From: a virus
Reading direction: 5' to 3' (one strand)
Length of the DNA stretch: 40,086 bases
Virus record (IMG/VR): IMGVR_UViG_3300050821_002746
Coordinates: 1 to 40,086 of that record
In this document: piece by piece, positions 1-40,086 of the stretch
Position numbering within the stretch: position 1 is the stretch's first letter
Layout of the letters: every line of letters begins with the position of its first letter
Translations under genes and position numbers: made by a program
Notes under the pieces: model-generated
What the model saw: only the letters and a program-made list of their open reading frames with translations
Database searches by the model: none
What the model was told of the DNA's origin: nothing

Positions 1-97
1 TATCCAATTTTGTAACCGTGCTCCGGTGCTTCGAGCATAGTTATCAATATCGTCAATGCCTTCTACTTTAGAACGCTTGATTTTCTCAGGAGTACGA
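1..97. repeat. terminal direct repeat, left copy (circular closure)
   Basis: The first 97 bases are identical to 39990-40086. The fibre gene on the minus strand leaves the window at base 1 with a complete codon and continues in the same frame at 39989, so the overlap marks a circular molecule of 39,989 bp. The exact length with no decay fits an assembly overlap better than a biological terminal repeat, which is an inference. Confidence 0.93.
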
Positions 98-465
98 GCT
101 TTGTTAATCTTCTCAATAACTTCCTTGCCAGAAATTTCTTCAGGTTCAGGGATAGGGGCAGGCTCGCCATCTTTTCCGGGAATTCCGGGATCGCCTTTTT
201 CTCCGACGAAGCCGCGTTCACCTTGGTCGCCCTTATCACCTTTTGGGCCTTGTGGCCCAGCTTCTCCTGTAAATCCCGATAGACCTGCGTCTCCTTTGTC
301 TCCCTTTTCGCCCTTATCCCCTTTATCTCCCTTCGCTCCTTTTTTACCTCGCAAAGCACCAACAAAGGCATTTAATGCCTCAGAATTACCTTCTTCTAAA
401 TCATCCGGTTGAATAGGACTTTTATTGTCTTTGAAAAAGCTTTCGATAGGAGGCTTTTCATCCAT
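1..465 (-). CDS. collagen-like fibre protein, N-terminal 155 of 270 residues (continues at 39989)
   Basis: The protein starts at ATG 465. Residues ~38-100 are a Gly-X-Y collagen-like run rich in [14 protein letters not shown] and [10 protein letters not shown] triplets. A charged segment follows ([20 protein letters not shown]), and then ARLQNWI, where the window ends. Translation resumes in frame at 39989. The whole protein is 270 aa. Gly-X-Y segments in phage structural proteins form trimeric stalks, so this is probably a tail or head fibre shaft. One copy of the conserved late motif (488-501) lies just upstream, and the ATG has no Shine-Dalgarno sequence. The preceding gene is the 889-aa internal virion protein. 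The receptor is unknown. Confidence 0.85.
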
Positions 466-487
466 ATTGAAAGTCTAGATTATTAGC

Positions 488-501
488 CTATTTCAGTGCA
501 A
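488..501 (-). promoter_or_regulatory. late motif copy 1 (upstream of fibre gene)
   Basis: The minus-strand 14-mer TTGCACTGAAATAG sits directly after the stop of the 889-aa gene. Its first base is 36 nt from the A of the next ATG, the place a -35 element would have for a leaderless mRNA. Identical copies occur at 5005, 9816 and 20198. Confidence 0.6.
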
Positions 502-3171
502 TTACTGATTCTTTAGAAGATTTTGTATCGTAGCATCGTCATACCCAGAGTTTCTCGCGCCTTGCAAGTCAAAATTCTTCTGTTTTGCTAACTCTTCAAG
601 AGGAATCGCGGCAGGAGCGGCTATTTTTGCTCCTTTTTTTGCAAGCGTTCCAAGCGTTTTTGTTCCCCCCTGAATCCCATTATTAACATCGCTGGGACTA
701 CCACTAAGAGTGCTATTACCACTATCATTAGCATTAATAGTATCATTAACGGGCGGTGGTGTCAATCCCTCCGCTTTAGCGACCGTGGAAAACTCAGTAC
801 CATGTAATGCTCCCCACTTTAGAAGAGAATTACCCACATCTGAAGCTAAAAATCTACTCGCTCCTTCAGCTCCGACAACTCCTGCAAGTTTAGTCAGTGC
901 TCCGACCACATCTCCAGTCAGTAAATTATAACCAGCCCACGCTAAAGCTGCTGGTTCTCCTAACGCTTTGAATTGTAGAGCCATACGAACCATATAACTT
1001 GGCGAAGCACCCTTTTGAAGAGCCGTTATTTTCTTCATGGCATCCGTCAATGTTCCTAAGTCTTTCACTTGCTGAACTTGCTGTGGAGAAAGAATTGCAG
1101 AGACTTTATCCCTATCAGGAGTTCCTTCACCATATTTCTTGAGCATTTTATTTATTCCTGTAGAAGTGAAATCGCCATTTACGTCTTTTGCTCCATCAAA
1201 TATATTCTGAAGGAAGGTAGATTGAATCTCTTTTGCTCCTTGAGGGCCAGCAACTTTAAGGATTCTAGGAATATCCTCAATCGCTGTCGAGGGTTTTATA
1301 AGAGCATCAACAATTTTGCTGTGCTGTCCTTCTTCTGCAAGTCTTCGTATTTTACCGGCATATTGGCTTGAAATAACTTCATAACCCGCCTTATATGCTT
1401 CATTTGCCTTATCGTACATTCGTAATATTGCGGGTTTCCTTTGATATAGAATTGTATTACGAATATCTTGTGTCAAAGTTCCATAGAGTTGTTTTAATTG
1501 TCCTACATCTGCCGTCGGGTCTTTGAAAGCATCCCCTATCTTCTTTCCCACACTCGTCCGTATTTGTTTTAAGGTATCTAACGTAGGTGGTTTATAGCCT
1601 TCAGTTCCATTAATTACATCAAGCTTATCCTTAAAGTATTTAATTCCTGTAGTATCGGCTATTGCTTCCCTATTAGAAATAATGCTATCTAGCGCCGCTG
1701 AACTTGCATCTGTCTTTGCGGCAACATCCCCAACACTAGACTTAATCTTAGAAAATACCGCATCGTTTGCGGCATTAAATGCTGTCTCATAGTCCTTAAG
1801 TCCTTGCGCTATTTTCTCCCCTGCGGTTGTTAAATCGCCAGTTCCTCCCGCAGATTCAACTACTTTCTGAGAAACATCCTGCATCTTTGAAAGAGCATTC
1901 TCTACTCGTGCGGAGTATGCGGCTTCTCCTCCCCCAGTTGCAGCAAGAGCTTCCCCTGCATTCACAATAGGATTGTTCGTATATGCAGCAGCAGGTAATT
2001 CTATCCCTGTTCGAGCACTGGCAGCAGCAACATCTGGTATTGCTCCACCACCTACTGTTAAATCAGCTAGTTTACTTCCTGTTTTCGTAATAGGACTAAG
2101 TGCGGTTTGTGCAACACGACTACCTAATTCACCTAAATCCGCACCCTTTCCTATAAGTCCAGCTCCTCCAGCGAGTATTGATACAACATCGGTTCCAAAT
2201 CCAAATGGGTCGTTTGTCGCGGTATTTCTTAAAGCATCAAGAGAACCGTATCTCTGCATCAACGAATGTCCTAGAGCGTTAGCCGTTTGCTGGTATTGGT
2301 CAGGATTGCCCTGATTCTGACCTTGTAGATTCTCAACTCCTCCAATTGCTGAACCGGCTAGATTCTGTGCTGTCTGGGGTAGATGTGTAGCCGTATTAAC
2401 AAGTCCCGCTCCAAAACCATAGATTGAAGACGGCAAGTTTCCAAGAGCCTTAAATCCCGCAACTAGTCCCGTATCTTGAGGACTAGCAGGAAATGTAGCT
2501 CCATAGGTAGGAAGTGCGTTAGGGTCTTGTTGAGGTGGTGGAGGTTGTTGAGTTTGTTGCTGTTGATTCCCCGCTAATTGTTGATAGTAACTTTGTACAT
2601 TTCTGACATAACTCGGCGTATCGTAATGGACTGCTTGGCCATTTATCATTGTAGTTCCCACATGAGTTTGCCAATCATTTATATGTCCCATTCCTGCATT
2701 CCAAGCAGCAGCAATCTGCTCGGGTTGAAGACCTTGTTTTTTCATCTGCATCACTTGGGCGTATGCGACTTTATCCTGATTCTGAGGTGAGAAGTCTGTC
2801 GGGTCGAGGCCAGCATCCTTTGCTCCGTTAACAAAATTAACAGGTAACTCACCTGGATTTAGGGCTTGTTTTCCATTATTCCATTGATAAGCGCCGTATG
2901 ATGTTCCAGCATCTCCAGTCGCCGTATAATTCGGAGTGCGGCCATCCTTACTGCTTTCTTGTAAAGCTATTGCGCGGGATAGAGTTAAAGCGCCTTGGTC
3001 AATGGGCTGGGAGAATACATTATTCTGTGATGCGCCCGATGCACTTTGTGTAGGTGCTTGGGGTTGTGGCGTCTGTGGGGGTTGCGAATTAGGTTGCCCA
3101 CTCGCCTTGTTAGCTAAAAAGGATTCCGCAGGGGAAAGACCTGGTGCAGTTGAGAGTGATGGAGAAGGCAT
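502..3171 (-). CDS. large internal virion protein with lytic transglycosylase domain
   Basis: This 889-aa protein has a Pro/Gln-rich N-terminus (1-60) and then a lysozyme-fold segment. The putative catalytic Glu is E72 (AIALQES), followed by SYGAYQWN at 91-98 and AAAWNAG at 154-160, the pattern of SLT-type transglycosylases. A Gln/Pro linker (~195-215) comes next. The remainder is long, partly helical and weakly hydrophobic (GFGTDVVSILAGGAGLIG; WAGYNLLTGDVVGALTK). Size and domain order resemble ejection proteins of podoviruses (T7 gp16 type) that open the peptidoglycan locally during DNA entry. The start follows the upstream stop as TGA-T-ATG. The membrane-active role of the C-terminal part is inferred. 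Confidence 0.8.
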   Translation of the reverse strand: MPSPSLSTAPGLSPAESFLANKASGQPNSQPPQTPQPQAPTQSASGASQNNVFSQPIDQGALTLSRAIALQESSKDGRTPNYTATGDAGTSYGAYQWNNGKQALNPGELPVNFVNGAKDAGLDPTDFSPQNQDKVAYAQVMQMKKQGLQPEQIAAAWNAGMGHINDWQTHVGTTMINGQAVHYDTPSYVRNVQSYYQQLAGNQQQQTQQPPPPQQDPNALPTYGATFPASPQDTGLVAGFKALGNLPSSIYGFGAGLVNTATHLPQTAQNLAGSAIGGVENLQGQNQGNPDQYQQTANALGHSLMQRYGSLDALRNTATNDPFGFGTDVVSILAGGAGLIGKGADLGELGSRVAQTALSPITKTGSKLADLTVGGGAIPDVAAASARTGIELPAAAYTNNPIVNAGEALAATGGGEAAYSARVENALSKMQDVSQKVVESAGGTGDLTTAGEKIAQGLKDYETAFNAANDAVFSKIKSSVGDVAAKTDASSAALDSIISNREAIADTTGIKYFKDKLDVINGTEGYKPPTLDTLKQIRTSVGKKIGDAFKDPTADVGQLKQLYGTLTQDIRNTILYQRKPAILRMYDKANEAYKAGYEVISSQYAGKIRRLAEEGQHSKIVDALIKPSTAIEDIPRILKVAGPQGAKEIQSTFLQNIFDGAKDVNGDFTSTGINKMLKKYGEGTPDRDKVSAILSPQQVQQVKDLGTLTDAMKKITALQKGASPSYMVRMALQFKALGEPAALAWAGYNLLTGDVVGALTKLAGVVGAEGASRFLASDVGNSLLKWGALHGTEFSTVAKAEGLTPPPVNDTINANDSGNSTLSGSPSDVNNGIQGGTKTLGTLAKKGAKIAAPAAIPLEELAKQKNFDLQGARNSGYDDATIQNLLKNQ

Positions 3172-3172
3172 A

Positions 3173-4978
3173 TCATTGTGAAGGATTCCAGCCAGGCCAT
3201 CCAGAATTTGAGGTTGGACTTCCCGGATTAGTATTCGCAGGGGTTCCCGTCTGAAGTCCTTGTGTTGCTTTATTCATCTGGTCAAGAGCACCAGCTTGAG
3301 TATTCTTTCCATCTGCGGCCATCTGGCCAGCAACAACTTGTAATTGGGCTGGACTTAAAGTGTCTATATTGATAGTTTGAGCTGCTTTTTCATTTGTACC
3401 AGCAACTGAACCATCTCTCGCAGTAAGAAATGTTGCGTAGTCGTTTTGGAGATTTGATACATCTTGTTTGAATGCCGCAATGGCTGCAACTTTATTAGGC
3501 AACTGCGACTCTGCTGCATTCTGTAGTTGGGAAATTATAGGGACTCCGCTTTGGTTTAAACCGTATCGATTCATAAACTGCGTAGTTGAATCAACGGTCT
3601 TTTGGAATGATGTCAAAGCACTTCCTATATTGCTATAGATGTCACTTTGTTTTGCGAATTGTGCAGCATTTGCGCTTCCAATTGTAGCCGCCGCGCCAGA
3701 AACTAAATTAAACGTACCATCGCTATTCTGTTGTAGTGCTCCAAGACCGTTTAATTTATCCAATATGCCTGTCCCTCCTCCTGGAGTTGAATAGGTAGAC
3801 TGGAATCCAGCTTGATATGCAGGTGAAGCGGCGGCTTTCTGGCGTGCCTGTTCAATCGAATCAGTAGGTAGTATTCCCGCTCCTGGATATTGGTCACCAA
3901 GCTTATTTACTGAGTCTATCGAATTAATCGCTGCAAGAGCTGCTGGAGATTGTAATTGAGTCTGTGCAGCTGATACCCCTGATTGTGCGGCGGCTATATT
4001 ACCTGTTCGAGCGAGTTGCTGAGTATTCAAATTCTGATTAGCCGCCAATTGCTGAATAGAGTTTTGAGCTTGCTGAAGAGTGTTCCCTGCTTGTCCATAG
4101 GTATTAGTTGCTTGTTGAAGAGTATTCTGTGCTTGAGCTCTCGCAGTGGCACCTTGAGCATATGCCATCGTATCGCCTGGTAAGTTATTCCCCGTGTAGA
4201 GATTAGAGTTTATCTGTGCTGCTCCAACTCCCAATCCTGCCCCAGTGAAACCATATTGTGCTTGATTATATCCAAGTGCTGCACCTTGCCCCTGTGCCTG
4301 TTGTTGTTGTTGATACGCTTGAAGATATGCAGGTGAATACTGCGACGCTTGTCCGACCCCTAATTGAGCTTGAGAGACACCATTAAGTAAATCTTGGTAT
4401 TGTTGATAGGATTGGTTTAAAGAGCTTGCTGTATTATTTCCAGTGAGAGCATCTGAAGTGTGTGCGCCTGAGGTATCAATTGAGTAGCCTGGAGCTGAAG
4501 TACTTCCACTTACATTCCCACTCCCATCTAGCGTTACAGAACCTCCATTCTGAGTCGGATGATTGGTGGTTATTAGACTGCCTAAACCATTATTCTGATT
4601 TACTGGAGTCCCTTGAGCACCACCAACATTGTTTTGCCAGTTTACATTCTTATTTACTAATGAATTGTCGGGTTGTGAAGTGTTCTGATTTCTCAATCCA
4701 CTAGCTATAGATTTATCAAAAGTTTGACCCCCAGTAGGTGTAGGAGTTACTGGAGGTTTAGCACCGATACCCCCCGTAGGAAAGTTAATAGCTCCAAAGT
4801 TAATCCCTGATTGTGGAGTAACAGGAACTTGGGCCGTTTGATTAAGAGGGCGTGGAGTACCTATAGAACCGAGAATAGACGAACCTACCTGCCCTATTGA
4901 CGGGCCTGAGGTATTACCAAAACCAGGCGCACTGAAGCCTTGTTGTGGGGACTGTTGTTGGAGGAGATTAGGAGGCAT
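3173..4978 (-). CDS. Gln/Asn/Gly-rich virion protein (putative internal or tail protein)
   Basis: This 601-aa protein is low in charge and rich in Q, N, G, S and A, with helical repeats around residues 185-340 (AQAQNTLQQATNTYGQAGN, TLQQAQNSIQQLAANQN). It lies between a small tail protein and the transglycosylase, within the late tail block, so a structural or ejection role is likely. The N-terminus MPPN is shared with the preceding gene. The start is set by the late motif at 5005-5018 and a TATAAT hexamer that ends five bases before the ATG. I recognise no named family. Confidence 0.7.
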   Translation of the reverse strand: MPPNLLQQQSPQQGFSAPGFGNTSGPSIGQVGSSILGSIGTPRPLNQTAQVPVTPQSGINFGAINFPTGGIGAKPPVTPTPTGGQTFDKSIASGLRNQNTSQPDNSLVNKNVNWQNNVGGAQGTPVNQNNGLGSLITTNHPTQNGGSVTLDGSGNVSGSTSAPGYSIDTSGAHTSDALTGNNTASSLNQSYQQYQDLLNGVSQAQLGVGQASQYSPAYLQAYQQQQQAQGQGAALGYNQAQYGFTGAGLGVGAAQINSNLYTGNNLPGDTMAYAQGATARAQAQNTLQQATNTYGQAGNTLQQAQNSIQQLAANQNLNTQQLARTGNIAAAQSGVSAAQTQLQSPAALAAINSIDSVNKLGDQYPGAGILPTDSIEQARQKAAASPAYQAGFQSTYSTPGGGTGILDKLNGLGALQQNSDGTFNLVSGAAATIGSANAAQFAKQSDIYSNIGSALTSFQKTVDSTTQFMNRYGLNQSGVPIISQLQNAAESQLPNKVAAIAAFKQDVSNLQNDYATFLTARDGSVAGTNEKAAQTINIDTLSPAQLQVVAGQMAADGKNTQAGALDQMNKATQGLQTGTPANTNPGSPTSNSGWPGWNPSQ

Positions 4979-5004
4979 ATTTGATTATATGGTGCAATAA
5001 AGAG

Positions 5005-5018
5005 CTATTTCAGTGCAA
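5005..5018 (-). promoter_or_regulatory. late motif copy 2 (upstream of 601-aa gene)
   Basis: TTGCACTGAAATAG on the minus strand follows directly after TAA of the preceding gene, 40 nt from the next ATG. A TATAAT lies 23 nt downstream of TTGCAC and ends five bases before the ATG, so a transcript starting there would have almost no leader. Confidence 0.6.
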
Positions 5019-5537
5019 TTAGAGAGGCAGAACAGTTAGTATAAAATTAAAGGTGGAATCAATCGCGCTTCCAGCATTCCATGCTAGAACATTTACCGTA
5101 TTGGCGTTCATGGTGTTGACTTCCATCGTAGTGTGGTCGTTTTGGGAAGTCGCTACCATGGAGTAATTGGTGGTATTGAGATTGTGGGTAATCGTATAAT
5201 TTCCTAGACTATTTCTCACTGCTGACCATCCTAAAGGAAATGAACTTGTTAAACTACCTGTTGAAGCTACCGTACCACCATACGTTATCATTCCCCTCCA
5301 TCCTATAATGTCAGTATTAGCGTTTATACTTCTCGATTGATTGCCATTGTGTATATGAGTTGAAAAGAGCCGCAGCATTTCCTGTCGCAGATCCGCTAAT
5401 GCTTGAGGAGTTGCATTGGCATCAGGTGTATAGCTAAAGACTTGCCCTGCTGTGGGTTGATTTGATTGTGGCTGGGGATGGTCAAAGTTTGGCTTAGTTC
5501 CTTGATTTCCTTGAGGATTTGATTGATTTGGAGGCAT
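5019..5537 (-). CDS. small tail/virion protein
   Basis: A 172-aa protein. The Asn/Gln/Pro-rich N-terminus (1-40) is followed by a helical stretch LADLRQEMLRLFSTHIHNG and a beta-rich C-terminal half (ITHNLNTTNYSMVATSQND, FNFILTVLPL). The HIHNG motif is common in phage fibre and baseplate proteins. MPPN at 5537 was chosen over GTG 5558 because the next gene has the same N-terminus. It is part of the late tail block. No specific family is recognised. Confidence 0.65.
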   Translation of the reverse strand: MPPNQSNPQGNQGTKPNFDHPQPQSNQPTAGQVFSYTPDANATPQALADLRQEMLRLFSTHIHNGNQSRSINANTDIIGWRGMITYGGTVASTGSLTSSFPLGWSAVRNSLGNYTITHNLNTTNYSMVATSQNDHTTMEVNTMNANTVNVLAWNAGSAIDSTFNFILTVLPL

Positions 5538-5554
5538 ATAGGATAGATTGACAA

Positions 5555-6949
5555 TCACTCAGAAATATCGTAGTATATATACACCCTCACAAGACCGAAT
5601 CCTTGCGTATCAAAAGTAATTTTAGGTTGTATTGCTTGTAACTTAAGACTTGAAAAGTCAAAATCAAACACCATTTCAGGAGTATCAGCGGCAAGAACCA
5701 CAAAAGTACTGACTGCCGATTGATTTACAGTGCCAAATTCATCAATGATTGCCGTACCTCCAATCCCTGCCGTTGTAGTGATTCCGGTAGTTATAAGTCG
5801 CATTCTGCGGACATAAATAGGACGTGGAAAATAGATATTGTTAAAGTAAAGTGTCGCCGTTCCTGCCGCTGTGGATGAGAAATCAAATGAACTTATCTTA
5901 TTCGTCGCATACGCGATACCTAATTTATTACTTCCTAAAGAAACAAGTGCCGAAAGATGTCCTCCTCCGCTTGGATTCGTCGCGGTGTAGAAAAATCCCT
6001 TTTTTCCCGAGATTGCTGCGCCATAGGAGAGAACTGTAGCTCCATCAACAACATGTAAGATACTTCTCGTACTCGCAAAGTGCTGTTTATACGGTAAATC
6101 TGTGTTAATGAGAGACACATTTTGTAACTTTCTTAGAAATGTCACTCCATTGCCGTTCCAAAGACCTAAAGTTTGTCCTGCTCCGATGTAAACCTGTCCT
6201 TCGAGGTGATAAAAAGCCGTTACGAGGTCGTCTACTTCTATTTTTCTTGTAGGTTTTGAGGATATTCCATCGTAGAGGTAGACATAAAACCTTGAAGAAA
6301 GCGTATCTGATATGTTTATCGTCGTCTGTACCGAGATCATCATTAATCCTGTCCCTGGATCTATCGCAAGAGCGTAGATATTCTCATTTCCGTCTGCACT
6401 TCCTGTGACACCAAGAGAGAGGACATTGAGTGCAATATTCGCACTCTGGTCAATCGTATGTAAATGGTTCCTGTCAGCCACGTACAAATTACCTTGATAC
6501 ACAATCATCGGATGGGGAACATATGAACTCATTGAAGTTTTAGACTGCGGGGCGCTTGTCCACCACGCATTTGCAAGACTCAAAGAAGCCGTAGTGAAGA
6601 CGTCAATGTCACCATTCGCAGTAGAAACATAAATCTTACCCACATAGGAGACTGCATCGACTTTCGTAGATGTATAAAAAGCAGCATTAGTCGTTGCGGT
6701 AGCTTGAAGTGTTAATCCTGCCCCGTTATAGGTATAATAATTCCCCGCATCATCTACCAAGATTTTGTTGTAACTAGATACGGTATTCGGTTGAGAGTCT
6801 TCAGCACTTGCGATGATGTTCCCAACTACATTAGCAGAGATATCCGTCCCTGTGGCTATTGCTCTGATTAATCCAGGTGTAGTAAAGGGATTAAGTCCCA
6901 TTGAACTTGTACCTAGAGCGCCATCGGTAGCATAGTCAGAGGATGACAT
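5555..6949 (-). CDS. beta-rich tail protein, propeller-like (true N-terminus may lie upstream)
   Basis: A 464-aa protein from the first ATG. It consists of repeated beta units with aromatic, Gly and Asp turns (NYYTYNGAG, KIYVSTANGDIDV, NLYVADRNHLHTI, KLGIAYATNK), which suggests a beta-propeller followed by a jelly-roll-like C-terminal domain (~375-464). It lies in the tail block, so it is probably a tail-tube or nozzle component. The frame stays open and protein-like upstream of the ATG (RINGKFQIQLGADQFVSG) with no ATG, GTG or TTG, ending at a TGA near 7025. The start was probably changed when the HNH gene at 6997-7539 arrived. Confidence 0.7.
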   Translation of the reverse strand: MSSSDYATDGALGTSSMGLNPFTTPGLIRAIATGTDISANVVGNIIASAEDSQPNTVSSYNKILVDDAGNYYTYNGAGLTLQATATTNAAFYTSTKVDAVSYVGKIYVSTANGDIDVFTTASLSLANAWWTSAPQSKTSMSSYVPHPMIVYQGNLYVADRNHLHTIDQSANIALNVLSLGVTGSADGNENIYALAIDPGTGLMMISVQTTINISDTLSSRFYVYLYDGISSKPTRKIEVDDLVTAFYHLEGQVYIGAGQTLGLWNGNGVTFLRKLQNVSLINTDLPYKQHFASTRSILHVVDGATVLSYGAAISGKKGFFYTATNPSGGGHLSALVSLGSNKLGIAYATNKISSFDFSSTAAGTATLYFNNIYFPRPIYVRRMRLITTGITTTAGIGGTAIIDEFGTVNQSAVSTFVVLAADTPEMVFDFDFSSLKLQAIQPKITFDTQGFGLVRVYIYYDISE

Positions 6950-6996
6950 GCCTGAAACGAATTGATCCGCCCCGAGTTGTATCTGAAATTTTCCGT

Positions 6997-7539
6997 TTAT
7001 GCGCTCCTTGCGATTGGAATATGGTCATATGCCTTATGGCATTTTGGACATAACCTTATCCAATCGGATTTAATTCGTTGATAATTTCGACTTTTATTGG
7101 CCCAGTGCATTCGTCTTCCATATCCTATAATACCGCACCTAGAACAATTAGCAGGTTTACCTAAATGTCTTACAACCCAGTAATGTAAACCCCTATAGCT
7201 AACATCATCGCCTTTGAAATTTGCTGGCCTTCTTCCAATATGCACAACCTTGGCGCAATTATGTGAACAATATTTCCTATATGAATGCGCTTTCGGGACA
7301 TAGAAAGTTTTAAAACAGGTCTCACAAACTTTTATTATTCCCTTCTTCTTTCGTGCTGCACCCTTTCGTGCACAAGCAATCGAACAAAACTTCGCATCCT
7401 TTCTATATGGTTGCACCTCAAACTTATTTAAACATCTTAAACATTCCTTTTTCAGCAAGACGCCTTTGTTCCATGGAATAAATCCTTTCTTAAAATGTGT
7501 TCTTCCAGTATTTCTTTGCTCTCCTTTTTGGCATTTCAT
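6997..7539 (-). CDS. HNH-like zinc-finger homing endonuclease, between tail genes
   Basis: A 180-aa protein. The basic N-terminus (KCQKGEQRNTGRTHFKKG) is followed by zinc motifs CLRC...FCSIAC and CETC...YCSHNC. A C-terminal nuclease-like core follows: CSRCG, RMHWANKSRNY, LCPKCHKAYD. The core matches four other genes here (28048, 29264, 29629, 31258). It starts at TGA-T-ATG after the Gly-rich gene, and its TAA overlaps an ATA codon at the head of the next reading frame. This is a free-standing mobile gene set into the tail operon. The family assignment comes from the Cys/His pattern. Confidence 0.75.
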   Translation of the reverse strand: MKCQKGEQRNTGRTHFKKGFIPWNKGVLLKKECLRCLNKFEVQPYRKDAKFCSIACARKGAARKKKGIIKVCETCFKTFYVPKAHSYRKYCSHNCAKVVHIGRRPANFKGDDVSYRGLHYWVVRHLGKPANCSRCGIIGYGRRMHWANKSRNYQRIKSDWIRLCPKCHKAYDHIPIARSA

Positions 7540-7540
7540 A

Positions 7541-8593
7541 TCATGATTTATTCTGTGGAGTCCATATTGAGGTGTCTTGATTTGTGGTGGTAAAGACAGC
7601 AGCATCAATGGTAGTTCCTGTGAAAGTTGCTGGATTAGAAGGTGTTGTTGTCCATATTCCGTTTTGGATTGAGAAAGCAAAACCAGTAATTGAATACACA
7701 CCTGCGGTTATCAGTTGACTTACATAGTTATGTCCAAAGACGTAGTTATTGCTCGTCCCAAATGTCATTGAATATAAGCCCGCTGTTATTGCAGCAGTAA
7801 GGACAGCAGTAAATGTGCCATTTGAGGTAAAAGTATGTATTCGATTACCGCCTGAAGTCGTTATCGTCCCTCCTGTACAAAATACCGAAACTCCAGTACT
7901 TCCATCAGTAGGATAGGAAATGATTACAATTCCTCCGCTACCCGCTCCTCCGATATGCGCGTCAGTTGAAGCACCACCACCTCCTCCTGCTCCATTACCT
8001 GTCGCACTAGCTCCTGATGCATTAGAACCACCATTGCCTCCGATACTACTGCCTCCTGTTCCTCCTGAGTTTCCACCACCACCACCGCCGGCAGCATAGG
8101 TAACCGATGCACCAGAGATAGTACTTGCTGTCCCTGTACCACCGTTACCACCATTGCCAGCTCCTCCTCCTGTCGGTGCGTCAGCCCCTACGCTTCCATT
8201 ACCTCCGCCTCCCGCTGCACCATTTGAATTTGTTCCTGCTCCTCCATTACTTCCTTGCCCTCCTGTTCCTGTACCTCCTGAAGTTACTCCTCCTGAACCA
8301 CCACCACCTGAACCGCCTGCTTGCCCATTAGTAGTTCCCTGTCCACCACCTCCTCCACCAGTGGCGGTTAACGTATCAAAGACTGAATTATTGCCAGAAT
8401 TTCCCTGTCCTCCTGAGGCACTTACACCACCTCCTGTACCGACCGTAATACTATATGCTTGAGCAGTTACCGTATGAGTAGTATCACTTAAGTAACCGCC
8501 GGCGCCGCCGCCGCCTCCTGCATGACCTGTTGAAGTTGAACCGGCGGCGCCGCCGCCGCCTCCTGCCACTACAAGTACGTTGACGCTTGCCAT
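7541..8593 (-). CDS. glycine-rich tail-tip / adhesin-like protein
   Basis: A 350-aa protein. Residues ~8-225 are glycine-rich (GGGGGAAG, GGGGGGQG, GGAGTNSNG, with Gly/Ser/Thr/Asn). It begins VNVLVVAGGGGG, typical of glycine-rich domains in phage receptor-binding tips. The C-terminal 120 residues are beta-rich and end in SIWTPQNKS. By analogy with Gly-rich adhesins such as gp38 of T-even phages this may contact the host surface. The 5' end carries a GC-rich 45-bp tandem duplication. The next gene is the inserted HNH nuclease. A second Gly-rich protein (35684-36676) differs in having a signal peptide. Confidence 0.7.
   Translation of the reverse strand: MASVNVLVVAGGGGGAAGSTSTGHAGGGGGAGGYLSDTTHTVTAQAYSITVGTGGGVSASGGQGNSGNNSVFDTLTATGGGGGGQGTTNGQAGGSGGGGSGGVTSGGTGTGGQGSNGGAGTNSNGAAGGGGNGSVGADAPTGGGAGNGGNGGTGTASTISGASVTYAAGGGGGGNSGGTGGSSIGGNGGSNASGASATGNGAGGGGGASTDAHIGGAGSGGIVIISYPTDGSTGVSVFCTGGTITTSGGNRIHTFTSNGTFTAVLTAAITAGLYSMTFGTSNNYVFGHNYVSQLITAGVYSITGFAFSIQNGIWTTTPSNPATFTGTTIDAAVFTTTNQDTSIWTPQNKS
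8501..8566. repeat. GC-rich imperfect tandem repeat in Gly-rich gene
   Basis: A 21-bp block at 8501-8521 recurs exactly at 8546-8566, a 45-bp or 15-codon period. It encodes AGGGGGA-type segments. GC content is far above the surrounding sequence, so the repeat may expand or contract by slippage. Confidence 0.8.
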
Positions 8594-8594
8594 A

Positions 8595-9020
8595 TCATGT
8601 TAGATTAAAAAATCCATTGGTCTGGTCGAATTGGATGGTGAGCGTATCTCCATTCTGCATAGTGTTTGAAGCTGGACCCCATGAAGCTCCGAGGTCAACC
8701 CATGCTATCAATGGGCCGCCGGCAGCAGTGCTGTTATATACGACTACGTATCGAAATGGACCTACTGCGCCGGAAGCGGTTAACGTAAGATTAACCAGAA
8801 TTAGCTTATACGTTCCACTCGATTGCGTAGATGAAGTAGTCGTTATGTTTCTACTGGAAATATTCGCATAGGAAATCTCAGTAATGTTCGCCAAGACTGT
8901 ATTCGTAGCGACTGGTGCTGAATTACTAAGCGCAACTTTTAATTGGTCTGATGAAAGATTATGAACTTTGTTGTCAATATCGGCAACGAACGTATTGAAT
9001 TTATTATAGGCTAGGCTCAT
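8595..9020 (-). CDS. virion structural protein (tail or neck)
   Basis: A 141-aa protein. MSLAYNKFNTFVADIDNKVH followed by LSSDQLKVALSNSAPVATNT is a pattern I recognise from conserved phage structural proteins without a defined role. The remainder is beta-rich (YKLILVNLTLTASG, FRYVVVYNST, TLTIQFDQTNG). It lies between the connector and the Gly-rich tip protein. Its stop joins the next gene as TGA-T-ATG. The family is recognised but its function is not known to me. Confidence 0.7.
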   Translation of the reverse strand: MSLAYNKFNTFVADIDNKVHNLSSDQLKVALSNSAPVATNTVLANITEISYANISSRNITTTSSTQSSGTYKLILVNLTLTASGAVGPFRYVVVYNSTAAGGPLIAWVDLGASWGPASNTMQNGDTLTIQFDQTNGFFNLT

Positions 9021-9022
9021 AG

Positions 9023-9790
9023 TTATCTGTAGGTATATCCACCACCTCCGAAACCCCCATAATCTCCGTAATTATCAAAGGCAGGTTTAAGAAATAACTG
9101 TGTGTCTAAATCCTTCTTTCCATAGGCAATCCTGAGTCTCGCTTCCCACATATCAGTTTCTTCCTTGAAGTCTTTCATTTGAGGGAGGAGTTGTGCTCGA
9201 GCGAACTCGTAGGCTGCACCGTACGCTAAAATAGGATGAAATGGCCTATCAAACCCAGGGACTACAGTAGAGTCAGTGAGGACTACCGTATAATCACTCG
9301 TAGTAAAGGCAATCATGTCCCTGAACCATTCAATACGAATTTTCCCACCTGCTGCAACATCTGCGGCGGTAGGTAGAGGATAGATGAAAATAGCATTGTA
9401 CTGGAGGTCATATCGGGGAGCTTGCCGTATCATATTCAAGTCTTCATTGGTAGGATTTCCCAATCCCCAGTCAACTGCCCCAGCATCAAAGGGTGTGGCA
9501 CGATAGTAATTCGTACCGTCATAACTTATATCCACTCGCTTAATCTTTAGGACTTGTGAAGCCACGGGAATAGCGTAATCTCGCTGAGCAGCCACCATTG
9601 GGGTAGTGACGATAGGATAAGTGGTATTTCGAGCGTCATCGAAGTCAAAATCATCTTGTGCCTCGAATATCATTGAAGATACCTTGGAGTTCCATATATT
9701 TATATCAATCAATAACTGAGCATCGGTATAGGATACCGTATCTGTGTGTGTGAGAGCACGAGCCTTGACGGCAATGTCACCGAGGTTCAT
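9023..9790 (-). CDS. head-to-tail connector / adaptor protein
   Basis: A 255-aa protein. The helical N-terminus (IDINIWNSKVSSMIFEAQDDFDFDD) is followed by a beta domain (TTYPIVTTPMVAAQRDYAIP, QVLKIKRVDISYDGTNYY, NAIFIYPLPT, IRIEWFRD) and a C-terminal helix (MKDFKEETDMWEARLRIAYG). This order matches adaptor proteins under the portal in podovirus-like phages. The late motif copy at 9816-9829 lies 39 nt upstream, so connector and tail genes form their own transcription unit after the glycosylation island. Confidence 0.75.
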   Translation of the reverse strand: MNLGDIAVKARALTHTDTVSYTDAQLLIDINIWNSKVSSMIFEAQDDFDFDDARNTTYPIVTTPMVAAQRDYAIPVASQVLKIKRVDISYDGTNYYRATPFDAGAVDWGLGNPTNEDLNMIRQAPRYDLQYNAIFIYPLPTAADVAAGGKIRIEWFRDMIAFTTSDYTVVLTDSTVVPGFDRPFHPILAYGAAYEFARAQLLPQMKDFKEETDMWEARLRIAYGKKDLDTQLFLKPAFDNYGDYGGFGGGGYTYR

Positions 9791-9815
9791 AGATACTCTA
9801 GACTAATCTAAAGGG

Positions 9816-9829
9816 CTATTTCAGTGCAA
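9816..9829 (-). promoter_or_regulatory. late motif copy 3 (upstream of connector gene)
   Basis: TTGCACTGAAATAG on the minus strand includes the TGA stop of the glycosyltransferase gene (9821-9823). Its first base is 39 nt upstream of the connector ATG. No consensus -10 is seen at 17 bp, so an activator or altered sigma would be needed. Confidence 0.58.
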
Positions 9830-10474
9830 AGGTGGTAAACGCATCCCTCCTTCAAACATAGCCATGCGTTTAGTATTTGTTGAGTCTATATCGGTTCTGA
9901 ATGGGTGTTCAATGAATTTGTCATGATTGTAAGCTAAAGCAGGATTATTAAAGAGGCAAAGAAACTCATAGCCAGCTAATTGTGCACGTTTGCCAACATT
10001 TACATTATCTGCGCTCCAATGGCCATCTAATGCCTCGTCAAAGCCCCCTATTTCCTTCAAAGCAGCAAGCGGAGCAGCTCCATTGTCTATTTCCCATGTA
10101 TTCCATTCACAAGGCCTTATATTGGCATTTTCGTCATTTCTATAAGCACGCCAGTCCCATTTAATTTCACCTGAATAATTCAGATTATCGACTTTCCCAA
10201 CAGGAGCAGTTATGAAAGCTTTAGGATGTTTCTTGTATGCATCCCACCATTTAGTAAGGAAATTAGGGCGCACTAGAATGTAATCTTGAAGTGAAATAAC
10301 TAACTCTCCTCGTGCTCGACGCAACATACGATTATATGCAGAATTTAAATCGTGTTTCCCTAATCCTATTTCCGTAAGCCATTCAAAATCAGAAAAATTC
10401 TGCTTAAGTAATGAAGTACGGACTATCTCAAGTCCTAATGGTCGTATACTTGGTGTGAGGACGCTTATTTTCAT
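9821..10474 (-). CDS. family 2-like glycosyltransferase
   Basis: A 217-aa protein. The N-terminus KISVLTPSIRPLGLEIVRTSL is the nucleotide-sugar-binding start of GT-A fold enzymes. LNSAYNRMLRRARGELVISLQDY provides the conserved acidic position, with QDY standing where DxD usually is. GGFDEALDGHWSADNVNVGKRA matches the acceptor-side GGFDE...D motif. It is the last gene of a five-gene sugar island and overlaps the methyltransferase-like gene. The acceptor may be a virion protein or the host surface, which the sequence does not decide. Confidence 0.75.
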   Translation of the reverse strand: MKISVLTPSIRPLGLEIVRTSLLKQNFSDFEWLTEIGLGKHDLNSAYNRMLRRARGELVISLQDYILVRPNFLTKWWDAYKKHPKAFITAPVGKVDNLNYSGEIKWDWRAYRNDENANIRPCEWNTWEIDNGAAPLAALKEIGGFDEALDGHWSADNVNVGKRAQLAGYEFLCLFNNPALAYNHDKFIEHPFRTDIDSTNTKRMAMFEGGMRLPPLH

Positions 10475-11013
10475 AATCCTGTAGGTCGTGGAGGATGTTT
10501 GCTAAATAACCTTATCGCATTTTTAGTACCAAGCCAAAGTGTATCAATCCCACTTTCTTTTAGAGCCTCATTGACGCCATCGGAATTTCCGAACCAACAA
10601 TCGTGAAATACTGCAACTGAGGTCTCAGACATCCTAGGAAGCAGCATATGCAACTCTTCTAAGACATCAGTAAATTCATGGAAGCCATCTATAAAGGCAA
10701 AGTCTATATTCTCCACTTCTAAGTCCTTTCCTTTACATAACTTGAAGGTAATGAATGGGGATAATTCAGGAAACTTCGCAAAATTACCTTTTGCATACCA
10801 CTCAGGATTAGGGTCACAAGTAGTCAAATGCCCTTCACCATTATCAAATAACGCATGAGCCATATAGAGACTCGTAAGTCCTCGATGAGTACCTGTCTCG
10901 ATAACTACTTTAGGCTTTAATTCTCGGATGAGCCAGTAAAGTAACATCTTCTCGCCCATTGAGGTAGAATCGTCTTTTGGAACTTCTGAGTCTATAGCGT
11001 CTTTAAATTTCAT
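10471..11013 (-). CDS. class I SAM methyltransferase-like protein (Methyltransf_24 / CmcI type)
   Basis: A 180-aa protein. Motif I, VVIETGTHRGLTSLY, at 37-50 has the acidic E followed by G-T-H-R-G, as in the CmcI and Methyltransf_24 groups. A second characteristic stretch is IDFAFIDGFHEFTDVLEEL, with the IDG-H pattern of that family. It overlaps both neighbours by four bases and is co-translated with glycosyltransferases, which suggests methylation of a sugar made by the island. Confidence 0.7.
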   Translation of the reverse strand: MKFKDAIDSEVPKDDSTSMGEKMLLYWLIRELKPKVVIETGTHRGLTSLYMAHALFDNGEGHLTTCDPNPEWYAKGNFAKFPELSPFITFKLCKGKDLEVENIDFAFIDGFHEFTDVLEELHMLLPRMSETSVAVFHDCWFGNSDGVNEALKESGIDTLWLGTKNAIRLFSKHPPRPTGL

Positions 11014-11921
11014 ATATCCTTAAGATTGGCAAGTATCGCGTCACTATAATGCTTCTCCGTGAGATGCGATTTAACATAGGCAAGACCGCTTGAGCCATAT
11101 AAATCTGCGTGCAGTTTAGCTTCTTTGACTGCTTCTCGTATTGCTTCTGCATTAGGCTCACAGATTATACCTCCTCCGCTTTCTCTGATTAACTCACAGT
11201 TCTTGGGGGAGTCAGACATAACAATTACAGGCACGCCACAAGCCATCCCTTCGACTGTACAGCGTTGTCCTCCACCCTCAGCATTTGAAGTATTAACAAC
11301 TGACCAAGAAGCGTTTATAGTATGTGCCACATTCTCCGCACTCATTTCATTGAAAATAAGAACTCCATGCTTTACACATTCGTTATATCCATGCCAGTCG
11401 TGCGCTTGTTTACGTCCTGCTACCGCACCTTTGCTTCCTAACGCTTCGGCGAATAGTTCATGACGTTTCCATGAGCTAAACGTGGCCTGGAGAAACCCGT
11501 CATGGTATTTCTTTACGCGTTGTGGATGGAATATCTGCGTATTAGTGCCAAAAACCTTTTCATAGGGAATACCTTCACGTTCGCAAGTCTCAGCATCTAT
11601 TTCAGATTCTACAAATATTAAATCAAAAGGTTCTACATCGATTGCTTTAAGCGGGCCACCAGCGAATAAAAGTACTTTTTTGTAGGGAAGAGCACAAACT
11701 TTGTACCACATATCTGCATCTTTTCCCTTATTACTGCATGGTGCTTCCCAGAATAGGACAACATCTGGTTTGTATTCTTCGACTTCCTGTAATGATTTGT
11801 CAGTTACATCGAAATATCTTACTTCATGTTGTTTCTCAATGAGTTTCATAGCAGCGTATAGACCATCTCGCCATTGACCATATCTGCCGTCAAAACCAAA
11901 CCATAGGAAGCTAATCCGCAT
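11010..11921 (-). CDS. GT-B glycosyltransferase (family 4-like)
   Basis: A 303-aa protein. The N-terminal half is a Rossmann-type donor domain (ISFLWFGFDGRYGQWRDGLY, KPDVVLFWEAP). The C-terminal half has VVNTSNAEGGGQRCTVEGMACGVPVIVMSD, the E-G-x-A-C-G-x-P-V signature of GT4 enzymes, then GGGIICEPNAEAIREAV. Its start overlaps the nucleotidyltransferase end by 11 bases. The donor sugar cannot be read from the sequence. Confidence 0.8.
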   Translation of the reverse strand: MRISFLWFGFDGRYGQWRDGLYAAMKLIEKQHEVRYFDVTDKSLQEVEEYKPDVVLFWEAPCSNKGKDADMWYKVCALPYKKVLLFAGGPLKAIDVEPFDLIFVESEIDAETCEREGIPYEKVFGTNTQIFHPQRVKKYHDGFLQATFSSWKRHELFAEALGSKGAVAGRKQAHDWHGYNECVKHGVLIFNEMSAENVAHTINASWSVVNTSNAEGGGQRCTVEGMACGVPVIVMSDSPKNCELIRESGGGIICEPNAEAIREAVKEAKLHADLYGSSGLAYVKSHLTEKHYSDAILANLKDI

Positions 11922-12330
11922 AATCTTTAAGAAGCTCTGAAGAGCTCTGCACTTTCGTCCCTCCTACATTAAATATCATGGGAATATTTAACTTTCTGCA
12001 TATTTCCTTTTCAGGAGTATTTTTTGAAGTTCTATCTCCTCCATTTGCAAATATGTCAGGAAGCAAGATCTCTATTTCTTTTGAAACGCTCATATCAATA
12101 CAACTTTGTGGATGAATTGAGACAAAAACAGCATTAACCCCACCAATTGCTTCAAGAATCTCTTTGCGTTCGTCCTCGTCCATAAAGATCTTCCCTTTTT
12201 TCTTCTTAAGCCAGTTGTCATTATTGAGTATAACTATTAAATAATCACCAAGTTTTCTTGCTTCTTTAATCAAACGAATATGTCCTTTATGAATCGGATC
12301 AAACCCTCCACTAATTGCTACCTTCTTCAT
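11911..12330 (-). CDS. cytidylyltransferase-like sugar nucleotidyltransferase
   Basis: A 139-aa protein. GGFDPIHKGHIRLIKEA at 8-24 is the nucleotide-binding site of the cytidylyltransferase-like superfamily, with H14 and H17 of the HxGH motif. ANGGDRTSKNTPE and VQSSSELL match the later conserved motifs of RfaE C-terminal and TagD-like enzymes. It probably activates a sugar phosphate or glycerol phosphate to a nucleotide-linked donor for the adjacent glycosyltransferases. Which nucleotide it uses is not clear. Phages rarely carry their own donor-making enzyme. Confidence 0.8.
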   Translation of the reverse strand: MKKVAISGGFDPIHKGHIRLIKEARKLGDYLIVILNNDNWLKKKKGKIFMDEDERKEILEAIGGVNAVFVSIHPQSCIDMSVSKEIEILLPDIFANGGDRTSKNTPEKEICRKLNIPMIFNVGGTKVQSSSELLKDYAD

Positions 12331-12331
12331 A

Positions 12332-14710
12332 TTAAAAGTACATTCGCCATCGTTCAGCGATATTGTGCCAAGTGAATTGTTTTGCCCATTTATCTTTCAA
12401 TTTATTGTCCTTTTCTCTTAGTGGTTTATACCAATCAGCCATTTGGTCTTGGATGGAAATGACGCAACATTCAACAAATTTCTTCTGCGCCGCTTCGTCT
12501 TCAAGGCCAAAATGGAATTGATAGGGACGGTTCCAATTATCTTTTGTCTTAAATGACTGAACCTTTCTACCAAAGTCTATGCTTTCATCTAATGCTCCAA
12601 AGTCTGTCGCCACAACAAAACAATAAGATGCTTGTGCCTTTTTTACACTTATACAATCAATCTCAGCGAATTCTGTGGGATACGCGAGGATTGAAGCTTT
12701 CTGATATAGCTTTCCAACTTCATCTTGTGTAAGTGCTCCGAGTGACTCAATACCAGCTTCTTCCATCTCATGCTTGGTCCTCTCCATCCAATCCATTTTC
12801 TTAGCATCACTTCCATGAGCGTTTACGAATCCCTTCCACCCATATGCCCACTGCATCTTAGCTTGTGGAACTTGCTTTTTAATTTCTCTAAATAGCTTAG
12901 GCATCACATCCATGCTTCTATCCGGGCTGGAAGTGTTTATGATGAGATATGGATCACGTGTAATTGTTGGATCTATGTTTATTTCAACTCCATTAGGGAT
13001 TATGGCGAATTTCTCATCTGGAACATTTGGAAATAACGAACGATGAAATTGAGATTTCACCATTACCCTTGTAACCTTTTTCAATCGCTCTGGGGTAAAT
13101 TCTCCTTCAGAGACTACATCATGCATGTCTAGGAATATCCTTGGTGCATTTATGTCTGCATCCAGTACTTTAGGCCATCGCCAGATTATTACGACATCTT
13201 GTTTGTCGCGGTAGTTAAATTCCCAGAAAGGTTTATACCGTATTGCATTTGCTCCTTGTATACCTTTTCCATTCGCTATAACAAATTCCCCGGTCTCTTT
13301 GTGCCCGCAATTGTTGTATACCGTGACTTGCCATCCTAATTTGCCGTATTCACGCGCCATATGTATCACTGCTTCCTCAGAACCACCTACCATTTTGGTC
13401 TTAAATGTCTCTGGATTCCAGGTTTCTATCGTATTTCCGCAATAAATCACTAAATCCCTGCCTGAAGATGTCTCTTTGATGAAATTCTCGTTACGTAAGA
13501 CGCAAATACCAGGATGTGAACGTATTTCTAATGGTAATCCATCCAATTCTTTCTTTAACTTCTTCTTGTCCTTGATTTTCTTCAGTTCTTCGTACTTTTT
13601 TAGCACTCGTGCCATCAATCGCTTGTCTTTTTTCCCTTCTTTGACGTATTCCTTGAGTTTTTTGTCCTTGGGATAGATTCTTAAGCATCCTTCCATAAAA
13701 GTTAAGGCATCATGCGGACGATTTAGGCGCGTATAAATCTTCGCCATCAACATCATTGGGTTGTAATCATAGTCTCGTGGGTTAAATGCGATGAGTTTAT
13801 GTATCTGCGGACGTTTTATAATACCCATTAATCCATATTCCTCCGCCTTACCAAGATTATCGAACTCATAATAATACCCAGCTAGTTGCAAATAGGCATC
13901 AGGTTGAGAAGGCATGAGTCCTATTGCGCTCTGAAGCTCTTTTATGCATCCCTCACGTCTTCCCAAAGACTTGTATACATTCGCCAGTCTAGTCCGTGCG
14001 AGGTATATCTCTTCATTGGAGTGTGAAGTGTTGATGAATTCCTTAAAGGAATTTCTAGCTCCCTCAAAGTCCGAGACGGCAAACTGCGCATTGGCAAGAT
14101 TCCAAGCGGTACGCGGATCGTCATCCTTCTCTTTCTTCGATATCTGCAAGTTTCTCTCTGCGCTTTCCTCCATTCTCTTAGAATCAGTGATATGCAGTCG
14201 TTCAATGCCTTCGACAAGGTGTATCGACAGGTCACGATTAGGCTGTAAATCCTCATGCACTGCGCCCTTCCATGTCGCACACCCGTTATTCTTTATCAAC
14301 ATAGTCTTCCTATGCGCCACGGTAGGTAATCTGAACTCATCCCACTCATAGAGATACCAAAACCCAAATCCATCCACATGGGGATATTTCTCTAGAGTAG
14401 GTCGTAACTTCTCTAGTCCTCGCCAGATGTCGTCTGCATCACTCCAGATTATGTAATCAAACGTTGTAGGAACTTGTTGAAAGTTGAAATTACGTGCAGC
14501 AGAAAAATCGTCAATCCAGGTAAAATCAGAGAGATAGCCGTTATAACTAGTAACAACGTTAGCGACAGCCCCATTTGGCTTTTCACCTGCAGTAGTAGTT
14601 CGTGTAACAAATATACCATCGACATATGGTGCGATTGAATCTAAACACCTATTAAGTAATAACGCTTCGGCGTCTGTGCCTTTTACAATTAACGCTGCCG
14701 CGATCCTCAT
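12332..14710 (-). CDS. bifunctional glycosyltransferase: GT2 + TPR + GT4
   Basis: A 792-aa protein. Residues ~1-190 are a GT2 domain with TWIDDFSAARNFNF and the metal-binding DADD at 91-94. Residues ~200-350 hold TPR-like helices (AWNLANAQFAVSDFEGARN, AYLQLAGYYYEFDNLGKAEEY). A Lys-rich helical linker covers ~350-395. From ~415 a GT4 domain begins (VGGSEEAVIHMAREYGKLGW), with PNGVEIN and a late E at YPTEFAEIDCISVKKAQA. Two active sites on one chain suggest stepwise building of a glycan. The start overlaps the preceding TM gene as ATGA. It heads the glycosylation island. Confidence 0.82.
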   Translation of the reverse strand: MRIAAALIVKGTDAEALLLNRCLDSIAPYVDGIFVTRTTTAGEKPNGAVANVVTSYNGYLSDFTWIDDFSAARNFNFQQVPTTFDYIIWSDADDIWRGLEKLRPTLEKYPHVDGFGFWYLYEWDEFRLPTVAHRKTMLIKNNGCATWKGAVHEDLQPNRDLSIHLVEGIERLHITDSKRMEESAERNLQISKKEKDDDPRTAWNLANAQFAVSDFEGARNSFKEFINTSHSNEEIYLARTRLANVYKSLGRREGCIKELQSAIGLMPSQPDAYLQLAGYYYEFDNLGKAEEYGLMGIIKRPQIHKLIAFNPRDYDYNPMMLMAKIYTRLNRPHDALTFMEGCLRIYPKDKKLKEYVKEGKKDKRLMARVLKKYEELKKIKDKKKLKKELDGLPLEIRSHPGICVLRNENFIKETSSGRDLVIYCGNTIETWNPETFKTKMVGGSEEAVIHMAREYGKLGWQVTVYNNCGHKETGEFVIANGKGIQGANAIRYKPFWEFNYRDKQDVVIIWRWPKVLDADINAPRIFLDMHDVVSEGEFTPERLKKVTRVMVKSQFHRSLFPNVPDEKFAIIPNGVEINIDPTITRDPYLIINTSSPDRSMDVMPKLFREIKKQVPQAKMQWAYGWKGFVNAHGSDAKKMDWMERTKHEMEEAGIESLGALTQDEVGKLYQKASILAYPTEFAEIDCISVKKAQASYCFVVATDFGALDESIDFGRKVQSFKTKDNWNRPYQFHFGLEDEAAQKKFVECCVISIQDQMADWYKPLREKDNKLKDKWAKQFTWHNIAERWRMYF

Positions 14711-14847
14711 AGCACTGTGATTGTAATTTCCTCACCAGGAGTCAGCGTTATATTTGAGTCACTGGAGAAAAACAAATCTATCGCCATTGACAAGAGCAGC
14801 CCTATTGCGATGCCCACACACAAAACCATGATGATAGTACCAATCAT
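14707..14847 (-). CDS. small single-pass membrane protein
   Basis: A 46-aa protein. The N-terminal hydrophobic helix (IGTIIMVLCVGIAIGLLLSM, ~2-25) is followed by a short polar tail DSNITLTPGEEITITVL. Its TGA overlaps the ATG of the bifunctional glycosyltransferase (ATGA), so it is translationally coupled to the island and might anchor it at the membrane. That role is only suggested by position. Confidence 0.6.
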   Translation of the reverse strand: MIGTIIMVLCVGIAIGLLLSMAIDLFFSSDSNITLTPGEEITITVL

Positions 14848-14849
14848 AT

Positions 14850-15191
14850 TCAAACTGAGGAAGGAAGTGCGAACTCCTTAAACTTCTTTGCAAACCACAA
14901 TGCGCCTTCTTTCCTATTCTTTCCCCCAGCCTTAAACCATTCCATTTCGTCAGATTCCAGTCCTGTTATGAGCATCTCTTGTAATTCGAGAGGAATCTCA
15001 AATAACGCCCGAGTATAGGGCGCACCTTTCTTTTTAGCAGAAGCAAATTCATCTAGATGTAATCCTTTCTGCATTTGTATCCCTTCAATGACAGTTTTGT
15101 AGTCTTCAGGAAATAGTCGAATATAATTCTTCACTATCGCTTCAATGTGTTTCTTAGTGGCAGAGTTTTTTCCATCAAGAACCGTAATCAT
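14850..15191 (-). CDS. conserved-looking phage protein of unknown function
   Basis: A 113-aa, mainly helical, mixed-charge protein (MITVLDGKNSATKKHIEA, EIPLELQEMLITGLESDE, LWFAKKFKEFALP). The start at 15191 is preferred because the reading frame above it belongs to the HNH gene, which ends eight bases upstream. It lies between the capsid region and the glycosylation island. I do not recognise it. Confidence 0.6.
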   Translation of the reverse strand: MITVLDGKNSATKKHIEAIVKNYIRLFPEDYKTVIEGIQMQKGLHLDEFASAKKKGAPYTRALFEIPLELQEMLITGLESDEMEWFKAGGKNRKEGALWFAKKFKEFALPSSV

Positions 15192-15198
15192 TTGTATA

Positions 15199-15768
15199 TT
15201 ATGCCCTATGCACTGATTGATGGCAAGGCTTACAAAGTGTACGGCCATTGTCTATAGCGAATCTTAGCTCTGGGAATAGTGCGAATGGTTTGATGTGGTC
15301 GGCGTGTATGATGCCGCCTCTGGTACCACAGAATTTGCATGTGTAGTTATCACGTTCGAAGACTGCTTTGCGCCAGAGTTTGTATTCAAAGGAAGTTCTA
15401 ATCTTGTGGTTAATAGGAGTAATGCCGCCTTTCCAGTTCCAGTGCTTTTCCCCACTTGTTCCTAACCTCCATTCTTTTGAATGTTTCCTACCGAGATGAA
15501 TAGCGCGTAATTTAGCTTTAGTTTCGTTATTGGCTTTTCTACCTAAACTAGCAAGCCCTATTCTTTTTCGCATTTCAGCAGTTCGTACTTTGCCAGTGTT
15601 AGCAATACTAATCTTTTTTAGAGTCTCAGGAGAATAAACTTTTCCTAACTGGGCTTGTCGTATTCTTTCTTTTGTCTCTGGGGTGTGGACGACGCCTTTA
15701 TGTCCTAATTGGGCTAGACTCATGCGCTTTCTTGTTTCTTCAGAAAGCTTCCAGCCCTTCTTTCTCAT
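15199..15768 (-). CDS. HNH homing endonuclease with NUMOD3 repeats
   Basis: A 189-aa protein. Residues ~5-100 are four or five NUMOD3-type DNA-binding repeats (LSEETRKRMSLAQLGHKG, TPETKERIRQAQLGK, SPETLKKISIANTGK). The HNH nuclease follows: FERDNYTCKFCGTRGG, HADHIKPFALFPELR, NGRTLCKPCH. ATG 15768 was chosen because the frame above it runs through a terminator hairpin. This is a free-standing homing nuclease directly behind the capsid gene. A promoter (15820-15848) and an intervening terminator imply attenuated expression. Confidence 0.88.
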   Translation of the reverse strand: MRKKGWKLSEETRKRMSLAQLGHKGVVHTPETKERIRQAQLGKVYSPETLKKISIANTGKVRTAEMRKRIGLASLGRKANNETKAKLRAIHLGRKHSKEWRLGTSGEKHWNWKGGITPINHKIRTSFEYKLWRKAVFERDNYTCKFCGTRGGIIHADHIKPFALFPELRFAIDNGRTLCKPCHQSVHRA

Positions 15769-15784
15769 CAAAATATAGTAACAG

Positions 15785-15808
15785 AAAACCTCCCCGTTGT
15801 CGAGGAGG
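15785..15808 (-). terminator. intrinsic terminator behind capsid/structured RNA, ahead of HNH gene
   Basis: The minus strand reads CCTCCTCG-ACAA-CGGGGAGG, an 8-bp stem with one G-U pair, followed by TTTT. An outer 6-bp stem (15781-15786 with 15811-15816) can extend it. It ends the abundant capsid transcript and also lies between the HNH promoter and its ATG. Confidence 0.8.
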
Positions 15809-15819
15809 CTTCTGTTCTC

Positions 15820-15848
15820 TCTGTACAATGAGTCTTATTAACTGTCAA
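15820..15848 (-). promoter_or_regulatory. sigma70-type promoter ahead of the terminator and HNH gene
   Basis: On the minus strand, TTGACA (15843-15848), a 17-bp spacer and TACAGA (15820-15825). Transcription would start near 15813 and run straight into the terminator hairpin, so HNH mRNA would come only from readthrough. Confidence 0.5.
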
Positions 15849-15891
15849 GCCAATAAGAACCCACTGCAAAAGAAATTTGAGTCTTGATTAC

Positions 15892-16047
15892 GCGTTTCCC
15901 TTTATGTTACGCCTCTTTCGAGGGGATAAACCGCTTCGGATTTATCTCTACCATTTCGTTTGGTTATATTGGTAGAACAGACTGTTGCATCCTCTCGTTA
16001 GAGGTTTCCTCGCTCAGTCGTTGCTGCTGCCAGTATGGACTTCATAC
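15892..16047 (-). ncRNA. tightly packed structured RNA region in capsid gene 3' end
   Basis: Consecutive hairpins with almost no spacing. Stems pair at 16033-16037/16043-16047 (over the capsid stop), 15991-15995/16000-16004 and 15976-15980/15982-15986. Others pair at 15948-15953/15970-15975, at 15925-15946 (9 bp, one bulge), and at 15912-15923, where CCTC-GAAA-GAGG has a GNRA tetraloop on the minus strand. Gaps between the 15912-15986 elements are zero or one nucleotide. No coding sequence is apparent. It could be a 3' UTR stabiliser, a processed small RNA, or an RNA linked to the HNH element. The structures are seen; the function is unknown. Confidence 0.45.
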
Positions 16048-16986
16048 CGCTTGCAGAGCGTTGCCTACTGCTAGGGTTTCGCCATTAATCAGAGGAAATT
16101 TATTCACGCCACAATTTAGCGTGAGTGAACCATACACCGCTCTCGGTGTATAAGCACCACCTGTTTGAAGGTCGGTCAAGACTGTCGGCTTTTCCAAGAA
16201 TGCAACCTTAAGCTTTTCTGGGCGAATGCCCAAGATGCGTCCTGTTGCATCACCGCTCTGCTGAACAAACCTATGTTTGTGGAGCGTGAGCGTTCCGAAT
16301 GCTGTCTCATACGTTGTAACCGTTTTCACGATTCCACGAATGTCAGGAGAGTTCACTACCACGTTGGACTTCGCCACGAATGTGTCGGAGTTACGTTTCA
16401 TGATGCCTCCCATGAATAGGTCAGTTGCAACGTCGCCATTGCTGTTTGACCAGTTCGTCTGCATGAGACCGTCCAAGATTGTTGCGGAGAACGCTGTGCC
16501 AGAAGTTTGAGCCGTAGTATTCGTGCTCTTACTTATCGCAACAATAATCCCCGACATCGTTTGAGCCGTACCGGAAATACCGGATGTCTGCGTACCACGT
16601 ACAAGGTCGAACTCTACCGCGTTGGTGAACTCCATGAGTCCTTTAGCCAACTGTCGGTCAAGTTCGTTCTGTCCATGGTAGTGCTGCACCGCTATTTGCG
16701 GACGAGTCACACGGATTGGAATAGCAATTTCTTCCACGATGTTGGTGAGCAAGGTAGGAGTCGTCCTAGTTGTATAGGTGAAGTCCTGTCCTTGTTCGAC
16801 TGCTTGTGATGCGGGAGTCAAGAGCGTATCCACTGGATACGAGTGAATCATCGCAATCGCATTAGTCTTTCCCAGCATCGCGAAGATTCCATCTTCACGG
16901 GAACTAATAATCTCAACTGAATCGAGAACGATATCAGTCTTGATGGTTAGATCGCCGTAGGTCTGGAGTACTGCTGTCTGTGCCAT
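16042..16986 (-). CDS. major capsid protein, SU10/DUF5309-like
   Basis: A 314-aa protein that forms the icosahedral shell. The N-terminal part (TIKTDIVLDSVEIISSREDGIFAML) is followed by TRTTPTLLTNIVEEIAIPIRVTRPQIAVQHYHGQNELDRQLAKGLMEF. That is the beta-strand and spine-helix region typical of HK97-fold capsid proteins of the SU10 (DUF5309) group. The C-terminal part (LGIRPEKLKVAFLEKPTVLTDLQTGG) matches the same group. It lies ten bases behind the scaffold gene and is followed by a structured RNA and a terminator, as expected for the most abundant late product. Confidence 0.85.
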   Translation of the reverse strand: MAQTAVLQTYGDLTIKTDIVLDSVEIISSREDGIFAMLGKTNAIAMIHSYPVDTLLTPASQAVEQGQDFTYTTRTTPTLLTNIVEEIAIPIRVTRPQIAVQHYHGQNELDRQLAKGLMEFTNAVEFDLVRGTQTSGISGTAQTMSGIIVAISKSTNTTAQTSGTAFSATILDGLMQTNWSNSNGDVATDLFMGGIMKRNSDTFVAKSNVVVNSPDIRGIVKTVTTYETAFGTLTLHKHRFVQQSGDATGRILGIRPEKLKVAFLEKPTVLTDLQTGGAYTPRAVYGSLTLNCGVNKFPLINGETLAVGNALQAV

Positions 16987-16995
16987 TGTCTATGT

Positions 16996-17574
16996 CTATC
17001 GTTCGTTATTTGCAGCGTTGATAGCTGAGGCAAATACGAGGGCTGTGTCTTCGTTGGTCGAACCACGGGCGTTAGTAACTGCAACCGCTTGTTCAACAAC
17101 TGATTTAACTTGGGATAGACGTGAGTTAGATGCGACAACTGATTTATTGCTCGCTACTTCGTCTGCTTTTTGCGCTTTCTCAATTAACGATTGGATGCCG
17201 GGAGCCTTCACGGCATTGGCGAGATTAGGGTCAATAGCCTTTAGGGTATCAACCATATCTTTATACTGTGGATTCTCCGCAAGGAACAATCGGTTATTAA
17301 GTTCTTGAACGTCCCCTTTCGAGGCTACCTCAGGAGGATTCGCGGGTATTAGCGAGGCTTTCACCTCCGCCGCGATATCTTCCTTACGCTTCCCAACAAA
17401 GTCTTTAGTGTCTTTCAGGGCTTTAAGGGCAGTAGCGGTATCCTTGAAATTGCCGCCAAGCTGGGCGTTCAAATCTGCAAGCGTTATTGCAAGGGATTCA
17501 ACCGTCACTCCGCCGTCTGCCGCGCTCTTAAGAGACGCATCAGCTAAGGGTTCTGTGCTAAGGTCTTCAGTCAT
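16996..17574 (-). CDS. putative capsid scaffolding protein
   Basis: A 192-aa acidic helical protein, rich in Ala, Lys, Asp and Glu (DLNAQLGGNFKDTATALKALKDTKDFVGKRKEDIAAEVKA; GDVQELNNRLFLAENPQYKDMVDTLKAIDPN). The position immediately before the capsid gene and the composition fit a scaffold. MTEDLST at 17574 was preferred over MTLILLP at 17595 because the first seven residues of the longer form are hydrophobic and unlike the rest. A promoter-like sequence lies at 17614-17641. Confidence 0.7.
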   Translation of the reverse strand: MTEDLSTEPLADASLKSAADGGVTVESLAITLADLNAQLGGNFKDTATALKALKDTKDFVGKRKEDIAAEVKASLIPANPPEVASKGDVQELNNRLFLAENPQYKDMVDTLKAIDPNLANAVKAPGIQSLIEKAQKADEVASNKSVVASNSRLSQVKSVVEQAVAVTNARGSTNEDTALVFASAINAANNER

Positions 17575-17613
17575 AGGTAATAGAATTAGTGTCATTAGTA
17601 AGTGGGCATCGAC

Positions 17614-17641
17614 CTTATAATTTGCCCAATCTGATGCTCAA
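17614..17641 (-). promoter_or_regulatory. candidate capsid-operon promoter
   Basis: On the minus strand, TTGAGC (17636-17641), a 16-bp spacer and TATAAG (17614-17619), placing the start point near 17607, just ahead of the scaffold gene. A 10-bp inverted repeat (17629-17638/17651-17660, one G-U) overlaps the -35 and could be an operator or a hairpin. Confidence 0.42.
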
Positions 17642-17667
17642 GTCTTTTAAAGCACCAGATGGGAAAA

Positions 17668-17766
17668 CTACCTTCGCCTCCCTAACTTGTCTTCCCGTAG
17701 GTTAACCTTCTTATAGGGAGCTTTGCTTATTCTTTTCAACTTAACTTTTCTGTAGGGTTTTGCCAT
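17668..17766 (-). CDS. tiny basic protein with LGRRR tail (copy 2)
   Basis: A 32-aa, Lys/Arg-rich protein: MAKPYRKVKLKRISKAPYKK, ending REDKLGRRR. It starts one base after the stop of its neighbour (TAA-T-ATG), which ends REDSLGRRR. The shared tail suggests duplication or a common binding or processing site. It lies between the portal and scaffold genes, so a nucleic-acid-binding head component is possible but unproven. Confidence 0.6.
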   Translation of the reverse strand: MAKPYRKVKLKRISKAPYKKVNLREDKLGRRR

Positions 17767-17767
17767 A

Positions 17768-17938
17768 TTATCTTCGTCTACCTAATGAGTCTTCACGATG
17801 TCTCTTTGCAGCTTTCTTACCTTTCTTAGTTTCCTTATTCCCTTTCATATAACCGAGTTTATTCATCGTGCCATATATCGCATGAGGGTTATCTCCATAT
17901 TCTTTCTTAAGCTTCTTCTCTAAAAACTTTGGAGCCAT
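17768..17938 (-). CDS. tiny basic protein with LGRRR tail (copy 1)
   Basis: A 56-aa protein: MAPKFLEKKLKKEYGDNPHA, then IYGTMNKLGYMKGNKETKKG, ending REDSLGRRR. It has a strongly basic C-terminal half. A start three bases after the preceding stop and a one-base junction to the next gene support it as real. The 'NPHAIYGTMNKLGYMKG' segment resembles short phage proteins encoded near portal genes. Function is unknown. Confidence 0.65.
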   Translation of the reverse strand: MAPKFLEKKLKKEYGDNPHAIYGTMNKLGYMKGNKETKKGKKAAKRHREDSLGRRR

Positions 17939-17941
17939 ACA

Positions 17942-18247
17942 TCATTCTCTATTGATAAAACTCTCAGGAGTATCTATTAATTTCTGCGCATTACTCTCCT
18001 GCTGCTCAACAAATCCATACACATCGCTCTTTAACCAGTCAAAGATGATATCGACCGCCATCTTCCGTGCTGCTAACTGGGATTGAAGAGTTGTAACATC
18101 CGTCATGTCTAGATTATTGATGTTCTGTAAGTCGAGGATACGCGTGTCTAATTTCCCCTTGATAGACTTCCAGCCATCGGAATCAATCATTGCTTTAACA
18201 TGATCAGCTTCCGTAAGTATCTCCGATGTCTCTTTTTCGTTTGGCAT
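17942..18247 (-). CDS. small helical protein behind portal
   Basis: A 101-aa acidic helical protein (DGWKSIKGKLDTRILDLQNI, TLQSQLAARKMAVDIIFDWL). It starts one base after the portal stop (TAA-T-ATG), so it is probably made in a fixed ratio to the portal. Similar small helical proteins accompany portals in many phages without an assigned role. Confidence 0.65.
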   Translation of the reverse strand: MPNEKETSEILTEADHVKAMIDSDGWKSIKGKLDTRILDLQNINNLDMTDVTTLQSQLAARKMAVDIIFDWLKSDVYGFVEQQESNAQKLIDTPESFINRE

Positions 18248-18248
18248 A

Positions 18249-20174
18249 TTATCTCATTGTGAGGGCCTGAGTTGTTTGTTGTTGTTGCATCGGGCCTTGA
18301 GCCATAGGCTGTTGAGGTTGCTGAGGTTGACCTTGTTGTGGCATTTGCTGTTGAGGCTGCTTGAAGGGAGAAAGGCCCATTAAATCTACTGCTTGCTGCA
18401 CAATTTGGTCTGCATACTGCGGAGCAGCTTGTAAGAGTGTCATAAGATTCTGAATAGTAACTGAAGTATCCATTTCTTCATTAGTCACATACATCTCGGT
18501 TTCTAACTCTTCAACGATAATGTCCTTTAAGAGTTTAATGAACATGTCACCTTTCCGTAATTTCTCGTGGGCATGCTGAACTTCTCTCACTATTTCCTGT
18601 GGTGAGGGTAAATACCCGTTCGCGAATGACTTATCAAGTGCTTCTTGGGCCTTAAACATGACGACTCGTTCGACAATCTGCGAAAACCCGTCCTCATCGC
18701 CTGAGATTCTCACTATTTCACCCGTTGTTAGCTCTTTAGCGATGATCTTAAGCGCATGTCTGTCCATCCAACGCTCCAAAAAGCCTCCAATACCATCTTT
18801 AATGAGCGCGAAGCCTGATTTAACGCTCTGAGACTGCATGGATGCTGCGGTAGCACTCGTATCTGAAGGCAAATCTTCTCCTGTTGCCACTTGAAAGGCA
18901 TTAGTGAGGCGTTCAGACATATCCTTGATAACTTCCTCATCCCTGTATGAACTTTCCCCTACTTCCTGAACGACCATTTGTTCCAGATCTTCGAGGTTAT
19001 TTAAGACAACAACGCCATTGGAAGGCAAACGGGCTAACATCTGAGGCGTCACGCCAGCCCCTTTCTTCATCTTGAATAGGCCTAATTGAGAAACACGAGA
19101 ACGATTGATGCGGACGTTGAAAACTATGTTGGCGTAGATTTGGAGTGTTAAGAGCTTTTCAGCTATCCCACGCCCATACCAACGATTAGGGACTCTCGTG
19201 TACCAACACTCTTCATAGGGTTTAAGAGAATTACCCTCATTATCCTTTCTGTCATTCCTCTCGATGAGGTGAACACGCTCCTTACCTGGTGAGTCAATAC
19301 CTGAAACGACAATATGCCCCTCAACTTCCCTGTTCTCGTCGTTAGGATTCCCTGTAAGCAAAGATTCAGGGATTTTGCCCCATAACTCATAGACATCTAA
19401 CTCCTTAACATTCGAGTTGACCTGCGTTGAACGATTCATCCAATAGGGGTCAGTTCTTGGAAGTCCTTCCGTGACATTTAAATCAACATCCTGAGTATTA
19501 ATCCATCCCGTCATCCCTTTAATGACCTGTGGATCTTGTAGAGAACGCTCAGTAAACCTATACGAGTCTTGAATGCTCGCACTCGTAGGGTCGATATATA
19601 TATTCAAAAGGTCTACAAGGGCGATTCTTAACTTCCCTTCTTCTTCCCATGTCTTCCACACTGCAGTCCCGTCGATAGCGAGAGCACGTTCAAAGTCATC
19701 AAGACGTTGGCCAAAGAACATCCTCGATAGCTTGTTCTTGACCGCAGATCTTGTTATCTCAGTAATTCCGTATCCATCGGGGGTCTTGGAACGAAAGTTG
19801 ATGTCTTTCTGGTCGAGATCGATGTTCTTAACCACTGCTTCCACATTAATCTCAGTGAGTGGATACCACGTCTTTTCAAGGTTTGTGAATTGGTCAATAG
19901 GAACGTCAAATATCCCATAATAGTTCTTCCTGAAGATTCTGATAAGCTGCCGCATCTTGAATGATACACGGTCGGTAACGAACGCGGTAGCCACTTCCCA
20001 TCGTTGTTTCTCCCCTCTCACTATGCCAATTGCCCTAGCATATATCTGGTCGTTACTGGCCATTCCTATAGGATCTGATGAATCTGCGGTCTGTAAGAGA
20101 TGTCCAGTGCGTTCCTCATTGACTGTAGAGCTCGAGGCGAATGTCTTTGCGAATGTTTTGGAGGGGCGAGCCAT
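18249..20174 (-). CDS. portal protein (podovirus-like)
   Basis: A 641-aa protein that forms the ring at the packaging vertex. Features fitting portals include the N-terminal helical region with RWEVATAFVTDRVSFKMRQLIRIF, the central wing (DGTAVWKTWEEEGKLRIALVDLLNIYIDPT), VPNRWYGRGIAEKLLTLQIYANIVFNVRI, and the stem/clip region (SERLTNAFQVATGEDLPSDTSATAASMQSQ). The C-terminal ~50 residues are Gln/Pro/Met-rich. It lies directly behind terminase and has its own late motif at 20198-20211. Confidence 0.85.
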   Translation of the reverse strand: MARPSKTFAKTFASSSTVNEERTGHLLQTADSSDPIGMASNDQIYARAIGIVRGEKQRWEVATAFVTDRVSFKMRQLIRIFRKNYYGIFDVPIDQFTNLEKTWYPLTEINVEAVVKNIDLDQKDINFRSKTPDGYGITEITRSAVKNKLSRMFFGQRLDDFERALAIDGTAVWKTWEEEGKLRIALVDLLNIYIDPTSASIQDSYRFTERSLQDPQVIKGMTGWINTQDVDLNVTEGLPRTDPYWMNRSTQVNSNVKELDVYELWGKIPESLLTGNPNDENREVEGHIVVSGIDSPGKERVHLIERNDRKDNEGNSLKPYEECWYTRVPNRWYGRGIAEKLLTLQIYANIVFNVRINRSRVSQLGLFKMKKGAGVTPQMLARLPSNGVVVLNNLEDLEQMVVQEVGESSYRDEEVIKDMSERLTNAFQVATGEDLPSDTSATAASMQSQSVKSGFALIKDGIGGFLERWMDRHALKIIAKELTTGEIVRISGDEDGFSQIVERVVMFKAQEALDKSFANGYLPSPQEIVREVQHAHEKLRKGDMFIKLLKDIIVEELETEMYVTNEEMDTSVTIQNLMTLLQAAPQYADQIVQQAVDLMGLSPFKQPQQQMPQQGQPQQPQQPMAQGPMQQQQTTQALTMR

Positions 20175-20197
20175 TCTTATAAAGCTACCTCACGGCT

Positions 20198-20211
20198 CTA
20201 TTTCAGTGCAA
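20198..20211 (-). promoter_or_regulatory. late motif copy 4 (upstream of portal gene)
   Basis: TTGCACTGAAATAG on the minus strand lies one base after the TAG of the preceding small gene, 37 nt upstream of the portal ATG. It is the most upstream of the four identical copies. Confidence 0.6.
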
Positions 20212-20212
20212 T

Positions 20213-20389
20213 CTATAGGTCTTTACCAATATCACTTAGGATTTCAAGTATTCTGGCTTCTATTGTTCTGAAAGCTTTTGGTCTATGATGTTTCTTCATG
20301 GTTTGTAAGAAAAGATTCATGCGAAAGAAAGCTCCTTTGAGTGAATCGATGGCTTCTAGCCTCAAATCTTCGTCCCAATCATCAGTCAT
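20213..20389 (-). CDS. small helical protein between TerL and portal
   Basis: A 58-aa protein: MTDDWDEDLRLEAIDSLKGA, then FFRMNLFLQTMKKHHRPKAF and ILEILSDIGKDL. ATG 20389 overlaps the TerL stop by eight bases (ATGACTGA), the usual coupling here. It is helical and charged. No family is recognised. Confidence 0.6.
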   Translation of the reverse strand: MTDDWDEDLRLEAIDSLKGAFFRMNLFLQTMKKHHRPKAFRTIEARILEILSDIGKDL

Positions 20390-21671
20390 AGGTTGCCTGA
20401 TATAAGTTTCCTTCCTGTTCCCTATTCGCGAATCTGGGATTGCGTTCATGCCAGTCAATCGGTGTCGGAGTGTCTTTTCCATGTACTGCAAGAGCCAAAG
20501 ACATCACTCGGTCATCATTAGGAGCGGTAGATATCATCGCTATTCTTGTCTTATTCGTTTCCTTATTAACTATAAGCTTATACTGAAATGATTCAAGTTC
20601 GTTTATTAGACCTTCATCGTTAGGAATCTGTATCTTGTCTTGTTCTAAGAGCATTGAGAGATGGTTAAGTAAATTAGCACGAGTGACTTCAGTAAACTTA
20701 ATGGCGTCATCTTCGCCTATATTCAATCCTCTGCTCTTTAAATCATCTACAACGGGATCACCAATACCGGTAGCATCAATCTTCACTCTTGCTTTGTATC
20801 GTAGGGCTGTGGCTTCTATACGCGCTTTCTGTAGATTCCAATCCACCTGATTGAATCTATCCTGTACATAGGCTCTGAAGGTATTGAGGTTAAATGGCGT
20901 AAGTACTGTCCAATCTTGATGCTTGGCTAAGTCCACACCTAACTGGAAGTCTCCGTATTCGGTCTGCTGTTCTTCTTTGTTATAGGTATTCTGGTGGATT
21001 CTCCTAAAGACTTGTGATGCACCTTCAAGGAAGTCGCATTCATATTCCTGATTGTAGAGAGCTTGTGGTGAAGTCTTTTTCGCTTCTTCGAGAGAATCTT
21101 TAGAGATAATGCCGCTTTCCGAAGCTTTTAAGACTGAAGAATACCAATTAGGATTATCTTTAGCATATTGAAGCTTTGTCCATAAGTCATTCTTTCCTTT
21201 TGGGGTGCCCATGAACCATGTCCACGAATGAGGATTTGCAGTCATGATAGGTTGAATAACTGCTGACCATGTATCAGACTTCATTGTTGCGTACTCATCT
21301 AACACAACTCCTTGTGGATTAGGACCACGGAGAGCATCAGGCTTATCAGATCCTTTCACAAATAACATCGAGCCATTAGGGAATGGAATATATAGTTCAC
21401 TGTTATTTCTCTTTTCCCATATTTCAGGTGGACAGTACTTTGGTAACATTTGAGAGTCTTGCCATATGGTTTCTTTCGCTTCTCCATAGAATGGAGCAAC
21501 ATACCAATACGTGCCTTTAACTAAGGCTGCCATCCGTAACAGTTGGTTAATAGCTAAGGTCGTCTTATGTGCTTTTCTATGCCACACAATTACCTTGAAC
21601 CGTGCCTTACTCTGCAAGATAGGTAATTGGTGCTTCTCTGGCATCCAGTTGTGTGGGAATAATATCTCCAT
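20382..21671 (-). CDS. terL: terminase large subunit
   Basis: A 429-aa packaging motor ATPase and nuclease. The Walker A position is HRKAHKTT (31-38), where His35 replaces the usual Gly before the catalytic Lys36. Walker B is VVLDE (122-126) and the coupling motif GTP is at 155-157. The RNase H-type nuclease has D247 (LGVDLAKHQDW), D299 (VKIDATGIGDP) and D386/D387 (NDDRVMSLALA). Length is normal. It overlaps the small-subunit candidate. The altered Walker A is the only odd feature and does not argue against function, since all other motifs are intact. Confidence 0.92.
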   Translation of the reverse strand: MEILFPHNWMPEKHQLPILQSKARFKVIVWHRKAHKTTLAINQLLRMAALVKGTYWYVAPFYGEAKETIWQDSQMLPKYCPPEIWEKRNNSELYIPFPNGSMLFVKGSDKPDALRGPNPQGVVLDEYATMKSDTWSAVIQPIMTANPHSWTWFMGTPKGKNDLWTKLQYAKDNPNWYSSVLKASESGIISKDSLEEAKKTSPQALYNQEYECDFLEGASQVFRRIHQNTYNKEEQQTEYGDFQLGVDLAKHQDWTVLTPFNLNTFRAYVQDRFNQVDWNLQKARIEATALRYKARVKIDATGIGDPVVDDLKSRGLNIGEDDAIKFTEVTRANLLNHLSMLLEQDKIQIPNDEGLINELESFQYKLIVNKETNKTRIAMISTAPNDDRVMSLALAVHGKDTPTPIDWHERNPRFANREQEGNLYQATYD

Positions 21672-21945
21672 TGAATTGCGTTACTATTAAATTAACTACA
21701 CCTTCCATTGCCGTTGTTTGAGTCATATGTGGTTGACCTTCTGCCATCTTCCACACCATTTCTCTAGGAAGAGCATCTAAATATACTTTCTTGCTTTCAG
21801 GAGGTAGAGACATCAAATATTCTCTCGCAAACTCTTTAAGTGATTGACCCTTGGGTCTTCCATTAGGATTAGCAGTATTACCAGGAAGTAGTCTACCTTT
21901 TTCATCACGTAAAGGCTTGTTCTCAACTTGATTAACAAGTTCCAT
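21607..21945 (-). CDS. putative terminase small subunit (DUF5681-like)
   Basis: A 112-aa protein. LLPGNTANPNGRPKGQSLKEFAREYL is the N-P-N-G-R-P-K-G element of DUF5681-like proteins found before large terminases. The rest is helical. It overlaps terL by 65 bases. ATG 21945 (MELVNQ) was preferred to 21963, which would start almost inside the terminator T-run. The role as DNA-recognition subunit rests on position and family habit. Confidence 0.7.
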   Translation of the reverse strand: MELVNQVENKPLRDEKGRLLPGNTANPNGRPKGQSLKEFAREYLMSLPPESKKVYLDALPREMVWKMAEGQPHMTQTTAMEGVVNLIVTQFNGDIIPTQLDAREAPITYLAE

Positions 21946-21961
21946 ACCTACATCATAATAC

Positions 21962-21989
21962 AAAAAGCCGTAACTGTGAAGCTACGACT
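21962..21989 (-). terminator. intrinsic terminator between middle genes and terminase
   Basis: On the minus strand a 9-bp stem (AGTCGTAGC with GTTACGGCT, two G-U pairs), a 6-nt loop, then TTTTTG. The G-U pairs become A-C mismatches on the plus strand, so it acts leftward, isolating the packaging genes from early readthrough. Confidence 0.65.
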
Positions 21990-22008
21990 CTTTGCTATTT
22001 TCCTAGGT

Positions 22009-22045
22009 TATACGAGGTGTGGATTTAAGACCACCCATCCGTATA
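22009..22045. promoter_or_regulatory. inverted repeat in the 116-bp gap before the terminase block
   Basis: TATACG (22009-22014) and CGTATA (22040-22045) flank an inner GTGG...CCAC pair. A TTACGTAA palindrome and a TTGCAT hexamer lie further upstream (minus strand), but I cannot assign a convincing -10. This is a possible operator or RNA hairpin. Confidence 0.35.
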
Positions 22046-22079
22046 CTTAGTAATGTAACACACTTACGTAAATATGCAA

Positions 22080-22487
22080 CTACTCCTGATTACTTGGACG
22101 ATTAGGTTTCTGCTCTAGTGGATCAGGATTTGTTCTCTTTCCTTCACCATATGCTCCACCGAATTCATCGAGGATGATGCCTTCGTTAGTGATTGGAATG
22201 TCTCTGCCAAATGCTTTCCTCTCTAATTCATTGTATCTAATGAACTCCCTATCCTTCATCTTCTTCCATTCTGATGCTTCTGCTCCTGGGAATTCTTCAA
22301 AGGATTTGAGAGTTGATGCACGGGCCAATCCCATCCCATTCGGGGTATTGTCGTCACTTAACGCCTTCTCGAAGGGGCCTTGATAAAGGTTATTGTTTGA
22401 ACCTGCCTTTGTCTCGGTATCCGCCATCGGAAGGACGTTCGTGTTGTACGCATCTCCTTTGTTATTCTTAAATGCTTCTTTTGCCAT
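22080..22487 (-). CDS. unknown phage protein, 135 aa
   Basis: A polar, Asn/Lys/Glu-rich protein (MAKEAFKNNKGDAYNTNVLP, EFPGAEASEWKKMKDREFIR, NEGIILDEFGGAYGEGKR). The start at 22487 is one base after the preceding stop (TAA-T-ATG), which makes it preferable to the longer frame beginning at 22553. It ends before the 116-bp gap with the terminator. Function is not recognised. Confidence 0.6.
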   Translation of the reverse strand: MAKEAFKNNKGDAYNTNVLPMADTETKAGSNNNLYQGPFEKALSDDNTPNGMGLARASTLKSFEEFPGAEASEWKKMKDREFIRYNELERKAFGRDIPITNEGIILDEFGGAYGEGKRTNPDPLEQKPNRPSNQE

Positions 22488-22488
22488 A

Positions 22489-22782
22489 TTACTGGTATTT
22501 AGCTTCGTAATTATCACCTTCATTCCATTCCTCAGTATTTTGACCATAGCCAAGATAGTTCTGAGGAAATCGACCTTTCTTTACTGAACTCATGGGAACG
22601 AAGGCTTTGAGGCGTTTGGTCATCTCTACACTGTCCGAAACCATTGTCGAATTGCTCTCAGGAGCGTTGAAATATGTTTCTCCTCTTGAGGAATCAACGC
22701 TATTCCATTCATAGGGGTTGTTCTGATTGTCTGGGTAGAAATCAGGATCTCCGAAGAGGGGATATGCAGGTTTTGTTTTCAT
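22489..22782 (-). CDS. unknown phage protein, 97 aa
   Basis: A polar protein with many Tyr, Pro and Asn (MKTKPAYPLFGDPDFYPDNQ, FPQNYLGYGQNTEEWNEGDN). It is coupled to the next gene by TAA-T-ATG. A minor structural or middle-gene product is possible. No family is recognised. Confidence 0.6.
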   Translation of the reverse strand: MKTKPAYPLFGDPDFYPDNQNNPYEWNSVDSSRGETYFNAPESNSTMVSDSVEMTKRLKAFVPMSSVKKGRFPQNYLGYGQNTEEWNEGDNYEAKYQ

Positions 22783-22792
22783 GCATCGTTAT

Positions 22793-22915
22793 TTAGTGAT
22801 GATAGGTGCCAAATCCAACCTCTATATACTCCAAACGATTAATTACACCATTTTCTGAGTCTTTGCCCCTATTCTCGTGAGATCGAGGAGCCGTAGTGAG
22901 TTGGATTTGCGCCAT
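22793..22915 (-). CDS. small protein, 40 aa
   Basis: MAQIQLTTAPRSHENRGKDS followed by ENGVINRLEYIEVGFGTYHH. It starts one base after the stop of the repeat protein (TAA-T-ATG), fills the gap to the next gene exactly, and keeps the same orientation. The coupling is the main support. Function is unknown. Confidence 0.5.
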   Translation of the reverse strand: MAQIQLTTAPRSHENRGKDSENGVINRLEYIEVGFGTYHH

Positions 22916-22916
22916 A

Positions 22917-23336
22917 TTATGCTGCCTTAACTTCTACCGTCTGACCTGAGGTAAGGGTTACAACTGCGGGATTCGTTGCCGAAGCTCCTTGCGTCACGGT
23001 CTGGGATGAACCATCATTGAAGTTAACAACGATGTTCTTAATTGAGCCGGATGCGCCTCCTACCGGGACGTTCATGACTGAACCATCATCGTTAGTAGCA
23101 GAAACAGACTTCACTGAAGTGTGAGTGCCTGCAACTGCGAGGTCTTGAACATTTCCATCACCGAACGTAAAGCTTACTTTCGAGATTGGCAGAGTGCCGG
23201 GAGTGACTGGGAGAGTTTGCACTGTTCCATCATTCAGGGTCTGCGTTACTTTGGAAACGACCGTGTTAACACCCGAGATCGTGAGATCTTGTGTGCTATT
23301 GTCTTCCCAAGTAACTGTAGTTTTGTTTATTTTCAT
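22917..23336 (-). CDS. four-repeat beta protein (possible capsid decoration)
   Basis: A 139-aa protein from ATG 23336. It contains about four imperfect ~25-30-residue repeats of the form 'I-x-K-V-x-x-x-x-x-D-G-x-x-Q-x-L-x-V-x-G' (VTWEDNSTQDLTISG; VTQTLNDGTVQTLPV; VSFTFGDGNVQDLAVAG; IVVNFNDGSSQTVTQGA). These are short beta-hairpin units. Repeated small beta proteins can decorate capsids or act as secreted binders; neither is shown here. A promoter at 23416-23444 places transcription start near 23409, which rules out the longer frame from 23426. Confidence 0.65.
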   Translation of the reverse strand: MKINKTTVTWEDNSTQDLTISGVNTVVSKVTQTLNDGTVQTLPVTPGTLPISKVSFTFGDGNVQDLAVAGTHTSVKSVSATNDDGSVMNVPVGGASGSIKNIVVNFNDGSSQTVTQGASATNPAVVTLTSGQTVEVKAA

Positions 23337-23415
23337 AGAGTGTTTATGGTTAATTTTGCTGTGAGCAATCGCTTCGACCAACGGTCTTAGCGTATAACAA
23401 TTGCTTATGGCTTTA

Positions 23416-23444
23416 AGTATATTCATATAAGTGTTTCAGTACAA
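23416..23444 (-). promoter_or_regulatory. promoter of the repeat protein, related to late motif
   Basis: On the minus strand, TTGTAC (23439-23444), a 17-bp spacer and TATACT (23416-23421). The -35 region TTGTACTGAAACA is an 11-of-13 match to the late motif, but here a proper -10 is present. The start near 23409 gives a leader of about 70 nt. Confidence 0.6.
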
Positions 23445-23744
23445 ATGAATACACTCATTTCCATGTAATAAAATAGTACATATTTTACAACGTGCATGCC
23501 CTTTCAAAGGTTCTTTACAAATCTGGCATTTACTCTTATCTCGTTTCTTCTCATGAGCGTATCTCTCCTTATCTCTTTTCTGCGCAAGGGTACGATAGTG
23601 AGGATACACATACCGATATATTGTTATCTTTGAAATTCCCCACTGTTTTGAAATGCCTTCGATGGAGAGTAATCTGGTAGATTTTGAGAGATGCACTCTG
23701 GATTTTAGTAATTCAATGAACGGCGATTGAATGAGATGCTTCAT
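23436..23744 (-). CDS. HTH plus zinc-finger protein (possible homing-nuclease relative)
   Basis: A 102-aa protein. A helix-turn-helix-like segment (SIEGISKQWGISKITIYRYV) is followed by a basic stretch (RDKERYAHEKKRDKSK). A Cys cluster CQIC...CKIC follows, with another Cys and two His near the C-terminus. This could be a DNA-binding regulator or a degenerate homing nuclease. ATG 23744 was preferred to the preceding TTG. Its last codons overlap the promoter of the next gene. Confidence 0.55.
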   Translation of the reverse strand: MKHLIQSPFIELLKSRVHLSKSTRLLSIEGISKQWGISKITIYRYVYPHYRTLAQKRDKERYAHEKKRDKSKCQICKEPLKGHARCKICTILLHGNECIHLY

Positions 23745-23749
23745 CAATA

Positions 23750-24187
23750 CTAACTATACCGTATTCTCTTCAAAACAAAAGGCATTGCACTCAACGCTAA
23801 TCCGATGACGAGGAGATAAAATGCTGCACTTAATGCACCATCTACAGGGTCATCGCCGTTAGTGTAAGGAAGTTGAGACAACTTGAGACTACTCGGGACT
23901 GTTTGTTGCGGCACGATTGCGTTCGTTGTGGTTGAGATTGGCATACATTTCCCTGTACTCACATTGTACCCGGGACTATTTGGCCCTGAACAATATGGCA
24001 ATCCATTACCAGAAATAGTGCCTCCGCCACTGTTTTGGGCTGCGGGAGGGGCAGCCGGCGCCTGAGAAGGCTGTGGCGGAGGCGTAATGGTTGGAGGTGA
24101 TTGGAATGCCGGTGGAACTTGTAGTGTAGGTTTAGGAGGGACGATAGGCTGATACGTCTTCGGCATGTAGTCATGATTCTGACCCAT
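23750..24187 (-). CDS. Pro-rich protein with C-terminal membrane anchor
   Basis: A 145-aa protein. The Pro-rich region (~10-50, VPPAFQSPPTITPPPQPSQA) is followed by a Gly/Asn/Thr segment with two Cys (LPYCSGPNSPG, TGKCMPIS). A transmembrane helix near the C-terminus (AFYLLVIGLALSAMPFVL) ends in KRIRYS. It could be a membrane or envelope protein. Its ATG overlaps the preceding TAA (TAATG). The role is unknown. Confidence 0.6.
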   Translation of the reverse strand: MGQNHDYMPKTYQPIVPPKPTLQVPPAFQSPPTITPPPQPSQAPAAPPAAQNSGGGTISGNGLPYCSGPNSPGYNVSTGKCMPISTTTNAIVPQQTVPSSLKLSQLPYTNGDDPVDGALSAAFYLLVIGLALSAMPFVLKRIRYS

Positions 24188-24441
24188 TAGGTAATTATAT
24201 CATCTTCTTCAAGTTCTTCAAGGATCTCTACTTTCTTTAACTCAAATCCATTCGATATTGTCTTGAATTTCCTTAAGCGTAACGTACCCGCTATGTGCTT
24301 CGCAAGCTCCTGTACGCTATTTTCCATAGCCCACATGGGATTAACTACTCCAGGAGCTAAGGGAGCGATGACACCGATAGTTGCGGGGATATCATAGAAT
24401 CCTCTCTTTTTTCCTTGGTTTTGACTGCCTTCACGTTTCAT
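24187..24441 (-). CDS. unknown protein, 84 aa
   Basis: MKREGSQNQGKKRGFYDIPA is followed by a Pro/Gly hydrophobic stretch and an acidic tail VEILEELEEDDIIT. ATG 24441 overlaps the NinG-like stop as ATGA and is preferred to 24486 for that reason. No family is recognised. Confidence 0.5.
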   Translation of the reverse strand: MKREGSQNQGKKRGFYDIPATIGVIAPLAPGVVNPMWAMENSVQELAKHIAGTLRLRKFKTISNGFELKKVEILEELEEDDIIT

Positions 24442-24812
24442 AGGTTTGCTAGAAGGTTTTGATAATGTTCTATGACTTCTTGCCATGATTTGATTGGATC
24501 AACTTTCCATCGTCGTGCTTCGAGGTCTTTGACGGCCTGTTCACCATAATCTCTAATGAGGCGTATTTTATATGCTGATTGTTCTCCTTGTCCGGCACCA
24601 TTGCAACGGCTACACTGTAAGTGTATTTGCCTCTCGTCCCACGAAAGACGGTTGTTACTTCCCACATGCCCCACGGGCCAGCAGTGTCCCGCTTGAGCGT
24701 TAATTCCTGTAAGATTTCGAGCGGAACAAGTATAGCAGTCTCTTTCTTTTGCTTTGACGTAGGCTCGGACAGCCTGCCAGGCTTTGGCTTTTTCTCCTTT
24801 CCAACGTGCCAT
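24438..24812 (-). CDS. NinG/Rap-like recombination nuclease
   Basis: A 124-aa protein. The Cys/His pattern is that of lambda NinG-type proteins: RDCYTCSARNLTGINAQAGHCWPVG, then RLSWDERQIHLQCSRCNGAGQG, then IRLIRDYGEQAV. Family members are Holliday-junction or branch-cleaving nucleases in phage recombination. It lies in the leftward early operon near the SSB candidate, which fits a replication/recombination group. Confidence 0.75.
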   Translation of the reverse strand: MARWKGEKAKAWQAVRAYVKAKERDCYTCSARNLTGINAQAGHCWPVGHVGSNNRLSWDERQIHLQCSRCNGAGQGEQSAYKIRLIRDYGEQAVKDLEARRWKVDPIKSWQEVIEHYQNLLANL

Positions 24813-24813
24813 G

Positions 24814-25119
24814 TCATATAAGACGATATACCCTACTCTTTAATGAATCAATCTCTTTTGCGACTGCCTTCACGTAACGATTCAATAAAATCTGCCTTTG
24901 ACCACGCTCGGTAGATTTCCAACTTCTCTTAATAGAAATATCGGAGGCACCTTCTTTGCTCGGATCTGTGAAATATACCGCTTCCGCTTTTTCACAATCA
25001 GCTAGTTCGATTTGCATGGCACTGTGAAGATGTACTAACTCGTCACGGTAACGCTCGATTTGCTCAAGTGTAAGGTTTTCATCCTTAACTGCCGTTAGGA
25101 GGTCTGTTAGAAGGCTCAT
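24814..25119 (-). CDS. helical early protein, unknown
   Basis: A 101-aa charged helical protein (SLLTDLLTAVKDENLTLEQI, RYRDELVHLHSAMQIELADC, LLNRYVKAVAKEIDSLKSRV). ATG 25119 was chosen; GTG 25134 would add five residues. It ends one base before the NinG-like start. The 98 bp upstream (25120-25217) holds nothing I can identify. Confidence 0.6.
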   Translation of the reverse strand: MSLLTDLLTAVKDENLTLEQIERYRDELVHLHSAMQIELADCEKAEAVYFTDPSKEGASDISIKRSWKSTERGQRQILLNRYVKAVAKEIDSLKSRVYRLI

Positions 25120-25217
25120 GACAACAGAGTGCACCCCCCTCTTAATTCTTCAGGAATCGCAAATTTCATGTGATTTTCCCCTTAAAAACAGCCAGTTAAT
25201 AAGACGATGGAACCATA

Positions 25218-25637
25218 TCAGAATGGTGGTTCGTCGTTCAGGTCTATTTTATCCAATCCACTTGAATCATTCGTTTCATCCATTTCGGGATAGCCATCCT
25301 TCAGCAATTCCTTTCGGATTGCCTTGATATCTTCAGCTAGGAATTGGATGGCTGGAAGGAGTTTCAGATTAATTAGGTTGAATACTCTTGACTCATCTCC
25401 CTGAATTTTAGATATTGGGTTAACCTTGTTTACCTTGAAGTTCAAATATTCGTCCTTTTGTTCTACTTCGATGTCTACCGTATCACCTACGGCCCATGTT
25501 TCATTTTCTGGCCCTCCAAAACCTGAAAGCCATTTATCGCCATGTTGGTCTGTCTTTAGCCCAAGTCCTACAAACGCTTTTTTTGAAGTCTTCCCTATTC
25601 GGGGAGTCCTTTTTATTGCCATTATTTTCACATTCAT
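25218..25637 (-). CDS. putative single-stranded DNA-binding protein
   Basis: A 139-aa protein. The N-terminal half looks like an OB fold (KWLSGFGGPENETWAVGDTVDIEVEQKDEYLNFKV), followed by a helical middle and an acidic C-terminus ending DLNDEPPF. Bacterial SSBs end in an acidic tip plus Pro-Phe that recruits partner proteins, so the combination suggests a phage SSB. Sequence identity to known SSBs is not evident by eye. It overlaps the preceding gene as ATGA. Confidence 0.55.
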   Translation of the reverse strand: MNVKIMAIKRTPRIGKTSKKAFVGLGLKTDQHGDKWLSGFGGPENETWAVGDTVDIEVEQKDEYLNFKVNKVNPISKIQGDESRVFNLINLKLLPAIQFLAEDIKAIRKELLKDGYPEMDETNDSSGLDKIDLNDEPPF

Positions 25638-25858
25638 ATAATGTCTTTATCTTTAAACTGCAATGCTAACCATCTAGCTTGAGATACGATGGTCTTCAAA
25701 TCCGCTTCGACCTCGAACTCTAAGAAAGAGAATTGACCCGTCGCCACATGATGCTTTACCTTAAATGTTTTCTTGTCTTCCATATTCTTGGGATTAATTA
25801 CTTTAGACTCAAGATAACCGCTGTTAAAGTCTTCACGAGCTTTTCCTTTGGTTATCAT
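25634..25858 (-). CDS. unknown early protein, 74 aa
   Basis: MITKGKAREDFNSGYLESKV, then MEDKKTFKVKHHVATGQFSF and EADLKTIVSQARWLALQFKD. It has a beta-rich middle and a C-terminal helix. It precedes the SSB candidate with an ATGA overlap, which suggests joint expression. Function is not recognised. Confidence 0.6.
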   Translation of the reverse strand: MITKGKAREDFNSGYLESKVINPKNMEDKKTFKVKHHVATGQFSFLEFEVEADLKTIVSQARWLALQFKDKDII

Positions 25859-25893
25859 GATGTTTCTTTTATATCTGCTAATGGGGCTAGTAA

Positions 25894-26046
25894 TTAAGCC
25901 GTTATTGCGGAAAAAAACATCATGGCAAGGAAGCCAACTAAATCAACAAAGAACCACAAAATATTATGCCCGATGATTATTTGGAATACTGCTAAACTAA
26001 AATTTATAAATGCCGCTATTAGGAACATCTTTGAAGCTAAGGACAT
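25894..26046 (-). CDS. small membrane protein with two hydrophobic helices
   Basis: A 50-aa protein: MSLASKMFLIAAFINFSLAV, then FQIIIGHNILWFFVDLVGFL and AMMFFSAITA. Nearly the whole chain is hydrophobic, consistent with two membrane passes. Same orientation and close spacing in the leftward early operon. Function is unknown. Confidence 0.6.
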   Translation of the reverse strand: MSLASKMFLIAAFINFSLAVFQIIIGHNILWFFVDLVGFLAMMFFSAITA

Positions 26047-26053
26047 ATCTTTA

Positions 26054-26248
26054 TTATTTATGGGCTGACTTATCCCATCTACTTCCTGGTAATGGCATTA
26101 ATTCATCGTCTTTGTGCTCCCAGACATATTTGAGGAAATTTAGCATTGGGGCTTGTGCCGCCGTTTCTTCTTTTACTCCTAAAGTAATGAGCCATTGGGC
26201 GACGAGGATATGCAGTCTTTTCATTGAAAGTGGTGTTGCGCGTTTCAT
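26054..26248 (-). CDS. unknown early protein, 64 aa
   Basis: MKRATPLSMKRLHILVAQWL, then ITLGVKEETAAQAPMLNFLK and a polar C-terminus. ATG 26248 overlaps the preceding stop as ATGA, which decides against the longer frame from 26317. A possible helical domain. No family is recognised. Confidence 0.6.
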   Translation of the reverse strand: MKRATPLSMKRLHILVAQWLITLGVKEETAAQAPMLNFLKYVWEHKDDELMPLPGSRWDKSAHK

Positions 26249-26379
26249 ATAAACATAAACGTGAACGTGAATATTTCTTTTAAGAAGAATACCGAGACTC
26301 CGGCCATGAGAAAGCAAGCAATAAAGCCCATTATCGTTAAAATTAGTCGCGCCTTTTTGTTAAATTCTTCCTGCTCCAT
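26245..26379 (-). CDS. small single-pass membrane protein, first gene of leftward early operon
   Basis: A 44-aa protein: MEQEEFNKKARLILTIMGFI, then ACFLMAGVSVFFLKEIFTFT. One transmembrane helix. It lies 10-11 bases downstream of a TAGGAT -10, so the leader is very short. As the first early product it may act at the host membrane. Confidence 0.6.
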   Translation of the reverse strand: MEQEEFNKKARLILTIMGFIACFLMAGVSVFFLKEIFTFTFMFI

Positions 26380-26389
26380 ATATATGATA

Positions 26390-26417
26390 ATCCTAGCATA
26401 TCATGTAATACATGCAA
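26390..26417 (-). promoter_or_regulatory. leftward early promoter with extended -10
   Basis: On the minus strand, TTGCAT (26412-26417), a 16-bp spacer and TGC-TAGGAT (-10 at 26390-26395). A perfect palindrome lies in the spacer. The predicted start is a few bases before the first ATG (26379). Confidence 0.5.
26402..26414. promoter_or_regulatory. operator-like palindrome
   Basis: CATGTA-A-TACATG is a perfect 13-bp inverted repeat placed in the spacer of the early promoter, where a bound repressor would block polymerase. No repressor gene is recognised in the window. Confidence 0.5.
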
Positions 26418-26462
26418 CTACTTTATCCACTGTTTGCACCTCTCTCATGGGTCAGCCACAAC

Positions 26463-26490
26463 AAAAAACTCCCTTTTAAGAGAGTATTTT
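26463..26490 (-). terminator. terminator of the small RNA
   Basis: On the minus strand, ACTC-T-CTT / GGGAGT type stem with one mismatch, then TTTTTT. It ends the RNA before the leftward early promoter. Confidence 0.55.
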
Positions 26491-26563
26491 GCTTAGAAGG
26501 CTCAGACCAGCGATTGCTGGTACTCCTGGTGTGTTTCACTTGCGATAGTTCAGCTAGTAGAAC
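26464..26563 (-). ncRNA. candidate ~100-nt small RNA in the divergent early region
   Basis: A near-consensus promoter at 26570-26598 is followed ~100 nt later by a terminator at 26463-26490, with no convincing coding frame between. The transcript would fold into GTTC-TACTAGCT-GAAC and ACCAGC-AATC-GCTGGT (26506-26521) hairpins before the terminator. It lies between the leftward and rightward early operons, a usual place for a regulatory RNA. Target unknown. Confidence 0.5.
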
Positions 26564-26569
26564 AATTCA

Positions 26570-26598
26570 ATTCTAACGTTTAATGCGTATCTTGTCAA
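26570..26598 (-). promoter_or_regulatory. near-consensus sigma70 promoter of the small RNA
   Basis: On the minus strand, TTGACA (26593-26598), an exactly 17-bp spacer and TAGAAT (26570-26575). It is one of the two best promoters in the genome. Predicted start is near 26563. Confidence 0.65.
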
Positions 26599-26641
26599 CA
26601 TACCACCTGTCTTCTTCTCTTTCTTTATCAGGGGGCAAAGA

Positions 26642-26647
26642 TATAAT
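26642..26647 (+). promoter_or_regulatory. TATAAT -10 of the rightward early operon (leaderless)
   Basis: TATAAT is followed by six bases and then ATG (26654), so transcription would begin at the start codon itself. No clear -35 at the usual distance. Confidence 0.5.
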
Positions 26648-26653
26648 ACTTTT

Positions 26654-26815
26654 ATGAAACAACCTTTAAGTTGGACTCAATGCCCGCGCTGTGAGCAAAT
26701 CTATACTTTTATGAATTGCCGTATTACGCTTGCAAATAAAACAGATTTATGTTTAAAGTGCGCCCAGTTATCCCCACATGATGATGGCCGAGTGAAGCAG
26801 TTGGTGTTAATATAG
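26654..26815 (+). CDS. small zinc-ribbon protein
   Basis: A 53-aa protein: MKQPLSWTQCPRCEQIYTFM, then CRITLANKTDLCLKCAQLSP. The CPRC...CLKC pair makes one zinc site. The ATG lies six bases after a TATAAT, implying a leaderless mRNA. As first gene of the rightward replication operon it may be a regulator. A TTATCCCCA sequence within it resembles a DnaA box but is probably incidental. Confidence 0.6.
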   Translation: MKQPLSWTQCPRCEQIYTFMNCRITLANKTDLCLKCAQLSPHDDGRVKQLVLI

Positions 26816-26824
26816 ATAAGATGT

Positions 26825-26884
26825 CTCGCCGGACTTATTCGCCGATAATCACGACCGCCTCTCCGGCGAGGGGTGGTCTTTATT
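26825..26884 (+). promoter_or_regulatory. terminator/anti-structure leader before the replication gene
   Basis: A 9-bp hairpin (26853-26861 with 26870-26878, G-U pairs included) followed by TTTATTG looks like a weak terminator. Its loop sequence TCCGGCGAG (26862-26870) is perfectly complementary to CTCGCCGGA at 26825-26833. The two helices share one base, so they form a pseudoknot or compete, as in attenuators. Confidence 0.45.
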
Positions 26885-26893
26885 GTTTGTGAT

Positions 26894-27352
26894 ATGGCAC
26901 ATAAGAGAATGTTCAGCAAAGATATAACGGGAAGCGATGCTTTCCGAGAAATGCCAACAAGTACACAAGCTCTATACTTTCATCTCGGAATGGATGCGGA
27001 TGATGATGGTTTCTTAGATAATTATAGAGGATTAATGAGGTCAGTCAACGCATCGGATGATGATTTAAAGATTCTACTTTCCAAGAGGTTTTTGATTCTT
27101 TTTCCTAGTAAAATCATCGTTGTAAAGCACTGGAAAATAAACAATACAATCCAGAAAGATAGATACCACGAGACTAAACACCTCGAAGAGAAAAGAGCTT
27201 TAATAATTAAAGAAAATGGCTCATATACAGAGCTGGATACAAAGCGTATACATGATGTATCCAATCTGGAAACGCAGAATAGGATAGGAAAGGATAGGAA
27301 AGATATAATTAGCGAATCTAAAGATTCGCAAGTAAGTAAAAAAAAACCATGA
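26894..27352 (+). CDS. replisome organizer N-terminal / DnaD-like replication protein
   Basis: A 152-aa protein. MAHKRMFSKDITGSDAFREM, PTSTQALYFHLGMDADDDGF and the following SVNASDDDLKILLSKRFLIL...VVKHWKINNTIQKDRYH match the winged-helix N-terminal domain of phage replisome organizers that load host helicase. The C-terminal region is Lys-rich and ends at an A9 run where the next gene overlaps. With no polymerase or helicase in the genome, this is the likely replication initiator. Confidence 0.75.
   Translation: MAHKRMFSKDITGSDAFREMPTSTQALYFHLGMDADDDGFLDNYRGLMRSVNASDDDLKILLSKRFLILFPSKIIVVKHWKINNTIQKDRYHETKHLEEKRALIIKENGSYTELDTKRIHDVSNLETQNRIGKDRKDIISESKDSQVSKKKP
27338..27346 (+). other. A9 slippage site between the two halves of a replication protein
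   Basis: Nine A residues end the first gene's coding sequence, read AAA-AAA-AAA-CCA-TGA. In the second gene's frame the first codon upstream of the run is TAA, so only a slip within the A-run would fuse the two. Transcriptional or ribosomal slippage by -1 yields a ~265-aa protein. Confidence 0.45.
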
Positions 27353-27690
27353 AATTCGGAGAATACAACGAAAGTAAAGCCTCCGACTCTTACGAGCCTG
27401 TAGTGGATTTGGATTCTGGGCAGGTCGTGGCCGCGAAACCTAAAACTAAATCACACTCAAAAGAGGTCTTTGCACTATTTCCGAACCATCCCGCTAATTG
27501 GATAGTGAATAAAAGCCAGCGACAAGCGGCAGACCATTTATGGGAAGAACATGGACTTGAGGACTGTAAAATGGCTCTCGCTTTTGTAATGAAATGGAAA
27601 GACGACCCATTTTGTCCACAAATAACTTCTCCGTGGGACTTAGATACCAAATGGCAGAAATTATTAGCTTTCAAGAAAAAACATGAGTAA
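27349..27690 (+). CDS. replication-associated C-terminal domain protein
   Basis: A 113-aa protein. FALFPNHPANWIVNKSQRQA, then DHLWEEHGLEDCKMALAFVM and FCPQITSPWDLDTKWQKLLA resemble the C-terminal part of DnaD/DnaT-like phage replication proteins. It overlaps the previous gene by four bases next to an A9 run. It may be a separate subunit, a reinitiated product, or the end of a slippage fusion. Confidence 0.6.
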   Translation: MKFGEYNESKASDSYEPVVDLDSGQVVAAKPKTKSHSKEVFALFPNHPANWIVNKSQRQAADHLWEEHGLEDCKMALAFVMKWKDDPFCPQITSPWDLDTKWQKLLAFKKKHE

Positions 27691-28051
27691 AGATTTTGGA
27701 GACAAAGCAAAGAGCGATAAATGGGAACCTTCGACACGAGAGATTGAGGACTTAAGAACTGAATTAAAGGAATTTCCGCAAAAATTAATCGGAAGTAAGT
27801 TAGTTTGTCCATTCGACCAATATCTGATTTCGCTGGGGACGATAAAGCTAGAAGATGGCCAAATAGTCGTGCGTGACCCCGAAGGCCATCAAAGGCTTGC
27901 GGCGATAAATGCGAAGTTGGAATGGAAAGAATGGTTTGAGCACGAACGAACGATGAAACAATTTCCAGAAGAAAAACAAATATTCTTGGAAAAGGTTTTC
28001 AAATTAAAAGAAAAGCTGTCAGTGCCTAAAGGTCTAATAAAAGCTGTATGA
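27683..28051 (+). CDS. unknown replication-operon protein, 122 aa
   Basis: A charged helical protein (SKDFGDKAKSDKWEPSTREI, LRTELKEFPQKLIGSKLVCP, GTIKLEDGQIVVRDPEGHQR). It overlaps the gene before it by eight bases and the one after by four, so it is part of the operon. I recognise no family. Confidence 0.6.
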   Translation: MSKDFGDKAKSDKWEPSTREIEDLRTELKEFPQKLIGSKLVCPFDQYLISLGTIKLEDGQIVVRDPEGHQRLAAINAKLEWKEWFEHERTMKQFPEEKQIFLEKVFKLKEKLSVPKGLIKAV

Positions 28052-28428
28052 ACTACGAACACAAATACGATGCGGCACACAAATGGCTCCGATACCATAT
28101 TGGCCCAGCGAAGATATGTACGAGCGTCAAATGCACTGGCAGAAGCAAGAAATATCAGTGGGCTTTACGACATGGTATGGAGCACGCAAAAGACCCGCGA
28201 CACTACCGACAGCTATGCGTCTCCTGTCATGCCATCTACGACGGAAAAATGCTCGTACTAGCAGAGAAGAAACAAAAGCGCGTTATCGGCGTGAAGTCTG
28301 GTATCACTATTGACGTTCTTTCGATAAAAGAAGCGGCACGAATAGCACATACGTCGAAGACAGCTATTAGCAATAATTTACATGGCCGCTCTAAATCAGC
28401 GGCTGGATTTATATGGAGTATAGCTTAG
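28048..28428 (+). CDS. HNH-like nuclease with NUMOD1-like C-terminus
   Basis: A 126-aa protein. The core has HKWLRYHIGPAKICTSVKC, SKKYQWALRHG, and LCVSCHAIYD, the same pattern as genes at 6997, 29264, 29629 and 31258. The C-terminal segment SIKEAARIAHTSKTAISNNL followed by GRSKSAAGFIWSIA matches the NUMOD1 DNA-binding motif of homing endonucleases. It overlaps both neighbours. Confidence 0.78.
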   Translation: MNYEHKYDAAHKWLRYHIGPAKICTSVKCTGRSKKYQWALRHGMEHAKDPRHYRQLCVSCHAIYDGKMLVLAEKKQKRVIGVKSGITIDVLSIKEAARIAHTSKTAISNNLHGRSKSAAGFIWSIA

Positions 28429-28889
28429 CAAAACAATTGAAGGAGTGCAGAGATTGCGGCGTTGAATTTATAGGTGGCTTCAAGGCGTTTCGTTGCAAGC
28501 CATGCCAAAAGAAAGCTCGTAATGAAATGCGAAAGGAATGGAATAGACGATATTCGCTGAAAAACCGAACTAAAATCACTGCAATAAATGTCGCTTACCA
28601 GAAGCTCATGCGCTCAACGAATCCTGAATGGCGAGAATGGGAAAAGACTAAATATCATAAACGTCGTGCTCGAATTGAAGGAAACGGTGGAACTCATACG
28701 ACACCCGAATGGATGGCTTTGTGTAGTGAATATAATCATCAATGCGCTAACTGCCACGAAGAAAAATCTTTGACACGCGACCACAAAATCCCTCTTAGCC
28801 GAGGTGGGACGAACGATATTAGTAATCTTCAACCCCTTTGTGGTTCTTGCAATTCAAGCAAGGGCGCAAAACTCACCTATGGACTATAA
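28413..28889 (+). CDS. HNH endonuclease
   Basis: A 158-aa protein. The N-terminal zinc knuckle (CRDCGVEF...CKPCQ) is followed by a basic helical linker. A classical HNH domain follows: CANCHEEKSLTRDHKIPLSR, GGTNDISNLQPLCGSCNSSK. The D-H and N residues of the active site are present. A mobile nuclease in the replication operon, overlapping the preceding nuclease by 16 bases. Confidence 0.85.
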   Translation: MEYSLAKQLKECRDCGVEFIGGFKAFRCKPCQKKARNEMRKEWNRRYSLKNRTKITAINVAYQKLMRSTNPEWREWEKTKYHKRRARIEGNGGTHTTPEWMALCSEYNHQCANCHEEKSLTRDHKIPLSRGGTNDISNLQPLCGSCNSSKGAKLTYGL

Positions 28890-29121
28890 ACTTCAAAATG
28901 AACTGCGCGACGCAGGATATAACGGCGGATTTCTTCTCGAAGAACTAATAGAGGCGTGTGGCCACGGTTTTGGGGCAATGGAACGTATTGTAATTCAAGG
29001 TAAGCCAATTTTTACTGCTGGGATTTACGTTGATAGAAATGGTGACATTGAAAGAGGACAAGAGGGCGAAACTCCAACTGAAGCAGTAGCAAAGCTCTGG
29101 ATTTCAATGAATAAAAAATAA
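28879..29121 (+). CDS. unknown small protein, 80 aa
   Basis: MDYKLQNELRDAGYNGGFLL, then EELIEACGHGFGAMERIVIQ and a beta-rich end with GIYVDRNGDIERGQEGETPT. The C-terminal half may be a small alpha-beta domain of the type common as orphan phage genes. ATG 28879 overlaps the HNH stop by 11 bases. It is the last gene of the rightward operon and overlaps an opposing gene at its 3' end. Confidence 0.6.
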   Translation: MDYKLQNELRDAGYNGGFLLEELIEACGHGFGAMERIVIQGKPIFTAGIYVDRNGDIERGQEGETPTEAVAKLWISMNKK

Positions 29122-29252
29122 CATAGAATTAAACCTCCATCACCTGAAGAAAGATTTGTCCATTCGTCCCATTCTTGTTGTTTAGAGAGAGGCACAATAT
29201 GCCAATGCAAGTCATTATCTGTCGCAAGAAAATATTCTTCTTTGTTTTCCAT
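29025..29252 (-). CDS. small acidic protein, antisense-overlapping
   Basis: A 75-aa protein. The first 45 residues look coding (MENKEEYFLATDNDLHWHIV, PLSKQQEWDEWTNLSSGDGG). The remaining part lies antisense to the end of the plus-strand gene and is less convincing. It follows two HNH-like genes on the same strand. Function is unknown. Confidence 0.5.
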   Translation of the reverse strand: MENKEEYFLATDNDLHWHIVPLSKQQEWDEWTNLSSGDGGLILCYFLFIEIQSFATASVGVSPSCPLSMSPFLST

Positions 29253-29263
29253 ATTCCTATATA

Positions 29264-29632
29264 TCAGTCAGAGTTTGTAATAACAGGAAATTCGACACAT
29301 TTCCTGACATATTCGGCCTCACTAATCTTAAACTTCTTACTCATCTTCCTAATAATTGCTCGCTGCTTTCCAGTGAATAATATTACGAGTTTTAGAGGTT
29401 TCATGTATTTACCAAGAAGTCCATGTTTCCTATCGTAATGATAGTGACATTTCGTGCACAGTTGAATGAAGTTTGCTCTCTTAAATTCGTACTCTTTACC
29501 TGCTTTCAAGCACCAGTGGATACTACCTGATTCATGATTCGTTAGACATTTTTCACTTTCACATCTCTTAGCTTTCCCGTATTCATCTTTCAGCCATTTG
29601 TGCATCTTTGCATGCTCGGATTGAGTAATCAT
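29264..29632 (-). CDS. HNH-like zinc-finger nuclease
   Basis: A 122-aa protein. MHKWLKDEYGKAKRCESEKC, IHWCLKAGKEYEFKRANFIQ and LCTKCHYHYD form the family core. The C-terminal half (AIIRKMSKKFKISEAEYVRK) is helical and may bind DNA. The start overlaps the preceding nuclease as ATGA, so two nucleases of the same family lie in tandem. Confidence 0.7.
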   Translation of the reverse strand: MITQSEHAKMHKWLKDEYGKAKRCESEKCLTNHESGSIHWCLKAGKEYEFKRANFIQLCTKCHYHYDRKHGLLGKYMKPLKLVILFTGKQRAIIRKMSKKFKISEAEYVRKCVEFPVITNSD

Positions 29633-29937
29633 ATCTTTTTTTCTAATTGTTTCTTTCGACCTCTCTTACCTATCTTGCGCATATAATCACTCCCGTACTT
29701 CTCTGAGGTAGTTTTTCCTCCCAAATGTGCGTACCTCTTTACCATATGACCGTCATAAGCAACATGACACATTTGGCATAGTTGGATAAAGTTTTCGCGT
29801 CTCTTTGCGTACCTTGAACCAGTCTTCTTAGCCCATTGATAATTTTTTGATCTTCCTTCACATTGTGGATTCTCACATTTACTAGCGGGACCAAAATGCG
29901 AACGAAGCCATCTGTGAATTTGCCATCTTTTAATCAT
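29629..29937 (-). CDS. HNH-like zinc-finger nuclease
   Basis: A 102-aa protein. MIKRWQIHRWLRSHFGPASK, CENPQCEGRSKNYQWAKKTG and RENFIQLCQMCHVAYD are the core, ending in a basic tail (GKRGRKKQLEKKI). The start at 29937 was chosen over upstream alternatives. A TATACT (29949-29954, minus strand) ends 11 bases before the ATG. Confidence 0.72.
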   Translation of the reverse strand: MIKRWQIHRWLRSHFGPASKCENPQCEGRSKNYQWAKKTGSRYAKRRENFIQLCQMCHVAYDGHMVKRYAHLGGKTTSEKYGSDYMRKIGKRGRKKQLEKKI

Positions 29938-29948
29938 GTACTCGAAAT

Positions 29949-29954
29949 AGTATA
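29949..29954 (-). promoter_or_regulatory. -10 (TATACT) of the leftward HNH operon
   Basis: TATACT on the minus strand with the ATG 11 bases after it. A TTGC-type -35 is not at the standard distance, so the promoter may be weak or activated. Confidence 0.4.
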
Positions 29955-29975
29955 CTTTTAATGGCAAAAAGCAAG

Positions 29976-30009
29976 GGGCGACTTATCCACACAATCATGG
30001 GCGACTTAT
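29976..30009. repeat. direct repeats GGGCGACTTAT x2 next to a promoter
   Basis: Identical 11-mers at 29976-29986 and 29999-30009, 23 bp apart, end two bases before the -35 at 30012. This arrangement suggests paired protein-binding sites or origin iterons. Confidence 0.55.
29983..29991 (+). promoter_or_regulatory. perfect DnaA box
   Basis: TTATCCACA is the consensus binding site of the bacterial initiator DnaA. It begins within the first direct repeat, in the gap between divergent operons, and supports an origin here. A single match can occur by chance. Confidence 0.5.
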
Positions 30010-30011
30010 GC

Positions 30012-30040
30012 TTGACAGGCGGCATGAGATTTGCTAACCT
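30012..30040 (+). promoter_or_regulatory. strong rightward promoter of the lysozyme operon
   Basis: TTGACA (30012-30017), a 17-bp spacer and TAACCT (30035-30040). The start near 30047 gives a leader of about 155 nt before the first ATG (30202), unusual in a genome with mostly very short leaders. Confidence 0.65.
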
Positions 30041-30105
30041 ATAGGAAGTCTGAAAGGAACGGCAGAATCGGTCTAGGCTGGACTGTTCGTCACCCGGTAA
30101 GATTA

Positions 30106-30175
30106 GCTGACATCAAAAATCAGCGCACGCGCCTTGAATCGCCGTCATCACCTCGCGTGCTGATGGCGGTTCAGG
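30106..30175 (+). promoter_or_regulatory. leader with mutually exclusive 11-bp helices
   Basis: Helix A pairs 30119-30131 with 30154-30164 (11 bp, GC bulged). Helix B pairs 30132-30143 with 30165-30175 (11 bp, one U bulged, one G-U). Their halves alternate A5'-B5'-A3'-B3' with no linker, so both cannot form fully at once. GCTGA (30106-30110) can also capture TCAGC (30120-30124). This is the layout of a conformational switch. Confidence 0.45.
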
Positions 30176-30201
30176 GAAAGCTTACAAAATAAGTAAACAA
30201 C

Positions 30202-30276
30202 ATGGAAACAATAAAGAATACAATCGCCTTCGTAGCCATCCTCATTATCCTAGCTGCTTGTGTATACGTTCTATGA
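30202..30276 (+). CDS. membrane micropeptide, 24 aa
   Basis: METIKNTIAFVAILIILAAC followed by VYVL. It is a single hydrophobic helix. Its TGA overlaps the next ATG (ATGA), the first link of a chain of four overlapping genes, which is the main support for translation. Confidence 0.45.
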   Translation: METIKNTIAFVAILIILAACVYVL

Positions 30277-30470
30277 GACCAACAATGAAGATGTACAACG
30301 ATGCAGTCAACGCCGCTGATAATTGGAGGAGAAACTTCGACGCTGAAGTAAAAGAAGTTATATTGTGGCACGGTAAATACTATGATTCGCAGAAGAGTAA
30401 ACCTTTCTTATTCCTTGCAGGTCTACTCACTGGAGTATTAGGGATACTTATCATCTCAGGAGCGCTATGA
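30273..30470 (+). CDS. small protein with C-terminal transmembrane helix
   Basis: A 65-aa protein. The polar N-terminus (MRPTMKMYNDAVNAADNWRR) is followed by a C-terminal membrane helix (FLFLAGLLTGVLGILIISGA). It would be tail-anchored facing the cytoplasm. It is coupled by ATGA on both sides. Function is unknown. Confidence 0.6.
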   Translation: MRPTMKMYNDAVNAADNWRRNFDAEVKEVILWHGKYYDSQKSKPFLFLAGLLTGVLGILIISGAL

Positions 30471-30607
30471 ACAACGAAATTGCAGATGACATAGAAATAT
30501 TGGTAGAGTTCGCCAACAAGCACTTCACTGAAGACCTTACAGTTGATGTTGCGGCGAATAGAGTTGAACAGTTTTTAGCAACATATCGAGATGACCATGA
30601 CAATTGA
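30467..30607 (+). CDS. small acidic protein, 46 aa
   Basis: MNNEIADDIEILVEFANKHF, then TEDLTVDVAANRVEQFLATY. Acidic and helical. It has one of the few real Shine-Dalgarno sequences here (AGGAG five bases before the ATG) and overlaps both neighbours. Function is unknown. Confidence 0.55.
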   Translation: MNNEIADDIEILVEFANKHFTEDLTVDVAANRVEQFLATYRDDHDN

Positions 30608-30779
30608 CACTACCACACCAGAAGGCCTCAGGAAGCGTCTGTACGAGTTAGTTGATGAATATACCCACAATCACAACTTTCGTGCGCTGGCGAGACTAAT
30701 AGGGGGCAATCCTAAGGGGGATTTAGGGGATTACCGAGAAGAAGATGCCGGAGAAGAGCCAAAACAATCATTACTATGA
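30597..30779 (+). CDS. small polar protein, 60 aa
   Basis: MTIDTTTPEGLRKRLYELVD, then EYTHNHNFRALARLIGGNPK. An ATG six bases upstream (30591) is an equal candidate. Helical, ending acidic. Overlaps the preceding gene and is joined by ATGA to the lysozyme-like gene. Confidence 0.5.
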   Translation: MTIDTTTPEGLRKRLYELVDEYTHNHNFRALARLIGGNPKGDLGDYREEDAGEEPKQSLL

Positions 30780-31261
30780 AAATCACGTACCTCGGAAGGA
30801 CGCTTCACGATTCAAAAGGTCGCTTCACCTCGCTCAAAGTACTCATGCGTAAGGTATGGTTCTGGACCAAGATTAGTGTAGTAGCAGGACTCTTCGGAGT
30901 CATTGCGTATAGTCTTGGGGTAGCAGACCGTGGGAATACGGTTTACGCGCAGAATGTGATTGTAACGCCGCAGATAGACCAGGAAGCGCCGATACTTCAG
31001 CGCATTAGTGACTGCGAGTCAGGAAATGGAACAAAGGGAAGTGGTAAGCACTTCAAGAATGGACAAGTTATTCTACATGTAAATTCTAATGGAACTATCG
31101 ACATTGGGAAGTTTCAGATAAATTCTACATGGGGCAAGCAAGCTACTAAATTAGGATTTGATCTCACAAAAGAAAAAGACAACTATGCTATGGCTAAGTG
31201 GATATATGAAAATAGGGGAACTTCAGATTGGCTTAGCAGTGCTACCTGTTGGATGCTATGA
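30776..31261 (+). CDS. membrane-anchored lysozyme/transglycosylase-like protein
   Basis: A 161-aa protein. The N-terminus is basic, then a membrane helix (~29-50, WTKISVVAGLFGVIAYSLGV). A lysozyme-like domain follows with ISDCESGNGTKGSGKHFKNG (putative catalytic E81), TIDIGKFQINSTWGKQATKLG, and ending SSATCWML. The C80/C158 pair could form a disulphide outside the cell. The domain style matches small transglycosylases seen in Patescibacteria. It lies in an early-type operon, not beside the holin-like genes, so its role could be cell-wall remodelling or superinfection control. Confidence 0.7.
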   Translation: MKITYLGRTLHDSKGRFTSLKVLMRKVWFWTKISVVAGLFGVIAYSLGVADRGNTVYAQNVIVTPQIDQEAPILQRISDCESGNGTKGSGKHFKNGQVILHVNSNGTIDIGKFQINSTWGKQATKLGFDLTKEKDNYAMAKWIYENRGTSDWLSSATCWML

Positions 31262-31680
31262 GCGAAGAAAAGAGAGACTCACATGGTAGGTTCATCAAGG
31301 GCTCAAAAAAGGGTATGGCCTGGGGACAAGGTCTTATCTCTGGATGGAAGCAGACAAAAGAGGCAAAGATTAAAATCGGTTTAGCTAGTAAGGGAAATAA
31401 CTACGCTTGGGTTGGAGATAAAGCCGCCTACTCTTCAAAGCATGATTATCAGATAAATAAATGGGGTAAAGCAACCAAATGTGAGAACGAAAATTGCACA
31501 TATAAGTCTCCAAGGCGATACGAGTGGGCGAATATTAGTGGCAAATATCTTCGCCAGAGGGATGACTATATACAGTTATGCCCCTCATGTCATAGACGTT
31601 GGGATCGTGGATTCATAACGATTAATGGTATGAAAGGTGTTCCTAAGTTACTAAAATGCGCAAATGGATGGGGAAACTAA
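31258..31680 (+). CDS. HNH-like nuclease with NUMOD3-like N-terminus
   Basis: A 140-aa protein. The N-terminus (GRFIKGSKKGMAWGQGLISG, KQTKEAKIKIGLASKG) resembles NUMOD3 elements. The core is NKWGKATKCENENCTYKSPR, RYEWANISGKYLRQRDDYIQ, LCPSCHRRWD. Start overlaps the lysozyme-like stop as ATGA, and the next gene follows as TAA-T-ATG, so the element is seamlessly set into the operon. Confidence 0.75.
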   Translation: MSEEKRDSHGRFIKGSKKGMAWGQGLISGWKQTKEAKIKIGLASKGNNYAWVGDKAAYSSKHDYQINKWGKATKCENENCTYKSPRRYEWANISGKYLRQRDDYIQLCPSCHRRWDRGFITINGMKGVPKLLKCANGWGN

Positions 31681-31681
31681 T

Positions 31682-31861
31682 ATGACTGAACTAACCATTG
31701 AAGAGCAGATAAAAGCAGCTTATGCCGAGTCACAAAAGTGGTTTCTTGAAGACCAACGTCTCAAAGATCTAGAACTAGAGATTGCCATGAAGCGTAGAGA
31801 AGCACATCAAAATCGCCTTATACATGACGAGAAGCTATGGGTACTTCAGCACCGTAAGTAA
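31682..31861 (+). CDS. small helical protein, 59 aa
   Basis: MTELTIEEQIKAAYAESQKW, then FLEDQRLKDLELEIAMKRRE. Entirely helical, with a coiled-coil-like middle. The start is one base after the preceding stop. Function is unknown. Confidence 0.6.
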   Translation: MTELTIEEQIKAAYAESQKWFLEDQRLKDLELEIAMKRREAHQNRLIHDEKLWVLQHRK

Positions 31862-31893
31862 CATGCATCAAGTATTGGGAGCAAAAGGTGCGT

Positions 31894-32025
31894 ATGAAGT
31901 TTCTTAAAGGCCTCATCATCACTATGTTTCTTATATGGTTAGCGTACTTCCTCATCACGTATTGGGCTGACCGAACTATTGCAAACCATTCTAATGTATT
32001 CTGTTCTCTTCAAGCCTCTTGTTAA
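31894..32025 (+). CDS. small membrane protein, last gene of the rightward operon
   Basis: A 43-aa protein: MKFLKGLIITMFLIWLAYFL, then ITYWADRTIANHSNVFCSLQ, with two Cys near the end. One membrane helix. It stops one base before a strong bidirectional terminator. Confidence 0.55.
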   Translation: MKFLKGLIITMFLIWLAYFLITYWADRTIANHSNVFCSLQASC

Positions 32026-32057
32026 ACACAAAAATCCCCTTGCGGGGACTTTCGTGT
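32026..32057. terminator. bidirectional terminator between convergent operons
   Basis: TCCCC-TTGC-GGGGA is extended by AAA/TTT and ACAC/GTGT with two symmetric mismatches. On the minus strand it is followed by TTTTT; on the plus strand by a shorter T tract. It separates the rightward operon from the leftward surface/lysis module. Confidence 0.75.
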
Positions 32058-32123
32058 ATTGGACCTATCAGACATGCGCTTTCCTATCGTACCATCTCAA
32101 TCCTGGGATAGCAAATGGCGCTA

Positions 32124-32306
32124 TTACAGAGTCAGACCAGGTATATTGCCATACTTGAAAAGCAATAGAAGTCCAACTAATAGAATGATAGCTTTTATTA
32201 ACCAATTCACTGGCGATGGAATTCCTGATGCGTCAACCATCCAGAACCCAAAGTATACTACGATTCCTATGACGATAAGAGCAATTAACAGCGTTAGAAG
32301 TGTCAT
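32124..32306 (-). CDS. two-helix membrane protein (holin-like)
   Basis: A 60-aa protein: MTLLTLLIALIVIGIVVYFG, then a loop with VDASGIPSPVNWLIKAIILL and VGLLLLFKYGNIP. Two transmembrane passes with a short loop. Size fits a small holin, but the family cannot be fixed. Last gene of the leftward module, 66 bp before the bidirectional terminator. Confidence 0.6.
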   Translation of the reverse strand: MTLLTLLIALIVIGIVVYFGFWMVDASGIPSPVNWLIKAIILLVGLLLLFKYGNIPGLTL

Positions 32307-32320
32307 GGTGTGTAGATGAG

Positions 32321-32566
32321 CTAATAGGTGGTTGTTGATGTTGTGGCTTTCTTCGGATTCACTATCGTCGTATTCGTTGTTGTTGAGTTGTAGTTCTCCA
32401 CATTCGTGGTATTGCCGACAGTGCTCTCAGGCGGCGGAGTAGTGACGTTCACATTCGAGGTAGTGGGCGGCGTGGAAGTCGATGCTAACCACCACCATCC
32501 TAAGGCGATAATGAGAATGACTATAACTCCTACTACCCAAGGCCAGACTTTCGGTGTGTTGTTCAT
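32321..32566 (-). CDS. membrane-anchored Thr/Pro-rich surface protein
   Basis: An 81-aa protein. N-terminal membrane helix (VWPWVVGVIVILIIALGWWW) followed by a Thr/Asn/Pro-rich tail (TSTPPTTSNVNVTTPPPEST). Such short anchored stalks are frequent in Patescibacteria. It follows a terminator, so it likely depends on readthrough or an unseen promoter. Function is unknown. Confidence 0.6.
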   Translation of the reverse strand: MNNTPKVWPWVVGVIVILIIALGWWWLASTSTPPTTSNVNVTTPPPESTVGNTTNVENYNSTTTNTTIVNPKKATTSTTTY

Positions 32567-32588
32567 GTTATTTAGTTAGCTTTTAAGG

Positions 32589-32613
32589 AAAAACCCGCCC
32601 ATTTCTGAGCGGG
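32589..32613 (-). terminator. intrinsic terminator behind the secreted 264-aa protein
   Basis: On the minus strand, CCCGCTC-AGAAAT-GGGCGGG (7 bp, one G-U) then TTTTT. A textbook intrinsic terminator 24 bases after the stop codon. Confidence 0.85.
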
Positions 32614-32637
32614 CTGTTTCCTGTTCCCACGAGGTAG

Positions 32638-33432
32638 CTAGTTGCAGTGATTGGCTGCATTGAATGCGGCGACCGCTGCACTTGTCTGGACTCCGTAGAA
32701 TCCGAATGAAGCACCCGCAGCGAGAGCTGGGATAGACTCGCCCTGAGAGAGCAAGAATCCTTGCAAACGTACATTAGCATCATTGCGAGAACCTTGGACA
32801 GTACCAGACATAGCTTGTGCGAAAGCCGTACAAGATGCTGAGACTGTCGGAGCTGGAGGCGTTGTTGGCGTTAGCTTAGCGATAAGAATCGAAAGCAACT
32901 GCTCAAGAGTGTTACCTGAAGTACCCGTACCTCCTGTTCCTGTACCTCCTGAATTGGTGGTAAGAGTGCCACTAGAGAGTCCACCGCTTACGATAATACG
33001 ATTATCGAATTGCGGAGACGTAGTTACTGCCGCTTCGGTGCACTGACTATCCGTTGCATCACCGTTACCGTTGATGCCGTGGATTGCTACGACTACCGGC
33101 CACGAACCCTCGTAAAGAGGAGCCGTTACTGGGACAGATACATCCCATCCGTTTACTGGACTTTCACCGAGCTTAGGAGGGTTAACGGTGTAGCACTGGC
33201 CTTGCTGAGCAAGGCCGCCTGCACCTGGAAACTTCACGAATACTGCCTGAACATTCTCATTTACTCCAGAAGTGACGAAAGCGTGCATTTCTACCTGCCC
33301 ACCTCCACTCACACCTACATTACCAGCACCATTGTCGAAAAGGACATTGGTGACGGTCATTGCGGAAGCCATACCAGCACCTACTATGAGGGTAGCGAGA
33401 CCTGAGACCGCAAAAGTTAAGATTTTTTTCAT
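32638..33432 (-). CDS. secreted protein with beta domain and short C-terminal peptidoglycan-binding-like region
   Basis: A 264-aa protein from ATG 33432. Signal peptide MKKILTFAVSGLATLIVGAG with cleavage after MASA (~24). An extracellular beta domain follows (NVLFDNGAGNVGVSGGGQVEMHAFV), then a Gly/Thr linker (GGTGTGGTGTSGN). A helical segment LEQLLSILIAKLTPTTPPAP and a C-terminal region LQGFLLSQGESIPALAAGAS, FGFYGVQTSAAVAAFNAANH complete it; the last resembles a peptidoglycan-binding repeat. The architecture is like secreted proteins of Parcubacteria. Its place in a phage lysis module is unusual. Confidence 0.7.
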   Translation of the reverse strand: MKKILTFAVSGLATLIVGAGMASAMTVTNVLFDNGAGNVGVSGGGQVEMHAFVTSGVNENVQAVFVKFPGAGGLAQQGQCYTVNPPKLGESPVNGWDVSVPVTAPLYEGSWPVVVAIHGINGNGDATDSQCTEAAVTTSPQFDNRIIVSGGLSSGTLTTNSGGTGTGGTGTSGNTLEQLLSILIAKLTPTTPPAPTVSASCTAFAQAMSGTVQGSRNDANVRLQGFLLSQGESIPALAAGASFGFYGVQTSAAVAAFNAANHCN

Positions 33433-33620
33433 GTTTAATTTTAAGGTTAAGTAATTTATGTAACTACAGCTACCGTAGGTTCGACCCACCTGCTGCAACT
33501 ATAGCCTGTGCCTAAGCGCAGGGATGGGCTCATGTGTCCTTCCGGCAAGTAAAGGGGTCGCCTTACAAGCTTGTACACACGAACCCGTCTCTGCACTTAG
33601 ACGTTACACGTGAAAGCTTA

Positions 33621-33776
33621 TTACGGAGTAACTGCTGCGCGAAGACCTGCACCTACTGCTGCAACCTCAATCAACTGCACTGCGCCATTTGCGTCAATAT
33701 GGCCTGTAAGAAACGCAAAGATAGCATAGAGCGCACCGATAGCGGCCGCTATATACGTTTTCATTCCTGGTAACAT
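33621..33776 (-). CDS. small membrane protein, holin-like
   Basis: A 51-aa protein: MLPGMKTYIAAAIGALYAIF, then AFLTGHIDANGAVQLIEVAA and VGAGLRAAVTP. One clear membrane helix and a second amphipathic one. A start at MKTYI (33764) is equally possible. It follows the endolysin candidate by 75 bp. The 188 bp after it (33433-33620) contains only weak inverted repeats and probably the next gene's promoter. Confidence 0.55.
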   Translation of the reverse strand: MLPGMKTYIAAAIGALYAIFAFLTGHIDANGAVQLIEVAAVGAGLRAAVTP

Positions 33777-33851
33777 ATTAAGTTGTTAGCTCGTCTATTA
33801 ATGCCTAGAGTATTTCACTTTTTAGGCAAACTGCAATAAGAATATCCACAG

Positions 33852-34841
33852 TTAGAATGTGTTCAAAACAGTACGAGTTTTTACGCCGACATAGCCACTT
33901 ACAGGGGTTATGTTATGAGCTATTTGGAATGCTTTGACAGCAGCTAAGGTAATTGGCCCAAAAAATCCACTATCAGGTGCTACACCGAGTCTTCGTTGAA
34001 GTTCAAGAATATCGTTATTCGCGTCTCCTCGTTGCATATCCTTGGTAAAGATAAATTGGTTAGGAAGGGCTATTGCTGTTCCTATCTCTAAGACATGGGG
34101 AACGTACGTGCTGTCAAAATAGCCATCTCCTTTAATACCCCAAGAAGTACTCCATGAATTGCGGAACCATATCCTAGTCTCATCATACCCCCATAGGGTA
34201 ATGAAGTGGTGTCCTACAGGATTACCGAGTTTAATAGGAAGAACGTGCGCCCAGTCAGGTAGCCAGAATCCATCACCGATATCTATAAGTGCTAGGACTG
34301 CTTTATTTAAGTAGATAGCCTCCTTTATCTGTGCCATCGTTGGCGTATTCGTGAAGGCATAGTTTTTTATAAGATTCTGTTGTCCGTTATTTTGCATTGC
34401 GAGTGTCACATTTGAGATATCTGAGTACGTCTGCAATGATGCTCCTAAATCATTAGGGAGTAGTTCTGAAAGGCAGTCTCCTGTCTTAGTCAATGACTTT
34501 AAGATTGAAGTCATATCCGTTCCATCATTGAGGGGAAAGCCGTCTATCTGTTTAATCTCATCCCAAAGATATTTAGGTGAGAATGATGTAATATTTCCAC
34601 TTTTATGTGTCTGGAGTAATGATGCAAAGAATGCTCCTGCATGTCCCCCACATGTCGGATATGTCCCTTGCATGTATACAGGAATGGTAGAAACATCTGG
34701 CATAAACACAGGAGGAATGACTGCAGGAATTTGATATGAGCCTAGCTCAAAATCTCTAGGATCAACACGACGGGGTACGCCACCAAAGCCCATAGGTATT
34801 ATTGTTTGGCCATTATTAATTCCGAGAGGAGTATCGGTCAT
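33852..34841 (-). CDS. papain-like cysteine protease fused to a peptidoglycan-binding domain (candidate endolysin)
   Basis: A 329-aa protein. Residues ~25-260 are a C1A-like fold: YMQGTYPTCGGHAGAFFASL places the nucleophile at C64. HHFITLWGYD gives H212 and WFRNSWSTSWGIKGDGYF gives N228, the papain Cys-His-Asn order. Residues ~267-329 form a PG_binding_1-type domain (LQRRLGVAPDSGFFGPITLA, AVKAFQIAHNITPVSGYVGV). Two holin-like genes precede it with ATGA overlaps, which places it as lysis enzyme. No signal peptide, as expected for a holin-released endolysin. A papain-fold protease as endolysin would be unusual and suggests peptide cross-bridge or surface-layer cleavage. Confidence 0.75.
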   Translation of the reverse strand: MTDTPLGINNGQTIIPMGFGGVPRRVDPRDFELGSYQIPAVIPPVFMPDVSTIPVYMQGTYPTCGGHAGAFFASLLQTHKSGNITSFSPKYLWDEIKQIDGFPLNDGTDMTSILKSLTKTGDCLSELLPNDLGASLQTYSDISNVTLAMQNNGQQNLIKNYAFTNTPTMAQIKEAIYLNKAVLALIDIGDGFWLPDWAHVLPIKLGNPVGHHFITLWGYDETRIWFRNSWSTSWGIKGDGYFDSTYVPHVLEIGTAIALPNQFIFTKDMQRGDANNDILELQRRLGVAPDSGFFGPITLAAVKAFQIAHNITPVSGYVGVKTRTVLNTF

Positions 34842-35032
34842 ATTCTTGGTTCGTTACGTCCTTCTTCCTTTGAAATAGCCTTTTCAGACTTCAAAAGGGC
34901 ATCAAGCCTACTATTAAGTGATAAATGAATCTCTTGTATCGCCTTACGGGTACGATACGTCATAATTGCCACTACTAAGGTTATAATAGCAAGGAATGCC
35001 TGAATTGCGAGGATTATGTTATTGAAAGTCAT
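34838..35032 (-). CDS. holin-like / spanin-like membrane protein
   Basis: A 64-aa protein: MTFNNIILAIQAFLAIITLV followed by VAIMTYRTRKAIQEIHLSLN and a charged tail. N-terminal membrane helix and cytoplasmic or periplasmic coiled region. ATGA-coupled to the endolysin candidate, the usual neighbour of a holin. Confidence 0.6.
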   Translation of the reverse strand: MTFNNIILAIQAFLAIITLVVAIMTYRTRKAIQEIHLSLNSRLDALLKSEKAISKEEGRNEPRI

Positions 35033-35367
35033 GATTTTCGTATTTTTACGCCATATTTATCAACTTCCTCGTTTCGGTAGATTATCTTTTCGATATTCTG
35101 CCCTTGTTTGTTCATATATTCAATAAGTCGCCGCATTCCGTCTCGAATCTCAGTAAGAAGTTGAGTCGTTTCATCATTATAATGTGCTTGTAATTGTCTG
35201 GCCCACTCTGGAGTAGTGTCACTCTTTGGTGTGTTACTGAAAGAAATTAGACCTTGTTTCCAAGCAAAGAATCCTAGAGCCAGAACCCCAAACCCCGAGA
35301 ATGTCGAAGATGCCATCCTAATATAGTTTAGAATATTTATAAGGTCTGCGATAGATGGGTCGTTCAT
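35029..35367 (-). CDS. membrane protein of the lysis cassette
   Basis: A 112-aa protein. One membrane helix near the N-terminus (FSGFGVLALGFFAWKQGLIS) is followed by a helical charged region (LLTEIRDGMRRLIEYMNKQG). It is ATGA-coupled to the next small membrane gene. Could be a holin, antiholin or spanin component. Confidence 0.55.
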   Translation of the reverse strand: MNDPSIADLINILNYIRMASSTFSGFGVLALGFFAWKQGLISFSNTPKSDTTPEWARQLQAHYNDETTQLLTEIRDGMRRLIEYMNKQGQNIEKIIYRNEEVDKYGVKIRKS

Positions 35368-35375
35368 ATCATTGA

Positions 35376-35618
35376 ATGGGCATAGTAATTTTGCTTACCT
35401 TCGTAGTAGCTTTATTGAGGATGACTGTGGCATGGTATGATTATACGATGTGGAATAAGTTTAAACGATGGCTTCTAGACCCAAAAGTGTATCCTCCTGA
35501 AGCTATTGTGCAGATTGATGGAATGTGTAAACCCCATTGGTACGGAACATTCTTATTTGGCAATCCTTGCAGAGTTTGTGGCATATTTAAAGGAACTTTG
35601 AAACCTCTGAAAGAATAA
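35376..35618 (+). CDS. small membrane/zinc protein on the opposite strand
   Basis: An 80-aa protein. N-terminal hydrophobic helix (MGIVILLTFVVALLRMTVAW), then a basic segment and MCKPHWYGTFLFGNPCRVCG with three Cys and a His suited to bind one metal. It is the only plus-strand gene in this module, divergent from the 35029 gene by eight bases and overlapping the next minus gene by 32. The composition argues it is real. Function is unknown. Confidence 0.55.
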   Translation: MGIVILLTFVVALLRMTVAWYDYTMWNKFKRWLLDPKVYPPEAIVQIDGMCKPHWYGTFLFGNPCRVCGIFKGTLKPLKE

Positions 35619-35682
35619 AAATAGCAGACCATCCAATGATTGTCATGAGAAATATAACTATGTACATTTCAGACGTTTTCAT
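35587..35682 (-). CDS. membrane micropeptide, 31 aa
   Basis: MKTSEMYIVIFLMTIIGWSA followed by IFILSEVSKFL. A single membrane helix starting one base after the stop of the Gly-rich secreted protein (TGA-C-ATG). Its 3' end is antisense to the plus-strand gene. Confidence 0.42.
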   Translation of the reverse strand: MKTSEMYIVIFLMTIIGWSAIFILSEVSKFL

Positions 35683-35683
35683 G

Positions 35684-36676
35684 TCATTTAATATATACAG
35701 AAGTCTTGCCGTTTATGTATCCTGTTGCTTTATTAATGATGATTTGCGTATGGTTTAAGGGAAGAGGGGGAGTAGCAGTATAGATAAGAACGAGTTTTCC
35801 ATCGCCGCCATTTCCCCCAGGTAGACTTGCTGAGATTGCTCCACCACCTCCTGCACCAGGCTGGCCTCCCGCACCACCACCACCAGCGGCATTTCCCGCA
35901 CCACCACCACCCGAGTCAGTTCCGGAACCTACTGTGCCCGCATTAGCGCCACCCCCTACACCACCAGCCGCACCACCAGAACCTGCTCCCCCTGTACCAG
36001 CACCACTGCCACCATTAACACCATTGCCTGAAGTGCCGCCAGAAGAACCGCCACCGACATTTCCCCCGCCATTGGTTTTTGCGGAAGCAGTTCCACCTGT
36101 TCCAGATGCGCCCTGTCCTCCCCCAGAAAGGCCATTACCACCCGCCGTATTAGCACCTCCTCCTCCTCCTGCACCACCACTCGCGTTACCGGCATCACCA
36201 GTCCCGCCGAAAGTGGTAGATGCCATGTTGAGTACGGCACCCGCATCACCTCCACCTCCACCGCCTGCGGCGATGACGTTCGCGCCATCATTTTGAAATC
36301 GAGAAGAACCACCGCCGCCGCCGCCTCCATTGGAACTAACGAAGAAACCATTACCACCGGAAGCAAATCCAACGCCTCCCAAGCCGCCAGCTGCTTCAGT
36401 GCCTCCTTTGCCGCCTTGTCCAAGGGTTATTGTGTAGGTGTTGCCGGGTGTGACATTTACTGTAGTTGAGGCAAATGCGCCTGCGCCGCCTCCGACTTCA
36501 GAGGCACTACCGTTTGAGCCACCACCACCTGCGCCCCAGAGATAAACCTGAACGGAAGTGACGCCAGCTGGAGCTTGCCATGTAGTTGATGCGGTGAATG
36601 TTTGTGTAGTTGCGGAAGCCGAAAAAGGCAGGAATGTTAGGAGTGTAAATGCTAGAGAAAGAAGTAGTTTTTTCAT
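35684..36676 (-). CDS. secreted glycine-rich surface protein
   Basis: A 330-aa protein. Signal peptide MKKLLLSLAFTLLTFLPFSA with cleavage after SASA (~22). A beta start TASTTWQAPAGVTSVQVYLW leads into a Gly-rich domain (~55-295, GGGGSNGSASEVGGGAGAFA, GGGGGAGNAAGG). A tail follows (KLVLIYTATPPLPLNHTQII). Related in style to the tail-tip Gly-rich protein at 7541 but exported. Possibly displayed on the infected cell, or assembled outside. TGA-TT-ATG junction to the giant gene. Confidence 0.7.
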   Translation of the reverse strand: MKKLLLSLAFTLLTFLPFSASATTQTFTASTTWQAPAGVTSVQVYLWGAGGGGSNGSASEVGGGAGAFASTTVNVTPGNTYTITLGQGGKGGTEAAGGLGGVGFASGGNGFFVSSNGGGGGGGSSRFQNDGANVIAAGGGGGGDAGAVLNMASTTFGGTGDAGNASGGAGGGGGANTAGGNGLSGGGQGASGTGGTASAKTNGGGNVGGGSSGGTSGNGVNGGSGAGTGGAGSGGAAGGVGGGANAGTVGSGTDSGGGGAGNAAGGGGAGGQPGAGGGGAISASLPGGNGGDGKLVLIYTATPPLPLNHTQIIINKATGYINGKTSVYIK

Positions 36677-36678
36677 AA

Positions 36679-39645
36679 TCATTGGAGACATATGTAGCTT
36701 ATCGTAAGAGTCGAAAGTCCTGCGGATAGTCCGAACTCAACACCTGTCGTGGAAGCTGCGATTATATCCGCTGTCGCTGCTGTGCTGTTATCACTCTCTA
36801 CACAAGTAGGCGTATCTGAATAGGCTCGTGCAAACTGCATAAAACACGTTGTCGGGGAGCCTGTTCCTGTAGTGACCGCTCCACGAGCATCGGTTGAAGT
36901 CGCAGATATTGAAGGACTTGTACCACAGGCATTCACAACAGGCTTTATCGTCGTATCGCCAGTTGTAGGAGTATTCATAAGTATGTGACCTGTATTCGTG
37001 ATACCGAAGAGTGTGCTTGTTGCAGATTGCGTTGAAGAGGCGATCATGAATAACATGGGCAAAGAATCTCCATTATTCGCATGGATACTTAATTTCGCCC
37101 ATGGCGTGGTACTACCAACACTAAATATCGCGCCTGTACTATTGCCTAATATTTGAAAAACGGTTGTCGTTGCAGTAGGAGTAGAGGAGGCGATGGTGAA
37201 GAATGGCGCTGAATTGCCGGGAGTATTAACATTCATCGATAGGAGTCCCCATGGCGTCGTGGTGCCTATTCCTACTTGTTGTTGGCTATTTATGGTCACA
37301 GCAGGTATATCACTGGTCCCATTAGAAGTAAGGAAATTCCATAATCCTGTTGAGCCGGAAGTATCAGTCTTTGCATTTATCTGTCCCAAGACCGAATTTG
37401 AGGTATCCCCAAATGTTAAAGTAAATATTCCGCTTGCACCACTTGTAATGGGACGGATGTATTCTTGCACGGCAGAGTTACTACCATCTCCGCATACAGT
37501 CATAATTCCTGAACCACCGAATCCACCTTGATTTGGAGTACAATTTATTCCTACTGGAGAGCCAAAGAAACTTTTACCAGCGACAGAGAAGGCGAGTGTA
37601 GGGGAAGTAGTGCCAACACCGAAGATACCATTTACCGCATTTACAACTACACCACCGTCAAAGGTTGAAGTAGCTGCGGTGGACGACGAGAAGAAGACTC
37701 CCTGTGTCCAGATTGACGTAGAAGTGGACATCGTTGTGGTGCTATAGGTCTTTGCTGTTGTAAAAGGGTAAGTGCCTCCCACACACACACCTCCAATTGC
37801 GAAACATCCAGTGGCGATGTTTATACCGGAACCAAACGAGGATGTAGCAGCATCATCAATATTTACCGTATTTGCCCCGGTGTTACCGATGGATAGGTCA
37901 GTGCCCGGAGCAGAAGTCGCGATACCGATGTCGCCGTTCCACGCAACAATAAATTCTGGTGCGGCAGTAGTACTAGCGACGAGGAATGCAGGGCTAGTGG
38001 ATGAAACAATATTCAAAATAGTTGACGTAGCTTGTACGGAAAGAGTCGCCCAGGGGGTAGATGAACCTATGCTTACTTGAGCGCCATTACGAGCTGGGGT
38101 AATAAAGAAATCTGCAAGATTCGAATATGTGCTGTTTGCAGCATCACGTCCGGTAATAAAGAACTTGTCAGATGGGTCAACTCCTGTCTCCCACCGTCCT
38201 ACTGGGGCAGTATTATTAGTCTGTCCCCATTGGATGTTAGGAGCCGTCGGTGCGAGCATTTGCGCGTTATATGTCGAGCCTGTGGTACCGGATGTTTGAA
38301 GATTAAGGTCAGGACACGTTCCGCTATTTGAGCAGTTTATGAGCATCCCTAACCCAGCTCCATTCTTAGAAACATCTATAGCATCATTGCCATTGCTGGA
38401 ATTCGCATCGTTAACATTAATGAGCACTGCACTTCCTGCAGGAGCACTTTGATTAGAATAAATATTTACTCCTGTTCCGGTATTACTAGTGTTGTCAAAA
38501 CGAAATGCACCACCCGTAGAGAAAGAAGTACCATAATTCCTACTCGGAGTTATAGTAATTTGGTGATCACCATTCGTAGCACCGAAGTTCACCGCCTCAT
38601 TGAATGTTGAGGTTGCTGTAGTAGACGAGACATTTATCGCATCAAAATACGACGTTGACGAAGCTGCTAAAGAGACTGGAGAACCTGTAAGAGCCAGAAG
38701 AGTCGTAGTCGCGCTTGTGGTCTGATTGAACACGGATGTATGAGTAAAAGGATCTTGTATTCCTGTTCCACCTCCCGCTCCACAGGCGCTACCTGTGGTA
38801 GTGAGAAGTCCACCAGTGGATGCCTGAACACAATTACCGCTCACGAGATTGGATGAAGATAGTGCAGTTGTAGAGGCGTATGGAAACTGTGAAGCAGCTA
38901 CTGTTGAAGATGAAAAGAAGACTCCTTGCGTCCAGAAAGAAGTACTAGTGGAGAAGGTGGTGGTTGAAAAGGTATTAAGTGAATTAAATTTGAATGGGGC
39001 AGCTTGACCTCCAGTACCACCATTCGCTAATTGAAGAATACCTGTAATAGCGCCAGCACTGGCAAAATTGACCGGCCCACTAGACCAGGTAGATCCATCG
39101 GAAGAAGTGATGACTGCACCTGTTGCTCCAGGACTTATTGCAGAAGCGCCACCAGAACCATTAAAGCGCAGAATCGCATCAACACTAAGAGAACCAGGAT
39201 TTGATAGTCCTGTGCCACCGTATTGTGTGCTTATAAGAGAACCATTCCAAGTGCCACTTGTGACTGTACCAAGTTGCGAATTAGAAGAAACTGAGATATC
39301 AGTCGTCGAAGAGAAAGTAAAGAATGTAGATGAAGCTATGAATCCATACGCTGGCAATGCAACATTTGCGAAGATTCCTGTAGTAGTCGCGCTTACTTGA
39401 TTGCCATTATAGGTGGTTGGGGTGAAGGGGTATGCTGCGCCAGCACTACCACCTGTAGCAGAAAGTATTCCACTTAAAAAAGTTAGATTGGAACCGATTG
39501 CGACTGTCTGTAAATGAAGTGTTCCATTTCCAAAAAGAATCCCTGAAGGACTGGTAGTTCCTGTGCCTCCTTGGGTTGTGTTGAGTTGCGCAAAAGCTAT
39601 TCCAGGAAGGAGAAAGATAAGCAATGATATTAAAAGCTTTCTCAT
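36679..39645 (-). CDS. giant secreted repeat protein of Patescibacteria style
   Basis: A 988-aa protein. Signal peptide MRKLLISLLIFLLPGIAFAQ (cleavage after AFA, 19). The chain is Ser/Thr/Gly/Asn-rich with repeats: TTFSTSTSFWTQGVFFSSST and a second TTMSTSTSIWTQGVFFSSST; IGSSTPWATLSV, GIGTTTPWGLLSM and VGSTTPWAKLSI; plus FTIASSTPTATTTVFQI and FMIASSTQSATSTLFGI. The C-terminal 80 residues form a beta domain with three Cys (ACGTSPS, TTCFMQF, PTCVESD). Such repeat proteins are typical of Parcubacteria-like surfaces. Start overlaps the fibre stop (ATGA). It may be surface-displayed or a virion protein assembled after export. Confidence 0.75.
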   Translation of the reverse strand: MRKLLISLLIFLLPGIAFAQLNTTQGGTGTTSPSGILFGNGTLHLQTVAIGSNLTFLSGILSATGGSAGAAYPFTPTTYNGNQVSATTTGIFANVALPAYGFIASSTFFTFSSTTDISVSSNSQLGTVTSGTWNGSLISTQYGGTGLSNPGSLSVDAILRFNGSGGASAISPGATGAVITSSDGSTWSSGPVNFASAGAITGILQLANGGTGGQAAPFKFNSLNTFSTTTFSTSTSFWTQGVFFSSSTVAASQFPYASTTALSSSNLVSGNCVQASTGGLLTTTGSACGAGGGTGIQDPFTHTSVFNQTTSATTTLLALTGSPVSLAASSTSYFDAINVSSTTATSTFNEAVNFGATNGDHQITITPSRNYGTSFSTGGAFRFDNTSNTGTGVNIYSNQSAPAGSAVLINVNDANSSNGNDAIDVSKNGAGLGMLINCSNSGTCPDLNLQTSGTTGSTYNAQMLAPTAPNIQWGQTNNTAPVGRWETGVDPSDKFFITGRDAANSTYSNLADFFITPARNGAQVSIGSSTPWATLSVQATSTILNIVSSTSPAFLVASTTAAPEFIVAWNGDIGIATSAPGTDLSIGNTGANTVNIDDAATSSFGSGINIATGCFAIGGVCVGGTYPFTTAKTYSTTTMSTSTSIWTQGVFFSSSTAATSTFDGGVVVNAVNGIFGVGTTSPTLAFSVAGKSFFGSPVGINCTPNQGGFGGSGIMTVCGDGSNSAVQEYIRPITSGASGIFTLTFGDTSNSVLGQINAKTDTSGSTGLWNFLTSNGTSDIPAVTINSQQQVGIGTTTPWGLLSMNVNTPGNSAPFFTIASSTPTATTTVFQILGNSTGAIFSVGSTTPWAKLSIHANNGDSLPMLFMIASSTQSATSTLFGITNTGHILMNTPTTGDTTIKPVVNACGTSPSISATSTDARGAVTTGTGSPTTCFMQFARAYSDTPTCVESDNSTAATADIIAASTTGVEFGLSAGLSTLTISYICLQ

Positions 39646-40086
39646 ATGCCAAATATTGATCCACCCGTACCTACTGCCGAAGAAAGAGTTATTGTCGTTC
39701 CTGTACGCGACCAAGTGATAGATCCTCCTGTTTGCTGGTAAAAGGCACCGTTTATGTTCAAAAGCGTCGGAAGCGTTGCTGATGTAAAAGTAACGTTCGA
39801 ATCATTAATAGTTCCTGTGACGGCAATAATTGAAAGTCCTCCGCCTGAAGGAGCAGTAAAGTTCACAGTACTTCCATCATTTCCAGCAGGAACTGCTAGA
39901 GTTCCGTTCGTGAAGTTAATTGTTGTAGCTCCTGTTGAAACTGTTGTCCCATTACTTTGAATGATTGTCTGACGATTACCCCCCAAGGATATCCAATTTT
40001 GTAACCGTGCTCCGGTGCTTCGAGCATAGTTATCAATATCGTCAATGCCTTCTACTTTAGAACGCTTGATTTTCTCAGGAGTACGA
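39642..40086 (-). CDS. collagen-like fibre protein, C-terminal part (same gene as 1-465)
   Basis: After QNWISLGGNRQTIIQSNGTT the chain is beta-rich (TTINFTNGTLAVPAGNDGST, GLSIIAVTGTINDSNVTFTS), ending in SITWSRTGTTITLSSAVGTG and GSIFGI. This is the C-terminal globular tip, which typically trimerises and binds. Bases 39990-40086 repeat the left end and encode residues already counted there. Stop TGA overlaps the next ATG. Confidence 0.85.
   Translation of the reverse strand, partial: RTPEKIKRSKVEGIDDIDNYARSTGARLQNWISLGGNRQTIIQSNGTTVSTGATTINFTNGTLAVPAGNDGSTVNFTAPSGGGLSIIAVTGTINDSNVTFTSATLPTLLNINGAFYQQTGGSITWSRTGTTITLSSAVGTGGSIFGI
39990..40086. repeat. terminal direct repeat, right copy
   Basis: This copy is identical to bases 1-97. 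It lies inside the collagen-like fibre gene and duplicates part of its coding sequence, so it should be counted once. Confidence 0.93.

Follow-up and report, generated by a model that had tools for sequence, protein, structure and literature searches.

The window analysed here, a stretch of 40,086 nt, turned out to be the whole genome of a tailed phage, because its two ends are exactly identical over a 97-nt direct terminal repeat (Table 1). A terminase large subunit (TerL), a portal, an HK97-type major capsid protein and the terminal redundancy place it among the Caudoviricetes, and the repeat together with the full structural gene set rules out host contamination. The host very likely belongs to the ultra-small Patescibacteria (Paceibacteria), as judged from relatives in host genomes and bins: TerL relatives are present in 6 of 384 Paceibacteria genomes, one belonging to a phage integrated beside murC (genome G311, L057/L058) and another to a phage contig from a Paceibacteria bin (L061), which carries at its end the start of a signal peptide (SP)-bearing fibre gene following a fibre gene.

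Three open reading frames, here called P1, P2 and P3, were confirmed on the minus strand. The gene preceding P1 is divided between the contig ends; its parts (1-465 and 39989-39642) read as one 270-aa collagen-like fibre protein, the stop of which overlaps the P1 start as ATGA. The description of P1-P3 as interleaved with holin-like genes and an endolysin candidate is a fair one, as the region encodes a Peptidase_C1 protein and three small membrane-type ORFs, though none of the latter (34838-35032, 35029-35367 and 32124-32306) matches a holin family. The papain-type endolysin candidate had no match in INPHARED, and a single-protein scan of IMG/VR confirmed no close relative. No lytic domain was found in P1-P3 and this candidate lacks an SP, so that no secreted or SAR endolysin was recognized among them.

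Table 1 Features of the window (positions 1 to 40,086)
Feature	Coordinates	Strand	Basis or remark
Direct terminal repeat	1..97, identical to 39990-40086	.	sequence identity
Collagen-like (GXX) fibre gene, 5' part, crosses terminal repeat, no SP	1..465	-	
Glycine-rich tail-operon protein without SP (phrog_2295), internal control	7541..8593	-	homolog of SP-bearing P2-type proteins
Major capsid protein (SU10_MCP)	16042..16986	-	labels operon as structural
Portal / head-tail adaptor	18249..20174	-	
Terminase large subunit	20382..21671	-	
60-aa membrane-type ORF, possible holin	32124..32306	-	
Membrane-anchor ORF with Ser/Thr-rich tail, scores as SP/TM	32321..32566	-	
P3, 264-aa protein with Sec SP, 4 Cys, C-terminal PG_binding_1-like domain	32638..33432	-	
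Endolysin candidate, papain-type Peptidase_C1 + PG_binding_1, no SP	33852..34841	-	domain search, scan
Small protein with one TM segment, holin-like only in size and location	34838..35032	-	
Small protein with hydrophobic segment, holin-like by place only	35029..35367	-	
P2, 330-aa glycine-rich protein with Sec SP	35684..36676	-	Gly_rich_2, PHROG, scan
P1, 988-aa fibre-type protein with Sec SP	36679..39645	-	ORF, scan, alignment, models
P1 C-terminal domain, 116 aa, four conserved Cys	36682..37029	-	alignment A7, AF2, Foldseek/VIA
Collagen-like fibre gene, 3' part, VTGTVDDSN...NG-type domain at end	39642..39989	-	

Signal peptides and cysteines of P1, P2 and P3

Canonical Sec/signal peptidase I signal peptides, with a basic n-region, a hydrophobic h-region and an AxA motif, open all three proteins; cleavage is predicted between MRKLLISLLIFLLPGIAFA and QLNTT in P1 (after residue 19, leaving a mature protein of 969 residues), between MKKLLLSLAFTLLTFLPFSASA and TTQTF in P2 and between MKKILTFAVSGLATLIVGAGMASA and MTVTN in P3. 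The calls were made with a home-made scan for n/h/c-regions and the AxA motif, supplemented by cysteine and homology evidence, and the scores of 45.6, 41.5 and 40.7, respectively, bear out the original prediction of clear signal peptides on all three leftward genes. Besides P1-P3, only one of the 34 window genes tested scored, namely 32321-32566, which looks like an uncleaved membrane anchor. That such N-termini are anomalous for virion-type proteins likewise held: six isolate phages have homologous fibres without an SP, and of the 54 genes in their structural regions none reached a score of 30 and one scored weakly (18.8). Chance signal peptides were rejected on this control and on cysteine parity, and an alternative start skipping the signal peptide was rejected because P1 and its relatives show no conservation of internal starts. 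No transmembrane segment was found in mature P1, P2 or P3.

Across ten patesciphage loci, the cysteine counts of the mature SP proteins were even in 18 cases, odd in none and zero in four, compared with 29 even, 47 odd and 52 zero among the other same-strand ORFs (Fisher p=5e-7, a somewhat optimistic value because the counts include homologous proteins). Furthermore, 9 of 10 SP-bearing homologs have the cysteine pair of the Type-B tip domain, as against none of 5 SP-less ones. VKOR is encoded in 55 of 142 Paceibacteria genomes. P2 itself has no cysteine.

Signal peptides were also gained or lost between homologs. The SP-less tail-operon protein at 7541-8593 shares 53.6% identity over 267 aa with an SP protein of another phage (L033), in an alignment that begins immediately behind the predicted cleavage site; a further SP-less protein (L062) is 41% identical to an SP-bearing one (L034). 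Beyond the signal peptide call, export is thus well, if indirectly, supported by cysteine parity, the cysteine pair and this gain or loss at the cleavage site. The hydrophobic N-terminus might instead stay uncleaved as a virion part, anchoring the fibre in the tail or inserting into the host membrane when the phage enters; virion proteins of other systems are known to contain hydrophobic peptides, and the genes do sit where fibre genes belong in the structural operon. We regard this as improbable, as the n/h/c-regions with AxA motif, the even cysteine numbers and the homolog boundaries lying exactly at the predicted cleavage site fit export better, and phages of a similar kind have homologs devoid of the segment.

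Relatives of P1, P2 and P3 in phages and hosts

P1 carries TPWG-type repeats, 12 cysteines and a putative C-terminal lectin/tip-like beta domain, and in its mature form it has a GGTG fibre motif at +7 (+7 to +9 in six phages). It is a tail-fibre-type shaft, with a C-terminal domain predicted to resemble phage fibre tips and H-type lectins in its fold. The AF2 model of this tip (core pLDDT about 90) resembles the Pam1 tailspike RBD, the R-pyocin fibre, AP22 gp53 and Helix agglutinin, with Foldseek probabilities of 0.98-1.0 but E values of 0.04-0.12, and with VIA Z scores of 6.6-7.9, that is, below 8, in the range where chance arrangements occur. No family was found for the tip in Pfam or among solved structures; whole P1 had no match in Pfam, PHROG or INPHARED, the Type-B domain none in INPHARED, and single-protein scans of IMG/VR confirmed no close relative of P1. 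The relatives of P1 match PHROG tail-fibre and minor-tail families (weakly), and SP-less proteins with a P1-type tip domain sit in phage structural regions, so that homology of the relatives and operon position would class P1 as a tail fibre. P2 has a Gly_rich_2 match just below the cut-off and weak PHROG tail matches.

An SP-bearing fibre gene followed by a second SP gene was found in nine further IMG/VR phages (L024/L034, L025, L026, L028, L029, L030, L032, L033 and L038); the P1-like N-terminus of L030 has no basic residue and fails the scan, and the second SP gene of L026 was read by eye. The three-gene module proposed originally is therefore kept in part: the P1-P2 pair is a conserved unit in about ten phages, and P3 is separate from it. 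In eight phages the gene upstream of the SP-bearing fibre ends in a common docking-type domain (jackknife HMM, E 9e-13 to 2e-4, one at 0.07), for which the synteny perhaps indicates a docking role.

The host-style character ascribed to the proteins was substantiated by cellular relatives of the P1 repeats and of the P3 wall domain in Paceibacteria surface proteins. The repeats recur in giant surface proteins at 22 genome loci, of which all named ones are Patescibacteria, and a chromosomal SP protein in genome G102 has the P1 tip domain (E=3e-8) and adjoins an SP protein with a PG-binding domain, both lying between housekeeping genes. The C-terminal domain of P3 is common to secreted Paceibacteria proteins; P3 has no direct match to Pfam PF01471, is 39% identical (E=2e-5) to a protein (L066) over residues overlapping the PF01471 match of the latter, gave an unusable single-sequence structure model (pLDDT 41.5), and had no close relative confirmed in single-protein scans of IMG/VR.

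These host homologs of tip, repeats and P3 domain might suggest lysogenic-conversion or moron adhesins of recent host origin, unrelated to the virion. We consider this very improbable: a fibre gene and the P1 gene overlap, about ten divergent phages have retained the pair, and a non-exhaustive search of the window revealed no integrase or repressor.

Possible purpose of the exported fibres

To our knowledge, tail fibres of tailed phages are taken as cytoplasmic products that are built onto virions before lysis. P1 and P2 resemble known tail fibres and tailspikes (Pam1 tailspike RBD, R-type pyocin fibre, AP22 gp53, PHROG families) in the repeat shaft with GGTG motifs, the predicted C-terminal beta-sandwich tip, the place in the structural operon and the weak PHROG tail matches of relatives, but differ from them in carrying Sec signal peptides and cysteines in pairs. 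Export by Sec before lysis is known for secreted (SP) and SAR endolysins such as Lys44 of Oenococcus phage fOg44 (PMC6116005). P1 and P2 would likewise be late phage proteins exported by this route; endolysins are lytic enzymes, whereas P1 and P2 are of fibre/tail type and the endolysin candidate here has no SP. Surface proteins for superinfection exclusion or conversion, for example phage lipoproteins such as T5 Llp, are small and anchored. Such proteins are phage-encoded, exported and active at the cell surface, as P1 may be, but P1 is an unanchored 969-residue fibre in a tail-gene slot. Paceibacteria TPWG-repeat/PG_binding_1 surface proteins share the repeats, in one case a P1-like tip, the P3-like wall domain and an SP or TM anchor, but are chromosomal, often 1000-4000 aa long and located beside housekeeping genes. 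No earlier report of SP-bearing tail fibres was found in the open-licence literature, which yielded patesciphage reports and secreted endolysins.

The observations to be explained are the signal peptides, the synteny, the fibre/tail homology, the disulfide signature and the gain or loss of signal peptides. Taken together, we see P1 and P2 as tail-fibre/tail-type proteins with an added cleavable Sec signal peptide, most likely serving an outside-assembled fibre, a reading that we hold with about even confidence. Assembly outside the cell, one of the functions originally suggested, is favoured by the comparison, in which P1 and P2 emerge as tail-fibre/tail proteins from both their relatives and their gene position. 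Both are encoded on the same minus strand as the virion genes and would be exported by the host Sec system and cut by signal peptidase I; P1 would then be oxidised to disulfides and fold in the envelope space as a receptor-binding fibre tipped by a lectin-like domain, probably as a trimer. Virions freed by the adjoining holin/endolysin genes might pick up the exported fibre and join with it, perhaps by means of the docking-type domain of the upstream fibre protein, while P3, a separate exported protein, should bind the cell wall via its C-terminal domain. Later addition of a secreted fibre would be unusual, given that the known tailed phages are put together in the cytoplasm. P1 may be dispensable to the virion, as the window holds SP-less fibre candidates (the collagen-like fibre and 5019-5558).

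The proteins could, less probably, coat the infected cell, masking receptors, excluding superinfecting phages or changing epibiont-host attachment; here P3 might be wall-bound and the P1/P2 lectin fibres held nearby or shed. The P1 repeats in giant surface proteins, the G102 arrangement and the wall-binding-type domain of P3 agree with such a coat, but once cleaved neither P1 nor P2 retains an anchor, the conserved unit is a fibre plus a tail-type protein in a structural operon with tail proteins as SP-less relatives, and a shed receptor-binding protein would hinder progeny adsorption too.

Because export-tagged fibre genes recur in about ten relatives of this phage, some phages would seem to export their tail-fibre proteins rather than build them solely within the cell. 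Outside assembly might even be a general extracytoplasmic step, in which widespread uncultivated tailed phages export receptor-binding fibres via Sec, form disulfides outside the cytoplasm and complete virions after lysis, a generalization that we offer tentatively, at somewhat less than even confidence. Conserved fibre genes that encode signal peptides and cysteine pairs would either break the rule of cytoplasmic assembly or reveal a common re-coating of infected cells, and Patescibacteria phages, the infection biology of which is almost unexplored, gain a concrete testable module. SP-bearing phage proteins need not mean host contamination or morons. The phenomenon extends beyond epibiont hosts, as SP-bearing fibres are also present in phages resembling those of other bacteria.

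Gene order and signal peptides

The 40,086-base window has a perfect 97-nt direct repeat at both ends and is therefore a complete tailed-phage genome, very likely of a phage of Patescibacteria (patesciphage), whose minus strand carries TerL, the portal gene and an SU10-type major capsid protein. A 270-aa collagen-like fibre protein is encoded across the genome ends; its stop codon and the start codon of P1 share the sequence ATGA, which makes P1 the gene directly after a fibre gene on the structural strand. P2 follows directly, and beyond it lie two small membrane-type ORFs, a papain-type peptidase that also has a PG_binding_1 domain (the endolysin candidate), P3 and two further membrane-type ORFs.

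Signal peptides (SPs) were called by a simple n/h/c plus AxA scan. P1, P2 and P3 reached scores between 40 and 46, and of the 31 other window genes a single one, a membrane-anchor ORF, scored at all. Among 54 structural-region genes of six isolate phages, a control that includes SP-less fibres picked by similarity to an SP-bearing fibre, there was one weak score (18.8); the signal peptides of P1-P3 therefore exceed chance.

Identity and relatives of the SP proteins

P1 matched no family in Pfam and PHROG, and its relatives match tail-fibre and minor-tail families. The structure model of its last 116 residues (core pLDDT near 90) resembled the receptor-binding domain of the Pam1 tailspike (Z 7.9), the R1 pyocin fibre (Z 7.1), AP22 gp53 (Z 6.9) and Helix agglutinin (Z 6.7), values below 8 and thus fold-level support, short of proof. 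The assignment of P1 as a fibre-type protein is supported. P2 is Gly_rich_2-like, with a score slightly below the family cut-off, and the final 66 residues of P3 share 39% identity with a secreted Paceibacteria protein over a stretch overlapping its PG_binding_1 match.

The P1 repeat was found at 22 genome loci, every named one from Patescibacteria, and many of the 15 loci read were giant surface-type ORFs adjoining housekeeping genes. In one genome, G102, a protein that has both an SP and the tip domain of P1 adjoins an SP-bearing PG-binding protein, and the pair is flanked by polyribonucleotide-nucleotidyltransferase-like and comM-like genes (names from sequence reading). The original prediction was therefore right to call these proteins host-style.

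Conservation of the SP module is supported. Searches of IMG/VR phages with the P1 repeat and two C-terminal domain types (type A, that of P1, and type B) revealed a P1-like SP gene followed by a second SP gene, within structural gene order, in loci L024/L034, L025, L026, L028, L029, L030, L032, L033 and L038. Two calls are softer: in L030 the P1-like protein has no basic residue in its N-terminus (MPQLAAFIAFFALAAVAHS|A) and fails the scan, and in L026 the call of a second SP gene was made by eye from the DNA. In the phage contig L061, from a Paceibacteria bin, a fibre gene and the first part of an SP-fibre gene lie at the end, and another SP gene is close to the head genes. SP-bearing fibres also occur in L035 and L074-L079, phages of apparently other hosts, some with at least four SP genes consecutive or close together. 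In the T4-like contigs L036 and L037 the type-B homologs are SP-less.

Export and destination of the fibre

Export of the SP proteins, as predicted from sequence, is supported by cysteine parity and homolog boundaries. Across ten patesciphage loci, mature SP proteins had 18 even, 0 odd and 4 zero cysteine counts, versus 29, 47 and 52 for other same-strand ORFs (Fisher p=5e-7, somewhat optimistic because homologous members are included). Cysteine is absent from most tail proteins of the window, while P1 contains 12 and P3 four. In a broader set of 42 proteins the counts were 32 even, 4 odd (three in L035) and 6 zero. The type-B cysteine pair is kept in 9 of 10 SP-bearing but 0 of 5 SP-less members, and type A has four conserved cysteines. 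Matches above cut-off to VKOR, a disulfide-forming enzyme family, occur in 55 of 142 Paceibacteria genomes. The SP-less glycine-rich tail-operon protein of the window aligns from residue 2 with an L033 SP protein (53.6% identity, 267 residues) from residue 32, the first past the predicted cleavage site; similarly, an SP-less L062 protein shares 41% identity with an SP-bearing L034 protein. In six phages, the GGTG fibre motif starts at position +7 to +9 relative to the predicted cleavage site.

As our explanation, P1 and P2 would be exported and the fibre finished outside the cell, a destination predicted from sequence to which we give roughly even chances. It is favoured because cleavage leaves P1 and P2 without a membrane anchor, because their SP-less relatives are tail proteins, and because in eight phages the protein encoded just before the SP-fibre has a shared C-terminal domain, a possible dock. 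A serious but less probable rival is that the exported proteins coat the infected cell, for which the host-style relatives together with P3 are the main ground. We found no description of SP-bearing tail fibres in the open-licence literature. Among late phage proteins known to be exported, secreted endolysins come closest. The finding would count as categorically new only once extracytoplasmic assembly had been demonstrated.

Positions of the genes and of further features

Feature	Sequence	Position	Remark
P1	window	36679-39645 (-)	
P2	window	35684-36676 (-)	
P3	window	32638-33432 (-)	
Collagen-like fibre gene	window	1-465 into 39989-39642	
Endolysin candidate	window	33852-34841 (-)	papain-type
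Glycine-rich gene	window	7541-8593 (-)	end overlapped by one HNH-endonuclease-like ORF
TTGCACTGAAATAG repeat (-)	window	481-501, 4998-5018, 9809-9829, 20191-20211	just upstream of starts of fibre gene, 3173-4978, 9023-9790 and portal gene; could act as a late promoter or regulatory element
Glycosyltransferase, methyltransferase and nucleotidyltransferase-like genes	window	9821-14710	between tail-adaptor-type and capsid genes; possibly glycan or surface modification
HNH-endonuclease-like ORFs, six or seven	window	6997-7701, 15199-15828, 28048-28889, 29264-29967, 31249-31680	
ORF with N-terminal membrane segment	window	30776-31261 (+)	weak lysozyme-like (SLT_3) match; apart from endolysin candidate; possible second lytic enzyme
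SP-gene runs, structural region, apparently non-Patescibacteria hosts	L035; L077; L078	5101-18250; 4817-12188; 8569-12811	papain-type protein also nearby in L035
Further small SP gene after head genes, patesciphages	L034; L038; L025; L061	4317-4847; 5444-6022; 8930-9478; 8713-9237	two cysteines in three of the four; may be an exported protein that pairs with a capsid or tail protein
GroEL-like gene	L062	204-1781	phage contig of Paceibacteria genome G299
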